Below, in pieces: positions 1-64,000 of a stretch of 64,000 bases of DNA. This DNA is from Azospirillum lipoferum 4B (GTDB lineage: Bacteria > Pseudomonadota > Alphaproteobacteria > Azospirillales > Azospirillaceae). The stretch spans positions 191,001-255,000 of the forward strand of contig NC_016585.1 of NCBI RefSeq assembly GCF_000283655.1. The letters run 5' to 3'. Each line of letters opens with the position of its first letter. Within the stretch, counting starts at the first letter, position 1. A program made the translations under genes and the position numbers. The notes under the pieces were generated by a model. That model was not told the DNA's origin. It did no database searches and was given only the letters and a program-made list of their open reading frames with translations.

Positions 1-620
1 TGACCGTGCTGTCCGACCAGATTTATGAGGAGGCGGCGCTGGCCGGCGGCGCGCTGGACTTCGTGGAGAAGTCCCGCAGCCTGTCGATCCTGCTGAAGCG
101 CATGCGCCTGATCCTGGACGGCACCAAGGGCGATGCGGTCAAGGGTGCCGACGAGGCGGAGGCCGGCGGCGCCGCCACCATGCATCGCCTGGGCGAGCTG
201 GAGCTGCGCCTGGACAACAGCCGCGCCTTCTGGAAGGGCAAGCGCATCGACCTGACGCTGACCGAGTTCAACATCGTCAAGCTGATGTCGACCCGCCCGG
301 AAGAGGATGTGTCCTACCGCGAGATCTACGACCTCGTCCACGGCAAGGGCTTCGTCGCCGGCTACGGCCCGTCGGGCTACCGCGCCAACGTCCGCGCCTT
401 CATCAAGCGCATCCGCCAGAAGTTCCGCTCGGTCGACGCCAGCTTCGCCTGCATCGAGAATTACCCGGGCTTCGGCTATCGCTGGGGCAAGGGTGAGAAC
501 CCGGCCGGCCAGGGTGGCGACGAGGACGGCGTGGACAATGCCCCGGGCACCGGCACGCGCAATGGCCAGCGCGGTGGAATGAGCGAGGACATGCTGATCG
601 ATGGCGCTGCTGCCGAGTGA
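1..620 (+). CDS. OmpR-type response regulator, C-terminal part (5' end outside window)
   Basis: The reading frame is open from the first base, so the gene starts upstream of the window. The first ~40 residues look like the last strand and helix of a receiver domain (GGALDFVEKSRS, with the conserved Lys region). An OmpR/PhoB winged-helix domain follows a short Ala/Gly linker, with a typical end (IENYPGFGYRWG). The phosphorylated regulator should bind DNA as a dimer. The phosphoacceptor Asp is not visible here. It overlaps the start of the sensor kinase gene by 20 bases, so the two are a translationally coupled pair. The recognition domain resembles ChvI-type regulators of alphaproteobacteria, but the target genes cannot be inferred. 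Confidence 0.85.
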   Translation, partial: TVLSDQIYEEAALAGGALDFVEKSRSLSILLKRMRLILDGTKGDAVKGADEAEAGGAATMHRLGELELRLDNSRAFWKGKRIDLTLTEFNIVKLMSTRPEEDVSYREIYDLVHGKGFVAGYGPSGYRANVRAFIKRIRQKFRSVDASFACIENYPGFGYRWGKGENPAGQGGDEDGVDNAPGTGTRNGQRGGMSEDMLIDGAAAE

Positions 621-2208
621 CCTCGCGATGCGGGCGCCCAGACAAGCGTCCGCCCGCCTGCTTTGGCTGTGGCGTTCGATGGCGAGCCGCCTGGTGCTGC
701 TCACCGTCGTCTTCGTCGCCGTGCCGGTCCTGCTCTACGACCAGTTCCAGCGCGCCGACGAGGCCTCGCAGCAGCTCCTGCTGAAGAGCGCCCAGCGCCA
801 GGGCGAGCTGATCGCCCGCGCTCTCGAACCGGAGCTTCTGGGCGTCGACCGCACGGCGCTGCCCAGCCTCAGCAGCGCGCTGGCCCGCTACGGCGACGAC
901 CGCACCCGGCTGAAGCTGCTGGTGCGGCCGCGCGTGGCGGCCACCGGGACCGCGGCGGTCAGGACCGGACCGGAACCCTTCTTCTATGTCGCGGCGGCGC
1001 CCAGCCTGTCGACTACCGACATCGATGCCGAACGGCGCCTGCTGCTCGAACAGGGGGTGCTGGACCGGCTGGGGTCGAGCTGCGCCGGCAACTCCACGTT
1101 GGCGATGCGCGTTCCCCATGCCGAAGGCGGGGAGGAGGTGCTGTCCTCCATCACCCCGATCAAGACCAGTTTCGGCTGCTGGGCGCTGGTGACCAGCCAC
1201 GCCACCGAAGCCTACATCTCCTCCTCCATCGGCCGTCCCTATTGGAGCACGCCGGCGGTCCAGGCCGCCGCGGCGATCTATCTGGCGATGGCGGCGCTGG
1301 TGCTGGCGGTGCTCGCCGGCATCTGGCGCAACCTGAACCGCTTCGGCGATCTGGCCCGCCGCATCGTCGGCGGCGAGGATACCCCCGACCATCAGGACCG
1401 CAGCGCCTCCTTCGCCGCACGCAACACCGTGCCGGAACTGGCCGGGGTGGCGGAGGATTTCGACCGTCTCGTTTCCACCCTGCGCGACAGCGCCCAGTCG
1501 CTGCGCCGCGCGGCGGAGGACAACGCCCACGCCTTCAAGACGCCGATCGCCGTCATCCGCCAGTCGGTGGAGCCGCTGCGTCGCGCCCTGCCGGCGGAGA
1601 ACGCCCGCAGCCAGCGCGCGCTGACGATGATCGAGAAGTCGCTGGACAAGCTGGACGGCCTCGTCTCCTTCGCCCGCCGCATGGACGAGGCGGCGGCCGA
1701 CCTGCTGGCGCCTGCGCGCCGCCGCGTCGACCTGTCATCGCTGGTGGAGCGGATGGCCGGCGGTTATACCGGCCTGCTGGCTGAACAGCGCCTGCACATG
1801 CGCTCGCGCATCGATGCCGGGCTGGTGGTGCGGGCCAGCGAGGAGACGCTGGAGACCATCGTCGAGAATCTGGTGGAGAACGCCGTCAGCTTCTCGCCGG
1901 CCGATTCCGCCGTCAGCGTCCGCCTGACCCGCAACGGCCGCTGGGCCGAGCTGGTGGTGGACGACGAAGGGCCGGGCGTCGATCCCGCCAACCTGGAGCG
2001 CATCTTCGAGCGTTACTTCTCCCACCGCGAACCCGGCCGCGGCATGCCGGAGGACGAATCGGCCGCCCATCTGGCCGGGGCCGCGCATTTCGGCATCGGC
2101 CTGTGGATCGTCCGCCGCAACATCGAGGCCTTCGGCGGCCGCGTCAGCGCGGAAAACCGCCCGACCGGCGGGCTGCGCATGACGGTGATGCTGCCGCTGG
2201 CGGCGTGA
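601..2208 (+). CDS. Membrane sensor histidine kinase
   Basis: This 535-residue protein is the partner kinase of the upstream response regulator. An N-terminal membrane segment (about residues 24-45) and a second one (about 222-240) bracket a periplasmic sensor region of about 175 residues with two Cys. A short HAMP-like linker follows. The phosphoacceptor His is H310 in the motif NAHAFKTPIAVI. The ATP-binding domain shows the N box (ENLVENAV, N427), a G box (DDEGPGVDP) and a second glycine motif (GIGLWIV). The start at 601 overlaps the regulator by 20 bases; an alternative ATG at 628 would remove nine residues. The sensed signal is unknown. Confidence 0.85.
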   Translation: MALLPSDLAMRAPRQASARLLWLWRSMASRLVLLTVVFVAVPVLLYDQFQRADEASQQLLLKSAQRQGELIARALEPELLGVDRTALPSLSSALARYGDDRTRLKLLVRPRVAATGTAAVRTGPEPFFYVAAAPSLSTTDIDAERRLLLEQGVLDRLGSSCAGNSTLAMRVPHAEGGEEVLSSITPIKTSFGCWALVTSHATEAYISSSIGRPYWSTPAVQAAAAIYLAMAALVLAVLAGIWRNLNRFGDLARRIVGGEDTPDHQDRSASFAARNTVPELAGVAEDFDRLVSTLRDSAQSLRRAAEDNAHAFKTPIAVIRQSVEPLRRALPAENARSQRALTMIEKSLDKLDGLVSFARRMDEAAADLLAPARRRVDLSSLVERMAGGYTGLLAEQRLHMRSRIDAGLVVRASEETLETIVENLVENAVSFSPADSAVSVRLTRNGRWAELVVDDEGPGVDPANLERIFERYFSHREPGRGMPEDESAAHLAGAAHFGIGLWIVRRNIEAFGGRVSAENRPTGGLRMTVMLPLAA

Positions 2209-2368
2209 CGGGGGGCGCATGACGGGGGCGCATGACGGGGGGCCGGCGCCGGCAAACAGGCTTCGGAGTGGCGCCGTCATCGCCGTTCCTGCTATGGTCG
2301 GTTCCGCGGTGGCCCCGTTCTTTGCCCGAAGATCGGGGCGGCCAGCCGAACAGCATTCCGAGCCGCCG

Positions 2369-2863
2369 ATGGACCGCAGCCTCGATTCCACCGACATCAA
2401 GATCCTGCGTGAGCTGCAGGAGGATGGACGCCTCAGCAATGTCGAGCTGGCCCGCCGCATCAACCTGAGCCCGGCCGCCTGCCTGGAGCGGGTGAAGCGG
2501 CTGCAGGCGGACGGCATCATCCAGCGCTATGTCGCGCTGCTTGACCCGCACCGGCTGGAGGCCGGGATGCTGGTCTTCGTCGAGGTGGTGCTGGACCGCA
2601 CCACGCCCGATAATTTCGACGACTTCAAGGCCACCGTGCTGCGCATGCCGCAGATCATGGAATGCCACATGGTCGCCGGCGGCTTCGACTATCTGGTCAA
2701 GGCGCGGGTGCGCGACATGAACGAATACCGCCTGTTCCTGGGCGAACTGCTGTCCACCGCGCGGGGCGTGCGGGAAACCCACACCTATGCGGTGATGGAA
2801 GAGGTCAAGAGCGTCACCGCCATCCCGCTCGACGGACTGTCCGCCGGCTCGTTGCGCGGCTGA
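2369..2863 (+). CDS. Lrp/AsnC family transcriptional regulator
   Basis: This 164-residue protein has an N-terminal helix-turn-helix (about residues 5-60, with RLSNVELARRINLSPAACL) and a C-terminal RAM/AsnC ligand-binding domain (VAGGFDYLVKARVRDM). The length and motif order are normal for Lrp. Such proteins usually bind an amino acid and act as octamers on nearby amino-acid metabolism genes. I chose the ATG at 2369 because homology begins there; the frame is open upstream to 2219 but that stretch is low-complexity and not conserved-looking. It is followed by a 274-base gap before the chemoreceptor, so it is probably a single-gene unit. No amino-acid enzyme gene is adjacent, so the target is unclear. 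Confidence 0.85.
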   Translation: MDRSLDSTDIKILRELQEDGRLSNVELARRINLSPAACLERVKRLQADGIIQRYVALLDPHRLEAGMLVFVEVVLDRTTPDNFDDFKATVLRMPQIMECHMVAGGFDYLVKARVRDMNEYRLFLGELLSTARGVRETHTYAVMEEVKSVTAIPLDGLSAGSLRG

Positions 2864-3137
2864 ACAGTTAGACTGCATAGCTTTTGCCAGTTTGCACTGT
2901 GTGCCGCGCCCGCCATTCTTTTCCGGACGCATTTTGCGACGATCCACTCGGATGGAAACAGACCGGCCGTTGCGTTCCGCCCTCCAGGTTGTTTGATTGC
3001 TGACAATATCGGGCGGCATGCCGCTTGCATCGCACCGTCCGGTCCGGGGGGCGACGGACGTGATCGTCCGGCGCTGCCGAGCGCGCCTCCACGCCCGACC
3101 GTTTCCTGCGAGACTTTGGCTGGAGCGTAACCGCGTC

Positions 3138-6134
3138 ATGCGCGTCAATACCCCGATCACCGACCGCGAGGTCCATCTGACCGACGGCGTTCCCCTGGTG
3201 TCGCGCACCGACACCGGCGGGCGGATCACCTTCGTGAACCAGGCTTTCGTCGAGATCAGCGGTTTCGAGGAACATGAGCTGATCGGCGCTCCGCACAACC
3301 TCGTCCGCCATCCGCATATGCCCAAGGAGGCCTTCGCCGATCTGTGGGCGACCGTGAAGTCGGGCCGGCCCTGGGAAGGGCTGGTGAAGAACCGGACCAA
3401 GTCCGGCGATTATTACTGGGTGCGCGCCAACGTCACCCCGGTGATCGAGAACGGTGCCGTCACCGGCTATATCTCCATCCGCTCGAAACCGTCGCGCGAC
3501 GAGGTGGCGGCGGCCGATGCCCTGTATGCCGCCATGCGGGACGGTCGGGCGGCGGTGGCGCTGAGCCATGGCGCGCTCGTCCGCCGCAGCCGCGCGGCCC
3601 GGGCGGCCGCCAAGGCGTGGTCCAGCCTGTCCGGCCGTCTGGCCGGGGCCATGGTGCTGCTGATCCTGGCGATGCTGCTGGCCGGCTGGCTCGGCCTGGA
3701 GGGCATGGAGGCGTCCAACCGGTCGCTTCGCACGGTGTACGAGGACCGGACGGTTCCCGCCTATCAGATCGGCGAAATCCAGAATCTCGCCCGCGACAGC
3801 CGGCAGCGCCTGACCGATCTCGCCGCCGATCTTCAGGCTGGCGATCTTAAGGCAGGCAATCTTCAGGCGGGTAGGGGAACCGGCGACCTCGCCACCATCG
3901 AAGCGGACGTGGCTGCCAACACCGCCGCCATGCAGCAGCTGCTGACCGCCTATCTCGCCACCTACCTGACGCCGGAGGAGGCGGTCCTCGCCGACCGGTT
4001 CAAGCCGCTGGTGGGCTCCTATCTCCAGTCCGGCATCGGCCCGGCCATCGCCCTGGCGCGGGAGAAGAACGGGGCGGCGCTGGACGCCCATCTGCGCGGC
4101 ACCGTCCGTCCCGCCTTCGCCGAACTGCGCCGGGTGTCGGACGCGCTGCTGGAACTGCAGATCCGGGTGGCGCGGGAGGAGTTCGACAAGGCAGAAGCCG
4201 ACCACGGGCTTCGCATCGCCATGGTCGACACGGCGGTTCTGCTGAGCTGCCTGCTGGCCGCCCTGTTCGGCTGGCTGATCCTGCGCACGGTGCGCCGTCC
4301 GCTATCGGTCCTGGAACAGACGTTCGAGCGCATCGCCCGCGGCGCTCTCACCGATCCGATGACACCGATCGCCGTGCCGGAATTCGCCCGCGTGGCGTCC
4401 GAACTGAACGCGATGAAGGCGAAGCTGGCCTATAGCGCCCATGAGAAACACGAGACCGAACTGCGGCAGAAGGCGCTGACCCGCCAGGCTCTGCTGGAGA
4501 CCTGCAAGTCGATCGAAAGCGACCTGGATGCGACCTGGATGGGGGTGGAACTGGCCAGCAACCGGGCCGGCGACGGCATTCAGCATCTGCTGCAGGCCCT
4601 GGGCGTGGTGCGGGAGAACACGATGGTGGTGTCGGCCGCTTCGGAGCAGGCCAGCGCCAACGCCCAGTCGGTCGCCGCCGCGACGGAGGAGCTGAACAGC
4701 GCCGGGCACGAGATCGCGCGGCAGGCGGCCCGCTCCAGCGAGGTGGCCCGGCGGGCGGTGGAAAGCGCCCGCGGTTCCGCCTCCGCCATCGGCCAGATGG
4801 AACTGGCGACGGAGGAGATCGCCAAGGTCGCCAACCTGATCAACGCGATTGCCGGCCAGACCAACCTGCTGGCTCTGAACGCCACCATCGAGGCAGCGAG
4901 GGCAGGGGAGGCCGGCAAGGGCTTCGCCGTCGTCGCCAGCGAGGTGAAGGCGCTCGCCAACCAGACGGCGCGGGCGACCGAAGACATCGCCCGCCAGATC
5001 GACCAGCTGAAGCAGGCGGTCGGCGGCAGCGTCACGGCAATCCAGACCGTCATTTCCGTGATCGAGGAAATCGACGAGGCCGCCGCCGCCACCGCCGCCG
5101 CGGTGGAGGAGCAATCCGCCGCCAACGGGGAGATCGGGCGCAGCGCCACCAACTCGGCCGGCGGTGCCTCGCAGGTGTCGGTCAGCGTCCTCAGCATCCG
5201 CGATCAGGCCGACGGGATCACCGGCATCGCCACCGACGTCACCCGCCGGATGGCCGATACCCAGACCGCGGTCGCCGACCTGAAGCGCCGTCTGGTCATC
5301 GCCCTGCGCCAGTCGGTTGCCGGCGACCGCCGCCTGTCCGACCGCATCCCCTGCGAAGAGCCGGTCACGCTGGTCCTGGCCGGCGACCGCCGCGACACCA
5401 CCATGCTGGATCTGTCGCTGGAGGGAATGCTGGTGGATGCCAAGGGGCTTCCGCCGCTTGCCGAGCAGATGCGGCTGACCGTCTCGCTGCGCGAGGTCGG
5501 CGACCTGCCGGCCGTCGTCGCCGGGATCAGCGACCTCGGGTTGCATCTGGCCTTCGACGAGCGGTCGGACGGTCAGGCGGACCGGCTGGGCCGGGCCTAT
5601 CGCGCGATGGTGGAGGCGGACGCCGAGATCATCCGCACCGCGCAGGACACCGCGGCGGCCCTGTCCAAGGCGTTGGAAGGCGCTCTGTCCAGCGGCGCCA
5701 TCGGGGAGGAGGCGCTGTTCTCCACCGACCTCACTCCCATTCCCGGCAGCGATCCCGAACAGGCGCTGGCCCCCTTCACCGAGCTGACCGACCGCCTGTT
5801 TCCGGCGATCCAGGAACCGGTCCTGGCCTCCAACCCCCGCTTTCAGCTTTGCGTGGCGACCAACAACATCGGCTATGTGCCGACCCACAACAGCCGCTAT
5901 TCCGAGCCGCAACGGCCGGGCGACGTCGTCTGGAACACCGCCCATTGCCGCAACCGGCGCGTCTTCGCCGACCGCTCGGGCCTTGCCGCCGCACGCAACA
6001 CCCGGCCGTTCCTGTTGCAGGCCTATCGCCGCGACATGGGCGGCGGCCAGATGGTGCGCCTGAAGGAGGTCGATGCGCCGATCGTCGTGCGCGGCAGGCA
6101 CTGGGGCAATCTGCGGCTGGCCTATAGGTCCTGA
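3138..6134 (+). CDS. Methyl-accepting chemotaxis protein with PAS, PilZ-like and C-terminal ligand-type domains
   Basis: This 998-residue chemoreceptor has an Aer-type PAS domain at the N-terminus (about residues 10-115; [23 protein letters not shown]). It then has a membrane segment (about 168-188), a ~175-residue helical periplasmic region, a second membrane segment (about 362-386), HAMP, and the MCP signalling hairpin (about 540-700, with [20 protein letters not shown]). About residues 730-830 resemble PilZ ([13 protein letters not shown] ... [10 protein letters not shown]). The last ~120 residues hold [11 protein letters not shown] and [11 protein letters not shown], a conserved domain also known at the C-terminus of some other chemoreceptors. 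The start at 3138 follows a GGAG-like site; the frame is open further upstream without conservation. It is a single-gene unit ending at a strong hairpin. The PilZ assignment is tentative. Confidence 0.85.
3828..3872 (+). repeat. Three in-frame 15-base tandem repeats inside the chemoreceptor gene
   Basis: Three consecutive imperfect 15-base units encode [10 protein letters not shown] and NLQAG in the periplasmic region of the chemoreceptor. The units differ at a few positions, so this is an older in-frame expansion rather than a fresh slippage event. Confidence 0.8.
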
Positions 6135-6140
6135 TTCCTC

Positions 6141-6243
6141 CTACAGCGTCGTGCGTTTAATATGAAACGCACGACGCTGTAGCTTTATGTTTGGCGATCG
6201 GATTCACGCTCCAAATCGATTCCGATTTTACGCGATCCGATCT
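6141..6243. repeat. Dispersed palindromic repeat, copy 1: perfect 18-bp hairpin plus conserved tail
   Basis: A perfect inverted repeat has arms at 6141-6158 and 6165-6182 with a 6-base loop. It is followed by a ~60-base tail containing GATTCACGCT, CGATTCCG and CCGATCT. The same layout occurs in the opposite orientation at 36641-36742. It lies between the convergent chemoreceptor and TetR genes, and its end touches the TetR stop codon, so it may also act as a bidirectional terminator. There is no long T run after the stem. Confidence 0.75.
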
Positions 6244-6811
6244 AAGCGGCCGTCTGCGCCTCCGGCACCAGCACGTCGGCGCAGATCGCCCGCACCACCT
6301 CCGCCCGGTCGGCGGCGGCGCCGGGGGCGAGCAGCCCCTGGCCGAAGGCGAAGGCGTAGAACAGATAGGCGCGGGCGAAGGCCTGATCGGGGGCCAGGCC
6401 CAAGGCCGCGAACAGGCCGGCGACGCTGTGCAGGCGCTCGCGGTCGACCTCGGCAATGACGTTTTCCGCCTCGGGATCGCGGCGCGCCCAGTCGCGCACC
6501 GCCAATTCTATCGCCATGCCGCGCGGCTTGCTGCCGCCATAGAGTGCCAGCAGGTCGCGCAGCTGCTGCGCCGGTTCGCGCCCGTCCAGCCGGGTCTGTT
6601 CCTTGATGGCGGCGATGCGGCCCAGCTTCCAGCTGTCGAGCAGGGCGTTCATCAGCTCGGTGCGGTCGCGGAAATGCCAGTAGAAGCTGCCCTTGGTGAC
6701 CTTCAGGGCCTTCGCCAGCACCTCCACCCGCACCTTGTCGACGCCGCCTTCGGCCAGCGCCGCGAAGGCGGCGGCCAGCCAGGATTCGCGGTTCTTCGTC
6801 TTGGATTCCAT
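6242..6811 (-). CDS. TetR/AcrR family transcriptional regulator
   Basis: The 189-residue protein has an N-terminal TetR helix-turn-helix (about residues 8-55: VDKVRVEVLAKALKVTKGSFYWHFRDRTEL), followed by an all-helical ligand-binding region of normal length. I chose the ATG at 6811 (MESKTKNRES) because the domain starts there; the frame is open up to 6862. It lies 90 bases downstream of the IclR/CoA-ligase-like fusion gene on the same strand and may be co-transcribed with it. Ligand and targets are unknown. Confidence 0.85.
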   Translation of the reverse strand: MESKTKNRESWLAAAFAALAEGGVDKVRVEVLAKALKVTKGSFYWHFRDRTELMNALLDSWKLGRIAAIKEQTRLDGREPAQQLRDLLALYGGSKPRGMAIELAVRDWARRDPEAENVIAEVDRERLHSVAGLFAALGLAPDQAFARAYLFYAFAFGQGLLAPGAAADRAEVVRAICADVLVPEAQTAA

Positions 6812-6901
6812 ACCCGTCCTTCGCGCTCCCCCGGCGTCCGCCGCCGCATTCCGCCGCAGCATTCTGAAGGGCGATCTATACCCGAAAACCGGTGCCGCTG
6901 C

Positions 6902-8641
6902 CTATTCGCCCTGCTGCATCTGGATCGCGTCCGACGCCCGGCCGCGGTAATGGATGTTGCCGTCGCCGTCCAGGAAGGCGCGGTCGCCGGTCAGGTAATA
7001 GCGCCGGCCGTGGCGGAAGCGCTGGGCGGTGCGTTGCGGGTTGTTGGCATAGGATTCGAACCAGAACAGCGGCGAATGGTCGACGTCGATGGCGAGTTCG
7101 CCGGCGCCTCCCGCCGGCGCCTCCCGCCCGTCGGGGTCGAGGATGACGACGCGGAATCCCGGCATCGGCCGGCCGAGCGAGCCGCTGGGCGGCTGGGCGG
7201 CCTCCCCACCGTCGGCCCCCTCGGATTCGTAACGGCCGATTCCGTCGGGATCGTAGCGGTTCACGATGAAGATGCCGGTCTCGCGCTGGCCATACTGGTC
7301 GAGCAAGGGGACCTTCACCGTCCGGTTGGCCCAGGCGATCAGGTCGGGCGGCAGCGGTTCGCCCACCACCGACAGGATACGCAGCGCGAACTGGTGCGAC
7401 ACGCCGGGATCGGCGCCGTGCCAGGCGCGGATCTGCGACGGCGCGGCGGTCAGGTTGGTGACGCCGAACTTGGTCAGCATGCGGTAGCCCTGCCGCACGT
7501 CGTAGGGGCCATCGCAGAAGATCGTCGTCCGCCCCAGCAGCAGCGGCCCGACCAGCCCGTAATAGGCGCCATAGGCCCAGCCGGGATCGGCCATGTTCCA
7601 GTAGATGTCGTCGTCGCGCAGATCGAGGCCGATGCGCATGTACTGCTCGATCCCCGACAGCGCCTTGACCGGCAGCGAGACGCCCAGCGGCGTCGGCTCG
7701 GATTCCGACGTGTAGATCAGGGCGAAGGCATCGCCTTCCCGATAGCGCGCCACCTCGGCCAGAGGGGCGGCCTCGTGCAGCGACGACCAGAAGGGCACCG
7801 CGTCGGGACCGAAGGCCTCGTCGCCCTCCACCGTCACCACCGGCCGGCTGTTGTCGCGCGGCACCTTTCGGCGCAGGAAGCCGTTGGTGACGATGGCCCG
7901 GGCATCGCTGTCGGTCAGCCGGTAGGCGACCGCCGATGCGGTGTAGGTGGTGAACAGCGGCATATAGACGCCGCCCAGCCGCCAGATCGCCAATGCCGTG
8001 ATCAGCAGCTCCGGTCCCTTGGGCAGCAGCACCGCCACCCGGTCGCCCTGGCCCACCCCCATGCCGGCCAGCACCGTCGCGAAGCGCGCCGAATCGTGGG
8101 CGAGGCGGGCGAAGCTCAGCTCCGTCGTCTGTCCCGCCACGCTTTCATGCAGCAGCGCCGCCCGCGCGCCGTCGGCGGTGCGGACATGACGGTCGCACAG
8201 CAGGGCCGCCAGCGCGATGGACTCGCCGCGATACTCCGGCCGCAGGAAGGCCGACGGCCTCACCATCAGGGCCGGCGGCATCTCCGCTGGCGCTGTTGCT
8301 TCCGGCGGCTGGGGCAGGGCAGGGGTGGGGGGAGCCGGCCGGTGCCGCAGCGCCGCCAGATCGCCCAGCGCCACCAGATCCGGCCCCAGGTGATAGCGCT
8401 TGCTGCGCCCGTCCTGCTCCACCAGCCCGTCGCGTGCCAGCGCCATCAGCAGCCGGTGGGCGGTCGCCTTCGACAGCCCGACCGCGGCCATCAGGTCGGC
8501 CAGCCGCGCGCCGTCGGTGCCGGCGTCGGCGACCGCGCGCAGCAGGGCGATGGCCCGTTCCAGGCTTTGGGTGCCGCCCGCCCCGCTCGGGGCCGCGGGA
8601 GGTGTGGCGATGTCGGCGTGACTGCTCATGAGGTCCATCAT
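6902..8641 (-). CDS. Fusion of IclR-type helix-turn-helix domain with a degenerate acyl-CoA synthetase domain (putative ligand-sensing regulator)
   Basis: Residues ~23-100 are an IclR winged helix (TQSLERAIALLRAVAD ... LSKATAHRLLMALARDGLVEQ). A Pro-rich linker (101-126) leads, in one frame, to an AMP-binding fold (127-579) with GDRVAVLLPKGPE, DPGWAYGAYYGL, DQYGQRETG and YYLTGD. The adenylate P-loop, normally TSGTTGxPKG, reads TSESEPTPLG (311-320), so the Gly, Thr and Lys are lost. The protein stops at GRASDAIQMQQGE, just where the C-terminal subdomain with the catalytic Lys should begin, and no remnant of it is seen in the 90 bases downstream. The usual IclR effector domain is absent. It diverges from a transporter operon carrying two real CoA ligases. 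I infer a transcription factor that senses an acyl-CoA, acyl-adenylate or free acid. ATGs at 8641, 8638 and 8629 are all possible; the first two lie inside a palindrome. Confidence 0.8.
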   Translation of the reverse strand: MMDLMSSHADIATPPAAPSGAGGTQSLERAIALLRAVADAGTDGARLADLMAAVGLSKATAHRLLMALARDGLVEQDGRSKRYHLGPDLVALGDLAALRHRPAPPTPALPQPPEATAPAEMPPALMVRPSAFLRPEYRGESIALAALLCDRHVRTADGARAALLHESVAGQTTELSFARLAHDSARFATVLAGMGVGQGDRVAVLLPKGPELLITALAIWRLGGVYMPLFTTYTASAVAYRLTDSDARAIVTNGFLRRKVPRDNSRPVVTVEGDEAFGPDAVPFWSSLHEAAPLAEVARYREGDAFALIYTSESEPTPLGVSLPVKALSGIEQYMRIGLDLRDDDIYWNMADPGWAYGAYYGLVGPLLLGRTTIFCDGPYDVRQGYRMLTKFGVTNLTAAPSQIRAWHGADPGVSHQFALRILSVVGEPLPPDLIAWANRTVKVPLLDQYGQRETGIFIVNRYDPDGIGRYESEGADGGEAAQPPSGSLGRPMPGFRVVILDPDGREAPAGGAGELAIDVDHSPLFWFESYANNPQRTAQRFRHGRRYYLTGDRAFLDGDGNIHYRGRASDAIQMQQGE

Positions 8642-8648
8642 ATGGACC
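8632..8648. promoter_or_regulatory. 17-bp palindromic operator candidate 1
   Basis: The sequence GGTCCATCATATGGACC is a perfect 6-bp inverted repeat (GGTCCA/TGGACC) around 5 bases. It overlaps the start-codon region of the IclR-CoA ligase fusion gene. A near-identical copy lies 116 bases away at 8748-8764. Palindromes of this size are usual IclR-family binding sites, so this is probably the autoregulatory site. Confidence 0.65.
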
Positions 8649-8697
8649 AAGCGGCGGCTTGTCGCGTCAAAAAACATGCAATGGCGGAATGTCAGTG

Positions 8698-8725
8698 TTG
8701 AAAACAGACAAGAACCCGGTATATA
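8698..8725 (+). promoter_or_regulatory. Sigma-70-like promoter of the transporter operon
   Basis: TTGAAA (8698-8703) and TATATA (8720-8725) are separated by 16 bases, about 105 bases upstream of the first ABC gene. The region is AT-rich compared with its surroundings. The second palindrome lies just downstream, where a bound repressor would block transcription. Confidence 0.55.
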
Positions 8726-8747
8726 GTGCGGAAGTTGCTCATGAAAC

Positions 8748-8764
8748 GGTCCACAATATGGACC
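8748..8764. promoter_or_regulatory. 17-bp palindromic operator candidate 2
   Basis: The sequence GGTCCACAATATGGACC matches the palindrome at 8632-8648 in 15 of 17 bases, with both 6-bp arms identical. It lies about 23 bases after the -10 box of the rightward promoter and 65 bases before the first ABC gene. It is the predicted site through which the fusion regulator controls the transporter operon. Confidence 0.65.
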
Positions 8765-8829
8765 TCGCCGGCCACCGAAGAGCCGGGTCGTGACCCCGAG
8801 AAGCGGTACCAACAGCAACGGAGGAGGAA

Positions 8830-9726
8830 ATGTCAGGCGCGCCCGTCGCACCACACCCCGGCCCTGGCCAAAATTCCCCTGGCCAAAAGTCGCCCACCAC
8901 CCAGGCGGAGACCATCTTCGAGGCTCGGGGCGTCAATCTGCGCTTCGGGGGCGTCCATGCGCTGACCGACGTCAGTTTCGGCATCCGTAAGGGCGAGTTG
9001 TTCTCGATCATCGGCCCGAACGGGGCCGGCAAGACCTCGATGGTCAACTGCATCTCCGGCCGTTACCGGCCGACCGATGGCAAGGTCTATTTCAAGGGCC
9101 GCGACGTGACGGGGATGACCCCGAACCATCGCGCCTCGCTCGGCATCGGCCGCACCTTCCAGAATCTGGCGCTGTTCGGGCACATGACCGTGCTCGACAA
9201 CATCATGGTCGGCCGCCACCACCTGCTGAAGAACAACTTCCTGACCGGGCCGCTCTATTGGCTGACCGGCGCCAGGAAGGAGGAGCTGGCCCACCGCCGC
9301 GAGGTGGAGGAGATCATCGACTTCCTCGAAATCCAGCATGTGCGCAAGGCCACCGCCGGCACGCTGTCCTACGGCCTGCGCAAGCGAGTGGAACTGGCCC
9401 GCGCCATCGCGCTGAAGCCCGACCTGATCCTGCTGGACGAGCCGATGGCCGGCATGAACCTGGAAGAGAAGGAGGACATGGCCCGCTACATCGTCGACCT
9501 GAACGAGGAATTCGGCATGACCGTGGTCATGATCGAGCACGACATGGGCGTGGTCATGGACATCTCGCACCGGGTGATGGTGCTGGAATTCGGCAAGAAG
9601 ATCGCCGAAGGCAGGCCGGAGGAGGTCCTGGCCGATCCCCGCGTCCGCCGCGCCTATCTGGGCGAGGACGACGAGGAGGAGGAGCCCGTCGCCGCCGTTC
9701 CGCCGGCCCGGAAGGAGGTCGCGTGA
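8830..9726 (+). CDS. livG: Branched-chain amino acid-type ABC transporter, ATP-binding protein (LivG-like)
   Basis: This 298-residue ATPase drives a Liv/HAAT-type importer. Walker A is GPNGAGKT (about residues 61-68), the signature is LSYGLRKR, Walker B is LILLDEP, and the H-loop is in MIEHD. An extra Pro/Gln-rich stretch of ~28 residues precedes the fold. The start has a strong GGAGGA site. It is the first gene of a seven-gene operon. The stop overlaps the next start by one base (TGATG). The CoA ligases in the operon suggest that the substrate is a carboxylic or aromatic acid rather than an amino acid, which is inference. Confidence 0.9.
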   Translation: MSGAPVAPHPGPGQNSPGQKSPTTQAETIFEARGVNLRFGGVHALTDVSFGIRKGELFSIIGPNGAGKTSMVNCISGRYRPTDGKVYFKGRDVTGMTPNHRASLGIGRTFQNLALFGHMTVLDNIMVGRHHLLKNNFLTGPLYWLTGARKEELAHRREVEEIIDFLEIQHVRKATAGTLSYGLRKRVELARAIALKPDLILLDEPMAGMNLEEKEDMARYIVDLNEEFGMTVVMIEHDMGVVMDISHRVMVLEFGKKIAEGRPEEVLADPRVRRAYLGEDDEEEEPVAAVPPARKEVA

Positions 9727-11672
9727 TGGCCGCGCTTTCTCATCTTCCCGATCTGGCCGTCTACGACACCCTGCCGAAGCTGGTGGCATTGCACGCCCGC
9801 GACCATGGCGGCGAAATCGCCATGCGCGAGAAAGATTTCGGCATCTGGCGGACCTTCACCTGGGACCAGGTGCAGGCCCGTGTCCGTGCCTTCGCGCTCG
9901 GGCTGACCAAGCTCGGCGTCGTGCCGGGCGAGGTGGTCGGGCTTCTCGGCGACAACCGCCCCGACTGGGTGATGGGCGAGGTCGCGACCCACGCCGTGCG
10001 CGGCTACAGCCTGGGCATCTACCGCGACGCGCTGGACGAGGAGGTCGCCTACCTCATCACCTATGCCGACGTGAAGGTGGTGTTCGCTGAGGACGAGGAG
10101 CAGGTCGACAAGCTGCTGAACCTCGCCGACCGGCTGCCGACGCTGCAGCACATCATCTATTCCGACCCGCGCGGCATGCGCAAATACCATGACCTCCGCC
10201 TGATGCCGGTCACCGACCTGATCCGCATGGGCGAGGAGCTGCTGGCCGCGCAGCCCGACCTCTACGACCGCATGGTGGCGGAGACCAAGGGCGAGGATGT
10301 CGCCATCCTCTGCACCACGTCGGGCACCACCTCGAACCCGAAGATGGCGATGCTGCCGGCGGGGCGCCTGATCCGCCATGTCGCCAGCTACCTGTCCGCC
10401 GATCCCAAGGGGCCGGAGGACGAGTATGTCTCGGTCCTGCCGCTGTCCTGGATCATGGAACAGGTCTATGCCGTCGGCATGGGCATCGTGTCGCGGATGC
10501 GCGTGAACTTCGTCGAGGAAGCCGAGACGATGATGCACGACTTCCGCGAGATCGGGCCGACCTTCGTCCTGTTCGCCCCCCGCCTGTGGGAGGCCATCGC
10601 CGCCGACGTGCGCGCCCGGATGATGGATGCCTCGCCCTTCAAGCAGAAGATGTACGAACTCGGCATGAGGCTGGGGCTGGAGGCGCTGGCGAAGGGGCAG
10701 CGCTCGGCGATGGCCGACGCCATCCTGTTCAAGGCTCTGCGCGACCGGCTGGGCTTCACCAACCTGAAATCGGCGGCGACCGGCGGCGCGGCGCTCGGTC
10801 CCGACACCTTCAAGTTCTTCCAGGCGCTCGGCGTGCCGCTGCGCCAGATCTACGGCCAGACCGAGACGATGGGCGCCTACACCGTCCATCGCGGCAACGA
10901 CGTGGATTTCGACACGGTCGGCGTGCCCTTCGACGACGGCATCGAGGTGAAGGTGATCGACGCCGACCACAACGGCGTCGGCGAGATCGTCACCCGCCAC
11001 CCCAACATGTTCGCCGGCTATTACCGGAACGAGAAGGCGACCGTCGCCGACATGCGCGACGGCTGGATGCACACCGGCGATGCCGGTTTCTTCGACAAGA
11101 AGGGGCATCTGGTCATCATCGACCGCATCAAGGACATCGCCACCACCGCACACGGCGACCGCTTCAGCCCTCAATACATCGAGAACAAGCTGAAGTTCAG
11201 CCCCTATGTGGCCGAGGCGGTGATCCTGGGCGACAAGCGCGAGTATCTGTCGGCGATCATCTGCATCCGCTTCTCCATCGTGTCGAAATGGGCGGAAAAG
11301 AACCGCATCGCCTTCACCACCTACTCCGACCTGTCGTCCAAGCAGGAGGTCTACGACCTGCTGCGGGCGGAGGTGGAGCGGGTGAACCAGACGCTTCCGG
11401 AGTACCAGCGCATCTCCAAGTTCCTGCTGCTCTACAAGGAGCTGGACGCCGACGACGGCGAGCTGACCCGCACCCGCAAGGTGCGCCGCGGCGTCGTCGC
11501 CGAGAAATACGGCACCATCATCGACAGCATCTATGCCGGCCAGCCGAAGATCGACGTCGACACGACCATCGCCTTCCAGGACGGCACCAAGCAACGCATC
11601 CGCACCACGCTGACCGTCATCGATCTGGCTCCGGCCGCCGCGGCGAAGAAGCCGCAGCCGGTGGCGGCGTGA
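9726..11672 (+). CDS. Long-chain/aromatic acyl-CoA ligase (AMP-dependent synthetase)
   Basis: This 648-residue enzyme belongs to the FadD15/FAA1-like branch of the AMP-binding family and should activate an acid to its CoA thioester using ATP. The P-loop is TTSGTTSNPK, and the later motifs IYGQTETMGAYT, HTGDAGFFDKKGHL and DRIKDIATTAHGDRFSP are present. The C-terminal region (LTRTRKVRRGVVAEKY) is complete, so the enzyme looks active, unlike the truncated ligase-like domain of the divergent regulator. It is coupled to the upstream ATPase gene and sits between ABC transporter genes. Its substrate is probably the one carried by that transporter. Confidence 0.88.
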   Translation: MAALSHLPDLAVYDTLPKLVALHARDHGGEIAMREKDFGIWRTFTWDQVQARVRAFALGLTKLGVVPGEVVGLLGDNRPDWVMGEVATHAVRGYSLGIYRDALDEEVAYLITYADVKVVFAEDEEQVDKLLNLADRLPTLQHIIYSDPRGMRKYHDLRLMPVTDLIRMGEELLAAQPDLYDRMVAETKGEDVAILCTTSGTTSNPKMAMLPAGRLIRHVASYLSADPKGPEDEYVSVLPLSWIMEQVYAVGMGIVSRMRVNFVEEAETMMHDFREIGPTFVLFAPRLWEAIAADVRARMMDASPFKQKMYELGMRLGLEALAKGQRSAMADAILFKALRDRLGFTNLKSAATGGAALGPDTFKFFQALGVPLRQIYGQTETMGAYTVHRGNDVDFDTVGVPFDDGIEVKVIDADHNGVGEIVTRHPNMFAGYYRNEKATVADMRDGWMHTGDAGFFDKKGHLVIIDRIKDIATTAHGDRFSPQYIENKLKFSPYVAEAVILGDKREYLSAIICIRFSIVSKWAEKNRIAFTTYSDLSSKQEVYDLLRAEVERVNQTLPEYQRISKFLLLYKELDADDGELTRTRKVRRGVVAEKYGTIIDSIYAGQPKIDVDTTIAFQDGTKQRIRTTLTVIDLAPAAAAKKPQPVAA

Positions 11673-11701
11673 GGAGAGCGCGATGCGAACCGCAAACATC
11701 A

Positions 11702-11840
11702 CCCTCTCCCGCCCCGGGAGAGGGAGGGGACCCGTGCGGAGCATGGGGAGGGTGAGGGGGCCGGCAAGAAGCGGGCGCCCTGATCCTTGCAGCACCCTCA
11801 CCCGGCCCTTCGGGCCACCCTCTCCCGGGGCGGGAGAGGG
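11702..11840. repeat. Dispersed CCCTCTCCC/GGGAGAGGG palindromic repeat, copy A
   Basis: The gap between the CoA ligase and LivH genes is filled by a complex inverted repeat. Outer arms CCCTCTCCCG and CGGGAGAGGG enclose a second pair (GGGAGGGTGAGGGGG and CACCCTCACCC). Related elements occur at 16122, 17571, 26374 and 32906. It sits inside the operon, so it will be transcribed and can form a long stem. Confidence 0.75.
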
Positions 11841-11858
11841 ACAGAAAGAGGCCACGCC

Positions 11859-12746
11859 ATGACCCTTCTGTTTCAGCTTCTCGTCAACGGCCTGATCGTC
11901 GGCGCGCTGTATGGCGTGGTCGCCATGTCCTTCGTGCTGATCTACAAGGCCAGCCGCATCGTCAACTTCGCCCAGGGCGAATTCCTGCTGATCGGCGCCT
12001 GGACCTGCTGGTGGTTGCTGACCAGCTGGCAGCTGCCCTTCTGGATCGGCTTCCCGATCACGCTGGTCTTCATGCTGGCCTTCGGCGTCATCCTGCAGAT
12101 CGTCGTGCTCAGGCCGATGATCGGCGAACCGATCATCTCCGTCATCATGGTGACCATCGGCCTGTCCATCGTCTTCCAGGCGGCGATGAAGTGGATGTTC
12201 GGCGTCTTCGCCAAGCCCTTCCCGCCGATCTTCGCCAGCCCCACCATGAACCTGTTCGGGCTGGAGGTGCAGACCGTCTACGTGATGTCGCTGCTGATCT
12301 CGATCCTGATCATGGCGGGCTTCGGCTGGTTCTTCAAATACTCGCGGACCGGCCTCGCCATGCGGGCCACCGCCTTCGACCAGCAGGTGGCGCAGTCGCT
12401 GGGCATCTCGGTCCGCCACATGTTCGCGATGAGCTGGGCGATCTCCGCCATGGTGTCGGCGGTGGCCGGCGTCACGGTGGGCGTGGTCAACGGCGTGTCG
12501 TCGGCCTTGTCCTTCTTCGGCATCAAGGTGTTCCCGGCGGTGATCCTGGGCGGTCTCGACAGCGTCATCGGCGCGGTGGTCGGCGGCCTGATCGTCGGCG
12601 TGCTGGAGAACATGGCGCACTACCTGGACAGCCAGTGGCTGAACTGGGGCAACATGTACGAGATCGCGCCCTTCTACGTCCTGATCGCCATCCTGATGAT
12701 CAAGCCCTACGGCCTGTTCGGCACCAAAGACATCGAGCGCGTGTGA
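11859..12746 (+). CDS. livH: Branched-chain-type ABC transporter permease (LivH-like)
   Basis: This 295-residue inner-membrane permease has about eight hydrophobic segments. It carries the family motifs near the start (GALYGVVAMSFVLIYKASRIVNFAQGEF) and the conserved cytoplasmic loop with GLAMRATAFDQQVAQSLGI. I chose the ATG at 11859 because the frame upstream of it reads through the palindromic repeat. LivM follows seven bases after the stop. Together with LivM it forms the translocation channel. Confidence 0.9.
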   Translation: MTLLFQLLVNGLIVGALYGVVAMSFVLIYKASRIVNFAQGEFLLIGAWTCWWLLTSWQLPFWIGFPITLVFMLAFGVILQIVVLRPMIGEPIISVIMVTIGLSIVFQAAMKWMFGVFAKPFPPIFASPTMNLFGLEVQTVYVMSLLISILIMAGFGWFFKYSRTGLAMRATAFDQQVAQSLGISVRHMFAMSWAISAMVSAVAGVTVGVVNGVSSALSFFGIKVFPAVILGGLDSVIGAVVGGLIVGVLENMAHYLDSQWLNWGNMYEIAPFYVLIAILMIKPYGLFGTKDIERV

Positions 12747-12753
12747 GGCCCAA

Positions 12754-13827
12754 ATGGCGAACATCAGCATCATCCCGAGCGGCGATTTCAAGACGTCCTA
12801 CGGGACCGACACCACCATCTTCCCGACCAAGACCAGCCGCAACTTCGCGATCCTGGGCGTGGTTCTGCTCCTGGCCTGCCCGGCCTTCATGGATCGCTAC
12901 TGGCTCAGCCTGCTGATCCAGATCGGCTATCTCGGCATCGCCGCGCTCGGCCTGAACATCCTGGTCGGCTTCACCGGCCAGATCTCCATCGGCCATTCCG
13001 CCTTCTTCGGCTTCGGCGCCTTCGCGTCGGCCTGGCTGAACAACAGCCTGGGCGTTCCGGTGGCGCTGGCCATCCCGCTGGCGGGCGTGGTCACCACCCT
13101 GGTCGGGCTGCTGTTCGGCATGCCGGCGGCGCGGCTGAAGGGCCTGTATCTCGCCATCGCCACGCTGGCGGCGCAGTATATCCTGCAGGACTTCTTCGCC
13201 CGGGCCGACTGGTTCACCGGCGGCACCGCCGGCACCATCGCCGAGCCGCTGACCATCTTCGGCTTCGCCTTCGACACCGACGAGCGGTACTTCTACGTTG
13301 CCCTGGTGGCGCTGGTGGTGATGTATATCCTCGCCACCAACCTGATGCGGACCCGCGACGGCCGCGCCCTGGTGGCCGTGCGCGACCATTATCTCTCCGC
13401 CGAGATCATGGGCATCAACCTGACGAAGTACCGGACGATGTCCTTCGGCATCTCCGCCTTCTACGCCGGCATCGGCGGCGCCCTCTACGCCCATTACCTG
13501 CAGTTCGTGTCGGTGGAGGGCTTCACCATCCTCTTCTCGATCCAGTTCCTGGGCATGATCATCATCGGCGGGCTGGGCTCTATCATGGGCACGCTGATGG
13601 GCACCGCCTTCATGGTCTTCCTGCCGGAGGCGATGCAGGCGCTCACCAAGCTGGTCAGCGGCACCGCCATCGATACCGCGCTGAACCTGAAGGACAACAT
13701 CGCCTTCCTGCGCGAGATGTCGATCGGCCTCGTCATCATCTTGTTCCTGGTGTTCGAGCCCGACGGGCTGGCCCACCGCTGGAAGCAGATCAAGGCCTAC
13801 TGGAAGCTCTATCCCTTCTCGCACTGA
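12754..13827 (+). CDS. livM: Branched-chain-type ABC transporter permease (LivM-like)
   Basis: This 357-residue permease is the partner of LivH. It has a short cytoplasmic N-terminus (~25 residues), then about nine to ten membrane segments. The LivM motifs GLNILVGFTGQISIGHSAFFGFGA and FLGMIIIGGLGSIMGTLMGTAF are present, together with the loop RTRDGRALVAVRDHYLSAEIMGIN. It lies seven bases after livH and 53 bases before the binding-protein gene. Confidence 0.9.
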   Translation: MANISIIPSGDFKTSYGTDTTIFPTKTSRNFAILGVVLLLACPAFMDRYWLSLLIQIGYLGIAALGLNILVGFTGQISIGHSAFFGFGAFASAWLNNSLGVPVALAIPLAGVVTTLVGLLFGMPAARLKGLYLAIATLAAQYILQDFFARADWFTGGTAGTIAEPLTIFGFAFDTDERYFYVALVALVVMYILATNLMRTRDGRALVAVRDHYLSAEIMGINLTKYRTMSFGISAFYAGIGGALYAHYLQFVSVEGFTILFSIQFLGMIIIGGLGSIMGTLMGTAFMVFLPEAMQALTKLVSGTAIDTALNLKDNIAFLREMSIGLVIILFLVFEPDGLAHRWKQIKAYWKLYPFSH

Positions 13828-13880
13828 GTTTCGACGCTTTGCCGGTCAACAAACAGAACAGAATGGGGAGTCAACGCACC

Positions 13881-15173
13881 ATGTCGATCAAGACCGCGCT
13901 TTTCGCCACTTCGGCCCTCCTGCTGGCGACCACCGCCACGGGCGTCACCTCCGCTTGGGCCGACATCCCGGTCGGCCATCTGGCGGACCAGTCCGGCGCC
14001 ACCTCCGACGTCGGCGTGCCCTATGCGCAGGGCGTGGCGGATGCGCTCGCCTACATCAACTCCAAGGGCGGCATCAACGGCACCAAGCTGGCCGTCGACA
14101 CCGTCGACTACGGCTATCAGGCGCCGCGCGCCATCAGCCAGTACAAGAAATGGTCCTCGGGCAGCGACAAGATCGCAGCCCTGCAGGGCTGGGGCACCGC
14201 CGACACCGAGGCGCTGACCGGCTTCGTCGGCAAGGACGAGATCCCGGCCTACTCCGGCTCCTACTCCGGCCACCTGACCGACCCGACCGGCAAGGGCCCG
14301 CACGGCTCCAAGCCGGCGCCCTACAACTTCTTCTACGGTCCCTCCTATTCCGACGCGCTGCGCGGCATGCTGATGTGGGCGGCTGAGGACTGGAAGAAGC
14401 AGGGCGGCCAGGGCAAGCCGAAATACGTCCATATGGGCGCCAACCACCCCTATCCCAACGCGCCGAAGGAAGCCGGCGAGCAGCTGGCCAAGGAGCTGGG
14501 CTTCGAGGTGCTGCCGGCCGTGCAGTTCGCCCTGACCCCCGGCGACTACACCGCCCAGTGCCTGACGCTGAAGCAGTCCGGCGTCAACTACGCCTATCTC
14601 GGCAACACCGCCGGCTCCAACATCTCGGTGCTGAAGGCCTGCCAGACGGTCGGCGCCAAGGTGCAGTTCATGGGCAATGTCTGGGGCATGGACGAGAACG
14701 CCGCCAAGGCCGCCGGCGCCGCCGCCGACGGCGTGGTGTTCCCGATGCGCACCGCGGTCACCTGGAACGGCGACGCGCCGGGCATGAAGACGCTGAAGGA
14801 CATTTCCAAGATGTCCGACGCGGCCGGCACCGCCTATCGTCCGGTGCACTACATGGCCGGCGTCTGCACCGCCTTCATCATGAAGGAGGCGATGGACTGG
14901 GCGTCGAAGAACGGCGGCGTCGCCGGTCCGAACATCCGCAAGGCGATGTATCAGAAGAAGGACTGGGTCCCGGCCGGGCTGGAGGGGGTCTGCGTTCCCT
15001 CGACCTGGACCGAGAACGACCACCGCGGCATGACGGCGGTCAACATCTACCGCGCCAAGGTCGGCGGCGACACCGGCGCCGGCGTGGACGAGCTGGTCAA
15101 GGCCGGCACGATCAAGCTGGAGAAGCTGACCACCGTCGACGTCCCGCGCAAGCCGGAATGGCTGGGCTGGTAA
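13881..15173 (+). CDS. livK: Branched-chain-type ABC transporter, periplasmic substrate-binding protein (LivK-like)
   Basis: This 430-residue protein captures the substrate in the periplasm. A Sec signal peptide (about residues 1-27, ending SAWA) is followed by the receptor-family fold of Liv/HAAT binding proteins (type I periplasmic-binding protein). At ~430 residues it is longer than LivK proper (~370), as is typical of the family members associated with acyl-CoA ligase operons. I chose the ATG at 13881 because the signal peptide begins there and GGGGAG lies upstream. A stem-loop follows the stop, which could give this gene a higher transcript level than the genes after it. Confidence 0.88.
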   Translation: MSIKTALFATSALLLATTATGVTSAWADIPVGHLADQSGATSDVGVPYAQGVADALAYINSKGGINGTKLAVDTVDYGYQAPRAISQYKKWSSGSDKIAALQGWGTADTEALTGFVGKDEIPAYSGSYSGHLTDPTGKGPHGSKPAPYNFFYGPSYSDALRGMLMWAAEDWKKQGGQGKPKYVHMGANHPYPNAPKEAGEQLAKELGFEVLPAVQFALTPGDYTAQCLTLKQSGVNYAYLGNTAGSNISVLKACQTVGAKVQFMGNVWGMDENAAKAAGAAADGVVFPMRTAVTWNGDAPGMKTLKDISKMSDAAGTAYRPVHYMAGVCTAFIMKEAMDWASKNGGVAGPNIRKAMYQKKDWVPAGLEGVCVPSTWTENDHRGMTAVNIYRAKVGGDTGAGVDELVKAGTIKLEKLTTVDVPRKPEWLGW

Positions 15174-15187
15174 GTCCTTGAGTACCC

Positions 15188-15218
15188 GGCGCCCCCGTAC
15201 GTCATCGGCTGGGGCGCC
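15188..15218 (+). terminator. Intercistronic stem-loop after the binding-protein gene
   Basis: Arms GGCGCCCC (15188-15195) and GGGGCGCC (15211-15218) form a perfect 8-bp GC stem with a 15-base loop. No T run follows directly. It may be a partial terminator or an mRNA 3'-end stabiliser, as is common after binding-protein genes in ABC operons. Confidence 0.5.
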
Positions 15219-15263
15219 CCCCTTCTTCCGACCGGTTCATCTTTCGGAAAGTTCAGGTGCCGC

Positions 15264-16118
<855 letters not shown>

Positions 16119-16121
16119 CTG

Positions 16122-16273
16122 CTTTGCCCCCTCCCTAACCCTCCCCCGCTCTCGGCCGGCCGAAGGCCGGTCCGATCGCGGGAGAGGGGACTGCCGCCAT
16201 TTCCTTGCAACACTCCCGCAAGCGTCCTGCCCCCTCTCCCGCGGAGCGGGGGAGGGATGGGGAGGGGGCAAAG
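16122..16273. repeat. Dispersed palindromic repeat, copy B
   Basis: Thirty-base arms at 16122-16151 and 16244-16273 are inverted copies with two mismatches. They start CTTTGCCCCCTCCC and end GGGAGGGGGCAAAG. An inner CTCTCGG/GGGAGAG pair nests between them. The element fills most of the livF-ligase gap. It belongs to the same family as the elements at 11702, 17571, 26374 and 32906. Confidence 0.8.
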
Positions 16274-16328
16274 AGGATGGCAGAGCAATGCGCGTCACCT
16301 CGGCCGACCCCTGAACGGACGAACGACC

Positions 16329-17558
16329 ATGACCGACTTCTACGACGACCTCGAAACCCGTTCCTCCGACCGGCGCGAGGCCGAGCAGTTCGCGGCGCTG
16401 CCCGCCCATCTGCACCACGCCAAGGACAACGCCCCCTATTTCCGCCGGCTGCTGGCGGAGATCGACCCGGCGGCGATCCATGACCGCGCGTCGCTCGCCA
16501 CCCTGCCGGTGACGCGCAAGGCCGACCTGATCGCGCTGCAGCAGGAGAATCCGCCCTTCGGCGGTCTGGCGGCGGTGGAGATCGGGCGGTTGGCCCGCGT
16601 CTTCGCCTCGCCCGGCCCGATCCACGATCCGGAGCCGCATGGCGTCGATCCCTGGCGCAGCGCCCGTGCGCTGTTCGCCGCCGGTTTCCGCGCCGGCGAC
16701 CTCGCCCACAACTGCTTCGCCTATCACCTGACCCCGGCCGGCTCGATGTTCGAGACGGGCGCGCACGCCGTCGGCTGCGCCGTCATCCCGGCCGGCACCG
16801 GCAACAGCGAAATGCAGGCGCAGGTCGTCGCCAGCCTGAAGCCGCGCGGCTATATCGGCACGCCCGACTTCCTGAAGATCATCCTGGAGAAGGGCGACGC
16901 GCTGGGGCTCGACGTCTCCTCCATCCGCATCGCCGCCGTGTCGGGCGGCCCCTATCTGCCCGACGCCCGCGCCTTCTACGAGGCGCGCGGGCTGGAGGTC
17001 TACCAGAGCTACGGCACCGCCGACCTCGGCATCGTCGCCTACGAGACCACCGCAAGGTCGGGTCTGGTGGTGAACGAGGGCTGCATCGTCGAGATCGTCC
17101 GCCCCGGCACCGGCGACCCGGTTCCCGACGGCGAGGTGGGAGAGGTGGTGGTGACCATCTTCAACCCGGCCTATCCGCTGATCCGCTTCGCCACCGGCGA
17201 CCTGTCGGCGGTTCTGCCGGGAACCAGCCCCTGCGGCCGGACCAACATGCGGCTGAAGGGCTGGATGGGACGCGCCGACCAGACCACCAAGGTCAAGGGC
17301 ATGTTCGTCCACCCCGGTCAGGTCGCCGAGGTGCTGCGCCGCCATCCCCAGATCTCCCGCGGTCGCCTCGTCGTCGGTCGCCAGGACGCCAGCGACACCA
17401 TGACGCTGCGCTGCGAAGCGGAGGAGAGCGGAGACGATCTCGCCGCCGCCATCCGCGAGACGCTGGCGGCGGTGACCAAGCTGAATGGGAAGGTGGAGTT
17501 CGTGGCGCCGGGGAGTTTGCCGAATGACGGCAAGGTGATCGACGACACGCGGGGGTGA
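16329..17558 (+). CDS. Phenylacetate-CoA ligase-like adenylating enzyme (PaaK family)
   Basis: This 409-residue enzyme belongs to the PaaK branch of the AMP-binding superfamily. Features include the early region HHAKDNAPYFRRLLAEID, the YGTADLG motif in place of YGxTE, RFATGDLSAVL, and a C-terminal region with GRADQTTKVKGMFVHPGQV that carries the hinge and substrate-closing strand. Such enzymes activate phenylacetate or related aryl acids to CoA esters in the cytosol. It is the last gene of the ABC operon. Two CoA ligases in one uptake operon suggest a hydrophobic or aromatic acid substrate. I chose the ATG at 16329 because the upstream frame lies in repeat sequence. Confidence 0.85.
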   Translation: MTDFYDDLETRSSDRREAEQFAALPAHLHHAKDNAPYFRRLLAEIDPAAIHDRASLATLPVTRKADLIALQQENPPFGGLAAVEIGRLARVFASPGPIHDPEPHGVDPWRSARALFAAGFRAGDLAHNCFAYHLTPAGSMFETGAHAVGCAVIPAGTGNSEMQAQVVASLKPRGYIGTPDFLKIILEKGDALGLDVSSIRIAAVSGGPYLPDARAFYEARGLEVYQSYGTADLGIVAYETTARSGLVVNEGCIVEIVRPGTGDPVPDGEVGEVVVTIFNPAYPLIRFATGDLSAVLPGTSPCGRTNMRLKGWMGRADQTTKVKGMFVHPGQVAEVLRRHPQISRGRLVVGRQDASDTMTLRCEAEESGDDLAAAIRETLAAVTKLNGKVEFVAPGSLPNDGKVIDDTRG

Positions 17559-17570
17559 GTGTCGCAGCTC

Positions 17571-17672
17571 TGCCCCCTCCCCAACCCTCCCCCGCTCTGC
17601 GGGAGAGAGAGTCAGCGTTTGAGCGGCGGAGTTCCCTCTCCCGCGTTAGCGGGGGAGGGTTAGGGAGGGGGC
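17571..17672. repeat. Dispersed palindromic repeat, copy C
   Basis: The outer arms (TGCCCCCTCCCCAACCC and GGGTTAGGGAGGGGGCA) and an inner CTCTGCGGGAGAG/CTCTCCCGCG pair lie between the convergent PaaK-like and glutathione S-transferase genes. In this position it can act as a bidirectional terminator. Confidence 0.8.
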
Positions 17673-17702
17673 ACCTGCCGCCGGCACCCCGTCACACTTG
17701 CC

Positions 17703-18326
17703 TCAGCACTCCGCGTCCGCAGACGGCATCAGCTCGTACTGCGGCTTGTAGCCGGGCTGCGCGCGGATGCGGTCGGCCCAGGCCTGGACGTTGGGGTAGT
17801 CCTTGGCCTCGATGGCGGATTCGTTCAGCAGGTCGATCCAGGGGAAGGCGAAGATGTCGGCGATGGTCAGCCGGTCGCCCTCGATGAAGCTGCGGCCGGC
17901 CAGATGCTCGTCGAACAGCTTCATGCCGGTGGCGGCGGAGGCGTCGAGCCAGGGCAGGGCGTTGGCGTCGCCGTTGAACTTGCGCACGGCGCGGGCGCGC
18001 TGCACCGGCAGAAGCACGTCGGCCAGCCAGCTCAGCCATTCGGCGAGCCGCAGCTTCTCGGCCTCGTCACGGCCGCCGAACTGCCCGGTCTGTTCGGCCA
18101 GATAGGTCAGGATTACGCTGGATTCGGAAATCGAATGGTCGCCATGCACCAGCGTCGGCACCCGGCCGAAGCGGTTGATCGCCCGATAATCCGCCGATTT
18201 CTGCTGGCCGTTGCGCAGATCGACATGCCGGTACTGGAACGGGATGCCCGCCAGCCGGAAAAACAGTGCCACGCGGGTCGCCGGCTGGGAATTCACATTG
18301 CCGTAGAGGATGAAGGGCGCTGTCAC
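17703..18326 (-). CDS. Glutathione S-transferase family protein
   Basis: This 207-residue protein has an N-terminal thioredoxin-like domain (about residues 4-80) with the cis-proline in RVPTLVHGD and the glutathione-binding ESSVILTYLAE. A helical C-terminal domain follows, including the conserved RLTIADIFAFPWID. Such proteins conjugate glutathione to electrophiles or act in reductive steps in the cytosol. The start codon is GTG, preceded by a GGGAGAAAG site. It is a single gene, convergent with the CoA-ligase operon. The substrate is unknown. Confidence 0.87.
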   Translation of the reverse strand: MTAPFILYGNVNSQPATRVALFFRLAGIPFQYRHVDLRNGQQKSADYRAINRFGRVPTLVHGDHSISESSVILTYLAEQTGQFGGRDEAEKLRLAEWLSWLADVLLPVQRARAVRKFNGDANALPWLDASAATGMKLFDEHLAGRSFIEGDRLTIADIFAFPWIDLLNESAIEAKDYPNVQAWADRIRAQPGYKPQYELMPSADAEC

Positions 18327-18666
18327 GATGCTCTTTCTCCCTGGTTTGCGGACCCGGATGGTCCCCCCGGATGATCCTGCGGACGTTCGATCTCCGGCTT
18401 TGCCGGGAGGATGGCCTCAACCGGGCCGGTGACGCCAGAGGAAAGCGCTGCTCCAATAGTCATGGCACGGCTGCAACAAGCCTCGCACACCATCGGTGTG
18501 ACTGCCCCTCTCCGAAGCTGTGGGCGGCTTGACCGGCGAAACCAAAAGCCGTAGACAATGAGTTATATGCGAAATGCCGCATGGATATGCCGTATGTGGT
18601 CCTGTGCGCCGGCCGGCGCCGCATGGCCGGCCGCACGGGGCGCGGAACCAAGGTCCGGATGGCAAG
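18327..18666. other. Intergenic region between divergent GST and response-regulator genes
   Basis: This 340-base stretch has no convincing gene. It must hold the promoters of both flanking genes. The only visible structure is a small dyad, ATGCG-6 bases-CGCAT, at 18567-18582, within a locally AT-richer stretch. No confident -35/-10 pair was identified. Confidence 0.5.
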
Positions 18667-19056
18667 ATGGTGGACACGGTCGACAAGACGCGGACGATCC
18701 TGGTGGTCGAAGACAATGTGCTGATGCGCAAGCTCTTCGTCCGCTGCCTGGAGGAAGGCGGTTTCGCCGTGGTCGAGGCGTCCGACGCCACGTCGGTTCT
18801 GTCGCTGATGCGCGAGACGGCGCCGGATCTGGTGGTGATGGACATCGTCATGCCCGGCCTGTCGGGGCTTGAGCTGATTAAGCAGATCCGTGCCGATGGC
18901 GACCTCGCCGCGACGACGGTGCTGGCCGTCACCAACCTCGCCACCCCCGCCGACAAGCGCCGGCTGGCCGATGCGGGATTCGACGGCCATGTCTCCAAGC
19001 CGATCAAGCCCAAGGAGTTCCAGGCCACCGTCGCCGGTTTCCTGACTGCCGCATGA
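18667..19056 (+). CDS. Single-domain response regulator (CheY/DivK-like)
   Basis: This 129-residue protein is a receiver domain only. It has the acidic pair in VVEDN, the phosphoacceptor D59 in VVMDIVMPG, a conserved Thr in LAVTNLA, and the Lys in HVSKPIKP. It should relay a phosphoryl group by protein-protein contact and has no DNA-binding or enzymatic domain. I chose the ATG at 18667 because the fold begins right after it. It lies 116 bases upstream of the Pel operon on the same strand. That position makes a link to exopolysaccharide control possible but unproven. Confidence 0.85.
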   Translation: MVDTVDKTRTILVVEDNVLMRKLFVRCLEEGGFAVVEASDATSVLSLMRETAPDLVVMDIVMPGLSGLELIKQIRADGDLAATTVLAVTNLATPADKRRLADAGFDGHVSKPIKPKEFQATVAGFLTAA

Positions 19057-19172
19057 CCGCTGTCCAGGCAGGGATCACCCGTCTTCCGTGATGTCCGCTA
19101 TGGCGTGAGATCCGCCAAGCCGGCGCCTGCGGAAGAACCACCACACACGCAAGAGCGGAGGGAGCTGCAGCG

Positions 19173-20114
19173 ATGGCGCGTTATCTGGTTACCGGCGGCT
19201 GCGGCTTCATCGGCTCGCACCTGATCGAGCGGCTGCTGTCCGCCGGACACGAGGTGCGGGTTCTGGACGACCTGTCCACCGGCAAGCGCGAGAACCTGCC
19301 CGCTTCCGTGCCGGTGACGGTCGGCGACGTCGCCGACGCGGCGGCGGTGGAAGCGGCGATGGCCGGCTCCGACGGTGACGGCGTGGACGGCTGTTTCCAT
19401 CTGGCCGCCGTCGCCTCCGTCGACCGCTCGCGCGAGGCGTGGCTGGAAACCCACCATGCCAACCTGTCCGGCACCATCGCCGTGTTCGACGCCGCCCGCC
19501 GCGCCAATGCGAAGGGGCCGGTGCCGGTGGTCTATGCCTCCTCCGCCGCCGTCTATGGCGACAATCCGGCCATGCCGCTATCCGAGGATGCGGCGACCCG
19601 CCCGCTGTCCGCCTATGGCGCCGACAAGCTGGGCTGCGAGCTGCATGCGCGGGTGGCTGACATCGTGCATGGCGTGCCGACCACCGGTTTCCGCTTCTTC
19701 AATGTCTATGGCCCGCGCCAGGACCCGAAATCGCCCTATTCCGGCGTGATCTCGATCTTCGCCGGCCGGATCGCCCGGGGGGAGCCGATCACCATCAATG
19801 GGGACGGCCAGCAGGTGCGGGATTTCATCTTCGTAAAGGACTTGGTGCGATATCTGACGGCTGCGATGGACACTCCAAGGTCCGGCGCACCGGTCTTCAA
19901 TGTCTGCACCGGCCGTCCGACCACGGTGAACCGGCTGGCGGAGGTGCTGGGGGAGCTATCGGGCCGTCCGCTCGACCGCCGGTATGGACCGGCGCGGCCG
20001 GGCGACATCCGGGTGTCCATCGGCGATCCGTCGCGCCTTATCGCCGCCTTCGGCATGAGCTGCGACACGGCGCTGGAGGACGGGCTGCGCGAGACGCTGG
20101 CGTGGCTCGGTTGA
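19173..20114 (+). CDS. pelX: NAD-dependent UDP-sugar 4-epimerase (PelX-like)
   Basis: This 313-residue extended SDR has the NAD-binding TGGCGFIGSH at the N-terminus, DVAD and HLAAVASV strand motifs, and the catalytic pair in SAYGADKLG (YxxxK). It resembles WbpP/GalE-type epimerases. In Pseudomonas protegens the UDP-GlcNAc 4-epimerase PelX sits beside the pel genes and supplies UDP-GalNAc, the precursor of Pel. The same position directly upstream of pel genes supports that role here. A strong GGAGGGAG site precedes the start. The pelX name rests on context; a housekeeping GalE role is the alternative. Confidence 0.78.
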   Translation: MARYLVTGGCGFIGSHLIERLLSAGHEVRVLDDLSTGKRENLPASVPVTVGDVADAAAVEAAMAGSDGDGVDGCFHLAAVASVDRSREAWLETHHANLSGTIAVFDAARRANAKGPVPVVYASSAAVYGDNPAMPLSEDAATRPLSAYGADKLGCELHARVADIVHGVPTTGFRFFNVYGPRQDPKSPYSGVISIFAGRIARGEPITINGDGQQVRDFIFVKDLVRYLTAAMDTPRSGAPVFNVCTGRPTTVNRLAEVLGELSGRPLDRRYGPARPGDIRVSIGDPSRLIAAFGMSCDTALEDGLRETLAWLG

Positions 20115-20127
20115 CCGCTCGGGTCGG

Positions 20128-21069
20128 ATGAGCGTCGAGAGGGGTTGGGGTGGCGTGATCGGTGGTCTGATCGGGCGGCGCGCAGTCGCCGCGGGGCTGG
20201 TGTCGGGTGCGGCGTCGCTGGCGTTGCCCAACCGCCCGCTGCGGGCCGCCGGGACCGGCCAGGCTTCGGCTTTTCCATCCTCCGCCACTCGATCCCCCAA
20301 TTCTCCCTGGGCGGTCTATTACGCCGATGCGGCTCCGTTGTCGGCCTTCCAGCCCTACCGGCTGCTGGTCCTGGACAGCCGCACCCATCCGCCGCTCCAG
20401 CCGCTGGCCGACCGCGGCAAGACCCTGTTCGGCTATCTCAGCGTGGGGGAGGTGGAGACTCACCGGCCATGGTTCGGCCGGGTGAAGGGCTGGGGCATCC
20501 TGGACCAGGAGAACCCCAACTGGCCCGGCAGCTTCTATGTCGATGTCCGCGACCGCCGCTGGGTCAAGCTGGTGGTGGAGGAACTGGTGCCGGCCATCCT
20601 GCGCGAAGGCTTCCACGGCGTCTTCCTCGACACGCTCGACAACCCGCCGCATCTGGAGCGCACCGAGCCCAAGCGCTGGCGCGGCATGACCGACGCCGCG
20701 GCGGCGCTGGTGCGGGCCATCCGCCGCAACTGGCCGGACATCGGCCTGACGCAGAACCGCGCCTATGAGATCCTGCCGCAGACGGCCCCGCTGCTGACCC
20801 ATGTGCTGGGCGAGAGCGTCTATGCCGGCTGGGATTTCGCCGCCAGGCGCCCGCACCGCCAGAGTGCGGAGGATTACCGGTTCCAGGTGGAGGCGCTGAA
20901 GGCCGCCGGCGCATCGAACCCGCGTCTCGGCCTACTGACGCTCGATTACTGGGATCCAGCCGACACGGCGGGCGTGCGGGCCATCTACGATCTGCAGCGG
21001 GCCAACGGCTTTTCCCCCTATGTCTCCACGGTCGAACTGGACCGCCTGATCCCGGAGCCGGCCCGGTGA
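20128..21069 (+). CDS. pelA: Pel glycoside hydrolase (GH114-like, N-terminal half of PelA as a separate protein)
   Basis: This 313-residue secreted protein matches the hydrolase domain of PelA. After a signal-like segment with GRRAVAAGLVSGAAS it has WAVYYADAAP, LFGYLSVGEVE, YVDVRDRRW, GVFLDTLDN and LGESVYAGWDF, which follow the TIM-barrel pattern of endo-alpha-1,4-polygalactosaminidases. In Pseudomonas this domain trims Pel in the periplasm and is fused to the deacetylase. Here a stop codon ends the protein and the deacetylase begins in a GTGA overlap (21066-21069), so the two are made as separate coupled proteins. The symbol is shared with the next gene. Confidence 0.82.
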   Translation: MSVERGWGGVIGGLIGRRAVAAGLVSGAASLALPNRPLRAAGTGQASAFPSSATRSPNSPWAVYYADAAPLSAFQPYRLLVLDSRTHPPLQPLADRGKTLFGYLSVGEVETHRPWFGRVKGWGILDQENPNWPGSFYVDVRDRRWVKLVVEELVPAILREGFHGVFLDTLDNPPHLERTEPKRWRGMTDAAAALVRAIRRNWPDIGLTQNRAYEILPQTAPLLTHVLGESVYAGWDFAARRPHRQSAEDYRFQVEALKAAGASNPRLGLLTLDYWDPADTAGVRAIYDLQRANGFSPYVSTVELDRLIPEPAR

Positions 21070-23360
21070 GGCGCATCGCCACAGCGGTGGCGGCAGCGCT
21101 GGCGCTCGGCCTGCTGCTGCCGTGGGCCATGCCCGCCACGGCGGCCAGCGCGCCGCCTGCGGCCGCAGCCTTCCGGCAGGAGGTGCCGCGCACCATCCTG
21201 GCGCTGGTCGACCTGCGGGAGGAGGACACGATCCGCCTCAGCCGCATCCACACCATGGTGGAACTGCCGCTGAACCATCTGGGATTGTCGGTCGTCTATT
21301 GGAACGTCGCCGACGGCCTGCCCGATCTGTCGCGCTATCCGGGCTTGCGCGGCGTCGTCACCTGGTTCGCCGGCGAGCCCTTCGCCGATGCCGCCGCCTA
21401 CATCGACTGGGTGGGGCGGGCGATGGACCGCGGCGTCCGCTTCGCCGTGCTGGGCCAGCCGGGGGTGCGGCTGGAGCGCGGCGGCAGGCCGGTGCCGCTG
21501 GCGCTCGCCAACCGCTTCTTCGCCCGCTTCGGGCTGCGCGACGACGACGGCTTTTCCGACCTGACCTACCGGTCGAAGCCGGCACTGGCCGATGGGACGA
21601 TCGGTTTCGAACGGACGCTGTCGGGCGTGCTGCCCGGCTATCCGCTGTTCCGCAAGACCGATGCCCGCGTCTCCTCCCATCTGGTGATGCGGCGGGCGGA
21701 CGATCCGGCCAGCGACAGCCATCTGGTGGTGACCGGCCCGGCCGGCGGGCTGGCGGCCGAAGGCTACGACCGCTATTTCGACGCCGAGTACAACCGGCGG
21801 CAATGGATCGTCGATCCCTTCGCCTTCTTCCGGAACGCCTTCGCCACCGACGACCTGCCGAAGCCCGACGTCACCACCCTGTCGGGCCGGCGGATCTATT
21901 TCAGCCACATCGACGGCGACGGCTGGCGCAACGTGACGGAGGTGACGCCCCATGCCGCCAAGCGGGTCCTGTCCGCCGACATGGTGCGCATCGCCGCCAT
22001 CGAGCCCTTTCCCGACCTGCCGGTGACCGTCGCCCCCATCGTCGGCGACCTCGACCCGACCTGGAACGGCACGCCGCAGTCGGTCGAGGCGGCGAAGACA
22101 CTGTTCGCCCTGCCGCAGGTCGAACCGGCCAGCCACACCTGGACCCATCCCTTCCAGTGGATTTTCTTCAAGGACTACAGCCGGCAGAAGGAAGCCCCGT
22201 TCCTCGACCGCGACGGCACATACCGCCCGACCAAGAGCGACGACCACGCGGCGGAGACGGCGGGCGAGGTGTCGGACATCGGCCGCTATGCCGTTCCGCG
22301 CGCCTATCTGCAGCAGCCCTTCGACCTCGACCAGGAGATCGGCGGCGCGCTGGATTACTTCACCCGGCTGGCCCCGGCCGGCAAGCGGGCGGTGCTGGTG
22401 CAATGGTCGGGCGACACCTCTCCGTTCGAGGACGCGCTGGCGGCGGTGCGCAAGACGGGCGGCGTCAACATGAACGGCGGCGACGCCCGCTTCGACGCCG
22501 ATTTCCCCTCCATCACCGGCCTGCCGCCCGTCGGCCTGCCGGTGGGGACGGAACGCCAGATCTACGCCGCCGGCAGCAACGAGAACACCTACACCGACCT
22601 GTGGACCAACCGCTTCTACGGCTACCGCAATCTGGTCAACACCATGCGGCATGCCGGCGCTCCCATCCGGCTGAAGCCCTTCAACGTCTATTACCACATG
22701 TACAGCGGCCAGAAGGCGGCCAGCCTGAATGCGCTGGTTTCGGTGCTGACCGCCGCCCGCGCGACGGAGCTGGCACCGGTCGCCGCCTCCATCTACGCCC
22801 GCATCGCCGAAGGTTTCTACACCGCCCGGTTCGAGCCGCTGGAGGGCGGACGGCGCTGGCGCGTGCGCGACCGCGGGGCGTTGAACACGCTGCGCTTCGA
22901 CCGGGCCAGCGCCACCGCGGTCGATTTCACCCGCTCCACCGGGGTGCTGGGCCAGCGCCACAGCCAGGGCAGCCTTTATGTCGCGCTCGACCCCGCGGTG
23001 GCGGAGCCGGTGGTGGCGCTCGCCGAAATCGACCGGGCCGACCGCGATCCGCCCGCTCCCGTGCCCTATCTGGTCGAGGGGCGCTGGGCCTTCTCGGCGC
23101 TGGCGGGGGAGGGGACGGGGGAGGGCGCGGGCTTCCGCGTCGCCGCCACCGGCTATGGCGAGGGGGCCATGGTGTGGCGGGTTCCCCGTCCCGGACCCTG
23201 GACGATCACCGCGGAACGCGACGGCGCCGTCCTGTGGACCGGCAGCGCGACCGCCGATGACGACGGCCGGCTGGCCCTGACCGTCCCGCTGTCGGGCATC
23301 GACCCGCTGATCCTGCGGCTTCGTCCCATCCTTCGTCCCTCCGGCGGCGCGGCGGGGTAG
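21066..23360 (+). CDS. pelA: Pel polysaccharide deacetylase (C-terminal part of PelA as a separate protein)
   Basis: This 764-residue protein begins at a GTG that overlaps the hydrolase stop. It has its own signal peptide (about residues 1-27, ending ATAA). The metal-binding deacetylase motifs are HIDGDGW (D283, D285) and SHTWTHP (H357, H361), the same arrangement as the CE domain of Pseudomonas PelA. An N-terminal flavodoxin/Rossmann-like region and a C-terminal beta-rich region (about 600-764) flank it. Deacetylation gives Pel its positive charge and is needed for export. In the best-known systems PelA is one ~950-residue protein; here the two activities total ~1,077 residues in two proteins. 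Confidence 0.82.
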   Translation: MRRIATAVAAALALGLLLPWAMPATAASAPPAAAAFRQEVPRTILALVDLREEDTIRLSRIHTMVELPLNHLGLSVVYWNVADGLPDLSRYPGLRGVVTWFAGEPFADAAAYIDWVGRAMDRGVRFAVLGQPGVRLERGGRPVPLALANRFFARFGLRDDDGFSDLTYRSKPALADGTIGFERTLSGVLPGYPLFRKTDARVSSHLVMRRADDPASDSHLVVTGPAGGLAAEGYDRYFDAEYNRRQWIVDPFAFFRNAFATDDLPKPDVTTLSGRRIYFSHIDGDGWRNVTEVTPHAAKRVLSADMVRIAAIEPFPDLPVTVAPIVGDLDPTWNGTPQSVEAAKTLFALPQVEPASHTWTHPFQWIFFKDYSRQKEAPFLDRDGTYRPTKSDDHAAETAGEVSDIGRYAVPRAYLQQPFDLDQEIGGALDYFTRLAPAGKRAVLVQWSGDTSPFEDALAAVRKTGGVNMNGGDARFDADFPSITGLPPVGLPVGTERQIYAAGSNENTYTDLWTNRFYGYRNLVNTMRHAGAPIRLKPFNVYYHMYSGQKAASLNALVSVLTAARATELAPVAASIYARIAEGFYTARFEPLEGGRRWRVRDRGALNTLRFDRASATAVDFTRSTGVLGQRHSQGSLYVALDPAVAEPVVALAEIDRADRDPPAPVPYLVEGRWAFSALAGEGTGEGAGFRVAATGYGEGAMVWRVPRPGPWTITAERDGAVLWTGSATADDDGRLALTVPLSGIDPLILRLRPILRPSGGAAG

Positions 23361-23367
23361 GGCGGCG

Positions 23368-26346
23368 ATGCGCGCGAACATCCTCGTCGTCCTGCTGGTG
23401 CTGATCGCGGGCATCGGCGCCAGCCTGCTGCTGATCCCGCGCGGCGGCGAGCTTGCCCTGCAGAAATTCCGCGACCGCGATTATGAAAGCGCCCGCGCCG
23501 TCTATGAGGAGCGCTATGCCGCCGGCGACCGTGGCGGCGCCACGGTGATGCCGCTGACCCGCCTGTCGCTGGCCCAGGGCGACGTGGAGCGCGCCATCGC
23601 GCTGACCGAGGAGTTCGTCGCCGCCGAGCCGACCTCCGTCGAGGCGCGCGAGCTGCTGAACCGCCTCTACCAGGATGCCCAGCGGCCGGGCGATTACCTG
23701 GAGAACCTGGCGGTCCTGGCGGAGCTGCGGCACAGCGCCGACCTCTATCGCGAACTGGCCTATGCCGCCGGATTCCGCAACCGGATGGCGTTGAAGGCCG
23801 AAGCGCTGGCCCGCTACTGCGCGCTGGCGCCCGAGGATGTCGAGGCCCAGCAGGAGCTGGCGGCGCTGCTGGCGGCGCGCGGCGACCATGCCGGCGCGGT
23901 GGACCGGCTTCTGCACGCCGACGACCGCGCCCGGGGCAACATCGGGGCCGACAGCCGCGAATTGCTGATGAGCCTGCTGATCGACCTCGGCCGGGCGGAG
24001 GATGCCTTCGGCCGCGCCCGGCGCTGGCTCGGCGAGCAGCCGACCGTCGCCGACATGATCGGTCTGGCGAGCCAGCTGGCGGCGGCCTCCCGGCCGGACC
24101 TGGGCGTGAGGCTGATCGAGCCGCAGGTGACAGGTCGAACGCCCGTTTTGGCACTTGAGCTGACCTACGTCGACCTGCTGATCGCCGCAGACCGCCGGGA
24201 AGAGGCGCGGACCCGCCTGTCGGCGCTGTCCGGCCGGGTGGAGGATTCCCAGTTCGGCCGGCTGCTGGCGCTGGAGATGAATGCCGGGCAGGCGCGGGAG
24301 GCGTTGCGGGCCGCGAAGGGCCGCGACCTGCGTCTGGCGCCGGATTGGGTGCTGGCCGGGCTGGCCGAGACGGCGCTGCGCGACGGCGACCGCCCCTTCC
24401 TCGACCGCCTGCATCGCGAATTGGGCGAGGGGTTCCTCGCCGATTACCCGGTGCTGGCGGCGAACATCGCGCTCGGCCGCGGCGATGCCGATGCCGCCGC
24501 GCGCTGGGCGGAGCGCGGTCTGGCCGGGAGCGCGCTGACCCTCGGCGACCGGCTGGCCGCCATCCGCATTCTCGACCGCGCCGGCCGCCGTGCCGCCGCC
24601 GCTGCCGCCTTCGACCGTCTGGCGCCGTTCGATGCGGTTCCCGACGACCAGCTGGAGGAGTTGGCGGCCCTGTTCATCGACCTGGAGCGCGCGCCCGCCG
24701 GTCTGGACTGGTTCGCTGCGCACCGGCAGGCCAAGCCTTCTCCGGCGGCCGAGCAGGGCTGGGCGAGGCTGGCGGCCAAGGCGGGCGACCCGGTTGCCGT
24801 CGCCGACTGGCTGGCCGCCCGGCCGGTGCTGCCCGTCGCCCTGCTGCAGGACATCGCCGGCAGCGCCGCCGAACGGGCCGTTGCCGACCGGCGCGCCGCC
24901 CCGCTGGCGCTGGCCGCAGCACAGCGCGCCTTCGCGCTCGACCCCTCGCCGCGCAGCCGTCTGGCCCTCGCCATCGCCCTGACCGCGACCGGCAAACCGG
25001 CGGAGGCGCTGCCGCTGCTGTCTCCGCTGTTGGACCGGGGCGGGGCCGAGATCGAAGCCGCCTACATCGCGGCGCTCGACGGCGCCGGCCGGTCGGAGGA
25101 GCTGGCCCGCCACCTGACCGCCAAGCTGGCAAAGGGCGGCCTGAGCGACGCGGAGGAGCAGGGCATCGCCTATCTGCTGCTCGACCACAAGGCCTACCGC
25201 GCCGCCCTGCCGCTGCTGCGCGCGCGGGCGGAACGGCTGGGCGGCGTCTGGCTGGCAGTCTATGCCGATGCCGCGGCCAAGGCGAACGCGCTGCCCGACC
25301 TTGCCGCCCTGCTGCAACGGCAGGCCGCCGCCGCCCCGCTGGCCGAAGCGGAGGATTCGCTCTACCGCAGTACGCTGGAAACGCTGGGCCGCAAGGCGGA
25401 GCTGCGCCGCTACCTGCTGGCCCGCGCCACCGACGACCGCCTGCCGGTGGAGCGGCGTCGCGAACCGGCCTTCGCCCTGCTGGCGCTCGGCGACAAGACG
25501 GGGGCGACGCGGGCTTTGCAGCGGCTGGCCGCGATGCAGGGGCCGCAGAGCGGGGATTTCCGGCAGCTCGCCTATCTGTGGGGGCCGCGCCCGCCAGCCG
25601 CGGCGCTGGACTGGCTGGAGGCGCGGGCCAAGGCGGCAGCCGGCCCGGAGGCGCAGGCGGCATGGTACGACCGTCTGGCCGAACTCGGCGGCGGGGCCCG
25701 CGTCACCGCAAGCCTCGCGACGCCCGCCGGTCCGCCGGTCCAGCCGGCGCTGCAGGCTCCCTACATCGAGGCGCTGGCGTCGGCCGGCAAGGGCAGGGAA
25801 CTGGCGGTCGCCGTCCGTGCCGCCCTGCGCGAGGACGCCACGCCCGACCGGCTGCGCCGCTATGCCCGCCTCGCCGAACAGACCGGCCAGCGCGCCGCCG
25901 CCGCCGAGGCCTGGACGGCCCTGCTGGCAAGGAAGCCCGAGGATGCCGACGCGCTGCGCCAGCTGGGCATGCTGGCCTTCGACGGGAACCGCCTTGCCGA
26001 TGCCGAGCGCCTGCTGCGCCGCTACACCGCGCGCGGCCCCGACGATCACGAGGCGCATTATTTCCTGGGCGAGACTCTGACCGCCCTGAAGCGTCCCGCC
26101 GCGGCATTGCCCTTCTACCGCATCGCGCTGGCCCAGCTCCGCGCCCGCGGCGGCCGGGACGACGCGGCGGTCCTGACGGAGGCCAACCTGCTGAACCGGC
26201 TGGGCAAGGTCGACGAGGCCGTCGCCCTGTTCGACTCCCTGCGCAAGCGCCATCCCGGCGACCGGCAGCTGACGGCGGACTATGCATCGATGCTGATCGA
26301 AAACGGACGACTGCCGGAGGCCCGCCGTGTCCTGGCCCTTCCGTGA
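23368..26346 (+). CDS. pelB: PelB-type TPR scaffold protein (without porin domain)
   Basis: This 992-residue protein has an N-terminal membrane anchor (about residues 4-22) and then a long array of TPR helices rich in Ala, Leu and Arg. The last repeats are the most regular (LGMLAFDGNRLADAERLLRRY, HYFLGETLTALKRPAAALPFY). In Pseudomonas PelB (~1,190 residues) the same layout continues into an outer-membrane beta-barrel. Here the protein ends after the TPRs, and the barrel is encoded by the next gene in another frame, beyond a palindromic repeat. It should form the periplasmic scaffold that guides Pel and binds PelA. It lies seven bases after the deacetylase gene. Confidence 0.8.
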   Translation: MRANILVVLLVLIAGIGASLLLIPRGGELALQKFRDRDYESARAVYEERYAAGDRGGATVMPLTRLSLAQGDVERAIALTEEFVAAEPTSVEARELLNRLYQDAQRPGDYLENLAVLAELRHSADLYRELAYAAGFRNRMALKAEALARYCALAPEDVEAQQELAALLAARGDHAGAVDRLLHADDRARGNIGADSRELLMSLLIDLGRAEDAFGRARRWLGEQPTVADMIGLASQLAAASRPDLGVRLIEPQVTGRTPVLALELTYVDLLIAADRREEARTRLSALSGRVEDSQFGRLLALEMNAGQAREALRAAKGRDLRLAPDWVLAGLAETALRDGDRPFLDRLHRELGEGFLADYPVLAANIALGRGDADAAARWAERGLAGSALTLGDRLAAIRILDRAGRRAAAAAAFDRLAPFDAVPDDQLEELAALFIDLERAPAGLDWFAAHRQAKPSPAAEQGWARLAAKAGDPVAVADWLAARPVLPVALLQDIAGSAAERAVADRRAAPLALAAAQRAFALDPSPRSRLALAIALTATGKPAEALPLLSPLLDRGGAEIEAAYIAALDGAGRSEELARHLTAKLAKGGLSDAEEQGIAYLLLDHKAYRAALPLLRARAERLGGVWLAVYADAAAKANALPDLAALLQRQAAAAPLAEAEDSLYRSTLETLGRKAELRRYLLARATDDRLPVERRREPAFALLALGDKTGATRALQRLAAMQGPQSGDFRQLAYLWGPRPPAAALDWLEARAKAAAGPEAQAAWYDRLAELGGGARVTASLATPAGPPVQPALQAPYIEALASAGKGRELAVAVRAALREDATPDRLRRYARLAEQTGQRAAAAEAWTALLARKPEDADALRQLGMLAFDGNRLADAERLLRRYTARGPDDHEAHYFLGETLTALKRPAAALPFYRIALAQLRARGGRDDAAVLTEANLLNRLGKVDEAVALFDSLRKRHPGDRQLTADYASMLIENGRLPEARRVLALP

Positions 26347-26373
26347 TGATTTCCGCGCCTTGACGCACTCCAC

Positions 26374-26571
26374 CCCCTCTCCCCCCCGGGTAGAGGGAGG
26401 GACCCCGCGCCATCGGCGCGGGGAGGGTGAGGGGGATGCGTGGCGTGACTTCCCGAGAATTCCAGCCGCGTATCCCCCTCACCCTAATCCTCTCCCCGCT
26501 TTCGGCGGACCGGAGGTCCGCCTGTCGCGTCAGCGCAAACGAAGTTTGCGCGTGAGCGGGGGGGAGAGGGG
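26374..26571. repeat. Dispersed palindromic repeat, copy D, between the two PelB-type genes
   Basis: Perfect 14-bp arms lie at 26374-26387 (CCCCTCTCCCCCCC) and 26558-26571. Inner inverted pairs include GGGTGAGGGGGAT/ATCCCCCTCACCC, CGGACCGGAGGTCCGCC and GCGCAAACGAAGTTTGCGC. It separates the TPR gene from the porin gene and contains the GTG that best serves as the porin start. Confidence 0.8.
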
Positions 26572-28123
26572 ATCGAAAGCGCTCACGCTCGCCCTCCTCG
26601 CCGTCCTCCTCGCCGCCACCCCCATCCACGCCCAGCCGGCGCCGTCCTCCGCCCGTCTGGAAACCGTGCGGGAGGATCGCGCCGCCCGCTTCACCCTGAG
26701 CTGGCCCGCTCCGGTCGCGACCGAGGTGGAGCGCCAGGGCCGCGAGATCGTTCTGCGCTTCAGCCGGCCGCTCGGCGATGTGGCGCTCGACCGCGTGCCG
26801 GAGCGGCTGGAGTCCTGGATCGACAACATCCTCTACGGCTATGACAGCGTCGTCCTGGTCCCGTCAGCCGGCGTCGCCGCCGACATCGCGGCAAACCCCA
26901 GGGGCGTGACCATTGCGTTGAGCCGCTCCCCCGCCGCGCGCCCGACGCCGCAGGCCGAGGCGGCCGACCGTGCCGCGCAGCGCCGCATCGACTATTTCCG
27001 CGCAGTGACGATGATGGAGGGCGGGGAGGTCCGGCCGGCGCGGGAGCTGTTGCGCGACCTGCTGGCGCGAGACCCGCGGGACGCCCAGTCCACCGCCCTG
27101 CTGGGTCAGGCGGAGGAGCGGCTCGGCCGCTGGCGCGAGGCGGCGACGGCCTATGACGGCGCGCTGGAGCTGACGCCCGGCGAGCCGTCGCTGGTCGGGG
27201 CCAAGGCGCTGCTTCTGTACGCGAATGCCGACCGCGTCCGCCTCGACGTCGATTGGCAACAGGTGCGCAACGCCGACATGCAGCGCATCGCGCGTCTCGG
27301 CGGCGTGCAGGAGCTTGGCCGGTCCACCAGCCTGACCTGGGGGCTGGAACGGCGCGAGGTGGATGTCGATGCCGCCCAGCGCGCCGACGGCCGGCTGGAG
27401 CCCTTCCACGGCGCGCGCACCCGTCTGGAGGCGGCGCTGGTCCATGACTGGCCGGAGCTGCAGCGCTCCACCCTGTCCGTCTACGCCGCGCCGCGGACGC
27501 TGGGCGCCGGCTACACCCACGGCTGGCGCGACGAGGAGGGGGAGACCCGCGCCGGCTTCGCCTGGAGCGAGCCCAGCTTCGCCTTCCTGGAGGGCATCGT
27601 CGGCGGCGGCCGGCGCGACCGGCTTTTCCTGCAGCATGAGGACCGGCTGTCGGAGCGCTGGTCGCTGTCGTTCGGCGCCGGCTACAACCGCTATGGGCTG
27701 GCCGGGGCCGCCGATCTGGCGCGCAGCGCCACGGTGGAAGGCTCCCTGCGCTACGTCCTGAACGCCGCCGGGCCGCTCGCCAGCGTCGCCTATGTGCTGG
27801 ACGCCGAATATGTCGGCCACCGCGAGGAACGGCAGAACGCGGACGGACAGGCCTACATCCCGCTGCCGGCCGCGACGCGCGAGGTCCACGCGCTCCAGGT
27901 GAATGTCGAGGACCATCTCGCCGACTATGTCCGCTATGCCGCGCAGCTCGGCTACGCCTATGACCGCCGGGGGCGCAGCGGCCCGCAGGGCGCGGTTTCC
28001 CTGGCTTGGGAGCCGGCGGAGGGGCTGGAACTGGGGCTTCGCGCCGCCCATGCCCGCTCCACCGCCCGCGGCACGGCCAGTGCGGTGAACAGCGCAGGCG
28101 TCACTCTGGTCTGGCGTTATTGA
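26552..28123 (+). CDS. pelB: PelB-type outer-membrane porin with N-terminal AMIN-like region
   Basis: From the GTG at 26552 this is a 523-residue protein. It has a signal peptide (about residues 10-28: SKALTLALLAVLLAATPIHAQ), an AMIN-like beta region (about 35-115), two or three TPRs (about 145-215), and a C-terminal beta-barrel with alternating strands ending in the aromatic VWRY expected of an outer-membrane protein. It matches the barrel part of PelB, the pore through which Pel leaves the cell. No ATG lies near the signal peptide. The GTG sits in the palindromic repeat and has no clear ribosome-binding site. The frame is open back to 26327, but that extension is repeat-encoded and would bury the signal peptide. 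Confidence 0.78.
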   Translation: MSGGERGSKALTLALLAVLLAATPIHAQPAPSSARLETVREDRAARFTLSWPAPVATEVERQGREIVLRFSRPLGDVALDRVPERLESWIDNILYGYDSVVLVPSAGVAADIAANPRGVTIALSRSPAARPTPQAEAADRAAQRRIDYFRAVTMMEGGEVRPARELLRDLLARDPRDAQSTALLGQAEERLGRWREAATAYDGALELTPGEPSLVGAKALLLYANADRVRLDVDWQQVRNADMQRIARLGGVQELGRSTSLTWGLERREVDVDAAQRADGRLEPFHGARTRLEAALVHDWPELQRSTLSVYAAPRTLGAGYTHGWRDEEGETRAGFAWSEPSFAFLEGIVGGGRRDRLFLQHEDRLSERWSLSFGAGYNRYGLAGAADLARSATVEGSLRYVLNAAGPLASVAYVLDAEYVGHREERQNADGQAYIPLPAATREVHALQVNVEDHLADYVRYAAQLGYAYDRRGRSGPQGAVSLAWEPAEGLELGLRAAHARSTARGTASAVNSAGVTLVWRY

Positions 28124-28167
28124 CGGTGTGTCAACGTCTTCATGGTTAAAGGAAGGGAAACAGCGGA

Positions 28168-28812
28168 ATGGGGATGCGTGACGCGATGGGGCCGACGGCC
28201 ATGGGGATGAAAACCAAGGGAATACAAGCCTGCGGCGCGCTGCTGCTGGCCGGGCTGCTGCTGGCGGGCTGCAGCGTCGGGCGGATCAACAGCCGTGACT
28301 TCGCCCAGCCGGGTGCCGCGCTGCCGGCCGGCGCCACCGTCGCCGTTCTGCCGTTCGAGAACCTGACCAACCATCCCAATGCCGGCCAGATCGCCGCCGA
28401 TCTCGTCTCCACCGAGTTGTACGGCGTCGGCGGTGTCCGCATGGTGGAGGCCGGCCGGGTCCGCAGCCGCCTGTCGGAGCTGAAGTCCGCCGATGCCGGC
28501 CCCGCCGCGGCGTCCGACTCCCAGGCCGATGCCCCGCTCGACGCGCAGGCCGCCGGCCGGGCGCTGGCGGTGGACGCGGTGCTGGCCGGCAGCGTGTCGG
28601 AATACGGCTATCAGCATGGCCTGCGGGAAGAGCCGGTGGTCGGGCTGAACGCCCGGCTGGTGCGCGTCTCCGATGGTGCCGTTCTCTGGACCTCCAGCCA
28701 GTCGGAGGCCGGGCGCGGCTATTTCAGCCGCGACAGCGTCAACAACGTCGCCCAGCGCGTGGTGGCGCGCATGATCGACAGCCTGCGGCCGGTGGTCGCC
28801 GCCACTCCCTGA
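28168..28812 (+). CDS. pelC: PelC-like outer-membrane lipoprotein
   Basis: This 214-residue protein has a lipoprotein signal with the lipobox LAGC (Cys at about residue 35). The fold continues with ATVAVLPFENLTNHPNAGQIAADLVSTELY and a later LAGSVSEYGY, typical of the PelC/CsgG-like family. PelC forms a ring on the periplasmic face of the outer membrane around the PelB pore. At 214 residues it is slightly longer than the Pseudomonas protein (~170), with an Ala/Asp-rich insert around residues 108-130. The ATG at 28168 is used; an internal ATG at 28201 would give a more usual signal peptide. Confidence 0.82.
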   Translation: MGMRDAMGPTAMGMKTKGIQACGALLLAGLLLAGCSVGRINSRDFAQPGAALPAGATVAVLPFENLTNHPNAGQIAADLVSTELYGVGGVRMVEAGRVRSRLSELKSADAGPAAASDSQADAPLDAQAAGRALAVDAVLAGSVSEYGYQHGLREEPVVGLNARLVRVSDGAVLWTSSQSEAGRGYFSRDSVNNVAQRVVARMIDSLRPVVAATP

Positions 28813-28826
28813 GGCCCGGCCCGACG

Positions 28827-30227
28827 ATGAGCAGCCAGCCCCCCGCCGTCCCGGCAGCCACGATCCCCGCCGACGGTGCGCCCCGCCGCCGCTGGTTCGG
28901 CCTGCGTCCGGTGGCTCTGCTGGAACTCGTGCTGTTCTTCGGCGTGGTGCTGGGGCTGGATGTCTGGCTCGGCTCCGGCCATCGGTTCGAGGGGGTGCAG
29001 CCGCATCCCTTCTGGATCCCGGTCCTGCTGCTGGCGATCCAGTACGGCACGAACGAGGGCGTTCTGGCGGCGCTGGCCGCGACAGTGGCGCTGCGGCTGG
29101 GCAATGTGCCGGACGCCGGCATCACCCAGGACCTGTACGACCATCTCTTCACCCTGACGCGCGAGCCGATCCTGTGGCTGGTCGCCGCCGTGCTGTTCGG
29201 CGAGCTGCGCATGCGCCATCTGCGCGAGCGGGAGGAGCTGCGCGCCGGCCTTGCCGCCGCCCGGCAGGAGGCGGAGGCCATCGCCCGCTCCTACCGCGCC
29301 CTGAAATCGGTCAAGGAGAGTCTGGAGACCCGTGTCGCCGGCCAGCTGCGCACCGTCTTCACCCTCTATCAGGCCGCCAAGTCCATCGACCGGCTGGACG
29401 AGGGGGAGGTGATGCTGGGCGTCGCCGACCTCGTGCGCACCGTCATGAAGCCGGAGAAGTTCTCGCTGTTCCTGCTGAACAACGACGTGCTGGAATCGGT
29501 GACGAACGAGGGCTGGGACGACGACACCGACACCTATGCCCGCTGGTTCGACAGCGGCACCGCCCTGTTCCAGCAGGTGATCGCCCGCCAGCGTCAGGTC
29601 TGCGTCAACCGGGCCGAGGACGAACGCATCCTGGCCGGCGAAGGCATTCTGGCCGGACCGCTGGCCAGCAGCGACACCGGCGAGGTCGTCGGCATGGTGA
29701 AGATCGAAAGCCTGGGCTTCACCGACCTCAGCGTCAACACGGTCGAGAATTTCCGCATCCTGTGCGAATGGATCGGCACCGCGCTGGCCAAGGCGCGCCA
29801 GTACCGCACCGCCAACGAACAGCGGGTGTTCACCGACGACGCGCTCTATTCCTCCAGCTACATCGGCCGTCAGGCGGAATTCCTGGCGCTGCTCGGGCGC
29901 CGCATGGGGTTCGAGACCACGGCCATCACCATCCGCCCCGTCGGCATATCCCGCCTGTCGGTGGGCCAGCGGGCGGAGCTTGCCGCCGCCATCGGCGAGG
30001 CGGTGCGCGGCAGCCTGCGCGACACCGACCTCGCCTGCGATTTCGGCCATCAGGGAACGTCCTTCGGCGTCGTGCTGGCCGGCACGCCGCTGGACGGCGC
30101 CCGGCTGGTGGAGGCGAAGCTGGAGCGTGCCGTCCGGCAGGCCCTGCCGGCTGCCCTGGCCGACATCACCATCGGCTTCACCACCCGGCGGATCGAAGCT
30201 CCCGCGGATGGACAGGCGGCGCAATGA
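28827..30227 (+). CDS. pelD: PelD-like c-di-GMP receptor
   Basis: The 466-residue inner-membrane protein has about four membrane segments (about residues 25-135), a coiled coil (about 135-175), a GAF domain (about 175-330) and a degenerate GGDEF domain (about 335-450). The inhibitory-site motif RxxD is kept as RDTD (R398, D401). The active-site loop is GHQGTSFG instead of GGDEF, so cyclase activity is not expected. In Pseudomonas, c-di-GMP binding at this site switches on Pel synthesis. The intact RxxD predicts the same post-translational control here. It overlaps pelE by four bases (ATGA). Confidence 0.85.
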   Translation: MSSQPPAVPAATIPADGAPRRRWFGLRPVALLELVLFFGVVLGLDVWLGSGHRFEGVQPHPFWIPVLLLAIQYGTNEGVLAALAATVALRLGNVPDAGITQDLYDHLFTLTREPILWLVAAVLFGELRMRHLREREELRAGLAAARQEAEAIARSYRALKSVKESLETRVAGQLRTVFTLYQAAKSIDRLDEGEVMLGVADLVRTVMKPEKFSLFLLNNDVLESVTNEGWDDDTDTYARWFDSGTALFQQVIARQRQVCVNRAEDERILAGEGILAGPLASSDTGEVVGMVKIESLGFTDLSVNTVENFRILCEWIGTALAKARQYRTANEQRVFTDDALYSSSYIGRQAEFLALLGRRMGFETTAITIRPVGISRLSVGQRAELAAAIGEAVRGSLRDTDLACDFGHQGTSFGVVLAGTPLDGARLVEAKLERAVRQALPAALADITIGFTTRRIEAPADGQAAQ

Positions 30228-31360
30228 GCACCCCGTCCTCCGCCGCTTCCGAGGGTCTTGCCGGCGACCGGCCGTCCGCCGGCGTGGGCGAACTGCTGCT
30301 GGTGGCGCCGTCCGCCGGTCTGCTCGACGCCGCGGTGGCGGCATTCGCTCTCTCGGATCTGGCCTTCGGCCTGCCGGTCTGCGCGGCGCTGCATCTGGCG
30401 CTCTGCGGTCTGGTCGGGCTTTGGGTGCGCGGACTGGTGCGGCGTGGGCGCGACCTGCGGCTGGCCGGGCTTCTGCTGGTCACCATGGTGCCGCTGGGTC
30501 CGGTCGGGGCCGCCTGCACCGTGGCGACCGCGGCGCTGCTGGCGCTGTTCAGCCGCTATGCCACCGGGTTCCAGGACTGGTATCTCTCGCTCTTTCCCGA
30601 CAGCGAGATCGGCCCGGCGCGCGAGCTGTACGAGCTGATCGTGAGCGGGCGGGAGAACGCGCACCTCGCCGCCGGCGAGTCCTTCACCGACGTGATGTGG
30701 ATGGGCTCGCCGCAGCAGAAGCAGGCGGTGATCGCGCTGGTCGCCCGCCATTTCCGCCCCGCCTTCACCCCAGCGCTGAAGGCCGGTCTCGCCGACGCGG
30801 ATCCGTCCGTCCGCGTCCAGGCCGCCACCGCCACCGCACGGGTGGAGCATGAGTTCAACGAGCGCTGGCTTGCGCTGGACCATGCCGCGCGGGACCGGGC
30901 GGAGGATGCGGACGCCCTGGCCGCGCTCGCCCGCCATCTCGACGATTACGCCTTCTGCGGGCTGCTGGATGCCAACCGCGAGGCGGAGATTCGGGAAAAG
31001 GCGCTGGAGGGCTATCGCCGCAGCCTGGATCTCGCCCCCGATGACGACGGCATCCGCCTCGACCTCGGCCGGCTGCTGCTGCGCTGCGGACTGGCGGCGG
31101 AGGCGGCGGAGCGCTTGGAGCCGCTGGTCGACCGCACGCCCGACCGCCGCATCCTCTACTGGTACGCCGAAAGCCTGTTCCGGCTGGGCCGGTTCGCCGA
31201 GCTGCGGGCGCTGCCGGGCCGCCGGCCCGACCTGCTGGGCAACGAGGCCGAACTGCCCCACACCCTGCGCGACGTCTTCGCGCTGTGGCGCGGCGATTCG
31301 GCCGCGACACCGCCGGAGGCGGTTCCCCCGGAAGCCGGTGCGACGGAGCTTGCCGCATGA
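30224..31360 (+). CDS. pelE: PelE-like inner-membrane TPR protein
   Basis: The 378-residue protein has two membrane segments near the N-terminus (about residues 40-65 and 80-110), followed by a cytosolic helical region with TPR-like repeats (AALARHLDDYAFCGLLDAN, GYRRSLDLAPDDDGIRLDLGRLLL). This matches PelE, which links PelD and the glycosyltransferase PelF at the inner membrane. The start overlaps the pelD stop and the end overlaps the pelF start, both as ATGA, so the three proteins are probably made in step. Confidence 0.8.
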   Translation: MSTPSSAASEGLAGDRPSAGVGELLLVAPSAGLLDAAVAAFALSDLAFGLPVCAALHLALCGLVGLWVRGLVRRGRDLRLAGLLLVTMVPLGPVGAACTVATAALLALFSRYATGFQDWYLSLFPDSEIGPARELYELIVSGRENAHLAAGESFTDVMWMGSPQQKQAVIALVARHFRPAFTPALKAGLADADPSVRVQAATATARVEHEFNERWLALDHAARDRAEDADALAALARHLDDYAFCGLLDANREAEIREKALEGYRRSLDLAPDDDGIRLDLGRLLLRCGLAAEAAERLEPLVDRTPDRRILYWYAESLFRLGRFAELRALPGRRPDLLGNEAELPHTLRDVFALWRGDSAATPPEAVPPEAGATELAA

Positions 31361-32940
31361 GCCGCAACTCTTCCCTGCCCGAGGCGCCCCATGCCCCCAA
31401 GGCCGACGTCTGCCTGCTGATGGAGGGCTCCTATCCCTATGTCGCGGGCGGCGTGTCGACCTGGACCCATGACCTGATCCGTTCCCACGCCGACCTGACC
31501 TTCCACATCGTCGCCCTGGTCGCCGACCGCGGCGCCCGCCGGCTGGCCTACGAGCTGCCGCCCAACGTCACCGGCCTGACCCATGTCTATCTCCAGGACC
31601 CGCCCGCCGGCTGGCGCTGGCAGCCCGGAACGGCGCGGCTGGTGGCGGCGCTGGAGACGCCGCTCGGCCGGCTGCAGCAGGGCGGCGGGCTGGCGGAGGT
31701 GGCCGAGGTGCTGCGGCTGCTGGCGCCGCGGCGCGGCCGGGTCGGCAAGCGGGCGCTGCTGAACTCCGAGCACGCCTTCCAGATGGTGGTGCGCATGTGC
31801 AGGGCCGCCCTGCCGGACGCCTCCTTCCTGGAATATTTCTGGGGCAGCCGCGCCCTGATGAGCGGGCTGTTCGCCACGCTGCTGGTGCCGATGCCGCAGG
31901 CCTCCGTCTATCATGCCGTGTCCACCGGCTATGCCGGGCTGTTCGCTGCGCGGGCGAGGCTGGAGACCGGGCGGCCGGCGCTGCTGACCGAACACGGCAT
32001 CTACACCAACGAGCGGCGCATCGAGATCCTGATGGCCGAATGGCTGTTCGAGGGCGGCGACACCTCCCTGGTGCTCGACCGGAAGAAGCGCGACCTGCGG
32101 GATCTGTGGTTGGACACCTTCGCCAGCTACTCCAAGGCCTGTTACGACGCCTGCGACCGCATCATCACCTTGTACGGTGGAAACCAGGAGTTCCAGCGCC
32201 GCCAGGGCGCCGATCCGGCCAAGCTGACGATCGTGCCCAACGGCATCGACTATGCCGGCTATTCCCAGGTCCGGCGCGACCCGGAGCCGCGCCCGCCGAC
32301 CATCGCGCTGATCGGCCGCGTCGTGCCGATCAAGGACGTGAAGACCTACATCCGCGCGGCATCCATCCTGCGCGAGGACATCCCCGATTTGAAGGCGATG
32401 ATCCTAGGGCCGCTGGAGGAGGATCCCGGCTATGTCGAGGAATGCCGCACCATCGTGGCGCATCTGGGGCTGGAGCAGACGGTGATCTTCGCCGGCCGGG
32501 TCAAGCTGACCGAGTGGCTGGGCCGGGTCGACGCCATCGCGCTGACCAGCGTCAGCGAGGCGCAGCCGCTGGTGATCCTGGAGGCCGGCGCATCCGGCGT
32601 GCCGACGGTGGCGACCGACGTCGGGTCCTGCGCCGAGCTGCTGCTGGGCCGCCCGGACGAGGATCCGCCGCTGGGGCCGGGCGGGGCGGTGACGCCGCTG
32701 GCAAGCCCGCTCGACACCGCGCGGGAACTGCGCGCCCTGCTGCTCGACCGCCCGTGGCGCGAGCGCTGCGCCCAGGCCATCGCCCGGCGCGTCGCCCAGT
32801 CCTACGACAAGGTCGCCATCGACCGCATCTACCGCGCCATCTATGACGAGCACATCGCCATGCCGACCCGGCCGGTATCGCATGCCCCAACCACAGTCAA
32901 ACAAAGCCCCTCTCCCCTTGTGGGAGAGGGGTTGGGGTGA
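31357..32940 (+). CDS. pelF: PelF-like cytosolic glycosyltransferase
   Basis: This 527-residue GT4-type (GT-B fold) enzyme should polymerise Pel from UDP-sugars. Motifs include LLMEGSYPYVAGGVSTW near the start, ALLTEHGIYTNERRIEI, the hinge VPNGIDYAGYS, ALIGRVVPIKDVKTYI, and the EX7E motif in SVSEAQPLVILEAGASGVP. The conserved fold ends near residue 505. The last ~20 residues (VKQSPSPLVGEGLG) are encoded by the palindromic repeat, which also supplies the stop codon, so the native C-terminus has been replaced. This is unlikely to harm the catalytic core. Confidence 0.87.
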   Translation: MSRNSSLPEAPHAPKADVCLLMEGSYPYVAGGVSTWTHDLIRSHADLTFHIVALVADRGARRLAYELPPNVTGLTHVYLQDPPAGWRWQPGTARLVAALETPLGRLQQGGGLAEVAEVLRLLAPRRGRVGKRALLNSEHAFQMVVRMCRAALPDASFLEYFWGSRALMSGLFATLLVPMPQASVYHAVSTGYAGLFAARARLETGRPALLTEHGIYTNERRIEILMAEWLFEGGDTSLVLDRKKRDLRDLWLDTFASYSKACYDACDRIITLYGGNQEFQRRQGADPAKLTIVPNGIDYAGYSQVRRDPEPRPPTIALIGRVVPIKDVKTYIRAASILREDIPDLKAMILGPLEEDPGYVEECRTIVAHLGLEQTVIFAGRVKLTEWLGRVDAIALTSVSEAQPLVILEAGASGVPTVATDVGSCAELLLGRPDEDPPLGPGGAVTPLASPLDTARELRALLLDRPWRERCAQAIARRVAQSYDKVAIDRIYRAIYDEHIAMPTRPVSHAPTTVKQSPSPLVGEGLG

Positions 32941-33058
32941 GGGGGCGCAAATCCGGATCGCACCGGCCTTGCGGCCGGCCCCACCCCTCATCCCAACCCG
33001 CGAAACCTACGGATGCCTTTGGCCTCCTTCGGCCCCCGCCCCACAAGGGGAGAAGGGC
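32906..33058. repeat. Dispersed palindromic repeat, copy E, overlapping the pelF 3' end
   Basis: Outer arms GCCCCTCTCCCCTTGTGGG and CCCACAAGGGGAGAAGGGC face each other, with inner GGGTGAGGGGG/CCCACCCCTCATCCC segments and the palindrome CCGGCCTTGCGGCCGG. The left arm encodes the end of PelF. The element fills most of the pelF-pelG gap. Confidence 0.8.
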
Positions 33059-33155
33059 ATCCGCAACTGAAAGCCGCTGTTTTGGACCGACGATTCGATG
33101 CCCCAGCTTTCCATTCCTAACCAGTCCGCCGTCACCCTGAGCGGGGCCGCCTGAG

Positions 33156-34535
33156 ATGGCCGGCATCGGCTTCGCGCTCCGCCGGCTGGCCCGGCGCGAC
33201 GACCTGCTGGGCGTGCTGCAGGGCTACGCCCATTCCGCCTTCATCACCTCGGGGCCGTGGATGTTCACCATCCTGGCGCTGGCCGGCATCACGCTGTTCG
33301 GCCGCGATCTGGTGGGGGGGGAGCAGCTGACGCTGTTCCGCGTGGTGGTGATCTACAATTTCTGCTTCTCGGTGGTCCTGACCGGGCCGCTGGTGATGGT
33401 CGCCACCCGCTATCTCGCCGACGCCATCTATGCCAAGGAGGTGGAGGCGGCGCCGGGCATGCTGCTGGCGACGCTTGGGCTGGCCTATGCCATCGCCGGG
33501 CTGACCGCCGGTCCCTTCTATCCGCTGTTCAGCGGGCTGCCGCTGCCGGTGATGCTGGGCGGGCTGGCGAACTTCTTCCTGGTCTGCGGCATCTGGGTGG
33601 TGTCGATCTTCCTGTCGGCGCTGAAGGATTATCTGGCGGTCACCGTCGCCTTCGGCGTCGGCATGGCGGTGGGCATGGCCGCCACGCTGCTGCTGGGCGA
33701 CCGCTATGGCGCCGCCGGCATGGTCTGGGGCTTTTCCGCCGGGCTGGCGGCGATCCAGTTCGGGCTGATCGCGCGGGTGCTTGCCGAATATCCCTATCCC
33801 GTCGGCCGGCTGTTCGATTTCCTCAGCTATTTCCGCCGCTATTGGGACCTGGCGTCGATCGGCCTGTTCGCCAATGCCGCGGTGTGGACCGACAAATGGA
33901 TCATGTGGTTTGCACCGGAACGCGAGGTCGTCTCCGGCGCCATGACGATCTACAGCGCCTATGACGGCGCCATGTTCGTGGCCTATCTGACGACGCTGCC
34001 GGCGCTGACCCTGTTCACGGTGAACATCGAGACCCGATTCTTCGAGCATTACCAGGGCTTCTACCGCGACATCCAGAAGCACGCGACCTTCGACCAGATC
34101 GCGCGCAACCACCGATCCATCATCGCCGCCCTGCTGGACAGCAGCCGCAATCTGGTGATCCTGCAGGGGGCGGTCTGTGCCGTCTGCATCTTCCTGGCCC
34201 CGACGATCATCGGCGCCATCGGCCTGCAGTACCAGCAGATCGGCATGTTCCGCTTCGGCGTGCTGGGCGCCTTCTTCCAGGTGATGTTCCTGTTCTGCAC
34301 GGTCATCCTGGCCTATTTCGACCTGCGGGGGCGGAACCTGACGGCGCAGCTGGTCTATCTGGCAGCCAATGGCGGCTTCACCCTGCTGTTCAGCCGCCTG
34401 GGCTTCCCGTGGTACGGCTACGGCTATTTCCTCGGCTCGCTGGTCGCCTTCGCCGTCGCCTATCTGATGGTGGCCGACGCGGTGCGGCGGCTGCCCTATT
34501 TCGCCTTCGTCGCCAACAACCCGTCGGTACGATGA
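33156..34535 (+). CDS. pelG: PelG-like inner-membrane polysaccharide transporter
   Basis: This 459-residue membrane protein has about 12 hydrophobic segments and the typical PelG start (MAGIGFALRRLARRDDLLGVLQGY, then SGPWMFTILALAGI). PelG belongs to the MOP exporter superfamily and is thought to move the growing polymer across the inner membrane together with PelD, PelE and PelF. The length matches the Pseudomonas protein (456). The stop overlaps the start of a small secreted protein gene (ATGA). Confidence 0.88.
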   Translation: MAGIGFALRRLARRDDLLGVLQGYAHSAFITSGPWMFTILALAGITLFGRDLVGGEQLTLFRVVVIYNFCFSVVLTGPLVMVATRYLADAIYAKEVEAAPGMLLATLGLAYAIAGLTAGPFYPLFSGLPLPVMLGGLANFFLVCGIWVVSIFLSALKDYLAVTVAFGVGMAVGMAATLLLGDRYGAAGMVWGFSAGLAAIQFGLIARVLAEYPYPVGRLFDFLSYFRRYWDLASIGLFANAAVWTDKWIMWFAPEREVVSGAMTIYSAYDGAMFVAYLTTLPALTLFTVNIETRFFEHYQGFYRDIQKHATFDQIARNHRSIIAALLDSSRNLVILQGAVCAVCIFLAPTIIGAIGLQYQQIGMFRFGVLGAFFQVMFLFCTVILAYFDLRGRNLTAQLVYLAANGGFTLLFSRLGFPWYGYGYFLGSLVAFAVAYLMVADAVRRLPYFAFVANNPSVR

Positions 34536-35008
34536 CCCGCCGCTTCCTCACCGCCCTGCCGATGGGCCTGCTGATGGCTGCGCTCCTGCTTCCGCTGTCC
34601 GCCGGAGCGCAGGAGGTGCTGCCCACCGACCGCACCGCCCCCGGCCATCTGCGCCCGCCCTTCCGCGCCTACGAACCCCCGCCGCCCGGTCACGCGCCCC
34701 GCCCGCGCCGCACCGAAAGCCGCCGCGTCTACGCCCTGCCGGAGGGGGTGAAGGGCCTTGCCACCTTCGACCGCACCCTGTCGCACCTGTGCCAGCGCGG
34801 CGCCTTCCTGCAGGAGATCGACGGCCTCTATTGGGCGGCGACGCCGGATTTCCGCTATGGCGTCGCCTTTTCCGGCGGCGCCAACCTGGTCGATCCGCAG
34901 AACCGGCGCCAGCCCGGCAAGGCCTATTTCTTCCGCAACCAGGACAGCCGCTGCAGCGTCTGGGTCGGCGATCAGGCGAAGCTGATGCCGCACTACATCG
35001 GCGGCTGA
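34532..35008 (+). CDS. Small secreted protein of unknown function coupled to pelG
   Basis: I do not recognise this 158-residue protein. It begins with a clear Sec signal peptide (about residues 1-26, cleavage near AGA-QEV). A Pro/Arg-rich stretch (about 35-68) follows, then a compact globular part with two Cys (in LCQRG and SRCSVWVG) that may form a disulphide. The start overlaps the pelG stop by four bases, so it is translated with the Pel operon. Nothing like it is part of the seven-gene Pseudomonas pelA-G set. It is a candidate accessory periplasmic factor for Pel, for example one that binds the polymer or the separated PelA or PelB parts. This is inference from position only. Confidence 0.65.
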   Translation: MTRRFLTALPMGLLMAALLLPLSAGAQEVLPTDRTAPGHLRPPFRAYEPPPPGHAPRPRRTESRRVYALPEGVKGLATFDRTLSHLCQRGAFLQEIDGLYWAATPDFRYGVAFSGGANLVDPQNRRQPGKAYFFRNQDSRCSVWVGDQAKLMPHYIGG

Positions 35009-35095
35009 GCGCCACCGCTTCGGGCTGGACCGCTTCATGCGATATATGCGAGCCTGCCCCGCGACCATGGGGCGATTGCCAAGGGAGAATCACGC

Positions 35096-35794
35096 ATGAG
35101 CGAGCCCATCCGCCGCAAGGCCCTGGACGTGATCGCCGAGCGCCTCGATCTCGCCGGCCGCCGCATCGCCGATGTCGGCTGCGGTGAAGGCGGGTTCGTC
35201 CGCGCGCTGACCGGGCTGGGCGCCCAGGTGATCGGCGTCGAGTGCGGTGCCGAGATGCTGGAGCGCGCCCGTGCCGCCGAACCGGCCGGGAACGAGCGCT
35301 ACGTCGAGGGGGTCGGGCAGGACCTGCCGCTGCCCGACGCCTCCGCCGATTGCGTCGTCTTCATGAACAGCCTGCACCATGTTCCGGTGGAGCATATGGC
35401 CGACGCCCTCGCCGAAGCCGCGCGGGTGCTGCTGCCGGGCGGGCTCGTGCTGGTCAACGAGCCCATCGCCGACGGCCCCTTCTTCCAGCTGACCCGGCTG
35501 GTCGAGGACGAGGAGGAGGTGCGTGCCGCCGCCCTGGCGTCGGTCAGAAGCGCCTGCGCCGCCGGCCTGTTCGTCGAGCGGGAGGAGGTCGTCTATCTCA
35601 ACCCCGTGCGCTTCGACGGCTATGAGGCGTTCGCCACCCGGATGGGGCTGATCGATGCGGCCCGCAAGAGCCGCGTCGCCGCCGGCGAGGATGTCCTGCG
35701 CGCCCGCTTCCACGAGCTGGCGACCCTGCGCGACGGCTTCTTCTTCTTCGACCAGCCGGCCCGGCTGACCATCCTGGAAAAGCCGGCTTCCTAG
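35096..35794 (+). CDS. Class I SAM-dependent methyltransferase
   Basis: This 232-residue protein has the SAM-binding glycine motif DVGCGEGGFV, the acidic strand end VIGVECGAEML, and motif IV-like DCVVFMNSLHHV, typical of UbiE/Methyltransf_11 enzymes. The substrate is unknown. A good AAGGGAGA site precedes the start. The stop codon lies in the CTAG at the left end of the insertion sequence. The same CTAG is duplicated at the other end, so removing the element would leave the same last codon and stop. The protein is therefore probably full length. Confidence 0.82.
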   Translation: MSEPIRRKALDVIAERLDLAGRRIADVGCGEGGFVRALTGLGAQVIGVECGAEMLERARAAEPAGNERYVEGVGQDLPLPDASADCVVFMNSLHHVPVEHMADALAEAARVLLPGGLVLVNEPIADGPFFQLTRLVEDEEEVRAAALASVRSACAAGLFVEREEVVYLNPVRFDGYEAFATRMGLIDAARKSRVAAGEDVLRARFHELATLRDGFFFFDQPARLTILEKPAS

Positions 35795-35872
35795 GGCGTG
35801 TCGTCAGTTATGGGATTCCCAGCGGTAGGAATGCGTGATTCATAGAGGGTCGGCTGACGGGAGGGCCGACGA

Positions 35873-36627
35873 ATGCGACGCTATGCTTTGCGCGACGATC
35901 AGTGGGAGCGGGTCCAGGATTTTCTGCCGGGGCGGGTAGGCCATGTCGGGGGGACGGCGAAGGACAACCGCCTGTTCGTCGAGGCGGTGCTGTACCGTTA
36001 CCGGGCTGGCATTCCCTGGCGCGACCTGCCCACCCGGTTCGGGGATTGGAAGAACACCCACCGCCGCTACCGCCGCTGGTGCGAGAGCGGGGTGTTCGAG
36101 CGCCTTTTCAAAGCCCTGGCCGAGGACAGCGACAACGAGTACATGATGCTCGACGCGACCATCGTCCGCGCCCACCAGCACAGCGCCGGGGCGCGAAAAA
36201 AGGGGGCGCCTGCCAAGCCATCGGCCGATCACGAGGGGGGCTGACGACGAAGATCCATGCCATCGTGGACGCCTTGGGCAACCCGGTGGCGATCTCCCTG
36301 ACCCCCGGTCAGGCCTCTGACTTCAGCCAAGCCGCCCCTCTGCTCGACGCGGTCGAGCCGCAGGCCCTCATCGCCGACAAGGCCTATGATGGCGACGCCC
36401 TGATCGACGCATTGAAGGAGCGCGACATCGTCCCCGTCATCCCGTCCAAGGCTAATCGGCTGATCGCCCGCGATACCGATTTCGCCTTGTACCGCGAACG
36501 TAATCTCGTCGAGCGATTCTTCAACAAGCTGAAGGGCTTCCGAGCCATGGCAACTCGATACGACAAGCTTGCCAGCACTTTCTTGGCGGCTGTTTACCTC
36601 GTGTCGGCTGTCATCTGGCTCAACTGA
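35873..36627 (+). CDS. IS5-family transposase, made by -1 frameshift from two frames
   Basis: The first frame (35873-36244, 123 residues) holds the N-terminal DUF4096-type region (LRDDQWERVQDFLPG) and the first catalytic Asp (MMLDATIVRAH). The second frame (through 36627) holds the second Asp (LIADKAYDGD) and the Glu (RNLVERFFNKLKGFRAMATRYDK). Together they give a complete DDE enzyme of ~250 residues. The frames overlap, and the slippery heptamer A AAA AAG at 36196-36202 is in the correct register for a -1 shift. So this is programmed frameshifting and not a broken gene. The stop codon lies in the right inverted repeat. Confidence 0.85.
36196..36202 (+). other. Programmed -1 frameshift site in the transposase
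   Basis: The heptamer AAAAAAG is read A AAA AAG in the first transposase frame (Arg-Lys-Lys) and is followed by GGGG. A slip of one base back leads directly into the second frame, which carries the rest of the catalytic triad. Confidence 0.75.
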
Positions 36628-36640
36628 CGACACGCCCTAG

Positions 36641-36742
36641 AGTGAGATCGGTTCAAGCGGAATCGCTTGAAGCGTGAATCACACGGAAAACCATAAGCTT
36701 AGAGTCCGTCTGGTGCTTCAATAAGCACCAGACGGACTCTAA
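36641..36742. repeat. Dispersed palindromic repeat, copy 2: perfect 20-bp hairpin plus conserved tail
   Basis: Perfect arms lie at 36699-36718 and 36723-36742 around a 4-base loop. On the reverse strand the tail contains GATTCACGCT, GCGATTCCG and CCGATCT in the same order as the copy at 6141-6243. The arm sequences of the two copies differ, but both pair perfectly. The hairpin overlaps the arsR stop codon and may terminate that gene. The other end touches the insertion sequence. Confidence 0.75.
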
Positions 36743-37077
36743 ACGCGCTGGACCTCTTCGTTCGGCGGCATCCGTGCCTTCCCGTCATTGATCTGCCGGA
36801 CGCCGGCGCAGACGAGCCGGCAAAGGTCCCGCACCAGCGGCAGCGCGATGAAGTAGATCACCGAAACCCCGTCGCGGCGCCGGCCGAGGATGCCCGCCTC
36901 GACGAGGCAACCCAGCTGCTTCGACACGTTCGCCTGCTTCAGCCCGGTCGCTTCGACGATCCGGTTGACCGCCTGCGGCCTTTCCCAGACGGCCCGGACG
37001 ATGCGCAGCCGCGACGGCTCGCCCAGGATGGCGAGCAGGCGGGCCACATCCGCGATTTCGGTATCTGCGATCGGCAT
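36739..37077 (-). CDS. ArsR-family repressor, putative persulfide/redox sensor of the sulfur island
   Basis: The 112-residue protein is an ArsR/SmtB winged helix (LAILGEPSRLRIVRAV ... ATGLKQANVSKQLGCLVEAGILGRRRDGVSVIYFIA). It has three Cys: C57 in the recognition-helix region, and C86 and C90 in the last helix. This differs from the two-Cys layout of SqrR/BigR, where one Cys lies in helix 2 and one in helix 5, but a Cys-based switch remains plausible. It diverges from a sulfide:quinone oxidoreductase gene. The ATG at 37077 is chosen because the fold begins there; the frame is open upstream across the promoter. It probably represses both nearby operons through the AT-rich dyads at 37207 and 41067. 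Confidence 0.8.
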   Translation of the reverse strand: MPIADTEIADVARLLAILGEPSRLRIVRAVWERPQAVNRIVEATGLKQANVSKQLGCLVEAGILGRRRDGVSVIYFIALPLVRDLCRLVCAGVRQINDGKARMPPNEEVQRV

Positions 37078-37183
37078 CGATGATTCGGGGGCTGCTCGGG
37101 ATGGCTGCGGACCGGTGAGGCTGTCGCTCTTAATCCAAAGGGCGGCCACCTGCAAAGCGATAACCGGCATACCCCGAATTCGC

Positions 37184-37224
37184 TTGATTGTATTGCCATC
37201 CAGCAATATAAGATTTTTCTTATA
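37184..37224 (+). promoter_or_regulatory. Promoter of the sulfide oxidoreductase operon with overlapping 7-4-7 dyad
   Basis: A -35 box TTGATT (37184-37189) and a -10 box TATAAG (37207-37212) are 17 bases apart. The -10 box lies in a perfect dyad, TATAAGA-TTTT-TCTTATA (37207-37224), in an otherwise GC-rich region. A similar dyad lies at 41067-41084. The arrangement fits repression by the adjacent ArsR protein. Confidence 0.65.
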
Positions 37225-37286
37225 AACAAGGCGCGTCCTCATGCCGGGCCGGCGCGCGGACGACACTGAATTCCGGGGGAAAGCGC

Positions 37287-38651
37287 ATGACGAAGGAAGT
37301 CCCGCCGCGCGATGGGTCGATCTTGGGTTTCGATTCTCCGCTGAGCCGCCGCAAGATGCTGGCGCTGTCCGGTGCCGGCGCGGCGACGCTGATGGCGGTG
37401 TCCGCACCCGCCAGGGCGGCGGAGCCGCCGCCGAAGGTCGCGACCAAGGCCCACATCGTCATCGCCGGTGCAGGCGCCGCCGGTCTGGCCGCCGCCGCCC
37501 GCCTTGCCGAACGGCTGGACGGTGCGACGATCACGGTGATCGACCGCCGCAAGGAACATTATTATCAGCCGGGCTTCACCCTGGTGGCCGCCGGGCTGAA
37601 GCCGCAGGGCTACGTCGTCTCGACGACCGCCGACTATCTTCCCCGCGGCGTCACCCTGATCGAGGAGCAGGTGGCGGAGTTCGACCCGGTGGCGAACAAG
37701 GTCGTCACCGACACGGGCCGGGCCATCCGCTACGACTTCCTGATGGTGGCGACGGGACTGCATCTCGACTATGCCGCCATCGAAGGCATGAACACCGATC
37801 TGATCGGCAAGGATGGGCTGGGCAGCGTCTATGCCGGTCCGGCCGCCGCCGTGGTGACCTGGAAGGAGATGGCGCGCTTTGCCGAGACCGGCGGTGTCGG
37901 CCTGTTCGGCCGTCCGGCCACCGAGATGAAATGTGCGGGCGCGCCGCTGAAATACACCTTCATCACCGACGACTACCTGCGCCGCCATGGCATGCGCGGC
38001 AAGTCGGAGCTGATCTACACCGCGCAGAACAAGGGCCTGTTCAGCGTTCCCATCGTCTCCGAGAAAGTGCGGATGCTGTTCCGCGACCGGCAGGTGAAGG
38101 TCGCCTATGACCATGTCATGACGGCGATCGATCCCGGCCGCAAGATCGCCACCTACAAGACCCCGACCGGCACGGCCGAATTCAAGTACGACTTCATCAA
38201 TGTCGTCCCGCCGATGCGGGCCCCGGCCGCCGTGCGCAACAGCCCGCTGCGCTGGCAGGAGGGCGTCTGGGCCGGCGACGGCTGGATGGAGGTGGAGAAG
38301 CCGACCCTGCGGCACAAACGCTTCCCCAACGTCTTCGGCATCGGCGACGTGGCGGGCGTTCCGAAGGGCAAGACGGCGGCCAGCGTGAAATGGCAGGTGC
38401 CGGTGGCGGTGGACCACCTGATCGCCAGCATCCAGGGCACGACCTCGGCCAGCGTCTACAACGGCTACACCTCCTGTCCGCTGATCACGCGGCTGGGCCG
38501 GGCGATGCTTGTGGAATTCGATTACGAGGACAACCTCGTTCCCTCCTTCCCCGGCGTCATTGCGCCGCTGGAGGAGCTGTGGGTGACCTGGGTCATGAAG
38601 ACCATGGCGCTGAAGCCGACCTATGTGTCGATGCTGCGCGGCCAGGCATAA
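37287..38651 (+). CDS. sqr: Sulfide:quinone oxidoreductase, type II-like, with twin-arginine signal
   Basis: This 454-residue FAD enzyme oxidises sulfide to sulfane sulfur and passes electrons to quinone. It has a twin-arginine-like signal (SRRKMLALSGAG ... APARA, about residues 20-45), the FAD motif VIAGAGAAGLAAAARL, and two catalytic-type Cys, C216 in MKCAGAPLK and C397 in YTSCPLIT. These match the SQOR/type II pattern. The C-terminal FAD region FGIGDVAGVPKGKTAASV and a final amphipathic segment complete it. It is the first gene of an operon with a small membrane protein and a hydrolase. An exported form would work on the periplasmic face, which is not the usual view for type II enzymes. 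Confidence 0.85.
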   Translation: MTKEVPPRDGSILGFDSPLSRRKMLALSGAGAATLMAVSAPARAAEPPPKVATKAHIVIAGAGAAGLAAAARLAERLDGATITVIDRRKEHYYQPGFTLVAAGLKPQGYVVSTTADYLPRGVTLIEEQVAEFDPVANKVVTDTGRAIRYDFLMVATGLHLDYAAIEGMNTDLIGKDGLGSVYAGPAAAVVTWKEMARFAETGGVGLFGRPATEMKCAGAPLKYTFITDDYLRRHGMRGKSELIYTAQNKGLFSVPIVSEKVRMLFRDRQVKVAYDHVMTAIDPGRKIATYKTPTGTAEFKYDFINVVPPMRAPAAVRNSPLRWQEGVWAGDGWMEVEKPTLRHKRFPNVFGIGDVAGVPKGKTAASVKWQVPVAVDHLIASIQGTTSASVYNGYTSCPLITRLGRAMLVEFDYEDNLVPSFPGVIAPLEELWVTWVMKTMALKPTYVSMLRGQA

Positions 38652-38666
38652 GCGGAGGACGACAGC

Positions 38667-39023
38667 ATGAAGGAATTCGATCTCGCGGTCTTCCTGGTGG
38701 TGTTCCAGGAAATGCTCGGCCCACTTCTGTGGATCCTGCCGGCGCTCGGCATCGCCGGGCTGGCCGCCTTCGTCGCCGTGCTGCTGCACGAAGGCGGGCT
38801 GGTCAGCCGCCGGCTGGTCCGGTCCGAGATCGTCGGTGTCCTGGGCGGCTTCGCCGCGCTCGGCCTGATGGCGACGGTGACCATCTCCGGCTTTTCCGAC
38901 GCCGGCGGGCCGGTGGACTGGCTGCTGGTCGGCCTGATCTGGGGCGTGGGGCTGGTCGGCGCGACCATTCTCGCCTATGCGGTCCAGGGGCTGTTCGCCT
39001 GGAAGGCGCCGCACGGGCACTGA
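38667..39023 (+). CDS. Small inner-membrane protein next to sulfide oxidoreductase (DUF5368-like)
   Basis: The 118-residue protein has three to four hydrophobic segments and starts MKEFDLAVFLVVFQEMLGPLLW. I recall this pattern as DUF5368, a family often found beside sulfide:quinone oxidoreductase genes, but cannot verify the number. It lies 15 bases after the oxidoreductase gene and is surely co-transcribed. It has no catalytic motif. A role in quinone access or membrane anchoring of the oxidoreductase is possible. Confidence 0.7.
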   Translation: MKEFDLAVFLVVFQEMLGPLLWILPALGIAGLAAFVAVLLHEGGLVSRRLVRSEIVGVLGGFAALGLMATVTISGFSDAGGPVDWLLVGLIWGVGLVGATILAYAVQGLFAWKAPHGH

Positions 39024-39047
39024 CGCCGGCATGACCGGAAAGACGCC

Positions 39048-39965
39048 ATGAGCTGGCTGGATCCCGGTCTCGGTCCCGGTACCGGTGCCGCGCTGGCGCT
39101 GGCGCTCGGACTTCCGCTGGCCGTCCGGGCGCTGGTGCATCGCGGCTTCCGCATTCCCTGCCGTCCGGAGGTCGGGACGCCCGCCGACGCCGGCCTGCCG
39201 TACCGGTCCGCCTCCATCGTCACGGAGCGGGGCCGCCGCCTGTTCGCGTGGCACATCCTGCCGCCGGGGGGCGGCCCGGCTCCCCATCTGGTGGTGATGC
39301 ACGGCTGGGGCGCCAATGCGGAGGACATGCTGCCGGTCGCCGCACCGTTGCGGCAGGCGGGCTATGGCGTTCTGCTGGTGGATGCGCGCAACCACGGCCG
39401 CAGCGACCGGGACGGCCATTCCTCCATGCCGCGCTTCGCCGAGGATCTGGCCCACGCCTTCGACTGGCTGGAACGGCAGCCGGAGGCGAGTCCGGGGCGC
39501 ATCGCCCTGCTCGGCCATTCGGTGGGGGCCGCAGCGGCGCTGCTGACGGCGGCACGCCTGAGCGAGCCGGCCGCCGTGGTGTCGCTGGCCGCCTTCCGTC
39601 ATCCGGAAATCGTCATGCGGCGCTTTCTCGCCCTGCATCGCGTGCCTTACCGGCCGCTGGGCTGGCTGATCTGCCGCTATGTGGAGCGTGTGATCGGCGA
39701 GCGCTTCGACGGCATCGCACCGGTGAACACGGCGGCGCGTGTCCGCTGCCCGACGCTGGTCCTGCATGGCGCCGACGACTCCATCACGCCGCCGGAGGAC
39801 TCGGAGGCCATCGCCGCCGCCCTTCCCGAGGGGCTGGGGCGGCTGGCGATCCTGCCCGGCTTCGGCCATGACACGGTGGACCGGATGGAGGAGGTGATGG
39901 CCCCTGTCCTGGCCTTCCTAAGCGAGCATCTGTCCGCCCCGCTCAATAGCGCAGCGACAGCTTGA
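39048..39965 (+). CDS. Alpha/beta hydrolase
   Basis: The 305-residue protein has the oxyanion region HGWGANAEDML, the nucleophile elbow GHSVG, the acid in LHGADDSITP and the His in PGFGHDTV, so the catalytic triad is complete. A single hydrophobic N-terminal stretch (about residues 7-25) may anchor it in the membrane. It is the last gene of the sulfide oxidoreductase operon, and its end overlaps the convergent DUF2141 gene by 23 bases. Its substrate is unknown; thioesters or acylated persulfides would suit the context, but that is speculation. Confidence 0.8.
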   Translation: MSWLDPGLGPGTGAALALALGLPLAVRALVHRGFRIPCRPEVGTPADAGLPYRSASIVTERGRRLFAWHILPPGGGPAPHLVVMHGWGANAEDMLPVAAPLRQAGYGVLLVDARNHGRSDRDGHSSMPRFAEDLAHAFDWLERQPEASPGRIALLGHSVGAAAALLTAARLSEPAAVVSLAAFRHPEIVMRRFLALHRVPYRPLGWLICRYVERVIGERFDGIAPVNTAARVRCPTLVLHGADDSITPPEDSEAIAAALPEGLGRLAILPGFGHDTVDRMEEVMAPVLAFLSEHLSAPLNSAATA

Positions 39966-40380
39966 GTTTGGAGCCCGCCGCCGGGAGTGCGAAGGCCGAC
40001 GCCTCGAAGGAGGGCGGGCCGGTCACCTCGGGATCGTTGCTCAGGGCATAGCCTTCCGTGGGAATCATGCCGAGGAAGCGGTTGAGGTCGCCGCTCGCGT
40101 CCTCGTCATGATAGGCCATGATCGCATAGGTGCCGGCGGGGAGGTCGCGGAAGACCACCTCCACCGTGCCGGGCACCGCCGGAACCGTCTGGATGGCGCG
40201 GCTCTGCGCCTCCTTGCGGAAGGCGTCCGGGCGGTCGTACAGGACGACCTTCACCTGTCCCGCCGCGTCCCGCACCGGGCCGACCGAAACGGCGAGATCC
40301 GCCGCCAATGCCGTGCCGCCCGTGACGATGCCGGCCGCGGCCAGGGTCGCGGCGGCGAGGAGAAGCGCGAGGTGGTTCAT
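39943..40380 (-). CDS. Secreted DUF2141 family protein
   Basis: The 145-residue protein has a Sec signal peptide (about residues 1-27, ending TALA). A beta-sandwich-like domain follows with VKVVLYDRPDAFRKE, EVVFRDLPAGTYAIMAYHDEDASGDLN and GMIPTEGYALSND, the pattern of DUF2141. The function of this family is not known. It is the last gene of the leftward operon starting at 40993. Confidence 0.8.
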   Translation of the reverse strand: MNHLALLLAAATLAAAGIVTGGTALAADLAVSVGPVRDAAGQVKVVLYDRPDAFRKEAQSRAIQTVPAVPGTVEVVFRDLPAGTYAIMAYHDEDASGDLNRFLGMIPTEGYALSNDPEVTGPPSFEASAFALPAAGSKLKLSLRY

Positions 40381-40400
40381 GGTCGTCCCCGTCCCATCGA

Positions 40401-40760
40401 TCAGGCCGTGACCTTGGCCTTTTCGGCGAACTGGTCATAGGCTTCCAACGCTTGGGCGGCATACATGACGGAGGGGCCGGCGCCCATATAGACGGCCATG
40501 CCCATGGTCTCCATGATCTCCTCGCGGGTGGCGCCCTGCTTCACCGCGGCCTCGGCGTGGAAGGCGACGCAGCCGTCGCAGCGGATGGCGACGGCGATGC
40601 CCAGCGCGATCAGCTCCTTCGTCTTGGTGTCGAGCGCGTTCGCCTTAAGCGCCGCCTGGGCGATGCCGGAAAAGGCCTTCATCACCTCCGGCGCGCCGCC
40701 GCGCAGTTCGCGGATGGCGCCGGACAGTTCGACCGTCATGTCGGGCCAGTTCTTGTGCAT
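40401..40760 (-). CDS. Carboxymuconolactone decarboxylase/AhpD-family protein
   Basis: The 119-residue protein has the AhpD-type redox motif CDGCVAFHAEAA (C61, C64, H68), preceded by KTKELIALGIAVAIR. AhpD-like proteins act as small thiol reductants or peroxidase partners. In this sulfur island a role in reducing persulfides is plausible. I chose the ATG at 40760 because the domain begins there. It lies 29 bases after the DUF2892 gene on the same strand. Confidence 0.85.
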   Translation of the reverse strand: MHKNWPDMTVELSGAIRELRGGAPEVMKAFSGIAQAALKANALDTKTKELIALGIAVAIRCDGCVAFHAEAAVKQGATREEIMETMGMAVYMGAGPSVMYAAQALEAYDQFAEKAKVTA

Positions 40761-40789
40761 GATCCGTATCCTTCTGTGAGCGGTGGAGA

Positions 40790-40993
40790 TCAGTTGAAGG
40801 CGCAGCCGGGGCGGGCGCCGGCCTTCTTCAGCACGATGGCCAGCGGGCAGAAGCCGGTGAAGGCGGCCTGCAGCATGTTCGCGCCGACGAAGGCGGGCAG
40901 CCACAGCCACGCCGTGCTGTAAAGTTGCGACAGGGCAAGGCCGGCCAGGATGACGGTTCCGGCGAAGGCCATGACGATGCGGTCGATGTTCAT
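40790..40993 (-). CDS. DUF2892 (YgaP-type) small membrane protein
   Basis: The 67-residue protein starts MNIDRIVMAFAGTVIL and has two membrane segments with the conserved end FTGFCPLAIVLKKAG. The same domain is the membrane part of the rhodanese YgaP and often occurs as a separate protein in sulfide-responsive operons. Two Cys are present, one in GFCP and one near the C-terminus. It is the first gene of the leftward operon, facing the RND-rhodanese operon across a 138-base promoter region. Confidence 0.85.
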   Translation of the reverse strand: MNIDRIVMAFAGTVILAGLALSQLYSTAWLWLPAFVGANMLQAAFTGFCPLAIVLKKAGARPGCAFN

Positions 40994-41057
40994 GTGTCCA
41001 CTCCCAAGAGGGTCCGGCCGGGGCGCCGCCTTGTCCGGCGGGCCGCCAATGCATTCG

Positions 41058-41094
41058 TTGACGCTAAATTAGATTTATCTTATTAATAGGTCAA
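41058..41094. promoter_or_regulatory. Back-to-back promoters sharing an ArsR-type dyad
   Basis: Rightward, TTGACG (41058-41063) and TATTAA (41081-41086) are 17 bases apart. Leftward, TTGACC (41094-41089) and TAATTT are also 17 bases apart. Both spacers contain the dyad at 41067-41084 (AATTAGA-TTTA-TCTTATT, one mismatch), which matches the site at 37207-37224 in 14 of 18 positions. One repressor dimer could silence both operons. Confidence 0.65.
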
Positions 41095-41131
41095 GCGTCA
41101 AACCGAGAGCCAGAGGCCAGGGCTTCCCATC

Positions 41132-42154
41132 ATGTGCACCCGCAAGAGCGCCTTTCCGGCGCTTCCCATCCTCGCCCTCCTGCTGTGTTGCCTTTCCGCT
41201 CCGCTTGCGGCGGCGGAGGAGGGCCGAATGACGGTCGAAAGCCGTCCCGTCGAGGATCTGAAATCCGTGTTCGCCACGGTGGACAGCGTCCGTCAGGCCA
41301 AGGCGCGGACCCGGATCGGCGGCACCCTGTCCGGCCTGACGGTGCGGGAAGGCGACCGGGTGGAGGTGGGGCAGGTGATCGCCACCGTCGGCGACCCGAA
41401 GCTGCCGTTGCAGATCGCGGCGCTGGATGCCCGCCTGCAGTCGCTCCAGGCGCAGCAGCGTCAGGCGGAGATCGAACTCGACCGTGCCCGCCAGCTGCGC
41501 GCCACCGGCATCGGCAGCCAGCAGAAGCTCGACGATGCGACGACCGCGCTCGACGTCGTCCGCGCCCAGATGGCCGCCATGAAGGCCGACCGCGCCGTGG
41601 TGGAACAGCAGCTCCGCGAAGGCAACGTGCTGGCCCCGGCGGCCGGCCGGGTGCTGCAGGTGCCGCTGGTCGACGGCGTCGTGGTGCTGCCGGGGGAGGC
41701 GGTGGCGACCATCGCCACGGAAAGCTATGTGCTGCGCCTGCGCCTGCCCGAGCGTCACGCCCGCTTCATGAAGCAAGGGGATCCCGTTCTGGTCGGCGCC
41801 CGCGGCCTCGCGCCGGACCCAGCGGCGGGCCTCGTCCGCGGAACGGTGCGCCGGGTCTATCCCGAACTGGAGGACGGGCAGGTGGTGGCGGATGCCGAGG
41901 TCTCCGGTCTCGGCGACTATTTCGTCGGCGAGCGGGTGCGGGTTCTGGTCGCCACCGGCAGCCGCGAGGCGATTCTCATCCCGCCGGACTATCTGGCCCG
42001 GCGGCTGGGCCTGGACATGGTGCGCCTCGCCGATGGGGTCGAGATCCCGGTTCAGGTCGGCCGCCCGGTTCCGGGTGAAGGTTCGAGTGCCATCGAGATC
42101 CTGTCCGGCTTGCGGCCCGGCGACGTGATCGTCAAGGCGGGGGCGGCGCGATGA
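41132..42154 (+). CDS. RND efflux periplasmic adaptor (HlyD/MFP family)
   Basis: The 340-residue protein has a signal peptide (about residues 9-28, ending LAAA). The lipoyl-type half motifs are TRIGGTLSGLTVREGDRVEVGQVIATVGD and NVLAPAAGRVLQVPLVDGVVVLPGEAVATI, with a helical hairpin between them (LDARLQSLQAQQRQAEIELDRARQL). Beta-barrel and membrane-proximal domains follow. It should bridge the inner-membrane RND pump to an outer-membrane channel, whose gene is not in the window. The stop overlaps the pump start (ATGA). Confidence 0.87.
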   Translation: MCTRKSAFPALPILALLLCCLSAPLAAAEEGRMTVESRPVEDLKSVFATVDSVRQAKARTRIGGTLSGLTVREGDRVEVGQVIATVGDPKLPLQIAALDARLQSLQAQQRQAEIELDRARQLRATGIGSQQKLDDATTALDVVRAQMAAMKADRAVVEQQLREGNVLAPAAGRVLQVPLVDGVVVLPGEAVATIATESYVLRLRLPERHARFMKQGDPVLVGARGLAPDPAAGLVRGTVRRVYPELEDGQVVADAEVSGLGDYFVGERVRVLVATGSREAILIPPDYLARRLGLDMVRLADGVEIPVQVGRPVPGEGSSAIEILSGLRPGDVIVKAGAAR

Positions 42155-45100
42155 GGCTCGGCCTGTCCGGCTGGCTGACGCGGACCTTCATCCGCTCGCC
42201 GCTGACCCCTCTGCTGCTGCTGGCCTCGCTGGTGGTCGGGACGGTCGCCCTGCTCTCCCTCCCGCGCGAGGAGGAGCCGCAGATCAGCGTCCCGATGGTC
42301 GAGGTCCATGTCCGCGCCGACGGGCTGCGCGCCGACGATGCGGTGGAGCTGGTGACCAAGCCGCTGGAGGAGATCGTCAAGGCGATCGACGGCGTCGAGC
42401 ATGTCTACAGCCAGACGATGGACGACGGCGCCGTCGTGACGGCGCGCTTCGTCGTCGGCACGCCCTCCGACAATGCCATCCTGCGCGTGCACGAGAAGCT
42501 GCGCGCCAATTACGACCGCATGCCGCTCGGCATTCCGGAACCGCTGGTCGTCGGCCGCGGCATCGACGACGTGGCGATCCTGACGCTGACGCTGTTTCCC
42601 CGCGCCGAAGCGGCGGCGCGCTGGGACGACAACGCGCTGTGGACGGCGGCCGACCGCATGCTTGCCGAGCTGGTGAAGACCGAGGATGTCGGCCTGACCT
42701 ACATCGTCGGCGGCCGGCCGGACCAGATCCGGGTGGAGCCGGACCCGGAACGCCTCGCCCTGGCCGGTGTCACGCTGAACCAGCTGGTCGACAAGGTGAA
42801 GAACGCCAACCGCTCCTTCCAGGTCGGACAGCTGCGCTCGCGCGGCGGCAGCCTGCCGGTGGTGGCCGGCCAGACCCTGCAGGGCGTTCCCGACATCGGC
42901 CTGCTGCTGCTGACCACGCGCGACGGGCGCCCGGTCTATGTCAAGGACGTCGCCGACGTGATCGTCGGTGCCCGGCCGGAGGAGGCGCGGGCCTGGCACA
43001 TGGTGCCGGACGGCAAGGGCGGGCTGACCCGCGTGCCGGCGGTGACCATTGCCGTTGCCAAGCGGGCGGGAGCCAACGCCGTGGTCATCGCCGACCATGT
43101 GCTGGAGCGTCTGCACTCCCTGCGCTCCGCAGGTCTGCCGCAGGAGCTGGAGGTCGCCGTCACCCGGAACTATGGCGAGACGGCCGACGAGAAGGTGGAC
43201 GAGCTGCTGTTCCATCTGGCGCTCGCCACGCTGTCCATCGTGCTGCTGGTGGCTGCGGCCATCGGCTGGCGCGAGGGGGCGGTGGTCTTCGTGGTCATCC
43301 CCACCACGATCCTGCTGACCATGTTCGCCTCCTGGGCGATGGGCTACACCATCAACCGCGTCAGCCTGTTCGCGCTGATCTTCTCCATCGGCATCCTGGT
43401 GGACGACGCCATCGTGGTGGTGGAGAACATCGACCGCCACTGGTCGATGCGCGACGGCCGCTCCCGCATCCAGGCCGCCATCGAGGCGGTGGCCGAGGTC
43501 GGCAACCCCACCATCGTCGCCACCCTGACGGTGGTCGCCGCCCTGCTGCCGATGATGTTCGTCTCCGGCATGATGGGGCCGTACATGAGCCCGATCCCGG
43601 CCAATGCGTCGGCCGCCATGCTGTTCAGCTTCTTCGTCGCCATGGTGCTGACGCCCTGGCTGATGGTGAAGCTGCGCCGCGGCGAGATGCCGCCCGCGCA
43701 TGGCGATCATGGGGGCGATCATGGGGGCGGCCATGGCGGACGCCTCGGCCGGCTCTATCTGGCGGCGGCGCGGCCGGTGGTGCGCAGCAAGCGGTCGGCC
43801 TGGATCTTCCTGCTGGCGGTGGGCGTCGCCACGCTGGCCTCGCTGCTGCTGTTCTACAGCAAGGACGTGACCGTCAAGCTGCTGCCCTTCGACAACAAGT
43901 CGGAGCTTCAGGTGGTCGTTGACCTGCCGGAGGGTGCGTCGCTGGAGGATACGGAGCGCGCGCTGTTCGCCGCCGCCGACCGCATCGCCGGCCTGCCCGA
44001 GCTGACCGGCATCCAGGCCTATGCCGGCACCGCGTCTCCCTTCAACTTCAACGGCCTGGTCCGCCAATCCAATCTGCGCCGCCAGCCGGACAAGGGTGAC
44101 CTGCAGGTCACTCTCGCGGCTCGGACGGAACGGTTGCGTTCCAGCCACGAGGTGGCGATCGACCTGCGCCGGCGGCTTGCCGCCGTGCCCTTCCCGGCGG
44201 GGACCGTGGTGAAGGTGGTGGAGGTTCCGCCGGGGCCACCCGTGCTGTCCACGCTGCTGGCCGAGGTCTACGGCCCGGATGCCGACACCCGCCGAAAGAC
44301 CGCCGCTCTGGTGCGCGAGGCGTTCCGGCAGGTCGATTTCATCGTCGATATCGACGGTACCGTCCGCCAGCCGGGGGAGCGCCTGCGCTTCGCCCTCGAC
44401 CACGGCAACCTGGATTTCTTCGGCGTGGAGGAGGAGGCGGTCTACGACACGCTGCAGGCGCTGCTCGGCGGCGTGCCGGTCGGCTATTCCCATCGCGGCG
44501 CCGGGCGGTTGCCGATGGAGATCTCCGTCCGCCTGCCGAAATCGGACCTGTTCCTGTCGGAGCGCGTGCTGGCGACGCCGGTGCCCGGCCGGCGCGGATC
44601 GGTGGAGCTGGGCAACCTCGTCACCATGACCAGGGAGCCGGCCTCCCATCTGGTTTTCCGGCATAACGGCCGCTTTGCCGAGATGGTGCAGGCGGAGCTG
44701 GCCGGCAGCTTCGAGGCGCCGATCTACGGCATGCTGGCGGTGCAGGACCGCCTGTCGGAGATCGACTGGCGCGCCGTCGGGCTGGACCGTCCGCCGGAGG
44801 TGCGGCTGCACGGCCAGCCGGCGGACGAAACCCGGCCCAGCATCCTGTGGGACGGCGAATGGGAGATCACCTATGTCACCTTCCGCGACATGGGGGCGGC
44901 CTTCGCCGTCGCCATCCTCGGCATCTATCTGCTGGTGGTGGCCCAGTTCGGCAGTTTCAAGCTGCCGCTGGTCATCCTGGTCCCGGTGCCGCTGACGCTG
45001 ATCGGCATCCTGATCGGCCATTGGCTGTTCGCGGCGCCCTTCACCGCAACCTCGATGATCGGCTTCATCGCGCTGGCCGGAATCATCGTCCGCAATTCCA

Positions 45101-45399
45101 TCCTGCTGGTCGATTTCATCCGCCATCTGCGCGACGATCCCAAGGGGAATGACGGCCGTCCGATCCGCGACATCGTGCTGGAGGCCGGGGCGATCCGTTT
45201 CAAGCCGATCCTGCTGACGGCGCTGGCCGCGATGATCGGGGCGGCCTTCATTCTGACCGACCCGATCTTCCAGGGGCTGGCGATTTCCATGCTGTTCGGG
45301 CTTGCCAGCTCCACCCTGCTGACCGTGCTGGTCATCCCCGCCATCTACGTCGCGCTTCGCGGCGGCACCCCGTCCAAAACCGAGAGGGCAGTACCATGA
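42151..45399 (+). CDS. RND-family efflux transporter (AcrB-like)
   Basis: This 1,082-residue inner-membrane pump has 12 membrane segments and two large periplasmic loops. The TM4 proton-relay motif is kept (ILVDDAIVVVENIDRH), as are GYTINRVSLFAL and the C-terminal AGIIVRNSILLVDFI. A His/Gly-rich loop (about residues 515-530) has at least four His within 20 residues and may bind metal; it is encoded partly by a 12-base tandem repeat. It is translationally coupled to the adaptor and to a rhodanese, which is unusual for drug pumps. I infer export of a sulfur compound or a toxic product of sulfur stress. Confidence 0.88.
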   Translation: MRLGLSGWLTRTFIRSPLTPLLLLASLVVGTVALLSLPREEEPQISVPMVEVHVRADGLRADDAVELVTKPLEEIVKAIDGVEHVYSQTMDDGAVVTARFVVGTPSDNAILRVHEKLRANYDRMPLGIPEPLVVGRGIDDVAILTLTLFPRAEAAARWDDNALWTAADRMLAELVKTEDVGLTYIVGGRPDQIRVEPDPERLALAGVTLNQLVDKVKNANRSFQVGQLRSRGGSLPVVAGQTLQGVPDIGLLLLTTRDGRPVYVKDVADVIVGARPEEARAWHMVPDGKGGLTRVPAVTIAVAKRAGANAVVIADHVLERLHSLRSAGLPQELEVAVTRNYGETADEKVDELLFHLALATLSIVLLVAAAIGWREGAVVFVVIPTTILLTMFASWAMGYTINRVSLFALIFSIGILVDDAIVVVENIDRHWSMRDGRSRIQAAIEAVAEVGNPTIVATLTVVAALLPMMFVSGMMGPYMSPIPANASAAMLFSFFVAMVLTPWLMVKLRRGEMPPAHGDHGGDHGGGHGGRLGRLYLAAARPVVRSKRSAWIFLLAVGVATLASLLLFYSKDVTVKLLPFDNKSELQVVVDLPEGASLEDTERALFAAADRIAGLPELTGIQAYAGTASPFNFNGLVRQSNLRRQPDKGDLQVTLAARTERLRSSHEVAIDLRRRLAAVPFPAGTVVKVVEVPPGPPVLSTLLAEVYGPDADTRRKTAALVREAFRQVDFIVDIDGTVRQPGERLRFALDHGNLDFFGVEEEAVYDTLQALLGGVPVGYSHRGAGRLPMEISVRLPKSDLFLSERVLATPVPGRRGSVELGNLVTMTREPASHLVFRHNGRFAEMVQAELAGSFEAPIYGMLAVQDRLSEIDWRAVGLDRPPEVRLHGQPADETRPSILWDGEWEITYVTFRDMGAAFAVAILGIYLLVVAQFGSFKLPLVILVPVPLTLIGILIGHWLFAAPFTATSMIGFIALAGIIVRNSILLVDFIRHLRDDPKGNDGRPIRDIVLEAGAIRFKPILLTALAAMIGAAFILTDPIFQGLAISMLFGLASSTLLTVLVIPAIYVALRGGTPSKTERAVP

Positions 45400-45767
45400 G
45401 CACCGAACACAAGATCGTCGACCTCGACCCCGCGGAAGCGAAGGCGCGGCTGGACCGGGGCGAGGCCGTCCTCGTCGATGTCCGCGAGCCCTACGAATAT
45501 GGCGCGGAGCGCATTCCCGGCGCGCTGCTCTATCCGCTGGTCACCTTCGATCCGAAGGCGTTCCCGGCCATGTGGGGCGACCGGATGGTGATCCTGCAAT
45601 GCGGCACCGGCCGCCGTTCCGGCATGGCCGCGCAACGCATGATCGAGGCCGGTGCCGGCACGGTCCATCACGTCAAGGGCGGGCTGAATGCCTGGAAGGA
45701 GGCGAAGCTGCCCATCCTCGGCCTCAACCCCACCACCGGCGTGATCGAGCCGAAGTCCTACGGCTGA
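45396..45767 (+). CDS. Rhodanese-like sulfurtransferase
   Basis: The 123-residue single-domain rhodanese has LVDVREPYEYGAERIPGA and the active-site loop CGTGRRSG (C69). It should carry sulfane sulfur as a persulfide in the cytosol. The start overlaps the RND pump stop by four bases, so it is made together with the pump. Sulfide:quinone oxidoreductase, DUF2892 and CxxC proteins nearby support a role in handling sulfane sulfur. Confidence 0.88.
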   Translation: MSTEHKIVDLDPAEAKARLDRGEAVLVDVREPYEYGAERIPGALLYPLVTFDPKAFPAMWGDRMVILQCGTGRRSGMAAQRMIEAGAGTVHHVKGGLNAWKEAKLPILGLNPTTGVIEPKSYG

Positions 45768-45804
45768 CCGCCTCCGCCTGCCGCCCGCCGCCCGCCGTTC
45801 GGGG

Positions 45805-46752
45805 TCAATCCCCCGCGGCGGGCGTTCCGAGCGAGGTGAGATACTGTTCCTCCCACTGGCGGCAGGCATCCAGCTCGCCGAACAGCCATTGGCGGAACAA
45901 CCGGATCTTCGGCAGGTCGGCGGTCGATTTCAGCGTGACGAAGCCATGCCCCTGCGCCCGCAGGCCGCGGGTGGGGAAGGGGACGACCAGCTGCCCGGAC
46001 TGAAGCTCCTGCCGGGCGAGCAGAAGACTGTCCAGGCACACCCCCATGCCGTTCACCGCGGCGTTGATCGCCATGAAGGAGCGGTCGAAACGCAGGCCGC
46101 GGTCCATGTCCAGCTGCACGCCGCGGTGCCGGCGCGCCCAGTCGCGCCAGCCGACGATGTTGACCTCCGAATGGATCAGGATGTGGCGGCTGAGATCCTT
46201 CGGCTCGCGGATCGGGACCAGCCCGTCCGCCAGCGCGGGCGAACACATCGGCACGATGATGTCTTCCGGGAACTGCTCCAGCATGCAGCCGGCCGGCGGC
46301 GGGCCGGGGTTGTAGCGGATGTCCACGTCCACCGCGCCCGCCGTCAGGTCGATGGGCGAGACCGAGGCCTGAAGCCGGATGTCGATGGCCGGGTGCAGCG
46401 CCTTCACCCGGTTCAGCCGCGGCATCAGCCATTGGGTGGCGAAGCTGGGCATCGAGCGGACGGTGAGAATCTCTGTTCCGCTGCCGGACGTGGTGACGTT
46501 GCGGATGGCGGTCTCCATCCGGGCGAAGGCGCCGACGATCTCGGTGGCGAAGCTGCGCCCGGCATCGGTCAGCGCAACCGACCGGTGCACCCGATGAAAC
46601 AGCGGCAAGCCAAGCTGTTCCTCCAGGATTTTCACCTGATGGCTGATCGCCGACGGCGTCAGTCCGAGATCCTCCGCCGCAGTCGCGAAGGAACCGAGCC
46701 GCGCAGCAGCCTCGAACGCCTGCAAAGCCTTGATCGAGACCCGTTTCCGCAT
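45805..46752 (-). CDS. LysR-family transcriptional regulator (GcvA-like)
   Basis: The 315-residue protein has an N-terminal helix-turn-helix (SIKALQAFEAAARLGSFATAAEDLGLTPSAISHQVKILEEQLG) and a substrate-binding domain of normal length. The GcvA-type signature VDVDIRYNPG is present. I chose the ATG at 46752; a TTG at 46782 is possible. It diverges from the dehydrogenase-transketolase-TRAP operon and probably activates it in response to the substrate or an intermediate. Confidence 0.87.
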   Translation of the reverse strand: MRKRVSIKALQAFEAAARLGSFATAAEDLGLTPSAISHQVKILEEQLGLPLFHRVHRSVALTDAGRSFATEIVGAFARMETAIRNVTTSGSGTEILTVRSMPSFATQWLMPRLNRVKALHPAIDIRLQASVSPIDLTAGAVDVDIRYNPGPPPAGCMLEQFPEDIIVPMCSPALADGLVPIREPKDLSRHILIHSEVNIVGWRDWARRHRGVQLDMDRGLRFDRSFMAINAAVNGMGVCLDSLLLARQELQSGQLVVPFPTRGLRAQGHGFVTLKSTADLPKIRLFRQWLFGELDACRQWEEQYLTSLGTPAAGD

Positions 46753-46834
46753 CGCGCCATTTAGATGAATTCTGCTCAACAATGAGCGATCTTATTCGTT
46801 TGTCGAATTCATCTCAAGACCATAGGATCACCTC

Positions 46835-46859
46835 AATCATCGGCTGAACGAATCATCGG
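46835..46859. promoter_or_regulatory. Direct repeat in the LysR divergent promoter region
   Basis: AATCATCGG occurs at 46835-46843 and again at 46851-46859, starting 16 bases apart, in the gap between the LysR gene and the dehydrogenase gene. The spacing of about one and a half helix turns could fit LysR contacts. The evidence is weak. Confidence 0.35.
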
Positions 46860-46960
46860 TCGGCCGCAGCGAAATCACCACAACCGAGCGAAACCGACGC
46901 TCCGCCCGCGGCATGACTTTGGCCGCCACGGCGGAGCCTGCTTCGACAAAGGGAGCGAGC

Positions 46961-47710
46961 ATGCTGCTGTCAAACAAGGTCTGCGTGATCACCGGCGCCG
47001 CGTCGCGCCGCGGCATCGGCCGGGCGACCGCGAGGCTTTTCGCGCTGCATGGCGGGCGCGCGATCATCCTGGACCTCGACGGCGCCCAGGCGGCCGAAGC
47101 CGCCGCCGAACTGGGCGAGGCTCATCGCGGCTACGCCTGCGACGTGACCGACCGCGACGCCTGCTTCGCCGCCGCGACCCGCGTGGTCGAGGAGTTCGGC
47201 CGCATCGACGTGCTGGTCAACAATGCCGGCATCACCCAGCCGCTGAAGTTCATGGAGATCGGCCCGAAGAACTACGAGGCGGTGACCGACGTCAGCCTGC
47301 GCGGGACGCTCTACATGAGCCAGGCGGTCGTCCCCCACATGCGGGAGCGCAAGTCCGGCTCCATCGTCTGCATCTCGTCGGTGTCGGCGCAGCGCGGCGG
47401 CGGCATCTTCGGCGGCCCGCACTACAGCGCGGCCAAGGCCGGCGTGCTGGGCCTCGCCAAGGCGATGGCGCGCGAACTGGGGCCGGACAATGTCCGCGTC
47501 AATTCGGTGACGCCGGGCCTGATCCAGACCGACATCACCGGCGGCAAGCTGACCGACGAGCTGCGGGCGGAAATCCTGAAGGGCATCCCGCTGAACCGCC
47601 TGGGCGACGCCGAGGATGTGGCCCGCTCCTGCCTGTTCCTGGCGTCGGAGCTGTCCTCCTACATCACCGGCGCCACGCTCGACGTCAACGGCGGCATGCT
47701 GATCCACTGA
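46961..47710 (+). CDS. SDR-family oxidoreductase
   Basis: The 249-residue classical short-chain dehydrogenase has the cofactor motif TGAASRRGIGRATA, NNAG in VLVNNAGIT, and the catalytic Ser-Tyr-Lys in ISSVSAQ...HYSAAKAG. LDL after the second strand (IILDLDGA) suggests NAD rather than NADP. A very good AAGGGAGC site precedes the ATG at 46961; the frame is open to 46913. It is the first gene of an operon with split transketolase and TRAP genes, so it probably oxidises a sugar or polyol to the transketolase substrate. Confidence 0.85.
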   Translation: MLLSNKVCVITGAASRRGIGRATARLFALHGGRAIILDLDGAQAAEAAAELGEAHRGYACDVTDRDACFAAATRVVEEFGRIDVLVNNAGITQPLKFMEIGPKNYEAVTDVSLRGTLYMSQAVVPHMRERKSGSIVCISSVSAQRGGGIFGGPHYSAAKAGVLGLAKAMARELGPDNVRVNSVTPGLIQTDITGGKLTDELRAEILKGIPLNRLGDAEDVARSCLFLASELSSYITGATLDVNGGMLIH

Positions 47711-47735
47711 TCCCGAAATGCTGGAGACACCTTCC

Positions 47736-48593
47736 GTGGACACCGCACTCGACACCACCCCGCTGGGGCACAATGTGCCGCTGGCCGAACGCGCCTACCG
47801 CATCCGCCGCAACGCCCTGCTGATGGGCGAGGTGCAGGGGCAGGGCTATATCGGTCAGGCCCTCGACATCGCCGACGTTCTGGCGGTCTCCTATTTCCAC
47901 GCCATGAAATTCCGGCCCGAGGACCCGCATTGGGAGGAGCGCGACCGCTTCCTGCTGTCCAACGGCCATTACGCCATCGCGCTCTACGCAGCCTTGATCG
48001 AGGCCGGCATCGTCCCGGCGGAAGAGCTGGAGACCTACGGCAGCGACGACAGCCGCCTGCCGATGTCGGGCATGGCCAGCTACACGCCGGGCATGGAGAT
48101 GTCGGGCGGCTCGCTCGGCCTCGGCCTCAGCATCGCGGTCGGCATCGGGCTGGGGCTGAAGCGCAAGAACTCGGCGAGCCGCGTCTACACCCTGTTCTCC
48201 GACGGCGAGCTGGACGAGGGGTCGGTGTGGGAAGCCATCATGTCGGCCGCCCACTACAAGCTCGACAACCTGATCGCCATCGTCGACGTCAACAACCAGC
48301 AGGCCGACGGCCCCTCCACCCAGGTGATGGCGTTCGAGCCGCTGGTGGACAAGCTGGAGGCCTTCGGCTGGTTCGTCCAGCGGGTGGACGGCAACGATAT
48401 GGACGCGGTGGTCGCCGCCTTCGACGCCGCCAAGTCGCACCCCGAGGCCAAGCCGCGGATGATCGTCTGCGACACCAAGATGGGCAAGGGCGTGCCCTTC
48501 CTCGAAGCCCGCGAAAAGAACCACTTCATCCGCGTCGACGCGCACGAATGGCAGCTGGCGCTCGATGCGCTCGACGCCGGGAGGACCGCATGA
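47736..48593 (+). CDS. Transketolase, N-terminal (thiamine diphosphate-binding) subunit
   Basis: This ~285-residue protein carries the thiamine diphosphate-binding half of a transketolase: LSNGHYAIALYAAL, GGSLGLGLSIAVGIGLGLK and SDGELDEGSVWEA...VDVNNQQ. I chose the GTG at 47736 because GGAGA lies eight bases upstream; an ATG at 47718 has no such site. The C-terminal subunit follows in a four-base overlap. Split transketolases are common in sugar and sugar-acid catabolic operons, and this pair is probably dedicated to the operon's substrate rather than to the pentose phosphate cycle. Confidence 0.87.
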   Translation: MDTALDTTPLGHNVPLAERAYRIRRNALLMGEVQGQGYIGQALDIADVLAVSYFHAMKFRPEDPHWEERDRFLLSNGHYAIALYAALIEAGIVPAEELETYGSDDSRLPMSGMASYTPGMEMSGGSLGLGLSIAVGIGLGLKRKNSASRVYTLFSDGELDEGSVWEAIMSAAHYKLDNLIAIVDVNNQQADGPSTQVMAFEPLVDKLEAFGWFVQRVDGNDMDAVVAAFDAAKSHPEAKPRMIVCDTKMGKGVPFLEAREKNHFIRVDAHEWQLALDALDAGRTA

Positions 48594-49594
48594 GCACCGT
48601 TGCGAACACCACCGCAAAGCCGCGCCTGAAGACCTCCGCCATGATCGCCTCGATCGCGGCGGAAGGGCAGCGGACCAAACCGGCGCCCTTCGGCCATACG
48701 CTGGTCGAGCTGGCGAAGCAGCGGCCGGAGATCGTCGGCATGACCGCCGATCTCGCCAAATACACCGATCTGCACATCTTCGCCCAGGCCTATCCCGACC
48801 GCTTCTATCAGATGGGGATGGCGGAACAGCTGCTGATGGGGGCGGCGTCGGGCATGGCGCATGAGGGCATGATGCCCTTCGTCACCACCTACGCCGTCTT
48901 CGCCTCGCGCCGGGCCTATGACTTCGTCCACCAGACGATTGCGGAGGAGAACCGCAACGTCAAGATCGCCTGCGCCCTGCCGGGCCTGACCTCCGGCTAC
49001 GGCCCCAGCCATCAGGCGGCCGAGGATCTGGCGCTGTTCCGCGCCATGCCGAACATGGTGGTGATCGATCCCTGCGACGCGCACGAGATCGAGCAGGTGG
49101 TGCCGGCGATGGCCGCGCATAACGGCCCGGTCTATATGCGGCTGCTGCGCGGCAACGTTCCGCTGGTGCTGGACGAGTACGACTACACATTCGAACTCGG
49201 CAAGGCCAAGCTGCTGCGCGACGGCGCCGACGTGCTGGTCATCTCGTCCGGCATCATGACGATGCGGGCGCTGGAGGTGGCGCAGCGGCTGGAGGCCGAC
49301 AAGGTCGGCGTCGCCGTGCTGCACGTCCCCACCATCAAGCCGCTCGACACCGAGACCATCCTGCGTGAAGCCGGGCGCACCGGCCGCATGGTGGTGGTGG
49401 CGGAGAACCACACCGTCATCGGCGGGCTGGGCGAGGCGGTGGCCGGCACCCTGCTGCGCGGCGGCGTCGCCCCGGTCTTCCGCCAGATCGGCCTGCCCGA
49501 CGAGTTCCTGAGGGCCGGCGCCCTGCCGACCCTGCACGACCTCTACGGCATCTCCACCGACGCCATGGCGGCCAGCATCAAGGGCTGGCTCTGA
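48590..49594 (+). CDS. Transketolase, C-terminal subunit
   Basis: This 334-residue protein is the pyrimidine-binding and C-terminal half: MGMAEQLLMGAASGMAHEGMMPFVTTYAVFASRRAYD with the conserved Glu, LTSGYGPSHQAAEDLALFRAMPNM, and the final domain VLHVPTIKPLD...VVVAENHTVIGGLGEAV. It forms the active enzyme with the preceding subunit. The next gene, 56 bases on, is the TRAP binding protein, so transport and metabolism are in one operon. Confidence 0.88.
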   Translation: MSTVANTTAKPRLKTSAMIASIAAEGQRTKPAPFGHTLVELAKQRPEIVGMTADLAKYTDLHIFAQAYPDRFYQMGMAEQLLMGAASGMAHEGMMPFVTTYAVFASRRAYDFVHQTIAEENRNVKIACALPGLTSGYGPSHQAAEDLALFRAMPNMVVIDPCDAHEIEQVVPAMAAHNGPVYMRLLRGNVPLVLDEYDYTFELGKAKLLRDGADVLVISSGIMTMRALEVAQRLEADKVGVAVLHVPTIKPLDTETILREAGRTGRMVVVAENHTVIGGLGEAVAGTLLRGGVAPVFRQIGLPDEFLRAGALPTLHDLYGISTDAMAASIKGWL

Positions 49595-49650
49595 GACAAG
49601 CGTTCAGCCGACCCGATCAACCAACAAACGTCCATAGGGAGAGGAATCCG

Positions 49651-50634
49651 ATGAAGAAGCTGCTCTTGTCGCTGATGGTGGGCACCGCCCTGGTCGCGTC
49701 GCCCGCCGCCTGGGCCCAGCAGGTCCTGCGTCTGGCCCACAACGCGGCCCCCGGCAACCCGAAGGCGGAAGCCTCGCTGAAGTTCGCGGAACTCGTCGCC
49801 CAGAAGACGCAGGGCCGGGTGAAGATCGAGGTCGGCGGCAGCGCCCAGTATGGCGACGACGTCGAGGCGCTGACCAGCATGCGCCTGGGCACGCTGGCCT
49901 TCAGCGCCAACTCGCAGGGGACCACCTCGGGCGTCGTGCCGGAATATGCCGTGCTGGGCCTGCCCTTCCTGTTCCAGTCGCTGCCGCAGGCCTGGAAGGT
50001 GCTGGACGGCCCGGTGGCGAAGAAGCTGGACGACGCGTCGAAGACCAAGGGTCTGGTGCTGCTGGCGATGTGGGACAACGGCATCCGCCAGGTTTCCAAC
50101 AACACCCGCCCGATCACCAAGCCGGAGGATCTGGCCGGCATCAAGATCCGCACGCCGCCGGATCCGATGACCGTCGACATCTTCAAGGCTCTGGGCGCCA
50201 ACCCGACGCCGCTGGCCTTCTCCGAACTCTACATCGCGCTCCAGCAGGGCGTGGTGGACGGGCAGGAGAATCCGCTGACCAACATCCATTCTTCCAAGCT
50301 GTTCGAGGTGCAGAAATACATCTCGCTGACCGGCCACAAGTATGAGGCGACCCCGCTGCTGGCCAGCAAAATGGTGTTCGACACCTTCTCGAAGGCCGAT
50401 CAGCAGGCGGTGCTGGAGGCGGCGGCGGAAGCCGGCAAGCTGAACCGCGAGATGTCGGCCAAGGCCGACAAGGAATTGCGGTCGAAGATGGAGGACGCGG
50501 GCGTGAAGTTCAACACGGTGGATCCGGCGCCCTTCGTCGCCAAGACCAAGTCGGTCTACGACAAGTGGGAGAAGCAGTTCCCCGAGCTGGTGGCGCTGGT
50601 CCGCAAGGAAGCTGCGGCCGGGGCGGCGCCGTGA
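49651..50634 (+). CDS. dctP: TRAP transporter substrate-binding protein (DctP family)
   Basis: The 327-residue periplasmic protein has a Sec signal peptide (about residues 1-23, ending AWAQ). The DctP fold includes the conserved Arg in LAGIKIRTPPDPM and VVDGQENPLTNI. It delivers an organic acid or sugar acid to the membrane subunits. GGGAGAGG precedes the start. The stop overlaps the next start by one base. The ligand is probably a sugar acid or deoxy-sugar derivative, judging from the transketolase and dehydrogenases beside it. Confidence 0.88.
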   Translation: MKKLLLSLMVGTALVASPAAWAQQVLRLAHNAAPGNPKAEASLKFAELVAQKTQGRVKIEVGGSAQYGDDVEALTSMRLGTLAFSANSQGTTSGVVPEYAVLGLPFLFQSLPQAWKVLDGPVAKKLDDASKTKGLVLLAMWDNGIRQVSNNTRPITKPEDLAGIKIRTPPDPMTVDIFKALGANPTPLAFSELYIALQQGVVDGQENPLTNIHSSKLFEVQKYISLTGHKYEATPLLASKMVFDTFSKADQQAVLEAAAEAGKLNREMSAKADKELRSKMEDAGVKFNTVDPAPFVAKTKSVYDKWEKQFPELVALVRKEAAAGAAP

Positions 50635-51194
50635 TGACGGTTTCCCACGAGCGGGAGCATGAGGTGGCGGGACTTCCCGCCACCCTTCTCCAGGCGGCGG
50701 ACGGCGCGATTTCCGCCAGCGCCGCGGCCGTGGCGATCCTGTCCCTGGTCGTGCTGTTCCTGTCGCTGGGGGCCGAGGTCGTGGTCCGCTATCTGACCAC
50801 CCAGGGCATGGGCTGGCCGTCGGAGCTGCCGAACCTGCTGTTCCCCTGGCTGGTGATGGGCGGTGTGGTGCTGGCGGCACAGAAGGGCGCGCACATCTCG
50901 GTCACGCTGCTGCTGGACATGCTTCCGCGCACCGCGGCGCGGTCGCTGCTGCTGGCGATGCAGGTGGTGGTGGCAGCGACCTTCTTTTATCTCGCCTATA
51001 TCGGCCTCGCCGTCATCGAGATCACCGGCAGCGAGGTCTATCCGGTGACGGGCGTCAGCGCCCGCTGGGCCTACCTGTCGCTGATCGCCGGCTTCGTCGG
51101 GGTCGGGCTGACCGCCGTCACCACCTTCCTGCGCCTTCTGATCGCCGAGGATCCGCGGTCCGTCCGCGCCCATGTGTCGGAGGAAGAGCTATGA
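50634..51194 (+). CDS. dctQ: TRAP transporter small membrane subunit (DctQ family)
   Basis: The 186-residue protein has four membrane segments and the DctQ motif WPSELPNLLFPWLVMGGVVLAAQKGAHISVTLL. It couples the binding protein to the large subunit. It starts one base inside the dctP stop and ends in an ATGA overlap with dctM. Confidence 0.87.
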   Translation: MTVSHEREHEVAGLPATLLQAADGAISASAAAVAILSLVVLFLSLGAEVVVRYLTTQGMGWPSELPNLLFPWLVMGGVVLAAQKGAHISVTLLLDMLPRTAARSLLLAMQVVVAATFFYLAYIGLAVIEITGSEVYPVTGVSARWAYLSLIAGFVGVGLTAVTTFLRLLIAEDPRSVRAHVSEEEL

Positions 51195-52450
51195 CCGTCG
51201 TGATGGTCGCCGTTTTCGCCCTTCTCCTGCTGCTCTCCTTTCCAGTCGGCTATGCGCTGGTCATCAGTTCCGGTGCCGCCGTGATGACGATGGGCTCCGT
51301 TCCCACCGTCATCTCCGTCATCAAGCTGTTCCAGCCGACCCAGAGCTTCCCGCTGCTGGCGATCCCCTTCTTCATCCTGTCCGGCGCGCTGATGATGAGC
51401 GGCACGCTGGGCCAGAAGCTGGTGCGCTTCGCCGCCGCGCTGGTCGGGCGCTATCCCGGCGGACTGGCGCAGGTCACCGTCGTCGGCTCCACCATCTTCG
51501 GCGGCGTGTCCGGCTCCGCCGTGGCCGAGGCGTCGGCGCTGGGCTCCATGCTGATCCCCTGGCAGAAGCGCGAGGGCTATCCCGCCGCCTTCGGCGCCGC
51601 GGCAACCGCCTCCTCGTCGGTGATCGCCGGGCTGATCCCGCCCTCGATCCCGCTGATCCTCTATGCGGCGGTGTCGAACGCCTCCATCGCCTCGCTGTTC
51701 CTCGCCGGCATCCTGCCGGGCCTGATGCTGGCCGGCGGCATGATGATCGTCTGCTATGTCAGCGGCCGCATGCGCAACTTCCCCCTGCTGAAGAGCGAGG
51801 GCGGGCTGCGGGCGCTGGGGACCGCCACCGTCGCGGCGCTGCCGGCGCTGCTGATGCCGGCCTTCATCCTGGTGCTGCTGCGCTTCGGCATCGCCACCCC
51901 GACCGAGGTCAGCGTCATCGCCGTCGCCTATGCCCTGCTGGTGAGCATCCTGATCTACCGCGACCTGACGGTGAAGCGCATCTACGCCGCGCTGATGGGA
52001 ACGGTCGTGACCACGGGCGTGGTCATGCTGGTCATCGCCGCCTCCAACCTCGTCGGCTATGTGCTGATCACCGAAGCCATCCCGAACGCGGTCGCCGGTT
52101 ATGCGGAAAGCGTGCTGAAGGAGCCGTGGCTGATCATCCTGGCGATGAACCTGATCATGCTGGTGGTCGGCATGTTCCTCGACCTGCCGGCGGCGATCCT
52201 GCTGCTGGGCCCCACCTTCGTCGCGGTCGGCAGCGCCATCGGCATGGACACGATCCAGCTCGGCATCATGATGGCGGTCAATCTCAGCATCGGCCTGTTC
52301 ACTCCGCCCATCGGTACCACCCTGTTCATCTCCGCCGCCATCTCCCGCGAGCCCATCGGCGCCATCGTGCGCGAGCTGTGGCCCTTCTATCTGGTGGCGC
52401 TGATCGTGCTGGGGCTGGTGTCCTACGTGCCGGCGACGATCCTGTACTGA
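51191..52450 (+). CDS. dctM: TRAP transporter large membrane subunit (DctM family)
   Basis: The 419-residue protein has about 12 membrane segments with the family motifs IPFFILSGALMMSG, GGVSGSAVAEASALGSMLIP, ASSSVIAGLIPPSIPLILYA and NLSIGLFTPPIGTTLF. It is the Na+-driven transport channel of the TRAP system. The length and motifs are complete. Confidence 0.9.
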   Translation: MTVVMVAVFALLLLLSFPVGYALVISSGAAVMTMGSVPTVISVIKLFQPTQSFPLLAIPFFILSGALMMSGTLGQKLVRFAAALVGRYPGGLAQVTVVGSTIFGGVSGSAVAEASALGSMLIPWQKREGYPAAFGAAATASSSVIAGLIPPSIPLILYAAVSNASIASLFLAGILPGLMLAGGMMIVCYVSGRMRNFPLLKSEGGLRALGTATVAALPALLMPAFILVLLRFGIATPTEVSVIAVAYALLVSILIYRDLTVKRIYAALMGTVVTTGVVMLVIAASNLVGYVLITEAIPNAVAGYAESVLKEPWLIILAMNLIMLVVGMFLDLPAAILLLGPTFVAVGSAIGMDTIQLGIMMAVNLSIGLFTPPIGTTLFISAAISREPIGAIVRELWPFYLVALIVLGLVSYVPATILY

Positions 52451-52496
52451 GCCGGCCGTACCTCCATCCAAGGCCCATTCCAAGGACATTCAAGCG

Positions 52497-53384
52497 ATGA
52501 CGACAGTCGGTTTCATCGGCCTCGGCTCCATGGGCATGCCCATGGCCCGCAATCTGCTGGCGAAGGGCTTCCGGGTCCGGGGCTTCGACATGCGGGCCGA
52601 AAGCGTGCAGGCGCTGGAGAGCGTGGGCGGGACCAGCGCCTCCAGCGCCGCCGGGGCCGCGGCGGGGGCGGACGCGCTGGTGCTGATGGTGGTCAATGCC
52701 GCCCAGGCCGACGCCGCCCTCTTCGCCGACGGCGCGCTGGAGGCCCTGCCGGCCGGCGCGGCGGTGATCCTGATGGCGACCTGTCCGCCGGGCGCAGTCG
52801 CCGCCCTGGCGCAGCGGGTGGAGGCGGCCGGGCGCCGCTTCGTCGATGCCCCCGTCTCCGGCGGGGTGGTGGGTGCGGTCGCCGGCACGCTGTCGATCAT
52901 GGCGGCGGCTCCGGCGGAGACGGTGCAGCGGGTGCGCCCGGTCCTGGCCGCCATGGGCGACAAGGTGTTCCACGTCGGCGAAAGGCCGGGGCAGGGTGCC
53001 ACGGTGAAGACCGTCAACCAGCTGCTGTGCGGTGTCCACATCGCCGTGGTGGCGGAGGCCTTCGCGCTGGCCGCCAAGGTCGGCGTCGATCTGAAGGTCC
53101 TGCTGGAAATCATGAGCGGGTCGGCGGCATCGAGCTGGATGCTGAAGGACCGCGGGCCCCGCATGCTGGAGGCGGAGCCCGGCATCACCAGCGCCGTCGA
53201 CATCTTCGTCAAGGATCTCGGCATCGTGCTGGAGGCCGGGCGCGACGCCAAGGCAGCCCTGCCGCTGGCCGCCGTCGCCCATCAGATGTTCCTGGCGACC
53301 TCCGGCCGCGGCGAAGGGTCGATGGACGACAGCCAGGTGATCCGCAGCTACCACGCGGTCAACGGCACGCCCTTGCCGCGCTGA
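52497..53384 (+). CDS. 3-hydroxyisobutyrate dehydrogenase-family enzyme (threonate dehydrogenase-like)
   Basis: The 295-residue beta-hydroxyacid dehydrogenase has GFIGLGSMGMPMARNLL, the substrate-binding DAPVSGGVVGA, the catalytic Lys in GQGATVKTVNQLL, and the C-terminal helical domain with FVKDLGIVLEAG. The stretch VKTVNQLLCGVHIAVVAEA resembles the threonate dehydrogenase LtnD subgroup more than MmsB or GarR. It would oxidise a hydroxy acid with NAD+. It closes the rightward operon and is convergent with the leuD-like gene. An exact substrate cannot be read from the sequence. Confidence 0.8.
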   Translation: MTTVGFIGLGSMGMPMARNLLAKGFRVRGFDMRAESVQALESVGGTSASSAAGAAAGADALVLMVVNAAQADAALFADGALEALPAGAAVILMATCPPGAVAALAQRVEAAGRRFVDAPVSGGVVGAVAGTLSIMAAAPAETVQRVRPVLAAMGDKVFHVGERPGQGATVKTVNQLLCGVHIAVVAEAFALAAKVGVDLKVLLEIMSGSAASSWMLKDRGPRMLEAEPGITSAVDIFVKDLGIVLEAGRDAKAALPLAAVAHQMFLATSGRGEGSMDDSQVIRSYHAVNGTPLPR

Positions 53385-53406
53385 GACTGAGGTCCGGGAG
53401 CCCTTC

Positions 53407-54015
53407 TCAGGCCCCCGGCACCACCCCCGGCACCACCCACGGCCGGGCCTGGGCGTCCGACCGGTCGAAGGCGTCGATGGCATCCTGATGGCGCAGGGTC
53501 AGCGCCACGTCATCCAGGCCCTCGACAAGGCATTCCTTCTTGAAGGGGTCGATGGCGAAGGACAGCGCCCGCCGGTCCGGGCCAGTCAAGGTCTGGGCCG
53601 GCAGATCGACCGTGACGACGGCACCCGGTTTCTCCTGAAGCTGGCGGCGCAGCGTCGCCACCGCATCCTCCGGCAGGGTGATGGTCAGCAGGCCGTTCTT
53701 GGCGGCGTTTGCGGCGAAGATGTCGCCGAAGCTGGGCGCGACGACGCAGCGGAAGCCGCCATCCACCAGTGCATAGACCGCCCCCTCCCGCGAGGAGCCG
53801 CAGCCGAAATTGCGGTCGCTCACCAGGACGCGCGCACCGGCATAGGCCGGGTCGTCGAGCGGGAAGCCCGGCTTGCGCTCGTCATGGAACAGGAAGTTGC
53901 CGTAGCCGGCGCTGCGCGGCTTCTTCAGGAAGCGGGCGGGCAGAAGCTGGTCGGTGTCGATGTTGGCGATGTCGAGCGGCACCGCCAGCGCGGTCAGCGT
54001 GACGAAGGGGTCCAT
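53407..54015 (-). CDS. leuD: Isopropylmalate isomerase small subunit-like protein (LeuD family)
   Basis: The 202-residue protein has NIDTDQLLPARFLKK, GYGNFLFHDER, NFGCGSSREGAVYAL and SFGDIFAANAAKNGLL, the swivelling-domain motifs of LeuD. I chose the ATG at 54015 because the domain begins there; the frame is open to 54057. It is the last gene of the long leftward operon. Because its neighbours are catabolic, it may serve a hydratase or isomerase other than leucine biosynthesis, as do other LeuCD-family enzymes such as dimethylmaleate or citraconate hydratases. Confidence 0.82.
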   Translation of the reverse strand: MDPFVTLTALAVPLDIANIDTDQLLPARFLKKPRSAGYGNFLFHDERKPGFPLDDPAYAGARVLVSDRNFGCGSSREGAVYALVDGGFRCVVAPSFGDIFAANAAKNGLLTITLPEDAVATLRRQLQEKPGAVVTVDLPAQTLTGPDRRALSFAIDPFKKECLVEGLDDVALTLRHQDAIDAFDRSDAQARPWVVPGVVPGA

Positions 54016-54016
54016 T

Positions 54017-55438
54017 CTATGACGCTCCCAGCTTGCGGACATCCAGCTTTCTGACATCGGTGAGCCTGCCGGTCGCGGCGGCGGCGGCAGCCATCGCCGG
54101 GCTCATCAGATGGGTGCGGGCGTTCGGCCCCTGGCGGCCGGGGAAGTTGCGGTTGGTGGTGGAGGCGCAGCGCTCCCCCGCCGGAACGAGGTCGCCGTTG
54201 ATGCCCACGCACATGGAGCAGCCGGGCTCCCCCCAGTCCAGACCGGCGTCGATGAACACGCGGTCCAGCCCCTCAGCCTCCGCCTGACGGCGCACCGGGA
54301 CCGAGCCCGGAACCACCAGCCCCGGCACCACGGCGCGACGGCCGCGCAGCACCGCGGCGGCGGCGCGCAGATCCTCCAGACGGGCATTGGTGCAGGAGCC
54401 GATGAAGACGCGGTCGATGGGCACATCCTCCAGCGCCATGCCGGGGGCGAGACCCATGTAATCCAGCATCTTGCGCATCTGGCCGGCGCGCACCGGGTCG
54501 GCCTCGGCTCCGGGATCGGGAACCGCCGCCGTCACCGGCACCGCGGTTTCCGGGCTGGTGCCCCAAGTCACCGCCGGGGCGATGGCGGCGGCGTCCAGCG
54601 TCACCTCGCGGTCGAAGACGGCGCCGTCGTCGCTGGGCAGGGTCCGCCAATGCTTCACGGCCCGGTCGAACAGCGCGCCCTTGGGGGCGTAATGCCGTCC
54701 CTCGATCCAGGCGAAGCTGGTGTCGTCGGGGGCGATCATGCCGGCCCGCGCGCCGGCCTCGATCGACATGTTGCAGACGGTCAGCCGGCCTTCCATCGAC
54801 AGGGCGCGGATGGCGCTGCCGGAATATTCGATGACATGGCCGGCGGCCCCGTCGGCGCCGATGACGGCGATCACCGCCAGGATCAGGTCCTTGGCCGTCA
54901 CATGCGGCCCCAGCACCCCGTCCACGGTGATCCGCATGGTCTTGGGCCGGCGCTGCCACAGGGTCTGGGTCGCCAGCACATGCGACACCTCGGTTGCGCC
55001 GATGCCGAAGGCCAGCGCGCCGAAAGCGCCATGGGTGGAGGTGTGGCTGTCGCCGCAGACGATGGTCAGGCCGGGCAGGGTCAGCCCCTGTTCCGGCGCC
55101 AGCACATGGACGATGCCCTGCGCCGGGTCGTGCAGGCCGAAATGGCGCAGGCCGTGACGGCCGGCATTCGCCTCCAGCATCGTCACCATGTTGGCGATCT
55201 CGGGGTCGGCAATCGGCTTGGCCCGGCTGTGCGAGGGCACGTAATGGTCGGCGACGGCGAAGGTCAGCTCCGGCCGGCGCACCTTGCGGCCGGCATGGTC
55301 GATCATGCCGAAGGCGTGGAAGGAGCCCTCGTGCAGGAAATGACGGTCGATGGCGAGCAGGGCCTGACCGTCGGGCCGGGTCGCCACGACATGGGCGTCC
55401 CAGACCTTTTCGAACAGGCTGCGTGGCTGCGAGGTCAT
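54017..55438 (-). CDS. leuC: Isopropylmalate isomerase large subunit-like protein (LeuC family)
   Basis: The 473-residue aconitase-superfamily protein keeps the 4Fe-4S ligands (C in [12 protein letters not shown], CxxC in [10 protein letters not shown]) and [22 protein letters not shown]. The N-terminal substrate segment differs from canonical LeuC: where LeuC usually has HEVTSPQAF, this protein has [10 protein letters not shown]. That suggests a different substrate. The C-terminus carries a short duplication, [10 protein letters not shown]. It lies one base upstream of leuD and overlaps the flavoprotein gene by four bases. It is embedded in a catabolic operon, so a hydratase role is at least as likely as leucine synthesis. 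Confidence 0.82.
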
Positions 55439-56844
55439 CGGTTGGTTTCCTCCTTTGCGGCGCTTGCTGCGGCGGAGCCGGCGATGCGCCCGAGCGCCAC
55501 CGCGGTCAGCAGGCCGTTGCCGGACAGATAGCCGGACGCCTTGGATCCCGACACGCCGCAGGCAGCCCCGCCGGCGGCATAGAGGTTGGGCAGGCGCGCG
55601 CCATTGCCGTCCAGAACGCGCGCTTCGTCATCGACGACCAGCCCGCCCTGGGTGTGGAACAGCGCGCCGGTAACGCGGACGGCGCGGTAGGGCGGGACCA
55701 ACGGGGCCGCGCCGGTGAAGTCGCGGCCGAAGCAGTCGGTTCCGCCAGTCGCTTTCAACCGGTCGATGTCTGCCAGCGTTGCGGTGAGGGCGTCCGCGTC
55801 GATCCTCATCAGCCGGGCAAGCTCGGCGGGGGTGTCGGCGCTCAGCACCGCGCCCATCGCCTCGGCCTGCCGGAAATCCTCGAACTGGCGGGCGATGGCG
55901 GCGATGCGCTCGTCGAACACGGTCCAGGCGATGCCGTCGGGCTGGCGCAGCACGATGGCGGCCTGTTCCGAATAGCCCTGCGCCTCGTTGGAGAAGCGCT
56001 GGCCTTGCGCATTCACCTGCACGCCGCCCTCGGTGATCGTCGCCCAGGTGACGAGGATGCCGGCGGGATGGGCGACGGAGCCGTGGCCCTGGTGTCCCGA
56101 CAGGTGCCGGGTGGCGGCGCCCAGCGCCTCGCCCCACAGCAGTGCGTCGCCCTGGTTGCCGGGATGGCCGAAATAGAGCGCGTCGGCCAGTTCCGGCACA
56201 TGGCGCTCGACCAGCGCCCTGTTGCCGCCATAGCCGTTGCAGGCGAGGATCAGTGCGCCGCAGCCGACCCGCTCGACGCTGCCGTCCGGACGGGTAATCT
56301 CGACGCCGCGAACCAGCGCGCCGTCGGCATAGAGCGCGGTGACATGCGCCTCGCACAGCACGTCGATGCCGGCGGTCTCCACCGCACCGCGCAGGCGGTC
56401 GATCAGCTCCGCTCCCGACCGGCTGGGCAGCCCGTGCATACGGCGGGCGCTGTGGCCGGGATAGCTGAAATTGTCCACCACCGAGAAGGGCAGGCCGTAG
56501 CGGTCGGCCAGCCATTCCAGCGCCGGCCCTACGGCCTGCGCGACGCGGGCGACCGCGGCCGGGTCGGGTTCGCCCTTCGCCTTGGCGATGATGTCGGCGG
56601 CGAAGCGTTCCGGGCTGTCCTCGATCCCGGCGTCGCGCTGCCAGCGGGTGCCCGGCGCCGGGACCAGCCCGGCCGACAGGGCGGTGGAGCCCTGGGGCAG
56701 CGCATCGCGTTCCAGCACCAGTACGCCCGCGCCCTGCTCGTGGGCGGCCAGCGCCGCGACCATGCCGGCCGCCCCGCCGCCGATCACCACCACGGGGACG
56801 GTGAACTCGAACTCCACGCCGTCGGCGGGCAGGATGCGGCTCAT
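55435..56844 (-). CDS. FAD-dependent dehydrogenase, fumarate reductase/succinate dehydrogenase flavoprotein type
   Basis: The 469-residue soluble flavoprotein has the FAD motif [30 protein letters not shown], the family segment [15 protein letters not shown], and a C-terminal FAD region ([37 protein letters not shown]). It resembles 3-ketosteroid and tricarballylate dehydrogenase-type enzymes, which introduce a double bond next to a carbonyl or carboxyl. Ahead of a LeuCD-type hydratase, a desaturation step would be logical. Both ends overlap their neighbours by four bases. Confidence 0.8.
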
Positions 56845-57455
56845 GAGCTTGCCACCTCCACCATCATGCGGGCGACGGTCGCCACCCGGCAGATCGGGCG
56901 CAGGGCGGCGACGGAGACCTCATGCACCTCGCGGCTGAAGGCGGCGGTGCCGTCCTCCAGCAGAATGGCGTCGAACTCGCGGACATGGGCGTCGCGCACG
57001 GTCGAAGCGACGCCGCCATTGGTGACGATGCCGCAGACCAGCAGCCGCTCCACCCCGCATTTTGCCAGCACCCATTCCAGCCGCGACATGTAGAAGGCGG
57101 AATAGGCGACCTTTTCCACCTCCACATCGACGGGCTGCAGCGCGTCCACCGTGCGATGCCCCCAGCTGCCCGGCTTGAAGTCGCCCTTGGCCAGGAAGGG
57201 GCGCAGCGTCTTCAGGTGGGGCGAGATCATCGGCTCGCCGCCGCGGCCGGGCACCAGCGTGAAGTTGGTGGAGATCACCCAGCCGCCGCGCGAGCGCAGC
57301 AGGTCGGCCAGCGGCTTCACCCGCTCCGGCAGCGCCAGGATCTCCGGCGCCGTCTGTCCGGCGCGGCCATAGGCGCCGTTGGGATGGAGGAAGTCGTTCT
57401 GAAGGTCGCAGACCAGCAGGGCGGTGCGCTCGACAGGAATCCCGGTGGTGCTCAT
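56841..57455 (-). CDS. Isochorismatase-family cysteine hydrolase
   Basis: The 204-residue protein has the catalytic triad of the family: D17 in LLVCDLQNDF, K115 in EVEKVAYSAF and C141 in LLVCGIVTNGGV. Members include N-carbamoylsarcosine amidase, maleamate amidohydrolase and ureidoacrylate hydrolase. With HyuA and HyuB beside it, removal of an amide or carbamoyl group after ring opening is plausible. It overlaps the neighbouring genes by four bases on each side. Confidence 0.83.
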   Translation of the reverse strand: MSTTGIPVERTALLVCDLQNDFLHPNGAYGRAGQTAPEILALPERVKPLADLLRSRGGWVISTNFTLVPGRGGEPMISPHLKTLRPFLAKGDFKPGSWGHRTVDALQPVDVEVEKVAYSAFYMSRLEWVLAKCGVERLLVCGIVTNGGVASTVRDAHVREFDAILLEDGTAAFSREVHEVSVAALRPICRVATVARMMVEVASS

Positions 57456-59524
57456 CGGGCGCTCCTTTCCACGATGACGTTGCCGTAGCCGTCGACGCGG
57501 GCGGACAGGTCAGGGTCGATGACGGTGGTGGCGTCCGGCTGTTCCAGGATCGCCGGCCCCTGGATCGCCGTGCCGACCGGCAGGTCGAGGCGGTTGTAGA
57601 CGGCAGTCTCGTGCCAAGCCCCGTCGAACCACACCGGCCGCGACCCGGCATAGGCGCCCTCCACCGTCGTCCCGGCGGCCGGAGCCAGCGTGGAGAGGTC
57701 GAAATGCGGACGGCGGCCGATGGCGGCGGTGCGCAGATTGACGATCTTGGCGCCGACGCCCGGCAGCAGCCGGCTGAAGGACGCCTGATAGGCCCGCTCG
57801 AAGGCGGCGCGGATGGTCGCCTCGTCGATCCCGGTGGTGCCGTTCTCCACCGACACCGGCAGCGGCACGGCGACCGTGTGGGTCTGGCCGATGTAATGCA
57901 TGTCGAGTTCGAAAACGAGGTCGATGCGTTCGACGCTGAGCCCTGCGGACTCCACCACGGCGCGGGCCGCTGCCGCCTCCTCCACCATGCGGCGGTCGAG
58001 CGATCCGGCGTCGATGCCCGCCAGCGGCAGGTTCACCGTCTGCACCTGATCGTGGCGGATGTCGGCGATGACACAGCCGAGTGCGGAGGTCACGCCAGGG
58101 AAGCGCGGCACCAGCGCCGCTTTCAAGCCGACCTCCTTGATCAGCGCGCCGACATGCAGCGCCCCGCCGCCGCCGAAGGGCACGGCGGCGAATTTGGCTG
58201 GGTCATGGCCGCGCTCGATGGAGACGAGGCGGATGGCGCCGGCCATCTTGCTGTTGGCGATGCGCACCACCGCTTCCGCCGCCGCCATGACGTCGAGGCC
58301 GAGCGGCTCCGCCACATGGGTGGCGATGGCGGTGCGGGCTGCATCGACGTCGAGGCGCGCCAGCTTGCCGCCGATGGGGCGCTCGGCATTGATGCGGCCG
58401 AGCAGCACATTGGCGTCGGTCAGGGTCGGGCGGGTGTTGCCCTGGCCGTAGCAGACCGGCCCCGGCCTGGAACCGGCGCTCTCCGGCCCGACCTGCAGCA
58501 TGCCGCCGGGATCGACCCCGGCGATGGAGCCGCCGCCGGCGCCGATGGTGGTGATCTCGATCATCGGCGTGCGGACGACCAGACCGAAATCGATGGTGGT
58601 CTGGGCGGCAAGCATGGTGTGCCCCTCCACCACCAGCGACACGTCGAAGCTGGTGCCGCCGAGGTCGCCGGTGATGACGTTGGGGAAACCCGCCGCCTTG
58701 GAGATCGCCGCCGCGGCGATGACGCCCGCCGCCGGCCCCGACAGGGCGGTGCGCACCGGCAGGCGCCGCGCGGTGTCGGTGGACATCACGCCGCCGTTCG
58801 ACTGGACGATGTGGAAGCGGCCGCCGAACCCCTCCCCCGCCAGTGCGTTGTCGAGCTTGGCGAGATAACTGCCGACCACCGGCTGGAGATAGGCGTTCAG
58901 CGCGGTGGTGGAGGTGCGTTCGAATTCGCGGATTTCCGGCAGGATGCGGGACGAGCATTCCAGGTTGGCGTTCGGCCAGACCTCGCGTGCGGCCGCCAGC
59001 GCCGCCAGCTCGTTGGCCGGGTTGGCATAGGCGTTGATGAAGACGATGGCGAGCGCCTCCGCCCCCTGGTCGGCGAGTTTGCGGGCGCAAGCGCGGACCT
59101 CCTCCGGGTCGATCTCGGTGCGGATGGTGCCGTCCGCCAGCGTGCGCTCCGCCACCTCCAGCCGCATGTCGCGGTCGACCACGGGCACGAAATCGCCCCA
59201 CAGGCCCCAGGTGTGGCGTCGGTCGCGACGGCGCATCTCCAGCACGTCGCGGAAGCCGGCGGTGGTGATCAACCCGACCTTGGCGCCCTTGCGCTCCAGC
59301 AGAGCGTTGGTGCCGACGGTGGTGCCGTGGACGATGGAGCCCAGTTCCGCAACCGGACCGAAGCTCTGCAGGCCGGCGAGGAAACCGACCGCCTCGTCGC
59401 CGCGGTTGGACGGGACCTTGGCAGTGCGGAAGCTGCCGCGCGCCTCGTCGTAATGGAACAGGTCGGTGAAGGTGCCGCCGACATCGACGCCGACGATTGC
59501 ACCCTTGGAGATACCGTTGCTCAT
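57452..59524 (-). CDS. Hydantoinase/oxoprolinase family ATP-dependent subunit A (HyuA-like)
   Basis: The 690-residue protein has the actin-like ATP-binding start VGVDVGGTFTDLFHY, HGTTVGTNALLERKG, and the later motifs QSNGGVMS, SGPAAGVIAA, GDLGGTSFDVSL and GAGGGSIAGVDPGG. It is the ATP-binding subunit of the N-methylhydantoinase/5-oxoprolinase/acetone carboxylase family. With HyuB it should activate and open a cyclic amide or carboxylate. I chose the ATG at 59524 because the fold begins there; the long open frame upstream overlaps HyuB and is not coding-like. Confidence 0.87.
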   Translation of the reverse strand: MSNGISKGAIVGVDVGGTFTDLFHYDEARGSFRTAKVPSNRGDEAVGFLAGLQSFGPVAELGSIVHGTTVGTNALLERKGAKVGLITTAGFRDVLEMRRRDRRHTWGLWGDFVPVVDRDMRLEVAERTLADGTIRTEIDPEEVRACARKLADQGAEALAIVFINAYANPANELAALAAAREVWPNANLECSSRILPEIREFERTSTTALNAYLQPVVGSYLAKLDNALAGEGFGGRFHIVQSNGGVMSTDTARRLPVRTALSGPAAGVIAAAAISKAAGFPNVITGDLGGTSFDVSLVVEGHTMLAAQTTIDFGLVVRTPMIEITTIGAGGGSIAGVDPGGMLQVGPESAGSRPGPVCYGQGNTRPTLTDANVLLGRINAERPIGGKLARLDVDAARTAIATHVAEPLGLDVMAAAEAVVRIANSKMAGAIRLVSIERGHDPAKFAAVPFGGGGALHVGALIKEVGLKAALVPRFPGVTSALGCVIADIRHDQVQTVNLPLAGIDAGSLDRRMVEEAAAARAVVESAGLSVERIDLVFELDMHYIGQTHTVAVPLPVSVENGTTGIDEATIRAAFERAYQASFSRLLPGVGAKIVNLRTAAIGRRPHFDLSTLAPAAGTTVEGAYAGSRPVWFDGAWHETAVYNRLDLPVGTAIQGPAILEQPDATTVIDPDLSARVDGYGNVIVERSAR

Positions 59525-59544
59525 GGTCTTGGATCCCGGAATCG

Positions 59545-61290
59545 TCAGGCGGCGGGGAATTCGCGCAAGCTTGCGGTGGCGGCGATGTCGAGCGCGCCGT
59601 CGTCGGTCAGTGCCACGCCATAGGCGGTGCGCGCAGCCTCCCGGCCGAGATAGCCGAGCCGCACGTCGCGGGCCACGGCCTCCGCATCGCGCCGCTTCGG
59701 GTCGCCCCAGCCGCCGCCGCCGGGCGTCTCCAGCCGCACGCGCTGGCCGTCGCGGATCTTCACGTCGGTGACCTTGGAGGCCAGCGGTGGCGACTTCTCG
59801 CCCTCGTCGCTCTGCCAGGTGAAGCGGTTCAACGCCGCAGGGGTGCCGCCGGCCACGCCGAAGGGGGCGAAGACGCCGCGCTCGCCCAGCAGGAAGACGT
59901 CGGCGTCGGTCAGCGCCTCGATCTCGTAGACCGCGCCCAGCCCGCCGCGATGCAGGCCGGCCCCGGCGGAGTCCGGGCGCAGAGCCCATTGGGTGAACAT
60001 CACCGGATAGGCGGCTTCGAGGATTTCCACCGGCGGAATGGTGGCGGTGGAGATCGGGTTGTTGGCGTGGTTCAGCCCGTCCGTCTCCGGATTGCCGCCC
60101 AGGCCGCCGCCGAAGAAGGAGAACATGACCCAGCGCGAGCCGTCCTTGCGGTAGCCGGCCAGCGACAGGGCATTGATGGTGCCGAAGGGGGCGGCGGTGG
60201 CGCGGGCCGGGTCGGCGAGGGCCAAGGCGCCGAACACCACGCCGATGACGCGCAGGATGGTCTCGGTATAGCCGCCGACCGGCTTGGGCGGCTTGACCGC
60301 CAGCAGGGTGCTTTCCGGGATGACGAAGGTGATCGGGTTGAGGCAGCCGGCATTGGCCGGCACGTCGGTGAAGACATGCTTCAGCGCGACGTAGCAGCAG
60401 GCCACCGCAGTCGAATAGGCGATGTTCAGCGGCCCGGCGCAGGGGGCGGATGAGCGCGAGAAGTCCAGCGTCATCCGGTCGCCGGCGATGGTCAGGTCCA
60501 GCGCGATCAGCAGCCTGTCGGCGGTGATGCCGTCATTGTCGAGATAGTCTTCGAAGCTGTAGACGCCGTCCGGCAGTTTGCCGATGGCGCTGCGCATCAG
60601 CGCGTCGGCCCGCGCGGTGAAGGCGTCGAAGGCGGCGGCGACCGTCTCCTCGCCATGCTCGTCCAGCAGTTCGGTCAAGCGGCGCACGCCGAGATCCAGC
60701 GCGTTCAGCTGGCCGTTCAGGTCGCCGTAGTTCGACACCGGCACGCGGGAATTGGCGGCGAGGATCGCCAGCAAATCATGGTTCATCACGCCGGCCTTGA
60801 CCAGCTTCACCGGCGGGATGCGCACGCCCTCCTGGAAACTGTCGGTGGCGCGGGCGTTGAAGTTGCCCGGCACATTGCCGCCGATGTCGAGCCAGTGGCC
60901 GACCGACGCCATCCAGCAGAACAGCCGGCCATTGCGGAAGATCGGCCGCACCAGACGGAAATCGTTCAGGTGGGTGCCGCCGTCATAGGGATCGTTGAAC
61001 AGGAAGATGTCGTCGGGATGCAGGTCGCCCTCGCGCGCCACCTTGTCGATCACTGCCTTGACCGCGAAGGCCATGGCGCCGACGAAGATCGGCAGGCCGT
61101 TGGTGCCCTGCACCAGCGTGGCTCCGGTTTCCGCATGGTAGAGGCCGTGGCAGGCGTCGCGCGCCTCGGCGATGATCGGGTTGAAGGCGGAGCGGTAGAG
61201 CGTCGCGTCCATCTCGTCGGCGATCTGCTCCAGCCGGCCCTTCAGGACGGCGAGCGTGACGGGATCGATTGCTGTGTTTCTGGTGGTCAT
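59545..61290 (-). CDS. Hydantoinase/oxoprolinase family subunit B (HyuB-like)
   Basis: The 581-residue protein has the HyuB motifs LFNDPYDGGTHLNDFRLVRPIF, SVGHWLDIGGNVPGNF, FQEGVRIPPVKLVKAG, and GLHRGGLGAVYEIEAL near the C-terminus, ending with TPGGGGWGDPKRRD. It pairs with the HyuA protein encoded 20 bases further on. The start overlaps the lyase stop by four bases. Confidence 0.88.
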   Translation of the reverse strand: MTTRNTAIDPVTLAVLKGRLEQIADEMDATLYRSAFNPIIAEARDACHGLYHAETGATLVQGTNGLPIFVGAMAFAVKAVIDKVAREGDLHPDDIFLFNDPYDGGTHLNDFRLVRPIFRNGRLFCWMASVGHWLDIGGNVPGNFNARATDSFQEGVRIPPVKLVKAGVMNHDLLAILAANSRVPVSNYGDLNGQLNALDLGVRRLTELLDEHGEETVAAAFDAFTARADALMRSAIGKLPDGVYSFEDYLDNDGITADRLLIALDLTIAGDRMTLDFSRSSAPCAGPLNIAYSTAVACCYVALKHVFTDVPANAGCLNPITFVIPESTLLAVKPPKPVGGYTETILRVIGVVFGALALADPARATAAPFGTINALSLAGYRKDGSRWVMFSFFGGGLGGNPETDGLNHANNPISTATIPPVEILEAAYPVMFTQWALRPDSAGAGLHRGGLGAVYEIEALTDADVFLLGERGVFAPFGVAGGTPAALNRFTWQSDEGEKSPPLASKVTDVKIRDGQRVRLETPGGGGWGDPKRRDAEAVARDVRLGYLGREAARTAYGVALTDDGALDIAATASLREFPAA

Positions 61291-62189
61291 GCTGCGTCCT
61301 CCCGCTTCGCGGGGCCAGAGTCCTTATAGGTTTCGCCGAGCGCCAGCATCTCCGGCGTGCCGATCAGGTCGTTCAGCGCGTTGAAATCGAACATGCGGTC
61401 GCGGAATGGCTGGGTGGTGCCGTGCTGCGCCAGCGAGGCGTAATAGTCCTGCGCCTGCCGGGCGAGCGCCCGCACGATGCCGCCGGGGAAGATCACCAGC
61501 CGATAGCCCAGCGCGCCCAACTCCGCCGCGGAGCTGATCGGCGTCTGCCCACCCTCCACCATGTTGGCCAGCAGCGGGCGGATGCCGCCCAGATCGGCGG
61601 CGATGGCGGACAGCTGCTCCCGGCTCTTGGGCGCCTCGACGAACAGCACATCGGCGCCGGCCTCGACATAGAGCCTGGCGCGGTCCAGCGCCGCGGAGAC
61701 GCCCTCCACCGCCACCGCATCGGTGCGGGCGACGATCAGGGTGTTTTCGCTGGCGCGGGCATCGACCGCCGCCTTGATCTTGCCGGCCATTTCGCCGGCC
61801 GGAATCACCGCCTTGTCGGTCAGATGGCCGCAGCGCTTGGGAAAGCTCTGGTCCTCAAGCTGCAAGGCGGTGGCGCCGGCCCGCTCGAACATGCGCACGG
61901 TGCGCTGGACGTTCAGCGCGTTGCCATATCCGGTATCGGCATCGACGATCAGCGGCGTCGGCACCCGGTCGCGCACCAGGGCGATGGTGTCCGCCACCTC
62001 GCTGACCGAAACCAGCCCGATGTCGGGCCGGCCGAGCCGGGTGTAGGCGATGGCGGCACCGGACAGATACAACGCCTCGAAACCCGCACGCGCCGCCATC
62101 GAAGCGGTGAAGGCGTCGTAGACGCCGGGCGCCAGGACGACGCGGTCCTGGGCCAATCGGTCCCGGAAACTGATGCTGGGGACGGTCAT
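61287..62189 (-). CDS. Isocitrate lyase/PEP mutase-superfamily C-C lyase
   Basis: The 300-residue protein has VYDAFTASMAARAGFEALYLSG, the metal-binding DADTGYG (D83, D85), and LEDQSFPKRCGH with the catalytic Cys (C120). KRCGH indicates a lyase of the methylisocitrate or dimethylmalate type rather than a mutase, which lacks the Cys. I chose the ATG at 62189 as the domain start; the frame is open to 62288 with a Pro-rich, unconserved stretch. A LeuCD-type hydratase and this lyase in one operon recall the hydratase/lyase endings of the dimethylmaleate and methylcitrate routes. Confidence 0.83.
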   Translation of the reverse strand: MTVPSISFRDRLAQDRVVLAPGVYDAFTASMAARAGFEALYLSGAAIAYTRLGRPDIGLVSVSEVADTIALVRDRVPTPLIVDADTGYGNALNVQRTVRMFERAGATALQLEDQSFPKRCGHLTDKAVIPAGEMAGKIKAAVDARASENTLIVARTDAVAVEGVSAALDRARLYVEAGADVLFVEAPKSREQLSAIAADLGGIRPLLANMVEGGQTPISSAAELGALGYRLVIFPGGIVRALARQAQDYYASLAQHGTTQPFRDRMFDFNALNDLIGTPEMLALGETYKDSGPAKREDAA

Positions 62190-62284
62190 GTCAAGCGCTC
62201 CCCCCGGCGCCGGTCCGCGATACGGTCGCGGCACCGCCGGGTCAGGGTTGGAAGATGTCGGGAGAGGGCCGGAGCGGGCATCGC

Positions 62285-62990
<706 letters not shown>

Positions 62991-62998
<8 letters not shown>

Positions 62999-63737
62999 GG
63001 GCCGCCCCCTCCGCCTTCAGCCGGGCGGCGGCGCCGTGGCCGAGATAGGCCTCGATCACGCGGGCGTCGGCGCAGACGGCGGCGGGCGGTCCCTCGGCGA
63101 TCATGCGGCCCTGGGCCAGCACATAGACGCGCTCGCACAGGTTCATCACCGCCTGCATGACGTGCTCGATCATCAGGATCGTCACCCCTTCGTCGCGGAT
63201 GCCCCGGATCACCGGGATGATGTCGCGGATCTCCGACGGGTTCAGCCCGGCCAGCACCTCGTCCAGCAGCAGCAGCTTCGGTTCGGTGGCGAGCGCGCGG
63301 GCCAGCTCCAGCCGCTTGCGCCCGGCCACCGTCAGCCCGCCGGCCGGCCGGTCCAGCTCCGGCCCCAGCCCGACACGGCGCGCCACCTCGCGCGCCTTGG
63401 CGGTGGCGTCGGCCCGCTTGGCATGGCGCAGATAGGCGCCGACCGCGATGTTCTCGCACACCGTCAGCCCGGCGAAGGGCTGGACGATCTGGAAGGTGCG
63501 GCCGATGCCGCGCTCCGCCCTTCGGTGCGGCTCCTCGGACGTGATGTCGGTGCCCTCGAAGCGGATGCGTCCGTCGGTGGGGGCGATGAAGCCGGAGATC
63601 ATCGAGAACAAAGTGGTCTTGCCGGCCCCGTTCGGACCGATCAGCCCGATGATGCCGCCGGGCTCCAGCGCCAGCGTCGCGCTGTCCACCGCCATCAGCC
63701 CGCCGAAACGCTTGGAGACGCCGTCAACGGCCAGCAT
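62991..63737 (-). CDS. livG: Branched-chain-type ABC transporter, ATP-binding protein (LivG-like), second cassette
   Basis: The 248-residue ATPase has Walker A GPNGAGKT, the LivG loop IGRTFQIVQPFAGLTVCENIAVGA, signature LTVAGRKRLELARAL, Walker B LLLLDEVLAGLNP, and IEHVMQAVM. In the Walker B end the usual DEP is DEV, which still keeps the catalytic Glu. The ATG at 63737 overlaps the end of the permease gene by 14 bases. Confidence 0.9.
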
Positions 63738-64000
63738 GGGAAACCTCCTTGGGTCCGCGCGCCACCATCCCGCGGCCGCGGTCGCGCAGCCGCTCCAGCA
63801 GGCCCAGGATGCCGCCGCGGGCAAAGGCGACGGCCAGCACCAGCACGCCGCCGAAGACGATCAGGTCGATGCCGGGGATGCGGCCGGCGAACTGCTTGGC
63901 CACCTCGCCCAGCCCGTGCAGGGTCAGCGCCCCCACCACCGGGCCGAAGACGGTGCCGACGCCGCCGATGATCGGGGCCAGCAGAAGCTCCACCGAAATC
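63724..64000 (-). CDS. livM: Branched-chain-type ABC transporter permease (LivM-like), partial, cut by the window end
   Basis: The frame is open to the last base of the window, so only the C-terminal ~90 residues are visible. They contain the LivM motif ELLLAPIIGGVGTVFGPVVGA and the last membrane helix (LIVFGGVLVLAVAFARGGILGLLERL). The rest of this permease, and probably LivH and the binding protein, lie beyond the window. Confidence 0.85.
   Translation of the reverse strand, partial: ISVELLLAPIIGGVGTVFGPVVGALTLHGLGEVAKQFAGRIPGIDLIVFGGVLVLAVAFARGGILGLLERLRDRGRGMVARGPKEVSHAGR

Follow-up and report, generated by a model that had tools for sequence, protein, structure and literature searches.

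The 64,000-nucleotide stretch of the Azospirillum lipoferum 4B genome analysed here (the window) contains a gene that joins parts of a transcriptional regulator and an acyl-CoA synthetase (ACS), raising the question of whether its product is a regulator, an enzyme or a decaying remnant. A preliminary description had proposed that an IclR winged helix and an AMP-binding fold, the latter in place of the IclR effector domain, lie in one frame, and our searches support both points. The gene (6902..8641, minus strand) is a single open frame of 579 residues with no internal stop. In RefSeq, the A. ramasamyi orthologue begins at the codon equivalent to Met5 (8629 in the window), so residues 1-4 may be untranslated. 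A Pfam search placed HTH_IclR (PF09339) at residues 26-78 (8408..8566, minus; 48.3 bits, cut-off 22) and the AMP-binding domain at residues 165-518 (189.8 bits, cut-off 29.9); the other matches were weak, lay over the helix-turn-helix (HTH) and fell under their own cut-offs. Neither the IclR effector domain (IclR_C, PF01614) nor the ACS C-terminal domain (PF13193) was among the matches at E values up to 1, most matches above about 0.1 being dropped by the HMMER filters. In the same search, two ordinary IclR proteins (L176 and L178) matched PF01614 with 65.7 and 69.6 bits, and an unfused ACS matched PF13193.

The HTH of the fusion is 44% identical to that of L176, an ordinary IclR regulator of genome G001, and the predicted model has pLDDT values of 92-94 per ten-residue block across the HTH region (residues 31-90). 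It is followed by a variable linker (residues 101-128; 8258..8341, minus) of low pLDDT and by the ACS N-terminal domain (residues 129-575; 6917..8257, minus), which is predicted to keep its fold. Benzoate-CoA ligase, suggested earlier as the structural comparison, is not the closest match: by sequence and predicted structure, the Brucella acyl-CoA synthetase 5u2a is closer, with benzoate-CoA ligases ranking slightly under it in the same structure list. Matches to the ACS domain took up the structure-search lists (Foldseek, VIA), for which the HTH was folded only within the whole protein. The A. ramasamyi orthologue, on a plasmid record, shares 93.5% protein identity with the window fusion and that of A. 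brasilense about 74%; in A. brasilense Sp7 it is locus AMK58_RS23190, WP_035679353.1. Annotated Azospirillum plasmid records name the gene merely 'AMP-binding protein'. Of the genomes compared, G001 is nearest to the window, with 24% of sampled words in common.

As described previously, transporter genes and two AMP-binding ligases diverge from the fusion gene. All on the plus strand, these encode a LivG-like ABC ATPase, the first gene of the operon (8830..9726), a long-chain-type acyl-CoA ligase with its C-terminal domain (9735..11672), LivH-like and LivM-like permeases (11787..12746 and 12754..13827), a periplasmic substrate-binding protein (Peripla_BP_6; 13839..15173), a LivF-like ABC ATPase (15264..16118) and a PaaK-like ligase of the phenylacetate-CoA ligase type (16257..17558). 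The operon thus combines a branched-chain-amino-acid-type ABC transporter with a long-chain-type and a PaaK-like ligase, and in A. brasilense it is followed by genes for an aldehyde dehydrogenase, an isovaleryl-CoA dehydrogenase and an acetyl-CoA C-acyltransferase. The best solved relatives of the binding protein are branched-chain-amino-acid-type or unspecified proteins, and no substrate was inferred from them.

Ten genomes (loci L130-L139), three from Azospirillum and seven from three other genera, have the operon without the regulator, which is therefore dispensable for having the transporter. The three Azospirillum genomes keep the binding-protein gene, and livG to livM are present in the stretches examined. 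In two of them (G002 and G011), the operon adjoins a putative acyl-CoA dehydrogenase gene, accompanied in G011 by a putative 3-hydroxyisobutyrate dehydrogenase gene (both read from sequence); the neighbours in the third (G024) differ from these.

The strongest indication of what the fusion does, one absent from the preliminary description, comes from the region between the divergent genes. Two 17-bp palindromes were found in the window, compared with none in 100 shuffles. Candidate operator O2, GGTCCATCATATGGACC (8632..8648), covers the -10 predicted for the regulator gene, and candidate operator O1, GGTCCACAATATGGACC (8748..8764), lies just 3' of the predicted livG transcription start. The predicted livG promoter, TTGAAA-18-TATAGT (8698..8727, plus), matches the consensus, and across orthologous loci its -35 is well conserved and its -10 partly so. 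The predicted regulator promoter, GCGACA-17-TATGAT (8637..8665, minus), is a consensus match only. Since its -10 sits inside O2, transcription of the regulator would start near the Met5 codon and yield a nearly leaderless message.

The palindrome pair flanks both divergent promoters in 29 out of 29 named fusion loci, with at most three mismatches among 12 core bases; a thirtieth locus (L052), whose contig breaks within the gene, was omitted. Both palindromes are exact in 22 loci, and 27 have no more than one mismatch in each. The spacing between O1 and O2 is 115-118 bp, about 11 helical turns, throughout. The weakest pairs are those of L064 (two and one mismatches) and L067 (three and two). 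In 1975 random 320-bp stretches of the window, the commonest best match had four mismatches, while 528 stretches reached three and 48 reached two; taken alone, the L067 pair hardly exceeds chance. None of the ten regulator-less loci has the palindromes, their best matches showing four to five mismatches. A genome-wide search of 45 genomes for a wider regulon returned, beyond the fusion locus and among the sites listed, only scattered sites whose centre has at least one G/C; the same outer core with G/C in the centre occurs as single sites elsewhere in many of these genomes. The conserved pair is the best functional evidence available and supports the fusion as a regulator of the divergent operon, with DNA binding by the protein strongly implied.

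Taken together with the domain content, this makes it probable that the fusion is a local, autoregulated one-component repressor, derived from an active synthetase and released by a carboxylic-acid-type ligand in its pseudo-ACS pocket. The IclR-type winged helix would bind O1 and O2 as two dimers or one tetramer and, with O2 covering the regulator's -10 and O1 just 3' of the livG start, both promoters would be shut without ligand. Once the operon's substrate filled the pocket, a conformational change would free the operators, and the transporter and ligases would be made. We favour repression because of the positions of O1 and O2 relative to the predicted promoters. The opposite sign is unlikely, though it has precedent: many IclR-family members of aromatic-acid pathways activate by recruiting RNA polymerase, and a ligand-bound fusion on O1 and O2 could do the same, given its IclR-type HTH and palindromes that flank both divergent promoters. 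However, a site 3' of the livG start and another over the regulator's -10 occupy places typical of repressors, as far as predicted starts allow such a comparison.

The ligand-binding side of the proposed repressor rests on the state of its pocket. In the acyl/adenosine pocket of the fusions, 11 of 13 positions are invariant, as mapped through the contacts and residue numbers of AcsA. By itself, this invariance speaks for retention only, since most of these positions do not vary among the unfused enzymes either. The ligand is most likely a carboxylic acid, possibly together with AMP or as the acyl-adenylate. The C-terminal domain of an ACS helps to form the CoA tunnel; because that domain is gone from the fusion while the acyl/adenosine pocket is kept, a CoA thioester is less likely. 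The initial proposal of an acyl-CoA- or acid-sensing regulator is thus supported by the paired palindromes as regards regulation, but acyl-CoA has become the less likely effector. The neighbouring genes, including the esterase of the distant fusion L141 described below, fit a carboxylic-acid substrate, branched or aromatic.

Alternatively, the pseudo-ACS domain might sense a protein partner, such as an operon ligase or the transporter ATPase, rather than a small molecule. Dead enzyme domains often act by binding their active relatives, and here both ligases are encoded together with the fusion. We nevertheless regard this as improbable, since a docking surface would not need the conserved acyl/adenosine pocket, and no relative of the operon ligases was found beside L141.

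The features needed for catalysis present a different picture from the pocket. The ligase motifs quoted in the preliminary description (GDRVAV, DPGWAYG, YGQRETG and YLTGD) are all present in the fusion. The P-loop is rebuilt to TSESEPTPLG, as had been read there (residues 311-320; 7682..7711, minus), and the [ST]SGTTGxPKG pattern of AMP-forming ACSs is absent from the fusions. In all 22 fusions of an alignment (A3), T311, E313, P318, L319 and G320 are invariant, whereas 18 of 18 unfused relatives have Gly at 313 and Lys at 319. In the A5 motif, DQYGQRETG (residues 448-456; 7274..7300, minus), Arg453 stands in place of the enzymes' Thr in 20 of the 22 fusions, and the two most distant Azospirillum copies have Ser or Leu. 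The hinge motif, GRASD (6929..6943, minus), has Ser570 in place of the hinge Asp in 22/22 fusions, and the gene ends close behind it, the window frame stopping eight residues past Asp571.

The missing C-terminal subdomain, likewise part of the initial claim, is a shared trait. The 3' end of the gene could be read in 34 of 35 loci examined, the contig of L035 covering an N-terminal piece only, and none of the 34 encodes a C-terminal domain or its catalytic Lys. In 32 of them the frame stops eight residues past position 571, in one nine and in one 12. A local frameshift as the cause of the missing domain was ruled out by this identical, or nearly identical, end point. The Arenibaculum fusion extends 26 residues past position 577, also without a C-terminal domain. 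Judged by its motifs, the fusion is not a functional ACS. It might still be an N-domain-only synthetase forming acyl-adenylates, with the HTH localising it or regulating on the side as in BirA; the adenosine-site motifs GEPL and YLTGD and the A5 Glu are retained, and purifying selection acts on the frame. Yet the replacement of the P-loop Gly and Lys, the A5 Thr and the hinge Asp in 22/22 fusions, together with the absence of the C-terminal domain in all 34 readable orthologues, makes residual catalysis very improbable.

Whether the architecture is a local accident was assessed from its distribution. Among 82 Azospirillaceae genomes, 43 have a match to the fusion at E 1e-60, namely 42 out of 45 Azospirillum-genus genomes and the sole genome of genus g26 (Arenibaculum); the 36 other genomes of the family are unmatched at this threshold. 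The fusion is thus no local accident, and its loop loss and truncation are conserved in the 34 loci in which loop and end could be read, and in Arenibaculum. The computational outcomes that the preliminary description had named as refuting its reading, a lack of orthologues with the fusion or orthologues with the two domains as separate complete genes, therefore did not occur. In G027, the gene is divided by contig ends within the linker. The G067 orthologue (G067:C477:13635-15386) has one internal TAA, which may be a sequencing error or a recent loss; the draft genome comprises about 1140 contigs. Across 22 sequences, the HTH had a median dN/dS of 0.27 (228 usable pairs), the linker 0.88 (118 pairs) and the ACS domain 0.22 (226 pairs); selection therefore acts at the protein level on both domains and hardly at all on the linker. 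A decaying pseudogene or accidental in-frame junction, to which the loss of catalytic motifs and the internal stop in one copy might point, is barely credible and was rejected for the Azospirillum family on its presence in 42/45 genus genomes and the low dN/dS of both domains, to which the shared end point and co-conserved palindromes can be added.

Searches beyond the family returned one further fusion in 385 genomes of the class, that of L141 in G356, a genome of another alphaproteobacterial family. Among the matches listed for 398 genomes of the phylum, only the one in G001 extends to where the HTH begins. No second fusion, and no close copy of L141, was found in the family (39 genomes) or order (43 genomes) of G356, and the only fusions in a second class sample of 388 genomes were L141 and the Azospirillum copies; these samples overlap, and they cover matches within the E-value limits. 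When the HTH alone was searched against 41 loci (40 unfused ones and L141), it lay beside the ACS domain only in L141. A 12-residue HTH match in L162 (E 0.86), located elsewhere than its ACS domain, was dismissed as chance, and L142 and L143 are unfused.

L141 is 47% identical to the window fusion. Its P-loop reads LAGTTNSPRG and its A5 Thr is replaced by Ala. It retains PF13193 (43.6 bits), where PWALQRV occupies the place of the PKTPSGK motif and the catalytic Lys is gone. A tannase/feruloyl esterase gene (410.6 bits) and the fusion gene diverge from each other, at 8221-9936 (minus) and 10112-12178 (plus), and an NMT1-type ABC transporter lies downstream. Two near-operators with one and two core mismatches are separated by 138 bp, or about 13 turns. 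No site within 19.9 kb matches better than the first, whereas the second is one of five with two mismatches; as in Azospirillum, the second overlaps the probable start codon. The esterase may hint at an aromatic acid as ligand; a ligand common to L141 and the Azospirillum fusions is not assured, because their partner genes differ.

In a tree of the ACS domain with 44 rows, L141 groups with the 13 Azospirillaceae fusions in one clade (support 100/100), the exact place of L141 carrying the usual long-branch caveat. The simplest reading is that an active synthetase was fused once to an HTH, that its catalytic residues were then lost and that the C-terminal domain was finally removed in the Azospirillum line. 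L141, a single genome, would then be an evolutionary intermediate that has lost the catalytic Lys and still has the C-terminal domain. The emergence of regulators from enzymes is widely held to occur, but living genomes rarely show more than one stage of it. In the present case, a single tree holds unfused intact synthetases, a fused copy that lacks the Lys and fused copies that lack the whole catalytic subdomain, and operator-like sites are conserved throughout the clade of fusions. The fusion would thus seem to be a natural example of an enzyme turned gene regulator, switching an adjacent operon for uptake and activation in soil bacteria. A bolder reading, offered tentatively and open to real doubt, is that it represents a new class of one-component regulator, caught at two stages of descent, whose pseudo-ACS sensor reads the acyl-adenylate (or free acid and AMP), the intermediate formed by the enzymes under its own control. 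Through the fusion, the substrate of an orphan transporter-ligase operon kept in plant-associated Azospirillum could be approached, and its sensor might serve as a scaffold for acid biosensors.

Comparison with known systems places the fusion between families. Like IclR-family regulators, which have palindromic sites in the divergent promoter region as expected for autoregulation, it has HTH_IclR and such sites; with an ACS domain instead of PF01614, it is not a full IclR member. It shares the fold, the acyl/adenosine pocket and 36-46% identity with AMP-forming ACSs (Brucella 5u2a; L068 and L069), from which it differs in carrying an HTH and in lacking an intact P-loop, the A5 Thr, the hinge Asp and the C-terminal domain. 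BirA, previously cited as the precedent, also fuses an HTH to an adenylate-forming enzyme and has an acyl-adenylate as effector; however, it is catalytically active, and its fold and HTH are different.

A closer precedent, by analogy the closest, is BzdR of Azoarcus sp. CIB, in which an XRE HTH is linked to an enzyme-derived, shikimate-kinase-like domain that has lost catalysis and senses the effector benzoyl-CoA, controlling an operon for the catabolism of benzoate, a carboxylic acid (PMC3602430). The authors argue that fusion came first and activity loss after (PMC3602430). The resemblance is in principle only, and the fusion is no BzdR relative, as the Pfam domains differ: BzdR combines XRE with a shikimate kinase in which Walker A is kept (PMC3602430), whereas the window fusion combines an IclR HTH with an ACS that has a rebuilt P-loop and no C-terminal domain. 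FadD1 of Pseudomonas aeruginosa, described as a cis-2-decenoic-acid receptor, is an ACS reported to bind promoters and a fatty-acid signal; it has both AMP-binding domains and is described as an enzyme too, and its DNA binding is ascribed to a part of the AMP-binding domain resembling a leucine zipper instead of an HTH (PMC12754631). Our searches of open-licence papers found no published description of an IclR-ACS regulator, in agreement with the initial statement.

Several other genes surround the fusion in the window. A TetR-family regulator gene lies downstream of it (6242-6862, minus); the two genes are also neighbours in A. ramasamyi but not in A. brasilense Sp7. A methyl-accepting chemotaxis protein that combines PAS, HAMP and PilZ domains with a four-helix-bundle sensor is encoded at 2997-6134 (plus). 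The stretch at 18417-26346 encodes a sugar epimerase, a GH114-type glycoside hydrolase, a 764-residue protein without a Pfam match and a TPR protein; our guess is that this cluster is an exopolysaccharide (Pel-like) locus.
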